Shown here: in pieces, positions 1-64,000 of the stretch | Numbering within the stretch: position 1 is the stretch's first letter | Layout: each line of letters opens with the position of its first letter | Assembly (NCBI GenBank): GCA_030267565.1 | Contig: BRXU01000009.1 | Span: forward strand, 890,001 to 954,000 | DNA: 64,000 bases | Source: Pleodorina starrii | Taxonomy: Eukaryota; Chlorophyta; Chlorophyceae; Chlamydomonadales; Volvocaceae | Direction: 5' to 3' | Translations under genes and position numbers: made by a program | Notes under the pieces: model-generated | What the model was told of the DNA's origin: nothing | Database searches by the model: none | What the model saw: the letters and a program-made list of their open reading frames with translations, nothing else

Positions 1-3000
1 CACCCCACATGGCACCCACCCGCCACCTGGCGTCCCGGGGCGGCACACCAACACTCGCGCCTCTTCGACCGTCGTCGCCCGGCGGACGATTGCTGATGGG
101 GGACGGCCCCGCGTCTTTTCCTCCCGTGCGCCACAGCCACTCGGGCGTTCCGGCGGCCGCGCAACGGCCGCTGCCGCCCTGCGGTTCGCCATTGAACTCA
201 CGCGGCGGCGGCGACGGCGGCGGCGGTGGCGGCGGTGGCGGTGGCGGCGGTGGCGGTGGCGGCAGCCGCTACAGCCACGGCCTGGAGCGACGCAACAGCG
301 AAAGTGAGGTTGGCGGCGGCGGCGGCGCTGGAGGCGGCGTCGGCGGTCGCCATAGCAGCAGTAATGTCGGTGGCGGCGGCGGTGGTGGCGGTGGTGGTGG
401 TGGTGGTGGCGGTGGTGGTGGTGGCGGGCTACCGTCCATCAACGGCGCGCGTGGAAAGGGTGAGTGCAGTACTACTGCTAAGCCTACATTAGAGACGTTC
501 GGCAATTCCAACGGACATCGGCAGTAGAGGCCGCTTGCGGTGCCCTTTTTTTAAGGTTTCCGCTACGGTCACCCGCATGGACGGTATCCTTGGTTCGCTT
601 TGCCGTACACGTGTTGCTTTGTCGTACACCGCCCACCATGTCCGGCCATGACTCAGCCCACACAGCCCAGAACCTGTTCATCTGTTCATTCCCAGTCAAA
701 ATGTAGTCCTTGTATGCTACCCTATTATGTTACACGGATAATTGTGCTCGGAACGAAGGGGGGTCGCAGGATGTATCGAACTTGTTAGGAAGGCGCGATA
801 CGCACCGGCATCCCCCTCTGGGTCCCTGCAAAGCGATTTACGGTCATACAAAGTTACAAACCCCTTCGTTCGTTCGGCCGCGCGGCTGCAACCACTTCCC
901 CTACAGGGCGCCTCTCACCTCCACGGCTGGCTGTCCCCATGGACGGCCGAAGCGCCGGCCGCATCAGTATTACCAACATCAATCCCAACCCCGCCGGCCA
1001 CGCCGGCGGCGGCAGCAGAGACCGTGCCTCCCCCGACCGCCTCCTTATCAGCGCCCCCAGCCGCAGCACCACCTCCGCAATCGACGCCATCCAAGGACCC
1101 TGCGGCGGCAGCAGTCTCTCGTCCAAGGCGTCTGTTCAACGCCGGATGTCGTACGACGGCTCGGGCGTGCTGTCCTCTACTGGCGGCGGCGGCGGTGGAG
1201 GTGTCGGCGGCGGCAGTGGTTGCGGATTCCCACTCGTGGAGCCGCCGATGTTGCTGATGCTGCACCGGGAGTTCATGGGCGGCGGACCGCGCAGCCGATT
1301 CCGCGTGTCGTGCGATGGTGCGTCGCTGACTGATGGGCAACCTGTGATGAAAATGGTTGGCTTATTATTAATTCTTATTAATATTATGCGCGCTTGCCCG
1401 GCCATTCGCCTTAAACGGCGCTATAGCACACAGAAAAAAACACCTGCACATACAGCTCTTTGCGCCATGTTCGTTCTCCCGCCCCCACTGTAACCAAACC
1501 CGCCTTCCGCTGACCAATCCACTTTCACACAATTCCATCCAATCCTATTTGTATGCAATTCAATCCAACCCCTCGCTTCGTTCGATTCGTTTCTCCACCC
1601 TCAATCCACCCCCTTGCGCCACTTTGTCCTGCTTGTTTACGCTTCTGTACGCCTCGCAGGCGGCGGCGGCGGCGGCAAGGCCGAGTGGCGCAACCACGGC
1701 ATCTCCTGCCCCGCCTCCCCCACCAAGACATCCTCGCCGGCCAGCAACCGCCAGGCCGGCAGCATATTGGGCCACACCACGGCCCCCAACTCGCCCAGGG
1801 GAGGTCAGCGCGTGGCTGGACCCAGCTTCGGAGGCGGCGTGTCCGCTCCGCCGGTGGGTCGCCGCTTGACGGAACCATTAAACGCCTTTGTATCTCCGTG
1901 AGCCCCGGCCACCGCCGCAATTACATATATGGACCCGTAACGTTGAACTGTGAAGTTGCGCTTTCAATTTGCCGGTACCGTATATAAATAACTTCTCATT
2001 CATCAAACAAATATCCCTTCCCCTGCAGGCCCGCCTCCCCGCCACCGCCGCCACCACCGCCGCTCTCAAGCCTTCTCGCGTTGCCGTACCAAAGCTGTTG
2101 ATCCCAACCAGACCCCTTCCATCGCCGCCGACGACGCCGCCGCCAGCGGCATCGCTCAGCCCCCGCCCGCCGCCCTCCCCCGCCGCCACCCCTCGACTGC
2201 CACCAGCGGACGCGCCCATGGATCCCGTCAATTTGGCCCTGCTGGCCATACGCCTGGCGGTTCCTTTCTGCCGCAGCGACTCGCCGGCGGCGGCAGTGCC
2301 GCCGCTTCTGATGCCGCTGCTGACGCCGCTGCTGGCGGCGGCGCCGCCGCCGCCGCCGCTGCCGCAGCCGGTTCCGGAGGAGACCTCCGCGCGGATTGAA
2401 GGCCTGCGGGCGCGGTGCCAGGCGAAGCTTGAGGAGTTGCAGCGTTGTAGCCAGCTCATCTCCATGTTTTTAAATCGGTGCAACGCTGGTTGGGCGGAGG
2501 CGCAAGCGTGGACGGCGCCGTCGATGGTGACGCAGCCGCAGCTGACCGCGTTCACGCGCTCTGATGCCGGCATCCACTTCCGTGAGGAGTTGCTGCGCAT
2601 GCTGTGCAGCGGCGCTGTCGCCGTACACCTTCGCGCCGGCGACGACTTCCTCGAGCCCGGCATGTCGTACGGCGGCCTGGAGCGCAGGGGCGGCGGCATG
2701 GCTGGCTTCACGACCGACGCCGGCGGCGGCGGAGGCCCGTTGTCAGTGCTTCGATGGGGGTCCAAGTGGCCAGGCGCCCCCGCCGCACCGATCGCCGCCG
2801 GCGGCCCTGGCGGCGGCAGCGGGCTTGCCGTACCGGGAGGGCTGTACCGCAGTACGGCACCGGATGTGTGGACGCAGGACCCCTGGCGCATGCTGGAGAC
2901 GTACAGGTGCTTGCCGTTCATAACCTTTGCTTGTAAAACGTTAAACGTAGCTGCCGTACAAAGCGGCTGTGCGGCCCAGGTAGGTATGCGCGGGTCGTGC

Positions 3001-6000
3001 ACTCGCGACGCCCCATTCACTCCTCGTTCTGCCCTCGATACCCGCTGTGCGCAAAAGTCCGCCAGCTCCCATGCACCCCGAAGATCCCATTTTGTAACAT
3101 GGATCCCTCTCTCTGCATCCTCTTCGCACCTTCCCCTCCACAAACCTGAAGTCCCCAATCACCCCATCGCCCCCTCATCCTCCCAATTTGGCCATCACAG
3201 GCCCGGCCTGCTGGTCCCGGGTTCGATGCGAATCGAGGGCGTGCCACTGGGCTGTCGATATGTGGCCGCCTTGGTGTTGGCTCTGGAGGCTCTGGCGGGT
3301 CGAGAGGCCGTTGAGAAGCTGCCGCTGGTACTGGTGGTCAGCGAGGATCAGCAGGACGAGGTGGTCCGCCAGCTGTGGGCATACAGGTTCTTCGGGTAAG
3401 TGGGTTGGCGGGCGGTTAAGAGTCGATGACGCTAGCTAGCGGCCGAGATGGCGGTTGTCGGTTTGTACGGTTGTGGGCTGTTGGAGTTGCGGTAACTCAT
3501 CCTCATCATCAACCGCCGCAGCCGCAGCCCTTCGCCAGCCTTACTCACTACACGTCCTCGCTCATCAATTGTGCCTGCTTGCTTTCGCAACCTTGCTTTC
3601 ATACAACGCTTGCTGCAGTTTGTCTGTTCGTCGGTTCGCAGCCTTGACGTACCCCTCCCCGACTTGCTCCCCGTTCCATTTTGGGCGGGTGTGGGGTCCT
3701 GGGGTGTGTGTGCTTGATTGCAGCTTCCCTTCCCCGCTGCTTCCCGCGGTCCCTGTCCCTTGCCTTCCACCCCCCTTTCCCCTGCTCCCCTGCCTGCCCC
3801 TCTGCCCCTCTACCCGCCCTCACCCCTTGGCGCAGCATCCCCCGCGAAAACGTGGTGTTTCTGGTGCAGCCCTCCCACCCGGGTTACTGCTACCACTCCT
3901 CCAAACGCACATGGCTACCAGGTGATGCCTCCCACAGCCTTCCGCTGGGCAGTGGCTACGGGCTGATGCAGCTGGCGTGGCGGGAGGAAGCGCTGGCGGT
4001 CAGCGAGGAGGGCTGTTTGGAGCCGCTTCGCACGTCGGCGCTCAGCTGGATGGAGGCGCGCGGCGTAACGTGCGTGCGGGCTGCGGGAGGGCTGCGTGCG
4101 GGCTGGAGGCAGCGGGGTCTTGGACGCGTGTGTCGCGTGGTGGTGGCGGTAGCCACCGTAATAGGGGTTGCTAGCTTGCTACGGTTGGCTTCAGCACCCT
4201 TCAAGGGTCGTTTTTCGATGGTTAATGCGGTGGATGGTGGGGAAGGACGGCCTGGTACGAGTGTCCCACAAGTCAACTGTTGGGGCTTGTGAGAGAGTGT
4301 GCGTGTGTGTGTTTTGTGCCGTAATGCATGCGGCAAGAGAAAGATGGGGAGCGGGGGCAATGACGTCGCACAGTTTACTTGTAGGTCCGGTTTGAGGTCT
4401 GTGTCGCGACTGAGGATCTGGGGATCGGTGGCTGTTAGCGGCTCGCATCTACATGCCCAATGCAATCCTTCCGACCTGCGCTGCTGCGGACGGGTGTCCA
4501 CGTGTCTGGTGGTCGCAGGTGGTTGGTCAGCAGGCGCGCCCGGGATGTCAGCTTGCTGGCCAGTAACGGCGTTCTGGATCTCAACACCCTGGCGTACGGA
4601 CTGTACTACCGCACGGACCGGTAAGTTGGTTACCAGTTACCAATCGATTGGGCCGGTTGCGTGGGGCCGTTGGATTGGGGTGCTGGTCAGGTTGGCGGGA
4701 TTGAGGCGCCTACCTCACCTCCTCACTCGCCGCCTCTAGCCCCTGAATAGGCCCTCATCACCTCCTCACTCGCCGCCTCTAAGCCCTAAATAGGCCCTGC
4801 TTTTATTAGGATGCGAGTGTTACATAGGCGGCCTGATTTCACATCGGTCCTTTCTATTAGAGGTCCAGTTTCTTACTGTGGGAACAACGTCTGTGTGTCT
4901 TGTCCCCCCGCTCCCCAACCAAATGTCGCAGGTCCCCCGAGACCAACATCGTCATGGAGGCCGCTTCCACCAGCAGTCTGTTGCTATCTCGAGTGCTGGA
5001 CAGGTGAGCGATGGTAACGTATGGCAAAGGCACTAGTTGACATTTCCGGGTATCTCCCAGACGTTACACTCCCCCCCTTTGGAGGGACCGTCCCGGGACC
5101 GGTTTTAAGCCCCTCACCCACCGCCAACCATCCGCAGCAACCGTCTACAGACGACATTGCGTCAGGTCAGGACCACCACGCCTGCCTCAAGCTTTAGATT
5201 TAGAGCGTGGACCTTTGCAGACATCTGTCAGGATCAAACCCACGACCACAGCTTTCACTGTGATTCCCCGCCTGGAGCGGGTTTCTAGGGTCCGAGTCTC
5301 GATACCATTTGTAACGTATGGCAAGGCACTAGTTGACATTTCCGGGTATCTCCCAGATCTTACAGCGATGAGGGGCAGTGGGGCACCACCTTGCACGTGA
5401 GCGGCGCCGGTCTGGAGCGCGGTATGGGGCGCGGTATGAAGCGCGGTATGGAGCGCGCAAAGGGGGGCTGGCACGCAGGCCGCCAGCGGGCAGCAGGCGC
5501 GCGCCAGCCGCCAAACAAACGGTCCTCCTTGACCTCTCCCTCGCTCCCAACCAATCGCCCCAACGCGCACCGCCCCTGCCTATCCCCAATCAGCGTCATC
5601 ATGAGCCGTCGCCTGGACGAAAAAGCGGCGGCGGCAGCCGCCGCCATCAACGCCGCATACGGCACCAGCAGCAGCAGCGCCAACACCTCTTCTGCTGTCG
5701 CCACCTCGGGCTTCATCCGGCCCGGCACCGTCGTCATCAGCCCGGATTCCACGCCGCCCGCGAGCCCCACCACCTCCAGCAAGAACCTCCTCCAATCCTC
5801 AGCCAACAATAAAAGCCCTTGGTCTGCTGTCGCCAGTGGCGATCCCTTAGGCGGCCGCAAGCCGAAACAGCAGCAGCAGCCGCAGCGGCCCAGCCACCAG
5901 ATCGTGGAGCTGAGCCCCACGGACCTCGCAACGCCCGCCATGCGGGCCGTGTTGGCGGACTACCAGGAGGTCGGGCGGGTGATGGCGGGACTGGGTCGCT

Positions 6001-9000
6001 ACATGATGCACCTGCCCAGCATCACACGTACGTACGTGGGTATTGCGATTGGGCTAGTGCGTGCCGCGAGGGAGTGCCGCGAGGGAGTGCCGCGAGGGAG
6101 TGCCGCGAGGGAGTGCCGCGAGCGAGTGCCGCGAGCGAGTGCCGCGAGCGAGTGCCGCGAGCGAGTGCCGCGAGGGAGTGCCGCGAGCGAGTGCCGCGAG
6201 CAAGTGCCACGAGCGAGTGCCGCGAGCGAGTGCCGCGAGCAAATGCCGCGAGGGAGTGCCGCGAGCCAGTGGCGCGAGCGAGTGCCGCGAGCGAGTGCCG
6301 CGAGCGAGTGCCGCGAGCGAGTGCCGCGAGCGAGTGCCGCGAGCGAGTGCCGCGAGCGAGTGCCGCGAGCGAGTGCCGCGAGCGAGTCCTTGAATGAATC
6401 GCAAGTCCTATCTTATTACCTCCGCTGCGATCACCGCCGTCTTGTGGGGAATAAAATGCTCTACTCACCTCGCTCGTTTGCACCGTAACGACTAATAACT
6501 CGCAGCGCCGCCCCCCGCTCTTTTTCTCTCTTCCTCTCATTCTCTCATTCTCTTCTCTTTGACACACACAAATTACACACACATTCCCAAAATGCAAAAT
6601 CCAACGCCTACAGCCATGCTGGCCGGCCGTCTGTCGGTGCTGCGCCCCAAGCTGGGCCTGGTGGACGACCTGCTGCACGTGCGCATGGAGCTCTCCGATC
6701 TCACGTCGGCGCACAATGCATCGTCGCTGCTGCTGCAGGTACGGATACTCGTACGGCAGTTGCCGTAGTGTACGACACAAAATGGATGGACGGCCGCCGT
6801 CAATCGCGGCAAAGAAACCGTTATTCGAAAGAATGACAAAGGCCCCTCCGCCGACCGCTATCTATCGAAGACGCCGTAAAAAAGGCGTCTCGTACTGATG
6901 TATGCGGAATGCCGGCGGTGCACGCACGTACCGGTAGTCTCCCGCCGCCGCTATCGTCGTCTGTCCCGCTGTTCCCTGATCACGCACGGCAACCTTGTGG
7001 CCCTGCAAACTCGCCCGTACTACTTTAGGAACTAGGGCTGGACACGCGACAACTAGATCCATCAATACCCTCCCTAAAAGTTGGCACCGCAAACCTCCCT
7101 CCGGGTGTCACCGTCTCCCCTGATGATGAGCGGCCCGCCGGTGTCCTCCCTGCCGCCTGCCGCCGGCCCCCCCTGGATCAGGCGCGATCCGATACCCCCC
7201 AACTGGTGGTCCAGGACGATGTGGAGACACTCCTGCCGCTGCTGCAGGTACGGTGTCGTACTGTACGACACTGTGTCGTATGGCACGGAAAACTCTATGG
7301 GTGGTCATGCAGGGCTGCGCCCTCACTGCACGCACACGTAGCTAGCAGCTTGCAGACGCAATCAAGACAGCATGGTCGCGTTTGCTTTCAATGTAAAATT
7401 TTACCCTTCATTCCGTACAAATGTACTTCATACATATGTACTGCAGGCGCAGGACAGCAACCCCCTCTTCCGGCAGCTGCTGGTTTCATATAAGGTCGTC
7501 GAGGAGAACCGGAAGCGGTACTCGCCGTCGGCGGCGTCGGACGGCAGCCGACGGGTCGGCGGCGGCGGCGGCAGCAGCGGCGCAGCTGGCAGCAGCGGCA
7601 GCGGCGGCAGCGGTGAGGGCGGCGACGCCAGTAACCACCGGCAGGGTCTTCCCTCCCCGACGCAGCCGCCGCCGAACCCCAAGGTTCAACGCATCCTGGT
7701 GTTTTTGGCGGCCAATACGGTGAGTGCGTGGGCGCTGGGCAGGTGCATCGCAATGCGGTGGCTGCACCTGGACGGCGGGTTTCGAGTGTTTTCACGCCAT
7801 GTTGTCCACCACGCACCTCGCTCTCCGTTAGCAAACAGCAACATGGACAAACCACGCAATAACTGGGTCCACCCGTCACCTCATCAGACCTCATCACCAA
7901 CTCTCCGTCGGTGACACCTGCATGCCCATTACGTAACGCACGCCCAACACCCCATAAACACCGACACCACGGCGTCTGCTGCATCGGCGCGGCGGCACCG
8001 GCACCGGCACCGGCGTGTGACCGCAGATTTCCACAGCCGCCGTCGCGATGGCGGCGACTCTGGCTCAGCCGGGCCGCGATACGGTGACGCTGGCAACGGT
8101 GGTTTCGGAGGTGCCCGGGGTACGGCAACACGGTGAGGAGTTGCTTGCCAAGTACTCCACCGAGTTCAAAAAGCTGGGCGGCGCACATTACACCTGCGAG
8201 GTGGTGGTGAGTCATGTTTCTCGATATAGTCCGGAAGTCGAACGGCGCGACTTGCTCGCTCGGGTACGACGCGGCGACCGACCCGTGGATCGTTCGGCCG
8301 GCAGTCCAACAGCCCACGCATGAATTGCGTTTGCGTGCCCATGCATCAGGGTCCCCCCCCCCGACATCTGCCGCTCATTCGTCAGTGGCCTGCCCGGGCG
8401 GGGCTTTTTTGGCAGTCAAATAATCCAATCTCAACGCTTTGAGCCACGCACGCACGCAGTCCTAATTCGTCGTACAGGAAACGTACAAGAAAACCGTGCT
8501 GCACTCCTGTACTCCTGCGTGCTCCTGCACTCACAGGAGCGCGGTAACTGCGGCCTCATTGACTGCATGGAGGAATTCTCAAGCCGCCATGGCGCCACGC
8601 TCGTGGTCATGGGATCCGACTCTCTCACCTCCAAGGCCAACATGTCCGTCCCCACCGCCTCCGCAACCTCCCCCGCCTCCCTCCACATTATCGGCTCCGT
8701 CACACTCGCGCTCCTGCGCCGCCTACCCATGCCGCTTCTGCTCGTGACGCGCGCTTCTGCAACGGCGGTTACCGCTGCCGCGACTGCGGGCTCAGTGGAG
8801 CAAGTCGGCGGTATCGGCGGCGGCGGCCGCCGGCGCACGCTTCGCTGTCTGGCGGTGATCGAGGGACACGCGGCTGGGATGATTGATTACCTCGCTTCGC
8901 GGCTGTGCGACGGCAGGGCGGGAGACCAGCTGTACTTGTCGTACATCCGTACAAGTACCTTGATGACGCGGCAGCAGTTGGACAACATCAGGGCGCTTAT

Positions 9001-9837
9001 CAGCCGCTTCACGCACCAGGCCGCCGGTAAGTCGCGACACAGCAACCAACTACCAATGACGAATTTAGCCCCGCCCTGAGCCCCGTTATGCTTTGACTAT
9101 TGAGTTCAAGGAACATCAATAGAGGGAGGGAGGGGATCCATGTCATTTTTGGCAAACACACGACTGCACGAGGGCTGGTGGGCGGGCTTTGCGACGACAG
9201 CAATCATCATCGCGGCCGCCGAACACAGTTCATGAAACTGTCAAAATTCCTCTAAAAGTATTTCACAATAAAAGTTACTACCATGTCGCAACCCGCAGCC
9301 AACGGCCCGCCAGCCGGGTCGCGCATCGCTGCTGCGGGAAACGTCAGAATGAACGTCAGAGTTCGCAGCATGATACCATTCTGCCGAAATGATTTAAATT
9401 TTTTCACGCAGTCAGGTCAGCGGCTCGTAAGGCCAGCGAATCCATTGTCAGGCCATCAAGCCGCGGCTAGCGAGGCGCGACGCCGCTTGCCCGTGATGTA
9501 GCTCTATGCCGCGACTTATCGTCAATCTTCATCACAACACTGAGCCCCATCGCCAGCGCGAAACATCTACGTCGTTACATAACACGCTTGCCGCGCCCGC
9601 CTCTCACTACTGCTGCCCAATCCAGCCCTCAACATGCGTCCCGCCAAGACGCTCATTCTGGACGGCCCCGCGGACCGCGCACTCGCTACCGCGGTGGCGG
9701 ATCACGGCATAGATCTGTTGGCGGTGCCGGCGGTGCCGCTGGGGCACCAGGTGCCGCCGGCGGTGCTCGCGACTATGCGCGCCGCCAGTACGGCAGTGCT
9801 GTGGTACAGGGACGCGCAGCAGTTGCCTGAACTGTGA
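1..9837 (+). CDS. Tandem universal-stress-protein-like (USP) protein with possible nucleotidyltransferase-like middle; 5' end may lie outside the window
   Basis: Phase-consistent exons: <1-459, 907-1317, 1660-1897, about 2029-2906, 3201-3395, 3836 to about 4064 or 4130, 4519-4620, 4932-5003, 5366-6027, 6614-6738, 7029-7247, 7447-7719, 8027-8206, 8537-9026 and 9626-9837 (stop). The first three exons are Gly/Ser/Pro-rich and probably disordered. The middle (3201-5003) has LPLVLVVSEDQQDEV followed by FFGIPRENVVFLVQPSHPGY, which recalls UDP-sugar pyrophosphorylase-type nucleotidyltransferases; this is weak. The C-terminal third holds two USP-like modules. The first starts at QRILVFLAANT (about 7687) and continues to GATLVVMGSDSL and LLRRLPMPLLLVT (to about 8755). 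The second starts at LRCLAVIEGH (about 8840) and ends with HGIDLLAVPAVPLG and AASTAVLWYRD. USP domains are Rossmann-like alpha/beta folds, often ATP/AMP-binding. The intron at 5004-5365 is almost entirely a mobile element. The reading frame at 2029-2906 is unresolved, and an extra intron within 5366-6027 is possible. USP assignment is moderately sure; overall function is unknown. Confidence 0.7.
200..432 (+). repeat. GGC/GGT triplet microsatellite encoding polyglycine
   Basis: Two runs (about 200-264 and 366-428) of GGC and GGT triplets encode long polyglycine tracts in the first exon of the USP-like gene. A mix of synonymous GGC and GGT interrupts the array. Further Gly runs occur at 1180-1217 and 1660-1677. 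Confidence 0.85.
5014..5363 (+). mobile_element. Short non-autonomous element, copy A, with about 54-bp terminal direct repeats
   Basis: The element is 350 bp. Its ends are near-identical direct repeats at 5014-5067 (54 bp) and 5311-5363 (53 bp). Each repeat starts GTAACGT; the left one ends ACGTTAC and the right one ATCTTAC, so each repeat is also bounded by short inverted ends. It is flanked by a perfect 7-bp target-site duplication, AGCGATG, at 5007-5013 and 5364-5370. The interior of about 240 bp has no coding capacity. A second copy in opposite orientation lies at 27985-28333. The layout could be a miniature terminal-repeat retrotransposon (TRIM-like) or a MITE with subterminal repeats. 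It fills almost all of an intron of the USP-like gene. Confidence 0.85.
6061..6387 (+). repeat. 13-bp minisatellite (GTGCCGCGAGCGA), about 25 copies, intronic
   Basis: Tandem copies of a 13-bp unit with GCGA/GGGA variants occupy the intron at 6028-6613 of the USP-like gene. That intron begins GTACGT after 6027 and ends CTACAG before 6614, and the flanking exons match in phase 1. The array is stop-free in several frames, which produces spurious open reading frames on both strands. Confidence 0.9.
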
Positions 9838-10455
9838 TGGCGTCGTCGTACATCGTACAAGTGGGCTACATACACACCGTGGCTAAATTTACGCGGAGCG
9901 AGCATCGTGCGTGGATGGCTGGATTGATATGACGTGGCGAAAGGGGTCGGTTTATTTAGGATAGGGGGTGCAGCGAACGAATGTGGGCGGCATACATTTG
10001 CAATCTGCGTGTGGATAGGGTAGAAGGCGCGCTTCGTTTGGAGGGAGGCCGGAGCGCCGCCCGGCGGGTCCGCTTGTGCTGTCCAACGGCTGGCGGCGTT
10101 GGTTGGGGGCGGCCATAGTGGTTGGATATTGGTTTCAACGAGCGAGCGGGCGAGCGAGCGAGAGGAATGGGTCATTTGTTGGTTGAGAATAGCGCTGCCG
10201 CTTAACCGCTCCCATCCCGTGCCATGCCCTGCCCGCGTGTGCGTGCGTGCGTGGCATCTGAAAGTCTGACTCATCAGGGAGGCGACCTTCTATCTATCCA
10301 GGACGCGACGACGAGGGGAATGCGTGCGGCGATCGCGGATCGCCTCTTCTCTGCTGCTGGCCATACGATCCCTCCATTTCCCTTCGTTTTCAATGTTGTG
10401 AGGCGAATCTGCGAGTAGAAATAGGTTCGCTCGTCGACGCGGGCTTCTGGGTGCG

Positions 10456-10473
10456 TGTAAGTGGTAGGTGTAA
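10456..10473 (+). terminator. Candidate poly(A) signals TGTAA (10456-10460 and 10469-10473)
   Basis: Two TGTAA pentamers, the usual volvocine polyadenylation signal, lie about 620-635 nt after the stop codon of the USP-like gene. I did not see one nearer to that stop. Confidence 0.4.
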
Positions 10474-11143
10474 CTTACACACGCACCATGCATGAAGCAC
10501 GAGTACGTAAACACCGGGGCGTTAATTCCACTTACACGGCACAGCCCCCCTGCCTCGGCTGGCATCATGCAACGCTTACTTTGTCCCTTGCACTGAACTT
10601 ACATACGTGCATATGCACGCGGCTGCCTCATAAGCAACGTTGCAGTACAGGCGGGCGCCCGCCGCAAATAAACCTGCATGGCGTAACGCAGCGCCGTGAA
10701 TTACGCACCAGGTGGCCCACGCCACCTACCTATGTCGTCTGTAGCCATACCTACTGGCCTCCCCGGGCCCCTTCCGTTTGCGCTCAGCGAGGAGTCGCGC
10801 TCAGGAGTCTCCAGACCCGCCAGCCGTGCGCCCCGTATTCGGCCTGCTGTAGGCACTCCAATAGGCAAACTAGCTAGCTAAATTAAATTGGACGGATTCG
10901 AACTCAACACTAGCATTCAAACCTGGTGAGGGGGCCTGCTTACTTCCATCGACCAACAGATAAATGAATATCTAGCTACCTTCTGTACAGGCAAAGGGGG
11001 ATTCGATCGTGTTCGGGCCGCCACATACTCAACTCAACATCACAATTAGTGTCCACCTTTCAGCGAAGTCCCAAGAGGGAGAGAGATGAATAATGATTAG
11101 GCAACCCAGTATCTACCAAGCACAATACTATCTATACCATGCC

Positions 11144-11148
11144 TTACA
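11144..11148 (-). terminator. Candidate poly(A) signal TGTAA for the caspase-like/ARM gene
   Basis: TTACA on the plus strand reads TGTAA on the minus strand, about 70 nt past the stop codon of the armadillo-repeat exon. Spacing fits a short 3' UTR. Confidence 0.5.
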
Positions 11149-11218
11149 GCTGCACGTACGGTCTTAATCAGACAAACACGCATACCGACTTCACAGAATA
11201 CGCGCAGACAGTACTATG

Positions 11219-14200
11219 CTACACGTTGAGGGCTGCCAGCAGCCTCGCGGCCTGCCGCTTCACTCCCACGTCAGGGCTCCTGCAGAGCCTCACCAGCAGA
11301 GGGACGGCGCCGGCCCCCGAGATGTCGACCCTGTTGGCCCGGCCAACCGCCGCCAAGGCCGCAAGGGCTTCCACCGCATTTCGCTGTGAAACTGCTGTGC
11401 CCGGACGGCCCAGGAGCTTCGTCAGGGGCGGGATGCCACCGGCCTGAGCAATCTCGAGCTTATTATTGTCATCATTCTTAGCCAGGCGCGCCAGCGTCGC
11501 CGTCGCTACCTGCTGCACCAACGCGTCTGGGCTGCTGAGGAGCCTGACGAGGAGCGGGATGCCGGCAGCCCGGGCAATGCTGGACTGATTCAGCTGCCTC
11601 TCAGCCAGGCTGTCCAACGCCTCTGCGGCCACGCGCTGCACGGTATGATCTGATGAATTGCCGAGAAGATTTACAAGAGGTGGAATGCCGCCAGCCTCCT
11701 CAATGGCGACCTTGTTGGCGTGAGGCGCGGCGAGGCGCGCCAGCGCCGCAGCGGCGTTATGCTGCACGGCGACATCAGAGGCGCTGCTAAGAAGCTCCAC
11801 CAGGCGTGGGATCCCGCCGGCCTGAACAATCTCGGCCCCGTAGGCCTCATCCGCGGCAAGACTGCGGAGCGCCGCAGCTGCCTTCTGCTGCACGACGACG
11901 TCTGGGCTGCCTAGGGCCGCCACAAGGCGTGGGATGCCGCCGGCCTGCGCAATGCTGAGCTGGCCGGCTGCGCTCACCGTTAAAGCCCCGAGCGTCGCTG
12001 CTGCGTTTCGCAGCACGACGATGTCGGAGCTGTCCAAGAGACCCACCAGCTTCGGGATGCCGCCGGCCTTTGCAATGGCGACCTTGTTGGCCCCGTTCAC
12101 AGCCAGCATCCGCAGCGCCGCCGCCGCATCTTGCTGCACAGCGGCGTCCGGACTGCCCAGCAGGTCCACCAGCAGCGGGATGCTCCCCGCCTGAGCACTC
12201 CTGAGAATGACCTCCGTGGCAGCACTCTCAGCAGCTATATCCGCCAGTAATACACCTTCTGCCGTCCCTTGCTGTTCCCCAACATCCGTGCTGCTGTCCA
12301 CATAACCGCCCGCGGCCGCCACTGCTGTTGGGATGCCATCATCATCATCAGCAGGATCAGCAGCTACATCAGCCGGCGGCGGGGTGATGATGGCGGCGGT
12401 AGTGTTGCCGGCGGCGGCCTGCACCTCGAGGTTCACTTGCGGCGCCGCTGCTGCTGCCTTCTGCTGCTGTAACCCTACCGGTACTCTTTGCGAGCCGCCC
12501 AGCAGTTTCAACAGACGTGGCACAGCACCAGCCTTGGCAATGGCCGCCCGGTTCGCCGGTTTCGCAGCCAGATTGTACAGCGCCGCTGCTGCGCCGTGCT
12601 GCACAGCGGTATGCGGGCTGCCCAGAAGATCCACCAGCTTTGAGATGCCCCCCGCCTTCGTAATCGCAATCTCGTTCTCGCCGACAAGAGAGAGGATACC
12701 CAGTGCGGCTGCCGCATTATGCTGCACCGCGGCATCCGAGCTGTCCAGGAGCCTGAGCAGCTGCGGGACGGCCCCAGCCTTTGCGATGGCGACCTTGTTG
12801 GCTGCATGGACGCCCAGGTTCAGCAACGCTGCTGCGGCGTTCCGCTGCACAGCGGCGCCCTTGCTCCTGCTTAGGAGCTTGACCAGACGCGGCACACCTC
12901 CAACCTCAGAAATTGCGGCCACATTGGCCTCGCTCACTGCTAGGTTCCGCAGTGCCCCTGCTGCGTTCTGCTGCACAACGGCATCCGCGCTGGCCAGAAG
13001 CTTGACCAGGCGCGGGATGCCGCCTGCCTGGGCGATGCTGACGTCGTGGCCCCCGGTCTGGGCCAGGTCCCGCAGGGCTCCTGCGGCCTTCTGCTGCACC
13101 ACAGCATCCGGGCTTGCCAGGAGCTTGACCAGGGGCGGGATGCCGCCGGCCTGGACAATCGCGACCGCACCCTCATCGCTTGTGGCAAGGCTCCAAAGCG
13201 CCGCGGCCGCGTTCCGCTGCAAAACGGTGTCTGAGCTGCCCAGGAGCCTCAGCAAGGGTGGGATGCCGTCGGCCTCTGCAATGGTGTCTATGTTTGCAGC
13301 GTTCTCGGCCAAGCCCCTGAGCGCTAAAGCCGCCATTCTGCGCGTGGTTGTATCAGAGCCGCCCAAGAGCCCGGTGAGGTAGGAGATGTCTTCGACCCGG
13401 GCAGTTGCAGCTGAGATGTCGTCGAACTGCCGTCGCTTCATCATAGCCTGCGTGCATGAGCTAGCACAGGTCATCACCATATATGTACACATACATGTAG
13501 TATGAACATGCGAGCTGGCTTGCTATCTTCATTCTGCGACGGGAATATCTGTATGTATGTGAGCCCAGCTATTCGCATTCGATATCGTACGGGAGGACGA
13601 GAACCGACGCGACCCTTCCTGCATGTTCGCTTACCAGCCACGTCTCGACTATGGAGAGGATGTCCTGCTGCGCCTTGATAGCTGCGGAGCCATCATCGGG
13701 CGCCGTCAAAGCCTCGTCCAGATACCTCCACTCGTCCTGTGTGTGTCCACGATCACACATACATGTGGTCGTTTAAGTTGCTTGTGGAGAAAGTTATTAT
13801 TAACGGTCACGTACTATACTGAGAGAGTTAGTTGCTTGGGGCCTCAGGAAATCAAGGCCATCACGTACGCGCGCACGGACGCGCGCACCACGCACGTGCC
13901 TGTCATATGCCGGTCATGGCCTGATCAGGACATTGATAGCAGCCGACGGCGGAACCCGTCGGTGAGTGGTCCATATCGACTGCTGTGGACACAGATAAAT
14001 TCCAGCCCTGCTCTAGCGGCAGTAAACATCTATCGAACACGCACATCGTCCGCCGTGTGCGTGCACATACATACCAGCGGTTTCAGCAACGCCTTCTCGA
14101 TGATCGTCCCCGCCGCCGTCGGCTCTCTACAGTGGCGCTGCTGTCCGCCGGCACCATCAGCGGCGGCTGCCTCCTGCGGCTGCGGCTGCTGCTGTCCAAA

Positions 14201-15721
14201 TGCTCTGGATATTGCCTCCAAGACGCCCATCTTCTCCTCGAACAGGTACTGTACGCAAGCACATGCACACGTAGCGTCTTTTAGCGCGTTTGTGTAATAC
14301 ACTCGTAATAATAATCGGAAGCCGTGCGTCGTTGTGTTGTGAAGCTAGTACGAACACACAGTACGTACGAGCAAAAGGCTCACCCACAACCTACACGTAC
14401 ATGTCACTGTAATTGCGAGCGCGTGCCTGTATGTTGAACGCTCGAAGGCACTTCGATCGAGGCACCTTCATCTATATATTTATCTAAGTCGCTCGATCGG
14501 CAAGCAGCGAGGCATACAAGTGTACATCCATCCCGTGCAAACATCCGCCTCACTCACCTACCTACCTTCATAAGGTCGCTCCCCTGCTCACTCATCGACT
14601 GGCATGGTCGGCATTGACTGGTTGCCCAGCACACGTAGGCACTGCCCGACCGCGCTGCCCCAACCCCACTTTTCGCCAACAGCTGTTGCTGCCAGCAGTG
14701 GTAGCCATCAAGCGCCTCACAGGCATCAGAAGAGGGGCTGCTGCTGCTGCTCTTGGTCGAGTCTGACGGTGCGCTGACGGTGCGCATAAGAGGTCCCCAC
14801 CCGAAATCGCACGTTAGCCTCGGGGACGAGCCCGCTGCTCCTGCTGCAGTGCTTGTTACCGGCCAGGTGGTGGGCGCGCCGTCGGGGCCGGGACCCGGGG
14901 CCAGCAACACAGCCAGGGAGGCCACCGCGTGACGCCGCATGGGCTCCAGAACTTCCTGTTCGAAAGAGATTCCGTAGGCGCTCCTGGCTCGGGCGTCATT
15001 GCCCAGGAGGTAGTGTGTGCCGCCGCCCTCCGCCGTCGTCATGCCGTGTCCCGAGTAGAAGAAGAACGCCCAGCACCTGCCGCTGCACTCCTCCAGGAGG
15101 CCCTGCGTGTGTACATACGAATTGTATGCATGGCCATGCATCCAGCCGTGGCGAAAGGGTGATGAATGGGGCGTTTGATAGTTGATGAAGTATGATACCG
15201 CGTTCGCTAAAAAAGTAATAAAGCACGGCTCGGACCGCGGACCGGGTTAGTTCTAGCTCCGATCCGTTACTTAAACGTAAATGAAGGGCAAATAAAGAAG
15301 CCGAGGGTGATAACAGATTGCGACCAGCAGCCCTGCTGAGTGGCGAAACACTGAGTGACGAAACGCTGAGCGGCTGGCGGAACGCTGATGGCTGGGCGGC
15401 GTCGTGGTCCGCGGACACCTATCCAGGTAGGACCCCGCCACGCACGCAAGTCGATCGCCGCCGTGCTAACTATTTGTTACCAACCTGGAAAAGGTTAATG
15501 GCATCCAGAAGGCTGTTTCGGTCCGCCTTTGCGGCCGCGAGGCTGTCGTCAAAAGTAGCATTGCTGTCCTGCGGCTGGTCGTGACGCAGTATCGGTGACG
15601 TTGCAACGCCAGATTTCGCGAGGCTGTCAAAGACGTGAATTGACTCAACAGCACCATATCTGCAAGGCGGCAAATGCTGGTAAGCGCCAACACCAAGAAC
15701 AAGGGCTACGCACTCTAGCAT
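11219..15721 (-). CDS. Caspase-like (peptidase C14) domain fused to armadillo repeats, 1092 aa
   Basis: Five exons: 15485-15721, 14566-15102, 14075-14248, 13635-13736 and 11219-13447. Every junction is GT-AG and phase 0. Residues 1-79 open with VALVLGVGAYQHLP, the first strand of a caspase fold. Exon 2 carries CWAFFFYSGHG (His at about residue 98), the p20 catalytic-His motif of C14 peptidases, and VCWATSQ, matching the usual A-Y-A-T-A-P-G strand. The LDAC(R) strand carrying the catalytic Cys is not seen; the equivalent strand reads SLAVLLA (141-147). A DAC triplet occurs later, at about 205-207, in Ser-rich sequence. Residues of about 351-1092 are about 15 ARM repeats of about 41 residues (AGGIPxLVxLL...AAxALxxLA) plus a final partial repeat. 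One repeat is split by an insert of about 100 residues (12200-12490). ARM superhelices bind proteins. The fusion rests on the strong donor CTG|GTAAGC at 13635/13634 and acceptor CACGCAG before 13447. If unspliced, the reading ends at 13569 and the ARM part would start at 13444 or 13492. Confidence 0.75.
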
Positions 15722-16891
15722 TGTATTGCACTAGGTTCGGATAATAAAGCCGCCTTCGGTGTGAAACGATCCATAGAGAAAAGGGTCTTTTTCCATCGCA
15801 TCGCCCTCGTTATGACGGTATACGGTATCGTACCGGCCTTCAGTGTATCCTAAACTTACAAGCTACGGAGAATATACAGTACTGTAGAATTGTCTCTGGG
15901 CTTCAAATTGATAATACGCAACTTTGCAGATTCCTGAGGCTAGGTTTTCCGTATCTTGATTTCGATGACTGACTCGAAGAAAAACTCAGGCGCTTTAAAT
16001 ATACATCGGATAAAGCAATTGGAAAAATCTATGCAAGTTGCCCAAACCATTGGACATTGCCGATTGTTTTCGTTCAAGCAGAAACAACCAGGGGAGACAA
16101 AAATGTGAGTGCCTGTATTTCGACAACTTTTGCAATATTAAAAAGTAGAATTTTGTGATTTTATCTAGATGTACAATTAGATTTATCACAAACCAAAAGC
16201 CCAGTCGGTCTCCGAGCTTTCGGGCCGGGCAGGTCGATTGAGGCGTCGTGATAAGTAGTGAATAAGTAGTAGTACTTCATGCAAACTAAACATCCCAGGT
16301 TTAGGTCAAATAAAGTGCAATAAGTAAAGCGCAAGACGGAAAGCGCCCTAAAGCGCAAACGCCGGGGCCAGAGTGCGTTAACCCACCTGGCTTGACCCAC
16401 CGTGATGGAAAGCGATCTGATTAAGTGTGATGCTTCATTGCATTTGCAAGCTTCTCACTGAACGAGTCTTCGTTAATTACGACAGGCAAGAAGTCACCAG
16501 ATATCCTGTAGCGACGCATAGAAAGTGTATCGGTAACTTGATAGGGATACGCACCAAGAATTGCAGATGCATATTACGAAAGTTTATTATACGTTGTGAT
16601 GGTTGTTATCGTGCCTTTTTAGGACATGTACGTGCGTATTGTACGAGCATTGTGCTGAATTGTCCGTGCATTGTACGCATGACATGTTAGGGGAGACCTC
16701 AATTTGAGGGAAATAGATTCCTTAACGGTTACGGTTATCTCTTCCAGACAGATCTTCTGTGGAGATGCTTTAGAGCCGGAGACTATTGCAAACACCAATC
16801 AACCCGCACCGCCGCAGCGCATAACCGCCATGGTCGCTGAGAGCAGCGCTTAGTCATTAGCTTAAACAACTTCACACAACGTATATGAGAG
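15722..16891. other. AT-rich divergent intergenic region
   Basis: This 1.17-kb spacer separates the minus-strand caspase-like/ARM gene from the plus-strand membrane-protein gene and should hold both promoters. Much of 15750-16700 is clearly AT-richer than its surroundings. I found no confident TATA box, gene or repeat. Confidence 0.4.
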
Positions 16892-19800
16892 ATGGGTCTC
16901 TTGCGACAGGCTGTCTTCTGCGGCGGCCTCGTCATGCTCGCACTTTTTCTTCTGCGGAAGGCTTCTGCGCAAGGTGATTAGAAATATGACTCCAATATTG
17001 ACCGCTTAAAGGGTTTTGACATTCGTATAGGCGCACCGTGCGCGCGCCGTCGCCTGCACCAATAGTGCAGGCATAGCCTGCAGTAGGCGTTACCTCGATC
17101 GCAAATGCGCCCGTGCCACACGGCGCCCTACATATGTGGTCATAGTCGAATGCCGCGTCGAATGCAAAGGAACCGGTCACCGCTGTCCGCCCGCCGGGCA
17201 AGTTGCGACGTGGAGGGCCGCCGCCCCCCTTACTTGATTGTTCGCCGCCACTCGCGCGGAGATTCTATAACCGGCGCACGTACGTCGCTGCATCCGCGCG
17301 CGCATTATTGGGTGTGGCAGTATGCTGGCACCGGCAACGCGTGCACATGCGCACAGGAGAGGTGGGGGCGGATGCGAGCGCCGGCGGGCAGCATCGCTGG
17401 AGGAACGAAGATAGACGGAGGTCCCTCCTGTCCTAATTATTGCTGCTCATTTGTGTCGATCCAGCAGCCAGGCGCTTCTAGGCGTGCCTCCACTGTCGAT
17501 TTTCCTTAGTGCTCTTAATGAAGGTTTCCTTGGCGCTGGTTTATTTGCCTGCTGTCTGCGTGCAGGCACCGTCACAACATGCGGCACGAGCAATACCTCA
17601 CTTGTGTATACAAAGCTGCAGGAGTCCAACAACACCCAGCTCTGCACAGGCAAGCAAGTGCTTTAGTTTTCTCCCCCGCACTTGATTGGGAGAACCTTTT
17701 TGGCTGCACAGTTGGACTGGCCAGCATGGGCATGCCTCTTTTTCTCTAATAACGTGCTTCTATATATAGTATCCTTTGTGTAGTATCCACGCACCTTTCA
17801 CAAGGTCCGATCGGAAGGTGCCCAGTCAGTTGACATTTCGGATACCACAATGATCCCCCCACGGGTGGGGCGTGTCCCGGCCTCCGTCGTATCCTACGGC
17901 CCATGGTGCTGCCACCTCCCTGCTGGCTTGGACCAGAGGTCACATCTTGGTCGATGGAAATGGATGGAGCCTGCCACCGACGATGACAAGCAAATGACTT
18001 CGCACATACCATAGGAAGGGAAGGGGGATTAAATCCGAGCAAGCAGATTGAGCGGTTTCGGATCCGTCCGATCACGCACGGTATGACGTCCGGCGGTGAA
18101 GCCAGCAGGGACGGAGGTGACAGCAGCCTGGGCCGTAGGACGCGAGGACGGATGCGCCCCGTCTGCGAGAGGGGGGAGCGTAAACGAATGTAGTATCCTG
18201 GGTAGTATCCGATTGTCGACTGATTGAGCACATTTCGATCGGGCCTTTGCTGAAAGGTGGATAACAACAGCTTCCAATTATGCTGCTCCTGCCTGGCTCT
18301 ATCTCCGATCACTGTAGTGGAACATTTGCTAGCCAGCTACTCATCACCCTATCTATCATCATCTCCCATCTGAATGCACCTGCCTTTATTTCCTTCCTTA
18401 CCTTCGAAATACACTGCGCTAACCTATGATACATAGTTTGGCACCAGCCTTGGCATCTAGCCTCCACTTCAATGGTTGACTCCGACGACCTTGGCCCGTC
18501 GGTATGCCCACGCACGTACCATACGTACACACTGCTTGCAGATTTTTTGTCATACCCCGTGGTGATCAGCCCCTGCAGCAGTGCTGGTAACTGCAGCACT
18601 GAGGAAGTGATCGACTACGCGTTTGCGAACAGCTCGGGGCTGTATGTATTTCCGTACGCCGTCGGCAGCATTAACAGCTTCAAGTACCAGCGGCTTTGGA
18701 TACAAGCCGTCAACGAGAGCGGTGCGTTCCGTTCTAGCTTTTTACGGTTGTAATGAGTATTGGCTTCATATGGCGGGGAACCAAAGGCAGCAGCTTTTTC
18801 GAACTACACGGTCGCCACAAAGAGGTACGGAATAACTTTTGGAATATTTCGTCAGGTCTGCGGCTAAGCATTCTTGACAGCGGAGACCCAATACATGTGC
18901 CGCCGTACGGTTAGTTCCCGAGTCATGCATCCACGAAACTTTTCGGGTTGATCTTACCTGACAAACAGTGACAGGTGTAACGCGGCGGTTCCGTACCGTA
19001 CATATCCCTTACAATAGGATTACAGTAGTTCTCGCCGTTCACAGACTCCTAGCTGCCCGAAGGAATCACGAAATCTCACGTCCCGGGTTCAAATCGCCTA
19101 GTTGCATATAAGAGCAATCGCGAAATCGTGATGTGGGGCGTCCTTGTAGCAGCCCCAAAAATATCGTTACAAGCGTCCGCGTACTTCTGCAGATACATCT
19201 ATTCCTTTGGCGGCTTCCAGCCGGGAAAATCTCCCCATAGACAGACACGTACAGCACTTCTTAGATAGGCAGATCTCCAGTCGCAGATACTCCTAAAAAA
19301 TGCATATCCACCTTGGGCAAGAGGCATGTAAGGCGGTGCATGACCCGATTATGGGATGTGGCGCACCCCGCCCACTACGGGGTGCGCCACATCCCAGGCA
19401 CGCAAGGTGGTCATGGTGAAAGGCGGAGTGGACTGTACACAGCCACTGCGAGGACGCAGTGAGGACCGACCGTAGATAGACGTTCCCTACCTTCAGGGGG
19501 GGAATGTACCGCGGCGGTTACAATAACGTCGGTACATATGCCGTGGCTGGCATGAAACAATCGGTGAGGGGCCCGGGGCTTACCCACCCTACCCTCCACA
19601 CCCCTCTTCCAGCCCTCCCACTCACATCATGGCGAGCTTCGTGCGCATTAGGTGATATGAGCACCTGAATTATGACAAACGTAATGGACAAAGGCTCATG
19701 GGCAGATTTACTTGTGGTGTACGTGTCTCACTGCACACGTGGTGGGGGGCACAGGGCGTGCGCATCCACCCCCGCAGCAAGGCGGTTATCGTGCGTGTTA

Positions 19801-22800
19801 GGCAATTTGAGCTGCCATTACGGATATCGGGTAACGTGCTCGTGGAACCATGCATTGGTGGGGGGCCCGGGGTTTCCGCCCCCCCCCCTTCACCCCACAC
19901 TCCGGTGGATGTTCCGCAAGGACAATGACCCTGTGAGTCCCGAACGCCGGCATGGTGGGTGGGTGGATGGGTCGGAGACACTCAAGCCTTCGGCCCCGGA
20001 CGCCTGCCGGGTGATATGCGTGAACCGAGCGATCGAGCGGCCTCTATGCGGGTGACGCTAGGTTCCGCCTGTGACTGCCGCAGCTGATCTCCCGCTGCAC
20101 GAACGTCGTCGACGTAACCCGAAGAGACGGTGCATGAGCAACGCTCGGGTGCAAACACATCTCATGTATAGACACGCACTACATCATGACCACAACACAG
20201 CCCCGCAACCCCACCGCTATAAACCCGGGACCGCGCCAGCCCTTACTTGTTATTATCCTCCCCGAGCGAGCGAGCGGAGGCCATCTTAGTTAGCGAGTTA
20301 GTTACCCTGCCTACCTTGATTCCCACAATTATCCGCAAATCCCCCAGGGTCCTGTCCTGTTTTCCCTGGACCTGATACAGCAGAACTTGACCCGTTATAG
20401 TGCCGATTCGACGCCTGCATCTTTATTTATTTACCCACAGTCATGAGATTAGCAGAAGTAACACTCAAAAGTGGAGTTCATTAAAAAAAGCGCGAGAGCG
20501 TGACGGGATTGTTCCATTATTCCTGCAGTTTTTTTTACACAGTCCTCATAGTGCCCACCGCGCTGCTGTGTGCGTCAGCTCTACATATGTATGTGGGCAA
20601 GCATGTGTACCCTCGCTCGTTGGTACAAAAGCGTGCACGTATTGTGGGCGCGCACGGATTTGCTAACTGCTAACCGCTGCGGGCACGCACGCACATACAC
20701 ACAGGTACCAACCAAGGGTACCTCATGAAGGTTAACAACGACACTTGCTTGGGGCCCAGAAAATACTGGGAAGGCTCTTATTATAGCACGTCGCTGCACT
20801 TACAGCCCTGCATTGAGGCGGCTCTCCATCAATTGTTCAGCTTCATCGAGCCCTCCAACACTTCCGCCGTCATGAATGCTCCGAACAGGTACGCACATGC
20901 ATGTCCGCATGGCGGCACCGCCCTGAGCGAGGGTGCGCGTTAGATGCGTATGTAGAGCAGATGCACATGTGTGAGCGCGATAGGATGCGTTGTCCTGCCT
21001 ATGCCTGCCACGTGTCGTATATATAGATGTGCGTTCGAGCGAGGTTAAGAGGCAATAGTGATGAGGGATTAAATACGTTAGTTCCGCAGCAGCTGAACCG
21101 GCCACTGAAAAAAACCCTCGCGTCATCATTATGGATAGGTAGGTAGAGCCCATCATACCAATCATATTGCGTTTGTATATTTCGACTCTGCTGCAGGTGG
21201 ATGATATTTCCGCGCCACGATCCCAGCAAGTGTCTTACCAGAAGCACTACTACTGTGAGGCTTGAACCCTGCAACAGTACGTTGGCTAACCAGTTTTTCA
21301 GGGTAATCCCTATCGGTGAGCTATACACGGATGGATGCATGGAGGTGTAACGTGCGATGACTTGCGTGTTACCCAAAGCGAGTTATTACGCGCGCTGCCA
21401 TGGCTGTACTCGCTCCTGCTGTGTGTGATGCATGACGCGACTTTGGATTTAGCCAAACAAAGCCAGGTAGCCGCGTAGGTGCGCCGATGTAAATATGAAT
21501 CTAGAGCGACGGAGCGCGCGAGCTTTTCTGTGGACACGCGCGTGGCCGTGTGCGCATGTAACCAGCAAGGCGGGTATAGGTAATGCATGCACAACCTTCC
21601 GTCATGCTTCCGGTTGAGGTTGACCCCGGGAAGCTATGGCCGGGTCTCTACCGTTTGAGCTGCGCCGGTTATGTAGTAAATGACATGTTGATTGGGAACC
21701 ACAAAATCGTTTCGGCGTCAAACATATGCAGCAGCTATCTACCGGGGCTGATGTTCTGCGTGCGTGGTGCGCGCTCCTTTAGGGTAGGTTTAAGTAGGCC
21801 GGGAACCGCGGAAAGCCAAAGGCTGCGTGCGCAACCCTGCCTTTTGGGGGATGCAAGCATGCAACCCGCTTTACTTAGCGGCCTCATCTCAACTCAGGTC
21901 GTGCATCCTAAATTACCGTGTTCGTTCTGCGCGGGTACATAGCCTCACACATACAGCACAATCTGCCTGGCTTGTACGATGAAAGATGTACATACAGCGA
22001 GGGGGGTTGCAGCAGCACGCATGTAATTCAAATAGCTACACGTGTATGTACACGCCTGGGTTTTTATGCGTGTGCAAATTGGCGGACTAAGCGACATTTA
22101 TTTTGGCCATGGCCCATGCATGTGTATGTGCTTTACACTGCAGATTGTCCTTGGTCCTCCCCTCCGACGGCCGGGAACTACACCGCTGCCTGCACGAACT
22201 GTTTCACCACCCCCATGTGTGAGCTGCGATGCAACTACTGTCTGTCCTATGTCAACATGACGTTAAGCGGGATGAGCGTCGTATCTACCTTGGAGCTATA
22301 CACCTGTCCCCAAGGGCGTGACGTGGAGCCCGACGCCGTTCTGGAAACAACGGGGTTCAATTCATCTTTTAAGCTTGTGTGTGGAGGAGGACGCTCGCCG
22401 CCGCCGTCACCGCCGCCATCATTACCGCCGCCGGCGCCGTCGCCTCCATCAGCGCCAAACAACACTGCTCTGAATGTTTCTCTGAACTCGACAGATACAA
22501 ATACAACGCGCCTTGAGAACGCCATGGCAAAGATGGTGGGTCACATTCCGTCGTTTACTTGATCTCGGCTTTATTATGATGACCCCGATAATACAGCACC
22601 TAAACTTGAATAGTTTTCGAGGTGTTTCACGCAGGGGGTGCTAGCTAGCAGCGAGGTGTTAAATTAAGACAACCTATAAAACTTCTCCCGTAACAAGGGG
22701 CCCCTGCTGCCTTCGTTGTCAGCAGCCACACCTGGGGCAGAAATGAGCGAGAAGGCCGACCCCTCGGCGGGTACAGCCCACTACCGCGGTGACCGCATTT

Positions 22801-25800
22801 TTGACTAAGATGGGTTGCTTTTCCCACCCCTCCGGTCTGGGCTGCTTCTCACTCAGCTGGGTACCCGCACGCATTCTTCCCAGATATGCCAGGCACATAA
22901 TTGTTGACATTCAACCGTGATGAGTTCTACCAGTGCAGGGGAAAGGGACACAGCTAAGGAGCCATGCGATTGCCTGCTGTTCGTCGTTCCCACACCAGGG
23001 CCCCCATCGATTACCCAGCCCTCTGCGAAGGCTGGGATCGAACTCGTGTACTTCCGGTCACATACTCATCATCAGTGCCCTAACTCTCAGGCACTTCCTA
23101 GGGGATGGCTAATTATTACACTACCCCGCCGCCGGTCCTCTCCTGCAGGATTATTGGGCCTTACCCGCAACGAACAACGACTGCACCGCTCGTGGCAGCC
23201 AGCTCACATGCGGCCTGAACACCCTGAGCTTTCTGGAGCGGCATTACCAGAATTTGCAGGAGCTCATCGAGTTCACCGCACGAGTGCAGTCTTGCTTTCT
23301 GGGCAGCCCACAGGCGTCATTTGGCTGGAGCGTGGGGGGTGCGCCGGCAGCTGCTGGCGGCGACAGCAGCAGCAGTGGTGCTGCGTCGGATGCTAACGCT
23401 GTGTACATATCACAGCTCCTTGCAACCATATACAGCAACGAGGGTGGGCTCAACCTGCAGCTGCTTGACGACAGCTTGGAGTCTTCAACAATGAGCAACA
23501 TGGGAGCAATGCTGGCCAACCGAACAGCAGCAACAGGGGCAAACAAGTGCCCGACTGGCTGCGGTTACACCGTAATAGACATGGTTTTCCGTGAAAATGG
23601 GACTTCTGTTAACGGGACGAACTTCAAAAAGGCATTTTATCATCCATCAACTCAGACGGCTTTGTGTTACTCCTCGAGGTGGCGTGGATTTGAACATGTG
23701 CTTGGGATAGTTGGCAACATCACATCGCGCAATTTTCTCAGGTTCAATTATAGCAGCACCACCGGCAGTGACGCGTCGTGGCAGCAGCAGGCATCGGCAA
23801 GTAGTGCCAACGCATCCACCAGCGGAGCAAGCGCCAACACAACAAATATATACCCATCCTGCGGCTTTCAGTTTGTTGGTTGCCTCCCACAAAATTACAG
23901 ACCAGAAAGCATATCCAAGTTCTTCCTAGGCGGCGGTGACACTCCGGGCTCCGCGCTGATCGCCCTCAGTAAATGGATGGCACGTATGGTGAGGAGGCCG
24001 TATTATCTACCCGTCCGTTACAGCATTGCGACAAGGGACTACACGGCGTCTGGGATGTTGAATAACAGCTACGAAGGCCTCCGTGCGTTGGGCCTGAACG
24101 CCTCCCTGGTGCTGGGTACTCAGAGCTTGGGCCTGAACGACTATCTCATGAGCCAGGTATGTACGGCGCGGCAGGACGGATATCCGTGCAGGCGGCAGAC
24201 ATATGGGGGAATGAATCATGCAAGGCTATCATTTTATGAATGTCCTGCCTGCAAGCTAGCTACACGCAGTTAAATCAATCACGTGGCTCGCTCAGTGCAA
24301 ACATTCACAGAAGTGTAGCGACTAAGACCCTCACCCACAGATAACACAACCACCCAAAAATTTTCGTATGTGGAAGGTTAGAGGGGCGAGACAGAAACTA
24401 CCCCAGTGATCGTTCTCAGTGGTATGCTGCCAGTAAAGCCGTAGACGACGATATACTTTACTGTTTTACCCCAGAATAACGTACTCCAACCCTAGTGACC
24501 CCGTACTACTAAGTTATTGACGCGGCGTAATGTTCTACGGCCTAGGGCCCAGAGAATAACTCTTTCACTTGTTCTAGTAGCGTTTGTTCTAGAGGCTAAT
24601 GGCCCAGTTACAAGTAGCGTAGGCTAGAGTTTGTTACTCTCGAGTCTCGAATGTCGTACGGTTGGGAGTCTTGTCGTACAGTTGGGTCTTGCGAACCGGG
24701 GAGGTTCGAGGGGGATCTTGATCAGGGAGCTTCACAGGCGTTGACTGCTTAGACGAGAGCGTTCGTGCAATCGTGCTAAGAGTCGGAGAGTCAGAGTCAG
24801 GATTTCCTTACTTCGAATGCTACAGATTATCAGATTGCTATTAGTCTCAGAGTCATTAGATGGGGCCAGGTACCATGACGTCAGCGGGGACTAACTAGCC
24901 CGATCTCAACTGCCTGCTCAAAGACTGCAAACTTGCGCCTTATATACTATTGGCGAAGCACCGTCGTACAGTGCAACGTAATGCACTTGGCCTGGCACAA
25001 CGTAATACAACTATCTACCTCGCAACTTCCTTATGGCCTCGACCCCTCCTCCGGTAGCTAATCGAACGTGCATAATTCGAACCTAAGCGAAGGTGACTAA
25101 TTGTGTAATGGCTTCCTGCAGCTTCTCTTTACGTAGCTACGTGAAGGTGTATGACAATGTGCTTCGCTAACATCGTACAGCTTCTTAAACCTTCTATGAG
25201 GCTCAACCGCAGGTCTTTGTACATCGTGTCTTGACACAGAATACCTCTGTGATTAATTAACGGCTGACACAGATAACGGTAACCCACGTTTGTTCGCTAC
25301 AGAAGGCTTTCGTTAATACTCATTATTGCAAGGCTATCGCTACTGCATTGCCTAGTAAGATAGCAGACGGCGGCCTGCGTTTGGTTCCGGTGCAACTTTA
25401 TCCATCAGGGTCTTTCCGTGTGTCTGCGGGTGTAATTACGTATTCAAGCCAAATACACAAGTGAACAACGTGCGCACATACGTATACAAAGGAAGCTGCC
25501 ACTGAAGCACTGCGTGATATGATTTACCTTATCCTAGCTGACGAACAACTATGCGTGGTCAACTAGCTAGCGATACCATATGCGCATATAAGTTTACATG
25601 CTTCTCTGTATATCTATGTTACGTACTGCTGCAGATGCTCTTGGAGTCCCAAGCCCTATACACAATCGAGACCTCCTCCTTCGACTTCGCCCAGGCACTG
25701 ATCGACTTTGGCTTCGTTAAGGACTTCAGGCAGACGCAGATCGGCTCATTCATCCGACAAGCAGCCACCGCAGCTGAGCTGTGTGGCAGCTTGAGTGACA

Positions 25801-27695
25801 GACTTGATCTGTGCAATTCCACTATCGATGCCCTGGCAGCGTCCCTTGATGCAGCCACCAGAACAAAGTGCAATGACAGCATACTCTCGGATTTTGAGCG
25901 GTGCTGTGCTGTCCCCATTGTGGACTACCGCGGCCGTGGCCTCGAGGGGGTGCTGCCCAGCAGTTTCATTGCTTCGCCTGTGACAGTGTTTGCGGACAAC
26001 CCTGGCCTTTGTGGGCTGATCTGGCAGCAAGCTCAGCAAGACACCAAGTATGTCTTGCGGAACTCGAACGTGCGTCTCTCGCTGATGGATTTGTCGGCGG
26101 GCGACCAGACCTTTGTCCTGAAACTGGTCCATGGGTCGCTAGGCACGGATGTCAAGGCTTACAACTTGCAAGGCCCCATTCGGGAGGGGGATGCCGTCAA
26201 GGTGTGTGCTCTCCTGGATACGGGCACCGTACTCGTCATGGACGTTCTCAGCAAGGCATGCAAGGAGATCTTCAAGGCGGTTCAGCACTCCAGTGACCCA
26301 AACTGCTTGCAGTCAACAGTCCTCGAGTTGAGTTTTTTCGCCGCTGCTCTGCGTGTGGATGAGTACAACGGATTCATCAGCGCCTACGATGCTGGACTGG
26401 TTTGTGGTGATCATGGGAGGATTTATCGAGCACGTGTGGCGGCTGTCACCTGGGGTGCAAGCATAGCAACTGCAGTCAGCCTGTGCATCCTTTTTCTCCT
26501 GGCCCCGACCCTTCTTCGGAAAATAAAAAGTCGGCTCAAATCCAAGACCGGAGCCCGCCACGAGCAGTTCCGACGCTGGCTACACCGCTTGAAGGCGGCT
26601 GCTGACTCGGTACAATTTCTCAGACTGCCGTTACTGCTGCTAATTTTCGTGTATGATGAAATTACAGATTGGGTATTTGTTTCTGAGATCGCCGCCTACG
26701 GGAACGTTGGCGGGACGTACACCGTTGGCTGGTTGCATTTCACAAAAAACACAGTAACCTTATACTACCTGTTGTGCGTTTTACTGCATCGTTATGGCGA
26801 TTATGATACGATCCGTCGTTGTGGTCACCATTTTGACGGATATAATAAAATCCGATTGTGTCTGGTGGGTCTTGTCGGCATAATGCAGTTCATCAGCCTT
26901 TGGGTTGTCGTCGGGGCGACTACGGGCATGAAAAAGCTGAGGCTGCTGTCAACCAACGCCTTTGCGCCTCAGCTTGCCCTGGAGGCTCGTAACATGTTCC
27001 TGATCACCTCAATTCCCAGCATTACGTCCCAATTTGTTCTGTTCATGCTGGATGAAGCGGGTGGCTTGGAGGGTGTGCGCAATTGGTTTGTGCAGCTAGC
27101 TCACGCAGTAGCAGCTACATTGAGGCAGGTCAGCCGCTGCTGCAGGCAGCAAAATGACGGCAACCAGCTGCAAAGTCAGGACTCTGGAAATGATGCTGAA
27201 ACACCGAGGCATGCTGCAAGAACAACGACGACGACTGCTGACGACAACACCTGTATCCTGAGACGCATTGCTCGGCGCTTCGGGGAGGTTTGGAAAAACG
27301 ACAAGTACTGCGCCATTCCCCTGATCTTCATCGAGCTTTTCGGCGAGAGTGTGGCCCAGGGCGTCGCACAGACGGTCATGTGGACGAATGGGTCGACACT
27401 CGCGGCCACAAGAACATTTGTACAGAGCAACGTTGGTTCCGCGGTCTCCATCGTCATGACTACGTTCAGCATGTTCCGGCTAATTGTCCTGCCGTGCATT
27501 CCTTGGCTGCTGGCCGCCACATCTAACGAGCAGGTTGATGGGAATTTTCCAATGGAGGAGAGGGCAGCGCCTAAGTGCGCCGGCAACATGGCGGCATCCT
27601 CGCCATCAGCAGCGGATGGCTCATCACCAGGCGCACGGAGCTACAATACCTCAGAATACACACCCACAAGTTCTGAGGCCGAACTGAGTGAGTGA
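16892..27695 (+). CDS. Large secreted/membrane protein: signal peptide, Cys-rich ectodomain, Pro-rich linker, multi-pass C-terminus (1468 aa)
   Basis: Ten exons with matching phases: 16892-16973, 17566-17649, 18542-18721, 18787-18909, 20705-20888, 21197-21302, 21580-21766, 22144-22535, 23149-24156 and 25635-27695. They total 4407 nt including the stop. Exon 1 encodes a signal peptide (basic start, VMLALFLL core, ends KASAQ). The ectodomain has many Cys and many N-glycosylation sequons, then a SPPPSPPPSLPPPAPSPP linker near 22396-22450, as in volvocine extracellular-matrix proteins. A VLPSSF...NPGLCG segment near residues 880-907 resembles the cap of plant LRR receptor ectodomains, but no LRRs precede it. 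The last exon has about seven hydrophobic segments, near residues 1052-1078, 1110-1136, 1151-1171, 1188-1213, 1236-1258, 1341-1366 and 1382-1412. A hydrophilic Ser/Thr/Asp-rich loop separates the last two from the rest, and the tail is charged and Ser-rich. Intron 2 has a GC donor and intron 3 is only 65 nt. Junctions of exons 6-7 are least certain. I do not recognise the family; a receptor, scramblase or channel role is possible but not shown. Confidence 0.75.
17780..18268. mobile_element. Possible MITE with imperfect terminal inverted repeats, inside an intron
   Basis: The left end (about 17780-17820, GTAGTATCCACGCACCTTTC...) and the reverse complement of the right end (about 18229-18268, GTTGTTATCCACCTTTCAGC...) align over about 40 bp with small gaps. 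They share ATCCAC, CCTTTCA, AAGG and CCGATCG. The interior of about 490 bp shows no coding. Target-site duplications are not clear. It sits in intron 2 (17650-18541) of the membrane-protein gene. Confidence 0.4.
18910..20704 (+). other. Intron 4 of the membrane-protein gene (1795 nt)
   Basis: The intron begins GTTAGT and ends ACACAG. It contains an 18-bp perfect hairpin at 19352-19396 and a CpG-rich stretch with GAGCGAGCGAGCG near 20260-20280. No coding or RNA gene was recognised. Confidence 0.5.
19352..19396. repeat. Perfect 18-bp inverted repeat, 9-nt loop
   Basis: The arms TGGGATGTGGCGCACCCC (19352-19369) and its exact reverse complement (19379-19396) flank a 9-nt spacer. The structure lies in intron 4 of the membrane-protein gene. 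It is not followed by a T run. Confidence 0.85.
24157..25634 (+). other. Intron 9 of the membrane-protein gene (1478 nt), AT-rich
   Basis: It runs from GTATGT to TGCTGCAG between two phase-0 exons. The sequence is AT-richer than the exons, with scattered GTTCTAG/CTAGAG and GTCGTACAGTTGGG-type near-duplicates around 24560-24690. No reading frame, known element or RNA gene was recognised. Confidence 0.5.
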
Positions 27696-27984
27696 ATTGG
27701 GATATTCAAGCATATACGTACCATGTCGGGCAGGGCACATAGATAGGGCCGAACGGATAGATGGCTCCCCTTGAATTTCCACGTCCAAAACTGCACGCAC
27801 GTTCAACGTGTAGGGTTTAGGGTTCTCCCTCTGTTCTTGCCTGCACCGCCTGCACCGTATTAGATTTATACTCAACAAGGTAGCCCCTGCTTACTTGTTG
27901 CGGGGCGAAGCCCCGTAACAAATAAACAAGTGCTTGACGAAACCCTTGGTTGCGAGCGACACGCCAAACAGAAAGAACATGAAT

Positions 27985-28333
27985 GTAACGTCTGGGAGAC
28001 ACCCGGAAATGTCAACTAGTGCCTTTGCCATACGTTACAAATGGTTTCGAGATACGGACCCTTATAACCCGCTCTCGACGGGGAATCTCAGTGAAAGCTT
28101 TGGTCGTGGGTTCGGTCCTGACAAACGTCAGCAAAGGTCCTCGCTCTGAACCTGAACCTTGTGGCAGGAGTGGTGCCCGACCTGACGCAATGTCGTCCCT
28201 AGACGGTTGCGGCGGATGATTGGTGGAGGGTGAGGGGCTAAAACCGGTCCCGGGACGGTCCCTCCAAAGGGGGGGTAGGGTAACGTCTGGGAGATACCCG
28301 GAAATGTCGACTAGTGCCTTTGCCATACGTTAC
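27985..28333 (-). mobile_element. Short non-autonomous element, copy B, inverted relative to copy A
   Basis: This 349-bp element is the reverse complement of the 5014-5363 element with scattered substitutions. Its terminal direct repeats are 27985-28038 and 28280-28333, 54 bp each, differing at a few positions. The flanks share only AAT (27982-27984 and 28334-28336), so a target duplication is not clear. It lies about 290 nt after the stop codon of the membrane-protein gene. The T before its GTAAC end creates a TGTAA pentamer at 27984-27988. Confidence 0.85.
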
Positions 28334-28451
28334 AATGAAAGAACGCCCATGAGGTGTCGCTGAAAATATTGTTTATTGTCAGTCATCTACTATCCCTCCA
28401 TACATGCCCGGTCGATACGCCTCTTGCTCGCATTTTCGGTTTCCATTGCAG

Positions 28452-29548
28452 ACGGCCAGCCGCCGGCAGCGGAGACAGTGACAAGGGCCCCTGATGTACC
28501 GGAAATGCCTTCCTCGGCCGTCCGTAGTGGCCGTATCGTCGGTGAAGCGGGCACCACTGACGGTGTCACGGCAGTGTCTGGGGCGGGTGCGTCCACGTCG
28601 AACGTCCCTTCGCCTGGTGTAAGGGTGCCCCCTTCGCTGCATGTGAAGGAGCAGCAAAAGCCTGCAGCGGCGGCCAGCAGCAGCGGCGGCGGCAACAGCG
28701 GCGGCGGCAACAGCGGCGGCGGCCAAAGCGGCGGTAGCAACAGCGGCGGCGGCAACAGTGGCGGCGGCAACAGCGGCGGCGGGCAAAGCGGCGGCGGCAA
28801 CAGCGGCGGCGGCAACAGCGGCGGCGGCAACAGTGGCGGCAGCCAAAGCGGCGGCGGCAACAGAGACGGCGGCAACAGCGGCGGCGGCCAAAGCGGCGTC
28901 GGCAACAGCGGCGGCGGCCAAAGCGGCGGCGGCAACAGCGGCGGCGGCAACAGTGGCGGCGGCAACAGCGGCGGCGGCAACAGCGGCGGCGGCCAAAGCG
29001 GCGGCGGCAACAGCGGCGGCGGCAACAGCGGCGGCGGCAACAGTGGCGGCGGCCAAAGCGGCGGCGGCCAAAGCGGCGGCGGCAACAGCGGCGGCGGCCA
29101 AAGCGGCGGCGGCAACAGCGGCGGCGGCAACAGCGGCGGCGGCCAAAGCGGCGTCGGCAACAGCGGCGGCGGCAACAGCGGCGGCGGCAACAGCGGCGGC
29201 GGCAAAAGCGGCGGCGGCAACAGCGGCGGCGGCAAAAGCGGCGGCGGCAAAAGCGGCGGCGGCAAAAGTTCAAAGGCTAATCAAGTACATCCTGAACCCT
29301 CCGAGCAACTGGAGGGGGAGCAGCAACAGCACAAGCACCGGTCACTGCCGCCACCAGCAGCTGCAGCGCCGGAGCCAAGGACAGCAGAAGAGTCCCCAGG
29401 GCGGAGGCCGACTGCTACCTCGGTGGCTTCCCCAGAAAGAGCGATGCGGGAGGGTGCTAGGAGGGAACCCAGCCCAAAGAAGCCACTATCCAGCAGCAAC
29501 AAAAGCCTGCGACAGGCCGGGAGCCCAAGCCCCCCACCGCCAACCTAG
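28452..29548 (+). CDS. Hypothetical low-complexity protein with Gly-Gly-Gly-Asn/Gln-Ser repeats (terminal exon)
   Basis: An open frame runs to a stop at 29546-29548. A good acceptor (TTTCCATTGCAG) precedes 28452, so this is probably a last exon. A start further up at 28376 in the same frame is the alternative. An N-terminal segment of about 75 residues rich in Ser, Val and Pro leads into about 39 pentapeptides (GGGNS, GGGQS, late GGGKS), then a Pro/Ser/Glu/Lys-rich tail ending SPSPPPPT. Other frames are open through the repeat, so the array alone is not evidence of coding; the non-repetitive tail gives modest support. No family recognised. Confidence 0.4.
28683..29270 (+). repeat. 15-bp minisatellite (GGCGGCGGCAACAGC), about 39 copies
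   Basis: Tandem units vary mainly at the AAC/CAA/AAA triplet and at occasional GGC-to-GTC or AGC-to-AGT changes. The period is a multiple of 3, so a pentapeptide frame is preserved. Confidence 0.95.
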
Positions 29549-29965
29549 AGGTAGATAAAAGACTGCTGCACTCGTTGAGCGTGTATGTCGCGTGTGTGCC
29601 AGCGTAAACACTTCAGGGAAGACGCTGTCGCCGCGGCAGCAGGCAGGTGGCTGGTGTCACGTTTGACTCACAGAGGGGCACAGCGGAATCAATCCTGGTG
29701 TGAAGCCGTCAGCAGGGCCCGACGGCCGCATGCAGTCTGGGATAGATGTTCCTCGGCGTGGTCAACCTACCTACCTGTCCTATCTATCAGTCGCTGCAAC
29801 AGGCCGTTTATTGTTTATTGTCCGAGATTGGGCGCGGCGAGGGTCACCTCTGGTGGTTGCTCCGCCGGCGGCGTAATCGGAAAGACGGACGCGTGCGTGG
29901 GTGCGTGTAGGGAGGAATCGCCACAGCGGCCAGCGGCACTGACGCGGCGTGAGGGGGGGGCGTTA

Positions 29966-30372
29966 TGGCTGGGTGTATGGGTATGTGACTGGCGTCCCTT
30001 TTATGACTGCGTTTATGACTGGGAGTATGTGTGGGTTTGTGACTGGCGTCCCTTTATGATGTATGACTGGGTTTACGACTGGGTGCGTTTATGACTGGGT
30101 GTATGACCGAGGAGATGCTTTATGGCTGGGCCTTTACCCGGGTGTGAGAAGGTTGCGCGCGCGAGGCTAGCGCTCTCTCTTAGCGTTTTATTTGATCTGC
30201 CTTGCTTGCCCGCCAGGGCCCGCCGCCATACAGATGTGTTGGCATGCAGGGGCCGCCGCCACAGTGGCCACAGTGATAATGAGGCGCGCGGTGGCCAGCT
30301 GGCTGGGTCCGTCATCATGGACAGGACTTGCTTTGGCTTATGACTGCGTTTATGACTGGGAGTATGTGTGGT
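29966..30372 (+). repeat. Degenerate minisatellite with GACTGGGTGTATG / GACTGGCGTCCCTTTATG units
   Basis: Irregular copies of TGACTGG(C/G)... and TTTATGACTG(C/G)G appear at 29978-30114. A separate remnant at 30336-30372 repeats TATGACTGCGTTTATGACTG. Units are 14-34 bp and too diverged to give one period. Confidence 0.6.
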
Positions 30373-31913
30373 CAAACAGGATGGGAAAATACTTGATGAC
30401 AGCCGCAATTGACTGCGTGGGTGTATGTGTACACAGCGTTTACACTCCGTACCTTGCTTGTTAACTTGTCATATATATATATTACCGGCAGCCTGTTGCT
30501 GCCTGTATGTGCCTTCAAAAACGATATGGTGTTGTTACGGTGCGCTATATATAGACACGTCCAGACCCGCTGCTGTGTCTTCTGCCTCGCCGTGCGTGCG
30601 TGGCGGCTGCAATCGGAATGTTGAACATGTTTACCGTTTTCCCGAGCGGACGGATCTCAACGCCGCTGGTTACGTGAGAGGAGTACGCAAGCGTCTTTTA
30701 GCTACGTATTTCCTCGTTTTATTAGCTACTCGTTATCGGCTTCACGATCGGACCAATTACCTACGCTTAGTTGAGTTGTGGCGCTGTTGCGGTAGGACCT
30801 TCGTTGTGGGACGTCTACGTACCTGCCTTACCTGGCGGGCTTACCTCGCTCGCCATTACGTCAATACTTGGACGTGCGTGGGCCATTGCCAGGGCTGCAA
30901 CAAGCCCGCTGTCTCCTTCTCCGCTGCGATATTTCCTTTTTACCCCCTCTCCAGCCAAGCCCAAGTAATATAAGGTACTGAACGTGAGCACTGGTACCCT
31001 GAATGGATTGCTTGGCGGCGGCTGTCTCACGCAGAGCAATTTTGCACGCGTGTGCTCGCTGCTGCAAGCAAAACCGCTGCCCAGGCTGACGCGCCTGCGT
31101 GCACGAGCCTGCGTGTGTGTGTGCCCATGTTATGCATGCGTGTGCGTGTCCGTACGTCGGTGTGAGAACCGAACGTGTCTTGTTTGTATGCTTGAATGCG
31201 CAAGCTCGCCTCGAGGCTGCGTAAGGGGCTACATATCGATACGATACGTGCCATAGATGTTTTTACTCCTTCACTCGCTTCCCGTATCCGTCGTACGTTA
31301 CACAATACGACAAGCTTTCAATTGGTATGAGTGACCAGTAGCAGAAAAGTGGCTGCTTGTGCCAAGGGCAAATTAGGCGCACAAACGATTTTCACAAGTG
31401 CGTGTTTCGTATGAGCGGGGTTCGCATTCTTCGTCTGGTCGCGCAATACGTACGTTACTGCTGCTGTAGCCGGCCGGTCTTGCGCGCGCTGATGCGGGCC
31501 GCGCGCCTCGTATGTTGCAAACAGTCAAGGAACGAAGTCTGCGGCGGCTGAAGTTAGACCGGCGGGAAGTCTGTGGCTGACGTGGGATACATGTGTGTTA
31601 ATTGTTGGGCTTTTGCTGCTGGCGCTGCACGCAGACACGCCTGCTGCTGGGTGCGTGCGGGAGGTTGAGCTAGCTTCGCTTCCCCATCAAGTTTAAATAG
31701 GGCCGGGACATCTGTGGTTGGGTTGGGCTGAACAACCCTGAACCTTCGTTGGGATCTACCGTCATTTCGTTCCCTCCCGCCGGTTTGACGGAGGGGTTGG
31801 TGAACACGCACAGCTAGCTGACCGGTTACATTTGACTGCTGATGATGAGCCGCCGGACAGTGCGGACGGTGATGACTCGCAAGTGCGGGTCATACGGCCA
31901 GAAACTAACGTTT

Positions 31914-31935
31914 ATGTTCATGTTAACATGAACAT
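31914..31935. repeat. Perfect 22-bp palindrome centred on GTTAAC
   Basis: Each half is ATGTTCATGTT read towards the centre from its own strand. There is no spacer. It stands alone in intergenic DNA. Confidence 0.8.
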
Positions 31936-33334
31936 GAGATAGCTTCGTCAGTGGAGTTTTTTGATTGGCTGCTGGTTGATGATTGCTGTTGCACGTACGG
32001 TTATGGCAGGTGCGTGCTACGGCGCACGAGTGCCGCCGCCAAGAGGCAGGCAGGCGCAAGCGGCGGGGGCGAGGCTCACGGTGTGTTTGCCGTCGATCCG
32101 ACGTACGAACGTCAGCGTCAACCAAAGTGAAGGCATCGTGCGGCGTGCGGCCGTGTAAGATGGGTGCGCGTGGTGGAAATCGCTCTGTCCGCTTTGTGCG
32201 TTGCGGGCGGATGGTGAAGTTTCGGCGGGTGGCTGGTGCGTGGGTAGTGCGCGGCGGAGAGCGGCGGCGGTCGAGGGATTACGAATCAGGGTTTGGAGCA
32301 AGCAGCGGGTGACAGATGATTTGCCGGTGACAAGTCGAATGAGACCGCTGTGGTAGTACGTGTTCAGTACATCTATGTATTGGTGCGACTACCTACGAAG
32401 GCAGTTGTTCGCTGTGGGTGATATGATGGCAATAATAATGGACCATCGCGGAATGAATCGCCGGGTGTGTGTATGTACGTGGGCGGGCCGCCGTCGTCGG
32501 TTGCTTGGAGGGGGCAGTGCACGCAAGCTCTCTGAAATGGCGTGAGCGGATGGAAGGGACGTCACCAAGCAACCCCCGAGTTCAACCACAAAACGCTGAA
32601 TATGGACGCGTTGCGTGTTTGTGTACGTATGTGTGTGTAGGCGCGAGTGGGTTGGGACACGTGCCTCAACGAACAACGGTAGAGAGGTACGATCTGGTGA
32701 TAACTGGTACCGGTACTGGTAGGGGCACGGAAGCCCGTTCGAGCGAACAGTTGTGGACATACGCGCAGCTGCGTGCGTGGCTGCTGGCATGAACTACGAA
32801 CGTTGTCCGCGGCCTGACGTACGGTGACACACGCGGCGGGATCGTACGTGGTGACCATCCGTCGTGGATGCAAGCGGGGGGTGTCTGACGTTCGTTCGCA
32901 CGAGTGCACCCTCAGGCCAACCGATGTCGTACTTTGCCGTACTATGTTGACGTTACGGGCTCCACGCAGCCTCGAGGCCTTCGTTCCAGGCACAGCTCAG
33001 GGCTAATAAGAAGGCACAGCCCGGATGACAGAGCATCTTGATGGGCGGTAATTGACTTGTGCTGGATGCGAAGCTATTCCGAATGTGCAATACGCAAGTC
33101 CGTACCCGCAACGCACCGGGGAGATAAGAGTCTGCCTCGTTGCCCCTGCCCCTGCCCACCCGCCTTCCCCCTGCCCGCCCTTACCTCCCCGTGCACTCCT
33201 TGCTCCGCCGATCAATCGCGCCAACACTCGACGCATACACACGCGCTCACATCGCTTCCACGCACATAGGCTCATTACCTCAAAACCGAAGTCCGCTGCA
33301 CCCGATGGCGCGACCCCCATGGGTCATCAGTTAA

Positions 33335-35454
33335 TTAAGAATCCACCACCGCCAAGTCCCGCTGCACGGCCTCGCGCTGTAGCCACGTGCGCACCTCCTC
33401 CCGGTCCGGCCCGGTCCTCCTGGCCGCCGCCGCCAGCGCCGCCTCCCAGCATCCCACCGGGCAGCCCTCCTGGAGCAGCCAGGCCAGCACGGGCACGGGG
33501 CAGTCGCCGTCCGCGACGCAGACCCCAAACACCTCCCCTGGAGCCCCCCAGGGGCAGCCCAGCTCGCGCAGGCAGCTCAGCGTGGCCAGGTCGCCGTTCA
33601 CGGCTGCCACGTAGTACGGATCGCCGTTGTCCTGCAGGCGTGTACACAACAAGATGGCCCGGGGGAATTCGGTGGCGACGAGCGATCGATTCAGATGCTT
33701 GCCAGGACGGGTGCATTCGTAGCTTGCAGGGCAGAGCATATGGTAGCATCTGGTAGCCGCCGGCAGTGCGTGGTAAAAGGGTAAACGCAAAGCCTGCATT
33801 TCTATGGCCCTACCTCCCCCGCCCAAAACGGAATTCGGCATTTCCATGACCCTTCTGCAAACGGAAGACGGCATTTCAAGTATAGCTTCCCGCAAGTGTA
33901 TCCACCTCCACCTCCACGTACCTCCATGCTGCAGCCCCGGGCCACCAGCAGACGCAGCATCTCCCCACATCCCCCCTCCACCGCCTGCCGAAACAGCGGC
34001 CCCTCGTCGGTCAAGTCCCAGCGACCTCGATGCTCCAGCAGCCAGCCCATCAGCGCCGCACTGCCAGACCGCGCCGCGCCCAGGACTGTATGCCCCCAGA
34101 TGCACGTGCGACCGTTCAAAGCATTGCAATCGTCCTTGGCCATCACCCACGCCACAACCGCCAAATGGCCGCCCTCCGCCGCGCCCTGCATCACGTGCCA
34201 CGGCACGGGGCAGCGCCGCGCGTCCAGCGCCTGCAGGAAGGCCAGGTGGCCCGCCGCCGCCGCCGAGGCGGCGGCGGCGGCGGGCCGCAGGCCCTGCGCC
34301 AGAAGGTACTCGAGCAGCGGCAGATTGCCGGCAGCACCGGCGGCGGCGACAACGGCGGTGGAGAGCGGGTAGCCGCGCGCGTGTAGCCAGGCGACGCGCT
34401 CCAAGGCGTCTGGACGAAGGGCGGCCTTGGCGCAGGCGGCGGCGGCGCCGGAGGCGCCCGGGCGGCCGGCGGCAGCGCTGCAGCCGAGCACGGTTTCCAG
34501 CCACTCGACCTTCTCCCGCCAATCGGCGGTGGGGCTGCTGACGGCTGCCAGGAGGATGGAGGCCTTGTCCACGGCGAGGAGCTGCTGCGGCAGCGGGATA
34601 GGTTCCCGCTGCAGCGCCGCCGCTGCCGGCAGCTGCGGGTTCCGTCCCTGCGGCGGCGGCGCTGCACCGTCCTGGCCGGGCGATGGCAGCTCGGGTCCCA
34701 GCGAATCGGCGTGCAGGCGTTGCAGCGTTGCCAGGTCGCAGCCCTCTGCCGCGGCCGCCAGCAGGCCCGAAACACGCACGGCGTCACGCGGAAGCGGTAG
34801 CGACGAGCCGCAAGTGTGCCGCCGCCGCAGCGCCTCCATCAGGCCCACGTGACCGCCGCGCGCGGCGGCGTACACCGCCGCCCTGTCGCACGGGCAGCCG
34901 CTGGCGAGTAGCCACTCGCACGTAGCGACCTGCCCAGCTCCCGCCGCCGCAGCGAGGGATCCCGCCCAGGGACAGCCCCGCTCCCGGAGCCACTCGCATA
35001 TCTCCAGACAGCCTGCGGCCGCGGCGGCTTCAAGCACGGTTGAAATAAGCTTGTTGCTGCTGCCCTTTACTGGTCGGGGTTTGGCCTGAAGGACTATTCC
35101 AGCGCTTGCAGCCACGATCTTCAGGTTGGGGAGGCAGCCGCTCGTCGCGGTGAGGAAGAGCAAATCACGCCGCTGGCTCAGCGAAAAAGAGGACATGCTG
35201 TTGCGGCAGGCCCAGCGCCAGGCGAAGGCGTGCGCGGGCACGGGCTGTGAGAGGCGCACGATGACGAAGACGCGAAACGTTGCCAACAGCGCCTTGTTTA
35301 CAAGGCGCACGGTGCATGCGATCTCGTTTGGGGGTAGGAAACTGGCGATGGTCTCGATGATCCCGGGCAGGGAAATGCGTGAGGCGTCGATAGTACAAGA
35401 GGCATGGATCTGTTCTTCGACGTCTTTGACCTGATGGTAAACTGACGAGCTCAT
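33335..35454 (-). CDS. F-box-like / ankyrin-like repeat protein, 609 aa
   Basis: Two exons, 33922-35454 and 33335-33631, are joined by a 290-nt GT-AG intron (donor GAG|GTACGT, acceptor CCTGCAG), phase 0. Residues of about 25-75 (SLPGIIETIASFLPPNEIAC..RLVNK) look like an F-box-like helix set, followed by RLSQPVPAHAFAWRWAC. This opening is typical of a large volvocine family of ankyrin-type proteins. The rest is degenerate ankyrin-like repeats with the recurring signature CEWLRERGCPW / AWLLQEGCPVG and Ala-rich helices, which continue through the second exon. F-box proteins usually act as substrate adaptors of SCF ubiquitin ligases, with repeats binding the target; that role is inferred. The 290-nt intron has an open frame on this strand, which can mislead a single-exon model (stop at 33802). 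Confidence 0.8.
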
Positions 35455-38076
35455 TTATGTTTACGATACTCGATATCGCCCCTTGTAAAGGCTTGTAAGG
35501 GACCGGCTCACTAACGCCCTTGAATGACTACTGTGAGACAAACTCAAACCATGGCCTTCGCCCAAATCAACTACCAGTGTCCAAAACTGTACACATGATA
35601 TATGGGTACAGTTGTATCATGTGATTTGGAAGCAAACCTCGCTGATGGGGGCACTCCTGCTCTGGAACCGTTGATTTCGGAGCCACACAATGGCGGGGAC
35701 TCATCGAGCCCCGCACTATCCTTCGAACAAGGGTCCACGTTTTTCAGCATTTAGCCCGCCTAATGCTGCGCTGTGCCCCAAGGGTCGTACAAGTTCTTTG
35801 CCATTCGATTTCCCGCGGCCGTGCGTGGCCTGCCAGGCTTTACATGTGAACCGTTACTCCAGCCGCACTCCTGCACCTCCTGGCAGCACGCAGGAGCACA
35901 TGGACTGCTCGAAGTGGGTGATGTAGAGAAGCGTTCGGACATTTCGCTGCTGAGATGCGTTCCCTAGTCAAGCCGGGTGTACCTGACCTACCTGACGCAC
36001 GGCCCATTGACGCACGGCCCATTGCGGGGGCAGCAGGGGCCAGGAAGAGAGGTAACTCCGGGGCCAAAATGCTTACAAGGTATCATGCCCCAAGAAAGCC
36101 CGCCTGGTGACTTTGCCGCATGCGTCTGCTATCAAAAACCTAAACCTAATAGCTGCTCCGCGGCAACCCAAGCGTTTGTCATTACGGCAATAATGCAATA
36201 TGAACAATACGTGCCAACCAGTGGAGGCAAGGCATCGTGAACAGGACTCGAACTCTCGAAGCCAGCCAGTCAGCCCCGCCGCGCCAGCAAACGTATGCGA
36301 CGTAGGACAATCGACGGAAGGAAACACTGCGACGATCTTCACATGGAAGCGCTCTTACTTTTCTTCTTCAGGGCTTCACCCCGTTGAATCACTTTCACTC
36401 GTGGCCCATGCCGCGCGACACAACAGCCACACAGACGCGCAAACTCTGCGACCCATTACTTATTCCAACCGCAAAACTTAAGCCATCGCGCCAGGCTGCG
36501 AACACCACAGCAGCGCCAATAGTCAGCTCAGCTCGTACGACACCCGCCGTACCTGCCGCTCAGAATTCATCACGGCACAGTACGAGCAGTCAAGCTAAAG
36601 CCCCGACCCTCTCTAACATTTTCCTACGCTCTCAGCCCTTCTCCGCAGTTCCTAGCCGGCACATCTACATACTTTTCAGACCGTTCAATGTCAGCCCTGA
36701 CACACCTCTTCAACACCGATTACACACATCCCCAGTGCCTCCAGTGCCGCCTTAAGCTCGAAAAGAAGTCAATGCCGCGCATGCGGTGAGCATCCCTCCT
36801 CCTGCCAGGCAGCCGCAAACAACGCACCCCAAACAATATGAAACATAAGATCAAGACAGGTTGCAACCAGCGCATCCCACGGCAGCGCGGCCACGAGCCG
36901 TAAGCTCGCGTTTCAGGGCAGATGCCCTCCGCCGCGGAACATCGGTACACCCCCCGCATCGCAGCACCCACGCAGCAGACCAGAACGAGGGTTAATAACT
37001 CGAACCGCATCGATGGAACGGAGGCGGAGTTGGCACACGGGCCCTCGCTGGCACACGTGCCCACAAGAACCCGAGGGACCGCCGCACGCACACACGCACC
37101 CGCACTAGTGCCCTGCCAAAAGTCGGCCCGCAGATACGCAACCCACACTGCTAAACCGTGCCCCGGAGTTGCCCGCGGCCCGCCACGCAAGCCTTGCTCC
37201 ATCCCGGTCGGAGGCCGCGGCAGAGACCGCTGGTTTGGCGGTTCCCGGGCGCGGGGCAGGCGGGTGAGCGGCATTCATAGGCCAGTATCCGTAACGTCAG
37301 CCGGTTAACGTCAAAGCTTGCCATCCACAGTTCAACCCCCGCCGGGGCAGAGGGCCCCCACCGGTTCTCACCCGCGGCCAGGCCGCCAGGAGCGCCAGGA
37401 GCAAACAACCCGGGGCCGGCAGCGGACGAAGAGGAACTCGAGCAGTTGGGTTGGTAGCTTCTCGACTTGTAGCATCACTCACAACACATCAAACGGCCCG
37501 CTGCAAAATGTGGAGCTAAACGGGATGTGTGCCACACGCGCAAACATCCCGTCGCTCACCGGGACCCGGTGCTGTTCCGATCGGCGCCAGGCCCTTGTCA
37601 CCACAAGCCCTGGTCACCGCAAGCGAGGTGACGCACATCAGACAGCCGGTGGAGATAGAGTTAGTGGAGACCAGTGGAGAGCAGCTGGGGCGCCTGCGCT
37701 TGGGCGGCGCGCGCAGCGAAGGCCACGCCGAAACCCTCGCGATCCCCTGGTACGACATTGTGTACGGCAGCTGCCAGGCCAGGCCAGGCCCGGTCCGGCC
37801 CAGCTCTGGCTGACCGTCAGCACTAAGATCAATGTCCCGACCTGGAATTACCCTCGAAAGAATTGCTACCCTCGGCAGATCTCGGGGAACTAACCCCAAA
37901 CTGACATACGCCCTCTACACAACCTCTAAACACACGTGACACGGCCAGCGCTCAACTCCCCATACCTCAAACCCGGCCCGCACACGCAACCCCGTGCCCC
38001 GCCGTGTCCCCATGCCAGCGCTCTCCCCGCTCTCCGCCCGCTCCTCTCCTGCTTCCTCAGCTGCTGCTGAATGCGC
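35455..38076. other. Intergenic region without a convincing gene
   Basis: Only short, unconserved-looking open frames occur on both strands. A small tandem duplication of GACGCACGGCCCATT is at about 35995-36024. GC content is mixed. I see no domain motif, RNA gene or transposon end. Confidence 0.5.
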
Positions 38077-38754
38077 TCAGATGCTGAACGCTCCCGGGGT
38101 GTGCATGACCTCCAGCTCGATCTTCTCCGCCTCTTCCTGGCCCAGCCCGAGCATCTCCTGCAGCTGCAGCAGCGTGGCAAAGTTGGGCGGCACCTCCGCG
38201 TTCTGCAGGTGCAGCTTGTACAGGTCCACGAGCTCGGCCTTGGTGTGATGGCCGTCCAGCAGAGGCGAGCGGCAGATGCTGTTCTCCGCGAGCGCGCGGC
38301 CGAGCTCCATGTAAGCGCGCGCGGGCTCGCCGGTCTTGAGGAAGGCGATGGCCTTCGTTATATGGGCGGCCTGGCGCGTCCGCGCGAGCGCGCGCTGGTA
38401 GCTGCGCGGGTCTTGCTGCGGGCTTGGAGGCACCGGCAGCACCTCGTCGGTCTCCGTGACGGCGGGTTTGCGCTTCCTGTTCTTGAGGATGACCGCTGAG
38501 AAGAGCGTCGCCAGGCCGAAGACGATTAGCGGCGGAATCCAGCAGGGCGGTTGCGTATAATCTCGTGTACATGTTCTTGAGTTGCTGGGGACGAGTATCG
38601 TGACCTCAGACTCTGGGGTCATCGCTCTGACCGATACGGTGGCCCGCCGTCCGCTGAGTTGGACGCGTGAGCGAGCAGCTGCACATCTTTTTGAACACTG
38701 AGCTGGGTGCGCTAAAGACTGGGTACGTCTAGCAAGCAAGCTTTCAAGGGTCAT
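38077..38754 (-). CDS. Probable plastid-targeted single-pass membrane protein, 225 aa
   Basis: This is a single-exon frame from ATG at 38754 to TGA. The first about 45 residues are rich in Arg, Ser and Ala with few acidic residues (e.g. RCAAARSRVQLSGRR), as in chloroplast transit peptides; a mitochondrial presequence is the alternative. One hydrophobic segment (WIPPLIVFGLATLFSAVIL, about residues 72-90) is followed by a basic KNRKRK stop-transfer. The remainder is a soluble helical domain (ITKAIAFLKTGEPARAYMEL ... LQLQEMLGLGQEEAEKIELE) ending HTPGAFSI. I do not recognise the family. It is transcribed divergently from the golgin gene with 395 bp between start codons. Confidence 0.65.
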   Translation of the reverse strand: MTLESLLARRTQSLAHPAQCSKRCAAARSRVQLSGRRATVSVRAMTPESEVTILVPSNSRTCTRDYTQPPCWIPPLIVFGLATLFSAVILKNRKRKPAVTETDEVLPVPPSPQQDPRSYQRALARTRQAAHITKAIAFLKTGEPARAYMELGRALAENSICRSPLLDGHHTKAELVDLYKLHLQNAEVPPNFATLLQLQEMLGLGQEEAEKIELEVMHTPGAFSI

Positions 38755-39149
38755 CTTCAGGACTGCGGCGAAGGTTCAGGCCAAGAGGCACGGAGACCGC
38801 AAGCTTGCTACACAAGTGTTTCAGGTGAGTCACTTTATAGCAAGGAGTGAATGCCGAGGTGAACAGAAGCGATGCCTATTGGAATACGGCGGAGGAGAAC
38901 CGCCGTGGGGCCCGTGCAACACTCAATGGCACCCCAATCGCGTTCCCAGCTCTAGGTGAGTATCCTCACTAATGAGACATAAGTGCATCTTTACAAAGTT
39001 GTAGCTTTATACAGGCAAAAGCTTGCCCAACCTTTTGGTAGTTGCGACCATCACAGCTTCGCTAGGCTTGGCGCGGACATTTTTACCCGGCAGATCTGCC
39101 CTGTTCTACGCCCCTTGTTGTTGCCGCGCCAGATGACCTAGGCTTCAAA
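38755..39149. promoter_or_regulatory. Putative bidirectional promoter
   Basis: This 395-bp gap lies between the ATG of the minus-strand membrane-protein gene and the ATG of the golgin gene. Both promoters and 5' UTRs must lie here unless upstream non-coding exons exist. No specific box was identified. Confidence 0.45.
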
Positions 39150-42100
39150 ATGTGGGGAGTTATAGCCGGGGCAGCTTCGCGAGCTCAAAACTTGGCTTCC
39201 AACGTCAAAAGCGTTCTCCTCGACGAGCAGGACGCAAGCCAACAGGTATTGCATTTAGCCCTGAGACGAGCTGTTCCCGGCAGTTCGACCGTCTTTACCA
39301 ATTCAAGCACCTGCCTGTCCGTCCGACCGGCTGAAGCTGTGTGTAATTCACAATTACCGACATTATCTTTCAGGAGTATGACGACGCTGGTACGCCTGTG
39401 GAGTATACCAGGTGCGTCGAAGCAGGGACGATGATCCCGCGCTTAAACGGAGTTGCAACGGCTCTGCCTCGAACCTATCGCCGCTCCGCAGGCATAACCA
39501 CGGACCTTTCGATCAGGACGGCCCTTTGAAGGACGGCGAATTCGACAGCTTTGGAGAGCTGCCGCCTGAGCTGCCGCCGGTGAGCTCGCGGGCGGAGGAC
39601 CCCGCCTCCGGAGCCGATGGCGCAGGCACCCAGCAGCACCCGCCGCAACCGCCAGCGGCGGTCTCCCCTGCAATATCTGCAAGGCAGCAAGCAATGGACG
39701 GGATCGGTGATTCAACTCACCCGGGCGGTCACGCTTTTCCGGGCGAGGCGCATCCGGAAGGCGCTGGTGGAACCCCAGGCGGGCGAGGTGCAGCTCCTGG
39801 CGCGTCTCTGGGAGTGGGTCGCATGCTGGGCTCAGCCACGTCCACGATGTCCTTCTTCACCTCCGCCTCGTCAGTTCTCCAGAAAGTCGCGACGCACGTG
39901 GCAGGGGCGGAGGAGGCCGTGGACGGCACCAAGCAGAAGCCGCAGGTGGAGCTGCTGAAGCAGCAGCTGATTGAGGTCACCATTGAGAACGACGGCTTGG
40001 TGGCGGAGGTGACGCGGCTGACGCGGGCCCTGGAGGACGCGGAGGACAGCGCCGAGCTGTTGCAGGTGGGGAGGGGTGCCGTGACAGCCCCTGACAGTCC
40101 AAACAATGTTGCAGGTGGGGAAAAAATGGGGATGAGGAAGAGTGCCGTGACAGTCCAAACAATGACAATCCAAACACGAGCGCCGAGCTGTTGCAGGTAG
40201 GGGGGGGGAAAGGGAGATGAGGACGAGAGTGTCATCACAGTCAAACAATGACTAGTTCAGGAAGGGTCTGGGGAGTCGTGCGTACTCGAAAGCGGCGACA
40301 TTTACATGCCGCGCTGCAAAGGAGGTGTCTGTGGGCGCGGCGTGAAAAACGTGCGTGGAAGCGGCGCCGCTTACGACGGCTGTAGGCACTACCGGGCTGA
40401 GCCCCGCTGCCGCCGCCGCTGTTGCCGCCCCGTATGGTCAGGCCCAGTCGCAAACGGCGGCGCTGCTGCGGCAGGAGCTGACCACAGAGCAGGTGGCCCA
40501 TGAGGGGACCCGGCGGGAGGTGGAGAAGCTGACGGCCAAGTTGCGACAGGTGAGGTGCGTTAGTGGCCCAAGAAGGAGGAGGAAGGGGTCGAAGGAGGAG
40601 GCAAGGGGTTGAAGGAGCAGGAAGGGGCCGAAGGAGGAGGAAGCGGTCGAAGGAGGAGGCAATGGGTCGATCGAGGTGTTTTGGACTTTTCATGATGTGG
40701 TTTTGATTGCTGCGGTCAGGGTGTTGCACGCAGGTGGCCCAACGGTGTGCTGTTTGCCAGTGTGGCATTTGAAGTCCTGATACGTCCTGGCTCCGTCCAA
40801 AGTACCCTTCCCGCTGCGCTGTTCGGCTCGGTCACCTTGCATGGGTATTTTCTAGTTTGATTCCGTCACTTGCTGCTCGGTTTCTTTTTTTCACTCGAGC
40901 GCACCCGGCAACCCCTCCTCCCTGATTGTCTCTCCCTCCCTCCCTCAGTTGGAGCAGCAGTTGGAGAGCGACGCCGCGGACGTTGCTCAGCACGACTCGT
41001 TTTGGAAGACGGAGCTGCAGCAGCAGCGCACGGTGGCGACACAGGTAGGTGGCCGAAGGCTGGGCTGGGCCCCCCTGGGCGCTTCGCGCTGGGGCCCCGT
41101 GCGCCCGAAAAATAAACAGTTCGAAGGCAGGGAAACAGGGGAACAGGGGCGGCCCCCTTGGGAGTGTCGCGGGTAGAGAATGGGTCGGGCTGGGCGCGGC
41201 AAAAGACAGCGGCGCCCTGCGCAGCCTTCTGCGTTCGTGACTTGAACAGCTCGCAGATGCGCAGAAGCAAAGGCGCAGAAACTTACGGAAACCTGGCTGA
41301 TGCCAACCCGCGAAGCCGGGCGAGTCCCATGCGCCCGCCTCCGCATCTGCCTCTCAGGCCCAGGCCCGCGTGGCTGAGCTGGAGGCAGTGGTGGAGCAGC
41401 TGCACAAGCAGCGAGACGCTGCAGGGACCATGTGCAAGGTACGAAGGAGGCAGAATGTCGTACTCGTGCGCGACCTCGTAACACGGGGCATACCTACGTT
41501 TGGGAGCTGCGACGTGCACCGTGTGTGGGTGTTTGATTTCGTGGCCAGCGTAGTGGACCCATGCCTGAGCCCTGCGTCCAAGAACCCTCTGCGGATAGCT
41601 GGGATCATCCGTGGCCTTCCGCCTCTTGCCGCTTGCCCCCACCAACACAGTAACGCCTCTTGCCCCTTGCCCCGCCAACAACTTTTGCCTCTTCATCAAC
41701 GCCGTCTGCCTCTTGCCCCACCCCACCAATGTACCAATCCCATAGGCGGATGGCGTTGATGCGTCTGCCGCGGCTGACGCCGCCGCCGCTACAGCGGCTG
41801 CTGAGGCGCGAGTTGCGGCGCTGGAGGCGCAGCTGATGGCCTCGCAGGCGGCCATGGAGGAGGCCGAGCGGCGCGCCGCCGCCCTCACGTCGGAGCTCGC
41901 GGCGATTCAGCGGGCGGCAGACGAGGCGGCGCAGCGTCACGCGGAGGAGCTGCGCCACGCGGCGGCGGAGGCCGCAGCGGAGCTGCAGACGCTGCGGGAC
42001 CAGGCGGGAGCGGGCACTGGCGCGGCGGAGGCGGCGCTGGCTTCCGCCGCCGCGGCGGCGGCCAGGGCGGAAGCCGCGGAGGCGCGCGCGGCGGAGGCGG

Positions 42101-45100
42101 AGGCCAAGGTCCAGCAGACGGAGGCGCGGGCGGCGGAGCTGCAGTCGCAGGCGGAGGTGCTTAGGGAGGAGGTGACGGCGGCGGAGGCGCGGGCGGCGGG
42201 AGCGGAGGCGGCGGCGGCCGGCGGTGCCACAGTCGAGTCGGAGCTGAGGAGGGAGGTTGAGGAGGCGCAGGCGGCGCTGGCGGCCGCGCGGGAGGAGCTG
42301 CGCGCGGCGGTGGAGCGCGGCGCCGCCGACGCCGACGCGGCGGCGCAGCTCCGGAACCGGCTCGCGGACCTCGAGCGCCAGTCGGACGAGCAGCGGGAGG
42401 CGCACCGCGCCGCCCTGGCAGCGGCGGAGGGACGCGCCTCCGAGGCGGAGGCTGCTGCAACGGCGGCCCGCGCAGCCGCCGCCGCGGCGGCGGCGGCGGC
42501 CGGCGGCGGAGCCGCCGCCGACGGCGACGACGACGACGGCCCGCTTGCGAGCATGCGCGAGCAGTTGGAAATGATGAAGGAGTTGTTTGAGGACGAGCAG
42601 AGGTTTGGGCTGCAGCACCGGCAGCAGCTGGAAGAGGAGCGGACGGCGCACGGCGCGACGCGGGCGCGTGTGGCTGAGGTGGAGGAGGAGGTACGGCAGC
42701 TGCAGGCGCGCCTGGCGGAGGCGGAGGCCCACGCGGCGGAGGCGGAGGCGAGGCTGAGTGACGCCGCCGCCGACGCCGCGAGGCGGATGGAGGCGGCGGA
42801 GGGCGCCGCGGCGGCGCTGCGGGAGGAGCTGAGGGCGGCGGAGGCGGCGGCGCGGGAGGCGGCGGAGGCGGCGGAGAAGCGGGTGGCGGAGGCGGCTGCG
42901 GAGGCGGAGGCGCTGCGGGGCGAGGCGACGCGGCGGGAGGTGGCGATGGCGCAGTTGGAGCGGGCGCTGCAAGAGGCAGGGGTAAGGGAGCGGCCCGTTC
43001 CTCTGAAAGCAAGCTAGAAACGCACTTGTTCTTGGCCCCACGGCCCGTCCGCGCCGCTCTCCCCACACCTCGTTTGTACCGCAGGAGCGTGAGAGCCAGG
43101 GCGCATCGTCCCTCGCGTCTGAGCTGGCGGAGGCGCGGCGCCAGTGCACGGCGGCGGAGGCGCGCGCGGCGGCGGCGGAGGCGGCGGTCGCCCAGCTGGA
43201 GGGCAGCCTGGCGGAGGCACGGGCCGCCGTTGCAGATCAGGAGGGCGCGGAGGCGCAGCTCCGAGACCAGGTGGCGGAGGCGCAGCGGCAGCTTTCGGAG
43301 CGGGAGGAGGGCTGGCGGGCGGAGCTGGAGAGCAGCGCAGCAAAGGTAAAAGGGCAGGATGGAGCGCGGCTGGGCTGTGTCGCTCGTGTGTTTGTTGCTT
43401 CTTGTCCGGAAGGTCCCTGTCTGTGTGTGTATGCGCTTAGTGCTGTTTGCGTCTTTTGGAGATGGTGCGGGAGGAGATGTTGGCTGCGCTTCTCCCTGTT
43501 CGGTCTAGCCTCCGCCTGTACCACAGAAAAGGCGGGCGGCTCTTATTTTGCTGGGTCGTAAGCTTGCGCGCATGCGCGCGGATTCGGCGCTTGTCCGCGC
43601 AGGTCGCCGAGCTCGAGGCGCATATGAGGGCCTTGGGCGAGGAGAAGGAGAGGCTCTCGGCACAGCTGGAGGCGGAGCGAGAGGAGCGGCAGAGGGGCGG
43701 CACGGAGGCTGATGCGCGGGTGCATCTGGTGAGAGGGGCTGAGGAGACGGATACAGCAGCGAAGGGACGAAGGGCTGGTGAGGGGCTGAGAAGACAGATG
43801 CAGCAGCGCAGGGAAGGTCTGGTTAGGAGCTGAGAAGACATACAGCAGCGAAGGGACGAGGGGCTGGTGAGGGGCTGCGGCTGTAGGGCTGTGGGGGTAT
43901 GGGGAAGTGTAGGGCCGTCGAGGGCTGTGGGGAAGAACAGAACAGAGCGTTTGGTCACCTACACAAAACATGTGAATTATGGTATATAACTTCGGGTTAC
44001 CAACCCGTTACCTCTTTCTTTCAGCTGAGCCAGCGGCTGGCAGCGGCGGAGGCGGACGCTCAGGTCCTGCTTGCGAAGGTGGAGGCGGCGCAGACGCAGT
44101 GCCAGCGCACGAGCGAGGAGGCGGCCGCGGAGCGGACCGCGGCGGCGGCGGCGGCGCAGCGCGCTGCACAGGAACTGGAGGCCGCGCGGCGGCTGGAGGA
44201 GCGGGTGGCGGAGGAGGCGCGGGCGCGGGAGGAGATGGGCCGGCGGGCGGAGGCCGCGGAGGCGGCGGGCCGGAGGTGAGGTGGCGGTGGGGATGAAAGC
44301 GGTGGTGGTGGTGGTGGTGGTGGTGGTGGTTGTAAAGGACTGCCGCACCTGCGCCTCTTGGGCATGGGAGGACGGACGCTACACGGGCCCTGATGTCGTC
44401 CGACGCTGCCGCTCCCGCCTGCTGCCGCACATGCCTGCTGCCGCGCTTGCGCGGGAAGGCCCAACCGCCGCTTCGCCAAGCCCACTCCGCCCCCGTTGAC
44501 CCAAACGTGCATTGCGCCTTTTGCTGCCCCAAACCCTGCCCTGTCCCGTCCCGACGCCGTCTCCGTCTCCGCTGCGGTATCTTCTTTTTGCCCCGGTGCC
44601 AACGTCGCCGCGATTCGCCTTCGCTGCTGCTGCGGATCGCCGTCACTGCGCCTTCCTTCCGTCTTCTCCACTCCTCCCCTCCCGTCCCCCGACAGGCTCC
44701 AGGAGACTCTGGACGCGTCGGAGTCTGCCCGCCAGCAGTTGGTTTCGGAGCTTCAGCAGCAGCGCGCCGCCTCTGCCGCCGCCGCCGGCAGCAGCAGCGA
44801 GTTGGTTTCGGAGCTGGCGGCCGCGTCGCAGCGCATGTCCTCGCTGCAGACGCAGGTGGCGCAGCTGCAGCACGCGCTGGATGATCAAGCCAACAGGTCG
44901 CAGAGCGTGCTGCAGGTGCGTTGGGTGTGGGTGGTAATCATGACGGGAACCGCAGGGAAAGCACGGGTGCTGCGGGTAGGGGTGGGGGTGGGGGTAGTAA
45001 TAGAGGCGAAGCAGGTGCGTGGGACGGTGCGGTGCAGCGGTCCGCAGCGGTCCGGTGGTTGTGGAAGAGCGGACGGGGCGCGAGCGCGAGGCGGGCATCT

Positions 45101-48100
45101 CACCCTCCCCGCAGTCCCTTCGCTGCGGTATATTTTTTCTTACCCTATTTGAACCCCGCATCCCACCTGAACTCCCAACCCCGCAGGAGCGGGACATGTT
45201 TTGGAAGCGGGAGCTTTCGGAGCGGACCGTCGCGCTGACGGACCTGGAGCGGCGGCTCAAGCAGGCGCAGGAGCAGGCGGCGCGGGACGCGGAGGCGCTG
45301 CAGGTGGGTGGTGTGGCGTGGCGTGGCGTGGCGCGGCGTGCGTGCGAGGACGCGGGGAACGTAACGCGTGGTCCGCTGTGCACTCTCTGAGCACTCGCAC
45401 CCCATTTCGTGAGGTAGAGCAAAGCTGACGGTCCAGGGCGCCTTTGCGCGTGCATGCTGTGCGAGGCAACCCGGACGCGCTAATCACCGCGCATTGTGCT
45501 GAGAGTGTGCGCCGTTGCTATTTGCCTGATCAAACGATCATGCCCGTGCAAATAAGAGGTGCACGTTCGCGTCCCGTGCTAACAGGAGTTCTAAAATAGG
45601 CATGCCGGCGTGAACAGGGATGCACAAGCAGGGATTGATAGTAGTTGTTTGTCCGTGTGAACAGGAGCTGAGGGCAGAAGCGGAGAAGCTGCGCCGCGAG
45701 TCGGCCGCCGCCGCCGCCAGCGCCGCCGCCGCGGAGGCGACGCTCCGGCGGGAGGTCGAGGCGCTGCAGGCCGCCCTGGAGCGCGCGCAGCACAGTACGG
45801 CTTACGGGTACGGCGATCACGACAGCCATGCGGAGAAGGAGCTGGCGTCGGCGCGGGCGGAGGTGCTGCGGCTGCAGTCGGAGGCGCGCAGGCTGCAGGT
45901 GCGTGCTCGTGTATGTGTGCGTGTGTTTGCTGGTTTCGGAGCCAGGCCTGGAGAGTTGCGCTTGCGCTCGCCCGCTAGCGCGTGCTCGTGCAGGCTGACA
46001 TTTGATGGTCTCGAAGCGAAGCGCGTCGTGTTTCGTCATGTCCCTCCTCACGCCCCTCGTCTCTTTACCTCCGTCACCGCCGCTTCGCTCTCCACACAAC
46101 ACACACCCACACCCCCCGCTGTCCCTCCCCCCACCCAGGTCCAGCTGGAGACCGCGCACGCCTCCGCCTCCACCGCCGCCTCGGAGGCCTCCCGCTCCCA
46201 ACTGGAGGCCCGCAGCCTGGCCGCACAGCTGGCCGCAGCCGCTGCGGAGCGCGACGCCGCCACCGCGGAGCTGCGGCAGCTGAGCCACGTATACCAGCAG
46301 CACCTGGCGCAGCAGCGAGAGGAGATGCAGCAGATGCAGGTGGTGGCGGCCTCGTCCGGCTCGGCGGCTGGCTCCGGCTCGGCGGCACCGACGCCGCGGC
46401 TGGTGAGTGCGCGGAAGCGCCCGTGCCGTGACCGCGACCGTGACTGCCTCTGTCGTTTCTTTTTCTGCGCGGAAGCTGGCGGAAGCGGAAGCTTTCGTCG
46501 TGACCGTGACTGCCTCTTGTTTTTTTTGCACGGATGTGTTCGTCGGGACGGTGATCGTGTCGACGCGGTATGTACGCGTGGGGCTGTGGTTGTTGTGCGC
46601 GTTTTCCAAACACCTCCCAATCGCGCCGTTGTGGCCGTCCGCGTCGCCGTTCCACTGCTGTCCCCGTTCCACTGCTGTGGTTCGTGCTTCTCGCCCCGCC
46701 CCCCCAGGTGAGTCGCCAGGAAAGCGCCGTCTCGCCCCGAATGTCCATTGTCGCGGATGCCGCAGCGAGCGCCAACGCGGGCGGCGGCGGTGACCTGGCG
46801 GCCGCGGCCGCCGCCGCCAGTAGCCTGGCAGCGCTGGAGGCGGAGGTTTCGGAGCTGCGGGCGGCCCTGGAGGCGGCCGAGGGCGAGCGGGAGCGGCTCA
46901 AGGGGCAGCTGCTGAGGCTGAAGGCGCAGATGCTTCGGGAGCAGGAGGAGGAGGAGGACAAGGTGGGGCGGGGGAGCTGTGCTGGCTCTGGGACAACACC
47001 CCTTTGTTCATACTTGCCTTTTGTTTGCACCGTATTCGGACTGCTTTCCTGCACCCTTTTATTGACGCGCCTTGGGTGCCGCTTTTTGCCGCGACCGTGC
47101 GCCTCGGTCGGAACTGGTGAGCAGTTTGGCTGGCGCGTCGAGGCGGAGGTGAAGGCGGCCGAGGAGCGGCACGCGGCTCAGGTTTCGGAGCTGCGGGAGG
47201 CGCTGGAGGCGGCCAAGGCGGCGGCGCTGAGGCCGCAGGCGGAAGTCGCGGGTGAGCGCTCTGTCGCTCCGTCTACCTGGGGTGAAACCTGGGGCCACCC
47301 TTTAGGTCGCCGGGTGGACAGGGTCGAGGTGTCGGGGAAGACGCGCCGAGAAGCAGCACGAGCGGGCGCTGCGACCTGCGAGAGAGAGAGATGAGCCGCT
47401 AGATGCGCCGCCTCCCTTTCCCGGCGTGGGAAAGTCGTCAAGACACCAATTAGAACTTAAGCTGAAGCTAGCTGTGACTGTTTTCTTTATATTTTTTCTG
47501 CCCTGCTGCAGCTCTCAACGAGGCGCTGGAGCTGAAGGACACAGAGATCCAGAACCTGCAGGTACGGCTTGAAGCGGACGGTTGTTGTGGCGGTTAAAGT
47601 GGTTGTGGCGGTTGTGACAACTCGGCAGTGTCACACGGGACAGTTCTGGCGGCACACGGGACGGTGCTGCCCTCCGCCGCCGGGATGGGACGGGAACTGG
47701 GCATGCGTGCATACTCGCGCGGCGCGGTGCGGTGCTCTGCTTGCGCTGGCTCGAGTGCCGTCTCGCCCCCGACGGGGGCATTCATCCCACCCGCTTCCTT
47801 ACTGATCCTGCGGACCGAACGGACGAATGAACGAACGCACCAGGCCGCGCTGGGTGAATTGACGTATGAGAGCGAAGCTGCCGAGAAGCTGCGGCTGGAG
47901 GTCCGCGCCGCCGCCAACAAGGTGAGCCGCCTGCAGCAGGAGCTGGCGGCGGCGCAGGCGGCGGTGGGGGCGGCGGCGGCGGAGCGCGAGGCGGCGGACA
48001 AGCTGGTGGAGCAGGTACGACATACCGGTACGACGGAATGGCCTGCATGAACACTTACCTCGTTTAACTGGGCGGTACACGCGACGGCAAGCGGCGGGAG

Positions 48101-50029
48101 CGCCCGTGATGAGATCTGCCCCTCCGTTGGGCGCAATTGTTCCCCAGATGCGACTTCCCAGCGCGCCTCACGGCTGTCATCGAGTTCTCGGTTTCGGAGC
48201 CAGGCCATACTCCTCACGCTACCGGGTTTACATCCCCTGACCCCGCTTCATCCTGTCCCGTCCTGCCTCCCGGTCTTGCCCCTATCCACACTTCCTGTTT
48301 CTGTGCCCCTCTCCTTGCCGCGGTCACCCTCCCTCTCCTCCCTCTCCTCCGCTGCCCGGCTCCAGACCCGCGCCTCCCTCGCCGCGGTGGCCGCCTCTGA
48401 GGCGCGCACCGCCGACGAGTGCGCCATGCTGCGCCGCGCTCTGGACCAGGCGGTGGCGCAGGCGGCCGCCATGAGCTCCGAAACCAACGGCATGGTGGAC
48501 CGCCGCATCATGGGCAAGCTGCTGCTCACCTACTTTCAGCGCAACCACAGCAAGGAGGTGAGGGGAGGGAAGCGGGGAGGAGCGGGGGCGTGGCTGGGCC
48601 GCAAGGAGGTGCGGGAAGCGGCTCATGCCACGCGCCGACCCCGCTGCTTGCGAACCCTGGAAAACCCTAAAACCCTAGACCCTAAAACCAAGGGGGCGAC
48701 AAAAGGGCTTCACTAACGCGTAGTGGCCCTTGTTGCCCGCCTTGGCCCCTCCCTCCCTCACTTTCCTTTTCGCCTGCCACGCTCCACACACAGGTTCTCC
48801 AGCTGATGGCCCGCATGCTCAACATGAGCGACGAGGACCGCGCCGCGCTGGGCCTGCTGGGCACCCGGCGAGGCCTGCTCAGCCGAGTGGCGGGTGCTCC
48901 CTTCGCGCTCGTCAGCGGTGCAGGCCGCATGCTGGTGCGCGCGGGCTCGCAGGGCAGCGGCGGCGCCAGCCCCGGCGCGCCGCCGCCGCACGGCGGCGCC
49001 GGCGGCGACTCGTTGGCCGACCAGTGGGTGCAGTTCCTGCTGAGTCAGGATGAGGCGGCGCAGCGGCAGCAGGCGGCGCTTGAGCTGCAGCAGCAGCTGC
49101 TGCTCCAACAGCAACAACAGCAGCAGCAGCAGAACCACAGACAGCACGACACAGGAGGACAGCAGCAGCATCACCACCACCCGCCACCTCAGCAGCCGCA
49201 GCAGCAGCACGCCCCGCCGCACGGCGGGTACGGCGGACAGCCTCCGTACCCACCACCCGCCGCCGCTCCCCAGTCGACTTCGGCGCAGCAGAACCCGATG
49301 CACGCTACGTTGTTGAACCCGCCACAACCATCACAACCACCACAACCACCACAACCACCAACCACCTCACACCTGGGGCATTACGCGCCGGCGGCGCAGC
49401 AGAACCCTTACACCTACACCAGCAGCACAGGCTCCATGCAGCCGCATCTGCAGCAGGCCGGGTTGGGGTCATCGTCAGGACCGGCGGCGGCGGCGCAATC
49501 CTGGCGCGGCGGTGGCCCCTCTTCCGAGTCCATGTCGCATCCGCAGACGGAACAGGGGGCGCAGGTGCAGGTGCCGGTGCCGCCGCAGTACCGCTCCCAG
49601 CAGGAGCCGCTCTCCTTATCCGCGTTACAGGCTGCCGCAGGTCCGCAGTATGGTGCTGCTGCTGCGGCGGCGGCGGCGGCGGTACCACCCCAGCAGCCAC
49701 AGCTCGCAGCCTCCGCCTTGGCCCCGGCGTCGGCGGCCTCGGGAATGTTCTCGACGCCGCTGTCTGAGGCCCCACAGATGTCCTCTTGGCGACAGCAGCA
49801 ACAGCAATACCACCAGCAGCAGCAGCAGCAGGCGGAGCAGCAGCCCGGGCCCGGTGGCTACGGCTCAACGGGCGTGGGGCACGGCGGTGTCAACGGTAAC
49901 GGCTGGCGGGCAGCATCGGCGACGGCCACTCAGCCGCCGCCGCTTCCGCCGCTTCCGACGTCGTCCTTCTCCTCGTCTTCGCCAGCGCAACCGGCAAGGC
50001 CGCTGCCGCCCCACGCCGGGGACTGGTGA
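39150..50029 (+). CDS. GRAB-domain golgin (GMAP-210/Rud3, plant GC3/GC4-like), about 1900 aa
   Basis: Exons: 39150-39245, about 39374-40065 (probably with a 65-nt intron at 39452-39516), about 40386-40555, 40949-41044, 41358-41438, 41746-42981, 43085-43345, 43603-43728, 44025-44275, 44696-44915, 45187-45303, 45665-45898, 46139-46402, 46708-46962, 47125-47251, 47512-47561, 47844-48014, 48366-48557 and 48794-50029 (stop). The start MWGVIAGAASRAQNLA and the acidic EYDDAG are like plant golgin candidates. From exon 3 on, nearly everything is Ala/Glu/Arg-rich heptad coiled coil, extreme in 41746-42981. The last two exons carry MVDRRIMGKLLLTYFQRNHS followed by VLQLMARMLNMSDEDRAALG, matching the GRAB (GRIP-related ARF-binding) domain that anchors such golgins to cis-Golgi membranes through ARF1. 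SLADQWVQFLLSQ follows, as in GC3-type proteins, then a Gln/Pro/Ser-rich tail of about 300 residues. Known golgins of this type tether vesicles. The exon 2-3 junctions are the uncertain part. Confidence 0.85.
44292..44330 (+). repeat. GGT triplet microsatellite, intronic
   Basis: About a dozen GGT triplets lie just inside the golgin intron that starts at 44276. Confidence 0.8.
49075..49215 (+). repeat. CAG/CAA-rich polyglutamine-coding stretch
   Basis: CAG and CAA triplets in the last golgin exon encode Gln runs, followed by His/Pro-rich sequence. More Gln-rich runs occur near 49790-49850. It looks like an expandable disordered tail. Confidence 0.75.
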
Positions 50030-51428
50030 GGAGGGAGAGATGCGGGAGGACGGCCTTGGCTGTTGGGTTTTCATTCGCGGATTTGGATCCGAGACGGTGG
50101 ATCTGGATTCGGGATGGGCGGACTCGAGGCCCTAAACAATGACGCGGCGCATGGCTACTCTCCGTGCGCTGCATGATAAGCGGGAAGAAGGCTGTGCGTT
50201 GGTCGTTGCTGAGTGTGTGGATACATTGGGGTACGGTACATGTGGGGTGTTGGGAAGCCAACTTGTTCAGTCAAGAGGTCCGGGCTGCGCAGGGACTCGG
50301 AAACGCAGCGAGCGAGGAAGGGGGCCCCCGACGGCACCGCTCGCTCCCCAGCTTGCACCCGAGTCCCTCCGTTGCGTTGGTGCAGCATTCTCGTCGTGGG
50401 CATGTGGCGGACATGTGCCCGACACCAGGCATACACGGTGGCGCATTTTATTTATATCTTTTTTCAGATGCATTGCGCGTTGCTTGTGTGCTCACGGCTG
50501 GGGTGGGGACGTGGGGAAGGTCCCATGCCTGGCAGTGTTGCGTTAAAATCAAGAACCAGCAAAACGCCAGTTTGATGGTAATGGAATGTCGGAATTTGGG
50601 TGGTGCGGAGTCGAGGGAGTGTAAGGGGAGGGGGCATGGGCGCGAGAGCATCGGGATCCCGTCACTGGGTTTCCCCTGGGTAGAGCAGTTGCGAGAAGTC
50701 TGGAGGCATTGCATGGGGGCAATGGGAGAGGGGAGGGGACAGCCGAAACCGGCACGCGACTGGGAATGCAACACGCAGCCAGGAAGTCATTATACGTTGC
50801 GGTGGGTGCGGGGCAGGTTGGTTCATGCTTGGGGGATGAGCCGGGGTGAGGTGTGCAGGGTGCATGCATTTGGGGGGGCGGGGCATTGCGCTGGGACGGT
50901 TAGTGGGGAAGTTGGATGGGCAGGGAAAGCCCTGTCGGGGGACGTTAGTTGTTGTGGGCTGTGCGAAGCAGCTGGATTGGTCTATTAAACGGATTGGTCT
51001 AACCATTTAGTGGCCGGCGTTGGGCGGGACGACAGCGCGAGAGGGTTTTTCTGAGGTGCGGCACATGCGCCCGGCGTCACGCAATATGGAAGGAGTGAAC
51101 GCCGGCGGGTGTTACTGGGGATGCCGGGCGGTAGCGTAGCGTTTGCTTGACACTGTTTGGAGTGTTTGTCTTGAGCTTGGTTGTTTTGGATCTGATCATC
51201 TGCGCTCCCTAGGGCAGCTGCAAGTCCTCGCGTCGGTCATCTGCTGCCGCCTCGCGGCTCGCTCTAGGGGCTTTTGTGCCTGTGTAAGGAGTTTATTGTT
51301 CGTTGATGATTTCAGCCGGCATAGGTGCCTACGCACTTCGGGTTCGCAGAGGCCGAGCTGGCTGCTTCAGTACGCTGGGAGGTCTATGGTTTTTGGTTTA
51401 CATGCCCGGCAGGCTTTGACCCCGACGC
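50030..51428 (+). other. Golgin 3' flank
   Basis: No gene is supported. The first about 600 nt is likely 3' UTR. The remainder is G-rich plus-strand sequence with no coding signature. Confidence 0.5.
50620..50624 (+). terminator. Candidate poly(A) signal TGTAA for the golgin gene
   Basis: TGTAA lies about 590 nt after the golgin stop codon. Another is at 51283-51287; the nearer one is the better candidate. Confidence 0.4.
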
Positions 51429-51722
51429 TGGGCTTTGACGGCCCAGCCAGACAGCCCAGCCCCATGGGTCAGCCGCATGGGTCAGCCCCACCAGACAGCC
51501 CCACGGCTCAGCCCCACGGCCTAGCCCCACGGGTCAGCCCCACAGGTCAGCCCCCTTGGGTAAGTCCCATGGGTCAGCCCCACGGGTCAGCCCCCTTGGG
51601 TCAGCCCCTTGGGTCAGCCTACAAATCAGCCCCATAGGTCAGATCCACAGCCTAGCCCCATGGGTCAGCCCAATGGCCCAGCCCCACAGGTCAGGCCCAC
51701 GGGTCAGCCCCTTTGGGTCAGC
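51429..51722 (+). repeat. 13-bp-type minisatellite (GGGTCAGCCCCAC and variants)
   Basis: About twenty irregular units of GGGTCAGCCCCA(C/T) with inserted CCTTG, CAG and AGAC segments run directly up to the start of the 14-bp satellite. The junction is sharp, near 51722. Confidence 0.85.
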
Positions 51723-54700
51723 CACACACACGCACACGCACACACGCAAACGTACACACGCACACGTACACACGCACACGCACACACGTACACACGCACA
51801 CGTACACACGCACACGTACACACGCGCACGTACACACGCACACGGACACACGCACACGGACACACGCACACGGACACACGCACACGGACACACGCACACA
51901 CGCACACACGCACACGTACACACGCACACGTACACACGCACACGTACACACGTACACGGACACACGCACACGGACACACGCACACGCACACACACACACG
52001 GACACACGCACACGGACACACGCACACACGCACACACGCACACGTACACACGCACACGTACACACGTACACACGCACACGTACACACGCACACGTACACA
52101 CGCGCACGTACACACGCGCACGTACACACGCACACGGACACACGCACACGCACACACGTACACACGCACACGTACACACGCACACGTACACACGCGCACG
52201 TACACACGCACACGGACACACGCACACGGACACACGCACACGGACACACGCACACGGACACACGCACACGGACACACGCACACGGACACACGCACACGGA
52301 CACACGCACACGGACACACGCACACGTACACACGCACACGGACACACGCACACGGACACACGCACACGGACACATGCACACGGACACACGCACACGGACA
52401 CACGCACACGGACACACGCACACGGACACACGCACACGGACACACGCTCACGGACACACGCACACGGACACACGCACACGGACACACGCACACGGACACA
52501 CGCACACGGACACACGCACACGGACACACGCACACGGACACACGCACACGGACACACGCACACGGACACACGCACACGGACACACGCACACGGACTCACG
52601 CACACGCACACACGCACACGGACACACGCACACGGACACACGCTCACGGACACACGCACACGGACACACGCACACGGACACACGCACACGGACACACGCA
52701 CACGGACACACGCACACGGACACACGCTCACGGACACACGCACACGCACATGCACACACGTACACACGCACACGTACACACGCACACGTACACACGCGCA
52801 CGTACACACGCACACGGACACACGCACACGGACACACGCACACGGACACACGCACACGGACACACGCACACGGACACACGCACACGGACACACGCACACG
52901 GACACACGTACACGGACACACGCACACGGACACACGCACACGGACACACGCACACGGACACACGCACACGGACACACGCACACGGACACACGCACACGGA
53001 CACACGCACACGGACACACGCACACGGACACACGCACACGGACACACGCACACGGACACACGCACACGGACACACGCACACGGACACACGCACACGGACA
53101 CACGCACACGGACTCACGCACACGCACACACGCACACGCACACACGCACACGCACACATGCACACGTACACACGCACACGGACACACGCACACGGACACA
53201 CGCACACGGACACACGCACACGGACACACGCACACGGACACACGCACACGGACACACGCACACGGACACACGCACACGGACACACGCACACGGACACACG
53301 CACACGGACACACGCTCACGGACACACGCACACGGACACACGCACACGGACACACGCACACGGACACACGCACACGGACACACGCACACGGACACACGCA
53401 CACGGACACACGCTCACGGACACACGCACACGGACACACGCACACGGACACACGCACACGGACACACGCACACGGACACACGCACACGGACACACGCACA
53501 CGGACACACGCACACGGACACACGCACACGGACACACGCACACGGACACACGCACACGGACACACGCACACGGACACACGCACACGGACACACGCACACG
53601 GACACACGCACACGGACACACGCACACGGACACACGCACACGGACACACGCACACGGACACACGCACACGGACACACGCACACGGACACACGCACACGGA
53701 CACACGCACACGGACACACGCACACGGACACACGCACACGGACACACGCACACGGACACACGCACACGGACACACGCACACGGACACACGCACACGGACA
53801 CACGCACACGGACACACGCACACGGACACACGCACACGGACACACGCACACGGACACACGCTCACGGACACACGCTCACGGACACACGCTCACGGACACA
53901 CGCACACGGACACACGCACACGGACACACGCACACGGACACACGCACACGGACACACGCACACGGACACACGCACACGGACACACGCACACGGACACACG
54001 CACACGGACACACGCACACGGACACACGCACACGGACACACGCACACGGACACACGCTCACGGACACACGCTCACGGACACACGCTCACGGACACACGCT
54101 CACGGACACACGCACACGGACACACGCACACGGACACACGCACACGCACACACGCACACGGACACACGCACACGTACACACGTACACACGCACACGGACA
54201 CACGCACACGGACACACGCACACGGACACACGCACACGGACACACGCACACGGACACACGCACACGGACACACGCACACGCACACACACACACGGACACA
54301 CGCACACGGACACACGCACACACGCACACACGCACACGTACACACGCACACGTACACACGTACACACGCACACGTACACACGCACACGTACACACGCGCA
54401 CGTACACACGCGCACGTACACACGCACACGGACACACGCACACGGACACACGCACACGGACACACGCACACGGACACACGCACACGGACACACGCACACG
54501 GACACACGCACACGGACACACGCACACGGACACACGCACACGGACACACGCACACGGACACACGCACACGGACACACGCACACGGACACACGCACACGGA
54601 CACACGCACACGGACACACGCACACGGACACACGCACACGGACACACGCACACGGACACACGCACACGGACACACGCACACGGACACACGCACACGGACA

Positions 54701-57700
54701 CACGCACACGGACACACGCACACGGACACACGCACACGGACACACGCACACGGACACACGCACACGGACACACGCACACGGACACACGCACACGGACACA
54801 CGCACACGGACACACGCACACGGACACACGCACACGGACACACGCACACGGACACACGCACACGGACACACGCACACGGACACACGCACACGGACACACG
54901 CACACGGACACACGCACACGGACACACGCACACGGACACACGCACACGGACACACGCACACGGACACACGCACACGGACACACGCACACGGACACACGCA
55001 CACGGACACACGCACACGGACACACGCACACGGACACACGCACACGGACACACGCACACGGACACACGCTCACGGACACACGCACACGGACACACGCACA
55101 CGGACACACGCACACGGACACACGCACACGGACACACGCACACGGACACACGCACACGGACACACGCACACGGACACACGCACACGGACACACGCACACG
55201 GACACACGCACACGGACACACGCACACGGACACACGCACACGGACACACGCACACGGACACACGCTCACGGACACACGCTCACGGACACACGCACACGGA
55301 CACACGCACACGGACACACGCACACGGACACACGCACACGGACACACGCACACGGACACACGCACACGGACACACGCACACGGACACACGCACACGGACA
55401 CACGCACACGGACACACGCACACGGACACACGCACACGGACACACGCACACGGACACACGCACACGGACACACGCACACGGACACACGCACACGACACAC
55501 GCACACGACACACGCACACGGACACACGCACACACGCACACACGCACACGTACACACGCACACGTACACACGTACACACGCACACGTACACACGCACACG
55601 TACACACGCACACGGACACACGCACACGGACACACGCACACGGACACACGCACACGGACACACGCACACGGACACACGCACACGGACACACGCACACGGA
55701 CACACGCACACGGACACACGCACACGGACACACGCACACGGACACACGCACACGGACACACGCACACGGACACACGCACACGGACACACGCACACGGACA
55801 CACGCACACGGACACACGCACACGGACACACGCACACGGACACACGCACACGGACACACGCACACGGACACACGCACACGGACACACGCACACGGACACA
55901 CGCACACGGACACACGCACACGGACACACGCACACGGACACACGCACACGGACACACGCACACGGACACACGCACACGGACACACGCACACGGACACACG
56001 CACACGGACACACGCACACGGACACACGCACACGGACACACGCACACGGACACACGCACACGGACACACGCACACGGACACACGCACACGGACACACGCA
56101 CACGGACACACGCACACGGACACACGCACACGGACACACGCACACGGACACACGCACACGGACACACGCACACGGACACACGCACACGGACACACGCACA
56201 CGGACACACGCACACGGACACACGCACACGGACACACGCACACGGACACACGCACACGGACACACGCACACGGACACACGCACACGGACACACGCACACG
56301 GACACACGCACACGGACACACGCACACGGACACACGCACACGGACACACGCACACGGACACACGCACACGGACACACGCACACGGACACACGCACACGGA
56401 CACACGCACACGGACACACGCACACGGACACACGCACACGGACACACGCACACGGACACACGCACACGGACACACGCACACGGACACACGCACACGGACA
56501 CACGCACACGGACACACGCACACGGACACACGCACACGGACACACGCACACGGACACACGCACACGGACACACGCACACGGACACACGCACACGGACACA
56601 CGCACACGGACACACGCACACGGACACACGCACACGGACACACGCACACGGACACACGCACACGGACACACGCACACGGACACACGCACACGGACACACG
56701 CACACGGACACACGCACACGGACACACGCACACGGACACACGCACACGGACACACGCACACGGACACACGCACACGGACACACGCACACGGACACACGCA
56801 CACGGACACACGCACACGGACACACGCACACGGACACACGCACACGGACACACGCACACGGACACACGCACACGGACACACGCACACGGACACACGCACA
56901 CGGACACACGCACACGGACACACGCACACGGACACACGCACACGGACACACGCACACGGACACACGCACACGGACACACGCACACGGACACACGCACACG
57001 GACACACGCACACGGACACACGCACACGGACACACGCACACGGACACACGCACACGGACACACGCACACGGACACACGCACACGGACACACGCACACGGA
57101 CACACGCACACGCACACACGCACACGCACACACGCACACGGACACACGCACACGGACACACGCACACGGACACACGCACACGGACACACGCACACGGACA
57201 CACGCACACGGACACACGCACACGGACACACGCACACGGACACACGCACACGGACACACGCACACGGACACACGCACACGGACACACGCACACGGACACA
57301 CGCACACGCACACACGCACACGCACACACGCACACGCACACACGCACACGGACACACGCACACGGACACACGCACACGGACACACGCACACGGACACACG
57401 CACACGGACACACGCACACGGACACACGCACACGGACACACGCACACGGACACACGCACACGGACACACGCACACGGACACACGCACACGGACACACGCA
57501 CACGGACACACGCACACGGACACACGCACACGGACACACGCACACGGACACACGCACACGGACACACGCACACGGACACACGCACACGGACACACGCACA
57601 CGGACACACGCACACGGACACACGCACACGGACACACGCACACGGACACACGCACACGGACACACGCACACGGACACACGCACACGGACACACGCACACG

Positions 57701-60700
57701 GACACACGCACACGGACACACGCACACGGACACACGCACACGGACACACGCACACGGACACACGCACACGGACACACGCACACGGACACACGCACACGGA
57801 CACACGCACACGGACACACGCACACGGACACACGCACACGGACACACGCACACGGACACACGCACACGGACACACGCACACGGACACACGCACACGGACA
57901 CACGCACACGGACACACGCACACGGACACACGCACACGGACACACGCACACGGACACACGCACACGGACACACGCACACGGACACACGCACACGGACACA
58001 CGCACACGGACACACGCACACGGACACACGCACACGGACACACGCACACGGACACACGCACACGGACACACGCACACGGACACACGCACACGGACACACG
58101 CACACGGACACACGCACACGGACACACGCACACGGACACACGCACACGGACACACGCACACGGACACACGCACACGGACACACGCACACGGACACACGCA
58201 CACGGACACACGCACACGGACACACGCACACGGACACACGCACACGGACACACGCACACGGACCACGCACACACACACGCACACGGACACACGCACACGG
58301 ACACACGCACACGGACACACGCACACGGACACACGCACACGGACACACGCACACGGACACACGCACACGGACACCCGCACACGGACACACGCACACGGAC
58401 ACACGCACACGGACACACGCACACGACACACGCACACGGACACACGCACACGGACACACGCACACGGACACACGCACACGGACACACGCACACGGACACA
58501 CGCACACGGACACACGCACACGGACACACGCACACGGACACACGCACACGGACACACGCACACGGACACACGCACACGGACACACGCACACGGACACACG
58601 CACACGGACACACGCACACGGACACACGCACACGGACACACGCACACGGACACACGCACACGGACACACGCACACGGACACACGCACACGGACACACGCA
58701 CACGGACACACGCACACGGACACACGCACACGGACACACGCACACGGACACACGCACACGGACACACGCACACGGACACACGCACACGGACACACGCACA
58801 CGGACACACGCACACGGACACACGCACACGGACACACGCACACGGACACACGCACACGGACACACGCACACGGACACACGCACACGGACACACGCACACG
58901 GACACACGCACACGGACACACGCACACGGACACACGCACACGGACACACGCACACGGACACACGCACACGACACACGCACCCGGCACACACGCACACGGC
59001 ACACACGCACACGGCCCACACGCCACCCGGACACACGCACACGGCCACAACGGCCCTACGGACACACGCACCCGGACACAGACACCGGACCCCACGCACA
59101 CGGCCACAACGCACCCGGACACACGCACCGGATCACACGCACACCGGACACACGCCACGACACACGCACACGGACACACGCACACGGACACACGCACACG
59201 GACACACGCACACGGACACACGCACACGGACACACGCACACGGACACACGCACACGGACACACGCACACGGACACACGCACACGGACACACGCACACGGA
59301 CACACGCACACGGACACACGCACACGGACACACGCACACGGACACACGCACACGGACACACGCACACGGACACACGCACACGGACACACGCACACGGACA
59401 CACGCACACGGACACACGCACACGGACACACGCACACGGACACACGCACACGGACACACGCACACGGACACACGCACACGGACACACGCACACGGACACA
59501 CGCACACGGACACACGCACACGGACACACGCACACGGACACACGCACACGGACACACGCACACGGACACACGCACACGGACACACGCACACGGACACACG
59601 CACACGGACACACGCACACGGACACACGCACACGGACACACGCACACGGACACACGCACACGGACACACGCACACGGACACACGCACACGGACACACGCA
59701 CACGGACACACGCACACGGACACACGCACACGGACACACGCACACGGACACACGCACACGGACACACGCACACGGACACACGCACACGGACACACGCACA
59801 CGGACACACGCACACGGACACACGCACACGGACACACGCACACGGACACACGCACACGGACACACGCACACGGACACACGCACACGGACACACGCACACG
59901 GACACACGCACACGGACACACGCACACGGACACACGCACACGGACACACGCACACGGACACACGCACACGGACACACGCACACGGACACACGCACACGGA
60001 CACACGCACACGGACACACGCACACGGACACACGCACACGGACACACGCACACGGACACACGCACACGGACACACGCACACGGACACACGCACACGGACA
60101 CACGCACACGGACACACGCACACGGACACACGCACACGGACACACGCACACGGACACACGCACACGGACACACGCACACGGACACACGCACACGGACACA
60201 CGCACACGGACACACGCACACGGACACACGCACACGGACACACGCACACGGACACACGCACACGGACACACGCACACGGACACACGCACACGGACACACG
60301 CACACGGACACACGCACACGGACACACGCACACGGACACACGCACACGGACACACGCACACGGACACACGCACACGGACACACGCACACGGACACACGCA
60401 CACGGACACACGCACACGGACACACGCACACGGACACACGCACACGGACACACGCACACGGACACACGCACACGGACACACGCACACGGACACACGCACA
60501 CGGACACACGCACACGGACACACGCACACGGACACACGCACACGGACACACGCACACGGACACACGCACACGGACACACGCACACGGACACACGCACACG
60601 GACACACGCACACGGACACACGCACACGGACACACGCACACGGACACACGCACACGGACACACGCACACGGACACACGCACACGGACACACGCACACGGT

Positions 60701-63700
60701 CACACGCACATGGACACACGCACACGGACACACGCACACTGGACACACGCACACGGACACACGCACACGGACACACGCACACGGACACACGCACACGGAC
60801 ACACGCACACGGACACACGCACACGGACACACGCACACGGACACACGCACACGGACACACGCACACGGACACACGCACACGGACACACGCACACGGACAC
60901 ACGCACACGGACACACGCACACGGACACACGCACACGGACACACGCACACGGACACACGCACACGGACACACGCACACGGACACACGCACACGGACACAC
61001 GCACACGGACACACGCACACGGACACACGCACACGGACACACGCACACGGACACACGCACACGGACACACGCACACGGACACACGCACACGGACACACGC
61101 ACACGGACACACGCACACGGACACACGCACACGGACACACGCACACGGGCACACGCACACGGGCACACGCACACGGGCACACGCACACGGACACACGCAC
61201 ACGGACACACGCACACGGACACACGCACACGGACACACGCACACAGGACACACGCACACAGGACACACGCACACGGACACACGCACACGGACACACGCAC
61301 ACGGACACACGCACACGGACACACGCACACGGACACACGCACACGGACACACGCACACGGACACACGCACACAGGACACACGCACACGGACACACGCACA
61401 CGGACACACGCACACGGACACACGCACACGGACACACGCACACGGACACACGCACACGGACACACGCACACGGACACACGCACACGGACACACGCACACG
61501 GACACACGCACACGGACACACGCACACGGACACACGCACACGGACACACGCACACGGACACACGCACATGGACACACGCACATGGACACACGCACACGGA
61601 CACACGCACACGGACACACGCACACGGACACACGCACACGGGCACACGCACACGGACACACGCACACGGACACACGCACACGGACACACGCACACGGACA
61701 CACGCACACGGACACACGCACACGGACACACGCACACGGACACACGCACACGGACACACGCACACGGACACACGCACACGGACACACGCACACGGACACA
61801 CGCACACGGACACACGCACACGGACACACGCACATGGACACACGCACACGGACACACGCACACGGACACACGCACACGGACACACGCACACGGACACACG
61901 CACACGGACACACGCACACGGACACACGCACACGGACACACGCACACGGACACACGCACACGGACACACGCACACGGACACACGCACACGGACACACGCA
62001 CACGGACACACGCACACGGACACACGCACACGGACACACGCACACGGACACACGCACACGGACACACGCACACGGACACACGCACACGGACACACGCACA
62101 CGGACACACGCACACGGACACACGCACACGGACACACGCACACGGACACACGCACACGGACACACGCACACGGACACACGCACACGGGCACACGCACACG
62201 GACACACGCACACGGACACACGCACACGGACACGCACACGGACACACGCACACGGACACACGCACACGGACACACGCACACGGGCACACGCACACGGGCA
62301 CACGCACACGGACACACGCACACGGACACACGCACACGGACACACGCACACGGTCACACGCACACGGTCACACGCACACGGACACACGCACACGGACACA
62401 CGCACACGGACACACGCACACGGACACACGCACACGGACACACGCACACGGACACACGCACACGGACACACGCACACGGGCACACGCACACGGGCACACG
62501 CACACGGGCACACGCACACGGGCACACGCACACGGACACACGCACACGGACACACGCACACGGACACACGCACACAGGACACACGCACACAGGACACACG
62601 CACAAGGACACACGCACACGGACACACGCACACGGGCACACGCAAACGGGCACACGCACACGGACACACGCACATGGTCACACGCACATGGACACGCGCA
62701 CATGGACACACGCACACGGACACACGCACACGGACACACGCACACGGGCACACGCACACGGGCACACGCACACGGACACACGCACACGGACACACGCACA
62801 CGGACACACGCACACTGACACACGCACACGGACACACGCACACGGACACACGCACACGGACACACGCACACGGACACACGCACACGGACACACGCACACG
62901 GACACACGCACACGGACACACGCACACGGTCACACGCACATGGACACACGCACACGGACACACGCACACAGGACACACGCACACGGACACACGCACACGG
63001 ACACAGCACACGGGCACACGCACACGGACACACGCACACGGACACACGCACACGGGCACACGCACACGGACACACGCACACGGACACACGCACACGGGCA
63101 CATGCACACGGGCACACGCACACGGGCACACGCACACGGGCACACGCACGCACACGGACACACGCACACGGACACACGCACACGGACACACGCACACAGG
63201 ACACACGCACACAGGACACACGCACAAGGACACACGCACACGGACACACGCACACGGACACACGCACACGGACACACGCACACGGGCACACGCACACGGA
63301 CACACGCACACGGACACACGCACACAGGACACACGCACACAGGACACACGCACACGGACACACGCACACGGACACACGCACACGGACACACGCACACGGA
63401 CACACGCACACGGACACACGCACACGGACACACGCACACGGACACACGCACACGGACACACGCACACGGACACACGCACACGGACACACGCACACGGGCA
63501 CACGCACACGGACACACGCACATGGTCACACGCACATGGACACGCGCACATGGACACACGCACACGGACACACGCACACGGACACACGCACACGGGCACA
63601 CGCACACGGGCACACGCACACGGACACACGCACACGGACACACGCACACGGACACACGCACACGGACACACGCACACGGACACACGCACACGGACACACG

Positions 63701-64000
63701 CACACGGACACACGCACACGGACACACGCACACGGACACACGCACACGGACACACGCACACGGACACACGCACACGGACACACGCACACGGTCACACGCA
63801 CATGGACACACGCACATGGACACACGCACACGGACACACGCACACAGGACACACGCACACGGACACACGCACACGGACACAGCACACGGGCACACGCACA
63901 CGGACACACGCACACGGACACACGCACACGGGCACACGCACACGGACACACGCACACGGACACACGCACACGGGCACACGCACACGGACACACGCACATG
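51723..64000 (+). repeat. 14-bp CA-rich satellite (CACACGCACACGGA), more than 12 kb, continues past the window
   Basis: The array is almost pure tandem copies of a 14-bp unit, roughly 870 in the window. Variants include GTACAC units (mostly before 55.6 kb), TCACGG, ACATGG, GGGCAC and ACAGGAC units (mostly after 60.6 kb). The unit has no T on this strand, hence no A on the other, so all six frames are stop-free. The giant Thr/His/Arg/Asp and Val/Cys/Arg frames are therefore by-products, not genes. No telomere-type TTTAGGG repeat is seen at its end. A centromeric, subtelomeric or simple heterochromatic satellite are all possible. Confidence 0.97.
58965..59160 (+). repeat. Degenerate patch within the 14-bp satellite
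   Basis: About 195 bp are scrambled by single-base insertions and deletions (CACCCGG, GGCCACAACGGCC, CACACCGG). The surrounding kilobases are nearly perfect. It may be an old junction between arrays or a low-quality consensus stretch. Confidence 0.7.

Follow-up and report, generated by a model that had tools for sequence, protein, structure and literature searches.

The paracaspase MALT1 carries death and Ig domains alongside its caspase-like (C14) domain, separase joins a caspase-like domain to a helical superhelix, and the metacaspase signature motif is D-[SA]-C-H-S-G. According to the cited papers, orthocaspases are prokaryotic C14 homologues without a p10 domain (PMC5756287); bacterial orthocaspases and pseudo-orthocaspases bear C-terminal TPR, Sel1, WD40 or FGE domains, and catalytically dead variants are known among bacterial caspase-family proteins (PMC6426788, PMC7159879, PMC5756287), with about 70% of effector-position caspase domains in bacterial conflict systems being catalytically inactive (PMC7159879). 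The same literature holds that a variety of additional domains is confined to orthocaspases (PMC5756287) and that Chlorophyta and Streptophyta have no pseudo-orthocaspases (PMC6426788), and describes fungal NLRs in which HET and other effectors are combined with internally conserved repeats (PMC4986451). Among the best-ranked open-licence PMC papers, we found no account of a caspase-like–armadillo (ARM) fusion or of HET–ARM proteins in green algae (a Botryococcus paper and a lichen paper proved unrelated), and the word 'caspase' is absent from the main text of the Pleodorina starrii genome paper.

We analyzed a 64,000-nucleotide stretch of the P. starrii genome (the window), in which an earlier note, made from the sequence alone, had proposed a five-exon, all-phase-0 gene linking a C14 domain to an ARM array (Table 1). 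This gene model was borne out: each exon length is divisible by three, the borders are GT..AG and the joined exons contain no internal stop. Both splice signals that had been read at the linking intron were confirmed, while intron 1 has a weak donor (GTTGGT), although the corresponding site can be used in the paralogs as well.

Table 1 Features of the predicted C14–ARM gene, in window coordinates
Feature	Position	Strand	Description
Whole gene	15721-11219	minus	Five exons, all phase 0, giving 1092 aa
Exon 1	15485..15721	minus	Start codon and first part of C14 p20 (MLECVALVLGVGAY...LLDAINLFQ)
Exon 2	14566..15102	minus	Remainder of p20 (FFFYSGHG), low-complexity linker, start of p10 (AYVCWATSQ)
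Catalytic-histidine motif	15043..15054	minus	SGHG, retained (alignment)
Catalytic-cysteine motif site	14893..14904	minus	L-A-P-G (LAPGPG); Cys absent
Exon 3	14075..14248	minus	End of p10 (YLFEEKMGVLEAISRAF...ALLKPL)
Exon 4	13635..13736	minus	Linker (DEWRYLDE...VETWL)
Linking intron (intron 4)	13448..13634	minus	Phase 0, CTG/GTAAGC ... CACGCAG, stops in all three frames
Exon 5	11219..13447	minus	ARM array, 742 aa; stop 11219-11221
ARM block 1	12446..13387	minus	Eight repeats, eighth incomplete and doubtful
Insert between ARM blocks	12188..12445	minus	About 86 residues; exon-5 residues 317-394 mostly at pLDDT < 50
ARM block 2	11228..12187	minus	Eight repeats, last incomplete

Searched alone against Pfam, the C14 domain of the window copy scored below the cut-off (E = 0.013; 15.6 versus 21.4 bits). 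Three of the four paralogs scanned passed it (L027, E = 2.5e-10; L026, 4.1e-9; L030, 1.9e-12), with L028 just under at 20.6 bits, and a profile of the family matched one built from 13 C14 proteins across both p20 and p10 (E = 2.7e-25), upholding the original assignment. The GHG of the histidine motif is invariant in all six aligned family rows (AGHG in L028). At the cysteine site, L026 and L027 read D-A-C-R (DACRS) and keep both catalytic residues; overall, the alignment places the cysteine in four of the five other paralogs, within DACRS, AACRN or DMCRT, and a tyrosine in L029. As judged from these sequences, the catalytic cysteine is lost at least twice within the family, and the window copy is most likely a pseudo-caspase because its cysteine motif has become LAPGPG. 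The earlier note had allowed for either a protease or a pseudoprotease, and only the latter stands for this copy; the VCWATSQ stretch, which it listed for the caspase-like fold, is not the cysteine motif and aligns within p10. None of the cysteine-bearing motifs conforms to the metacaspase signature and, among solved structures at E ≤ 1, the family profile found no metacaspase, its only match being MALT1, aligned from the His to the Cys (best E = 2.1e-4).

Exon 5 matched Pfam Arm in 15 stretches (E = 6.8e-121), in line with the roughly 15 repeats counted earlier, and a model derived from repeats of the family itself found 16, eight on either side of the insert, with the eighth in doubt (11.1 bits, low pLDDT). 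AlphaFold2 predicted a helical array (mean pLDDT, 85.9) with an insert that is probably disordered over its larger part. By Pfam, the family model and AlphaFold2 alike, the exon encodes the tandem three-helix repeats of about 42 residues that define armadillo proteins. Identity between repeats within C14–ARM arrays was 0.45-0.59, compared with 0.26-0.36 in five scored ARM proteins from animals, fungi and plants, and 0.34-0.62 in eight further arrays of algal, protist or unnamed origin. Ligand-facing (concave) positions, which we take to be those of designed ARM proteins, were more variable than the remainder in all eight arrays, but the same held at p < 0.05 for 10 of 13 comparison ARM proteins (16 chosen, of which three had too few repeats to score), so we discarded this variability as evidence of recognition, since it appears generic to ARM proteins.

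The P. starrii genome contains six distinct loci of this family as well as an identical copy of the window locus. ARM arrays lie downstream in five of the six, the window locus included, and these five share their exon layout, linker exon included; the remaining locus, L030, was rejected as a sixth fusion, with no convincing ARM match within its 10 kb. In paralog models drawn by hand from homology, each of the four paralogs with ARM arrays has its start codon at the matching position, L030 starts one codon further on, exon 1 ends at the same place, and homologues of exon 3 occur in all five paralogs and of exon 4 in all four that bear ARM arrays. A paralog cluster lies on contig C12 at 0.38-0.47 Mb. 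A link to the sex-determining region was considered and dropped, as the three RWP-RK matches on C12 (1.595-1.640 Mb) are more than 1 Mb from this cluster.

Outside P. starrii, a single annotated protein of Parachlorella kessleri (N2152v2_010491, P0144) contains both PF00656 and PF00514 and was 27% identical to L027 across 99% of the query region, its C14 part reaching a profile E of 3.5e-10. Like the window gene, it has a C14 domain with p10 followed by an ARM array; unlike the P. starrii family, it is diverged, its array is longer and less regular, and DISR stands for DACR, so serine occupies the cysteine position. Its AlphaFold2 model was of low confidence in the C14 part and was left unused for that domain; among its 50 best PDB matches, those named were of helical-repeat type, led by an engineered protein, axonemal assembly chains, beta-catenin, designed ARM proteins and karyopherin. 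L027 had been chosen as query because the window copy returned no homologue from a set of 5.8 billion proteins under a length filter of 0.55-1.75 times the query, which would miss split gene models. The fusion encoded by L027 was itself not returned from this set though other P. starrii proteins are present there, so public annotation may have split or omitted the C14–ARM genes.

Six other P. starrii loci place ARM arrays downstream of a heterokaryon-incompatibility (HET) domain, and L027 was 56% identical to the P. starrii HET–ARM protein P0027 over 47% of the query region; P0028, P0036, P0051 and P0054 are further HET–ARM proteins of this species. These proteins share the species and similar arrays with the C14–ARM family but have HET where C14 stands; exons 1-4 of the window gene gave a weak C14 match and none to HET (PF06985). 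This parallel suggests that the two families are NLR-type recognition proteins that combine an effector with repeats and do without a nucleotide-binding domain.

We accept the window copy as one gene predicted to encode a genuine C14–ARM fusion, as the earlier note had proposed, because paralogs share its exon layout and linker exon, the ARM exon of L027 has no in-frame ATG in the stretch scanned and P. kessleri has both domains in one annotated protein. The opposing view, that a C14 gene ends in exon 3 or 4 and an ARM gene starts within the linking intron, draws on the window's ARM frame, which is open for 25 codons upstream of exon 5 and contains in-frame ATGs, on L030 with its C14 exons and no ARM array, and on an array at C12:405 kb that resembles exon 5 and has no C14 exons in the 10 kb examined upstream. 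We consider it very unlikely: in all four ARM-bearing paralogs, the homologue of exon 4 can be spliced to the array at the matching position and in the same phase through a GT/AG border, and no in-frame ATG occurs between the stop ahead of the L027 ARM exon and the last of the roughly 287 exon codons scanned. TGTAA, the volvocine poly(A) signal, is missing from the window's linking intron, though L026 has one within intron 4; a TGTAA also lies 71 nt past the stop codon of the window gene, but three of four paralogs lack one within 400 nt. Given this inconsistency, we set the signal aside as weak evidence of gene ends. A decaying pseudogene whose frame is still open by chance would agree with the lost cysteine, with a p10 region that departs from that of its sisters in the alignment and with a long branch in the C14 tree built without algal metacaspases (0.83, although L029 at 0.52 and L030 at 0.96 are long too). 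We regard such decay as unlikely, given 1092 open codons with intact splice borders, an array predicted to fold with high confidence and, for exons 1-2 compared with L027 and L028, dN/dS values of 0.11-0.35 (0.19, 0.28, 0.23 and 0.26 across exons 1-4 against L028). These ratios average both lineages, so recent decay is only partly excluded, and several comparisons of exons 3 and 4 gave 0.5-1.0 with dS near saturation.

It is highly improbable that the window copy is still a protease acting through another nucleophile: its histidine motif is intact and further cysteines exist in the domain, as in VCWATS, but the C14 cysteine position follows the strand LAVL, where the residue is replaced or deleted, and VCWATS belongs to p10. 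An ordinary ARM scaffold, Vac8-like or axonemal for example, to which C14 is a vestigial or structural addition without a recognition or death function, seems to us rather unlikely. Such a scaffold would fit the structures that the P. kessleri model matched best, the many unrelated domains found on ARM arrays elsewhere in the protein-set search and the variability test, which does not set these arrays apart; against it stand the recurrent combination, within a single genome, of ARM arrays and death-type domains (C14 and HET), the retention of both catalytic residues in L026 and L027, and a repeat identity above that of the five animal, fungal and plant proteins, although the eight other arrays overlap it.

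We therefore slightly favor, as a joint proposal, a single C14–linker–ARM polypeptide belonging to an NLR-like recognition class, in which sister proteins cleave upon ligand binding and the window copy is a pseudo-caspase. The window gene, as one member of a small P. starrii protein family, would encode an N-terminal C14 domain joined through a linker to an ARM superhelix of two blocks, whose ligand would be a protein or peptide. In sisters that keep the cysteine (L026, L027 and perhaps L028), binding would cluster or expose the caspase-like domain, which would then cleave substrates in a cell-death or defense response. The window copy, predicted to be incapable of cleavage by the usual mechanism, may pair with or hold active sisters, or present ligand as an adaptor. 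With N-terminal effectors that can be exchanged and ARM arrays that duplicate, the two families look like NLR-type receptors, a likeness from which we infer function. A wider reading is possible though doubtful: that volvocine algae possess NOD-less recognition proteins, with swappable caspase-like or HET death effectors on fast-duplicating ARM arrays and dead caspases as adaptors or decoys, forming an algal counterpart of the fungal and plant NLR repertoires.

Volvocine algae serve as a model of how multicellularity arose, and P. starrii is a multicellular member of the group. The genes described here provide a concrete set for asking about NLR-like immunity, self-recognition or programmed cell death in these algae, and their sequences hint that the C14–ARM and HET–ARM proteins form an undescribed class of algal defense or self-recognition proteins. 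If real, the C14–ARM architecture conflicts with the published statements that only orthocaspases carry varied extra domains (PMC5756287) and that Chlorophyta lack pseudo-orthocaspases (PMC6426788), although the algal proteins, being p10-bearing, are strictly pseudo-caspases and not pseudo-orthocaspases.

Compared with described systems, the window protein differs from MALT1, which has death and Ig domains, an active cysteine and no ARM array; neither death nor Ig domains appeared in the family listing of exons 1-4 or in the best 25 of 28 for exon 5. Separase shares the pairing of a caspase-like domain with a helical superhelix, but its protease domain is C-terminal and its role unrelated. The orthocaspase definition does not extend to the window gene, which has an aligned p10 region and lies in a eukaryotic genome. 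Bacterial caspase-family proteins have in common with the C14–ARM family a C14 p20 with a DACR-type motif and C-terminal repeats or other modules, whereas the window protein carries ARM in place of TPR or WD40, has a p10 region and is encoded by a eukaryotic gene with introns. Fungal NLRs and HET proteins, as described in PMC4986451, share an N-terminal effector and superstructure-forming repeats that duplicate internally; the C14–ARM proteins differ in occurring in an alga, in their use of ARM repeats and in having no NACHT or NB-ARC domain among the window families listed at E ≤ 10 (for exon 5, the best 25 of 28).

For the minus-strand window gene, the earlier note had proposed a caspase-like (C14) domain fused to about 15 armadillo (ARM) repeats. 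As it had also proposed, all five exons join in phase 0; the joined model predicts a protein of 1092 aa. Exon 5 matched Pfam Arm over 15 stretches (E = 6.8e-121) and a family-specific model gave 16 repeats, in two blocks of eight separated by an insert of ~86 residues, with the eighth repeat doubtful. Structure prediction for this exon gave helical repeats at high confidence (mean pLDDT, 85.9; ≥90 at 524 of 742 residues), with residues 317–394 mostly below 50.

Coordinates of the window gene, other features of the window and the HET-ARM loci
Feature	Position	Strand	Detail
Exon 1	15721-15485	-	phase-0 join
Exon 2	15102-14566	-	phase-0 join
Exon 3	14248-14075	-	phase-0 join
Exon 4, linker DEWRYLDE...VETWL	13736-13635	-	phase-0 join
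Exon 5, ARM array	13447-11219	-	phase-0 join
12-kb satellite, 14-bp unit ACACACGCACACGG	51726-63998		~878 copies, 97% match; reaches window end
13-bp unit GTGCCGCGAGCGA	6061-6387		25 copies, 94% match
550-aa frame with ankyrin repeats	33805-35454	-	Pfam E 2.1e-11
HET (PF06985) + long ARM array, six loci (L034-L039)	C20:1912801-2046000 and C30:199501-256800, in parts		

Searching the genome (136 Mb in 95 contigs, the contig number stated in PMC10256686 for the assembly of the bisexual P. starrii strain) with the C14 part placed exon-1 matches at seven sites: four on contig C12 and a single one each in the window, on C11 and on C42. Because the C11 copy (L031, C11:312501-322500) was 100.000% identical to window positions 6159-16158 across the 10,000 bases compared, which include the whole gene, we counted six distinct loci. 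The identity between C11 and the window contig, C9, represents either an assembly duplicate or a very recent large duplication; C9:678869 and C11:94770 likewise pair up. An ARM array lay downstream on the same strand in five of the six loci (the window, L026 on C42, and L027, L028 and L029 on C12), and none was found in the 10 kb of L030 (C12), where a long frame of PAPPPG-type repeats comes after the C14 gene (reverse complement, ~2412-3142). The Pfam C14 model matched only three exons genome-wide, all from this family. At C12:405-415 kb (L028/L040), an exon-5-like ARM start fragment accompanies a 558-aa ARM frame, and the retrieved 10 kb shows no upstream C14 exons; this may be a broken or ARM-only relative.

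Whether the two domains belong to one gene or two was addressed mainly through these paralogs. The exon layout of the window gene could be drawn by hand in all four paralogs that bear ARM arrays, and GT..AG borders in phase 0 are available at the corresponding positions. In these models the L026 exon-2 acceptor is uncertain, and exon 2 of L029 is fragmented, with its p10 part left out. ARM-bearing paralogs also share the short linker exon (DEWKYLDE...VETWL in L028), which is part of neither domain. Exons 1-4 look constrained as protein, with dN/dS between the window and L028 of 0.19, 0.28, 0.23 and 0.26 at near-saturated dS. Not every pair agrees: exon 4 values spanned 0.21-1.02 across the nine pairs with a value (≤0.70 in seven), and several exon-3 pairs gave 0.5-0.8. 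The scanned part of the L027 ARM exon, ~287 codons plus the stretch back to the nearest upstream stop, contains no ATG, which makes a gene start at that array unlikely. A single annotated 1114-aa protein of Parachlorella kessleri (P0144) carries both PF00656 and PF00514 and aligns to L027 residues 1-600 at 27% identity over 99%; among the best 120 of 265 matches to L027, it alone contained PF00656. Against a single gene, protein database searches failed to return either L027 or the window fusion, and public gene models may therefore split or omit both. Together, the shared layout, exon constraint, ATG-free exon and P0144 support the fusion as a single gene, as far as sequence can indicate.

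Because the window C14 domain scored under the curated Pfam cut-off (E = 0.013), it was identified through its relatives. Compared with a profile built from 13 C14 proteins, the family profile aligned over both p20 and p10 (hhalign E = 2.7e-25); it also matched P0144 (E = 3.5e-10), and all 26 proteins found with the L027 C14 region carried PF00656 (the two with a named organism are bacterial). Among solved structures, the family profile matched only MALT1 chains at E ≤ 1 (best, 2.1e-4), and the PADLOC 'caspase' model matched L027 (1.5e-8) and P0144 (3.1e-5). VCWATSQ, previously read as an element of the fold, falls within p10; the site of the catalytic cysteine is elsewhere. All six distinct loci keep the GHG of the His motif unchanged. 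The Cys motif is DACRS in L026 and L027, with AACRN in L028, DMCRT in L030, DAYSS in L029, LAPGPG in the window copy and DISR at the aligned place in P0144. In L029, a long tract rich in proline, glutamine and serine is followed, within a single C14-ARM gene, by two near-duplicate p10-like exons (AAYVSWVTGPSYQTATG... and AAYVCWVTGPPYQTATG...; reverse complement, ~1861-2082 and ~4209-4418).

In a 19-row tree (six P. starrii rows, P0144 and 12 database rows taken as bacterial, one of which has an organism name; metacaspases left out), the P. starrii rows formed one group (100/97) that joined the very long P0144 branch separately from the database rows (97/99). L029 paired with L030 (96/85), which retains the Cys, and the window copy was placed apart from both (98/98 and 90/87 forks); this implies that the cysteine was lost at least twice, barring regain. 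Architecture, family and cysteine loss are supported at the sequence level.

The best protein match to L027 was a protein joining an ARM array to a heterokaryon-incompatibility (HET) domain (56% identity over 47% of the query region). Ten HET loci were located in the genome, and each of the six fetched (four on C20, two on C30) is followed by an ARM array in the same orientation; the remaining four are on C38 (two), C39 and C19. A two-exon join from L038 matched HET above cut-off (Pfam E = 2.2e-7; model positions 3-146 of 146). At least five annotated P. starrii proteins among the best 120 of 265 matches to L027 combine HET and ARM, one from another strain's assembly; the P. starrii annotation used RNA-seq, according to PMC10256686. 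The long C20 and C30 arrays lacked C14 exons within the 10 kb retrieved around each of them. Similar ARM arrays therefore bear two different N-terminal domains in one genome. Both domains have links to cell death or conflict in other organisms: PMC7159879 ties caspase-like domains to bacterial conflict systems and PMC4986451 ties HET to fungal incompatibility and NLRs. Further matches to L027 combine ARM with a kinase or a U-box domain, and P0031, P0049 and P0135 combine it with PF00644, the PARP catalytic domain.

We propose that the ARM array would bind a ligand and thereby cluster or expose the N-terminal domain; Cys-bearing sisters would then cleave, and the window protein would modulate or adapt. 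Dead caspases have precedent as effectors, since ~70% of effector-position caspase domains in vWA-MoxR systems are inactive (PMC7159879). Mean identity between repeats was 0.51 in the window, 0.59 in L027 (maximum, 0.95) and 0.77 in the HET-ARM protein P0027, and part of the L027 array is a 123-bp unit in 9.5 copies (84% match), indicating recent duplication. Some other algal or protist ARM arrays are equally self-similar (up to 0.62), and position-by-position variability did not separate C14-ARM and HET-ARM arrays from other ARM proteins. Among the open-access papers listed, no description of either architecture in algae was found; judged against that literature, the repeat type, the lineage and the absence of a NOD domain were not met before. 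The plan itself, a death-type effector joined to superstructure repeats, is already known, and the fungal NLR repeats described in PMC4986451 have internal similarity and duplication comparable to those of the C14-ARM and HET-ARM arrays.
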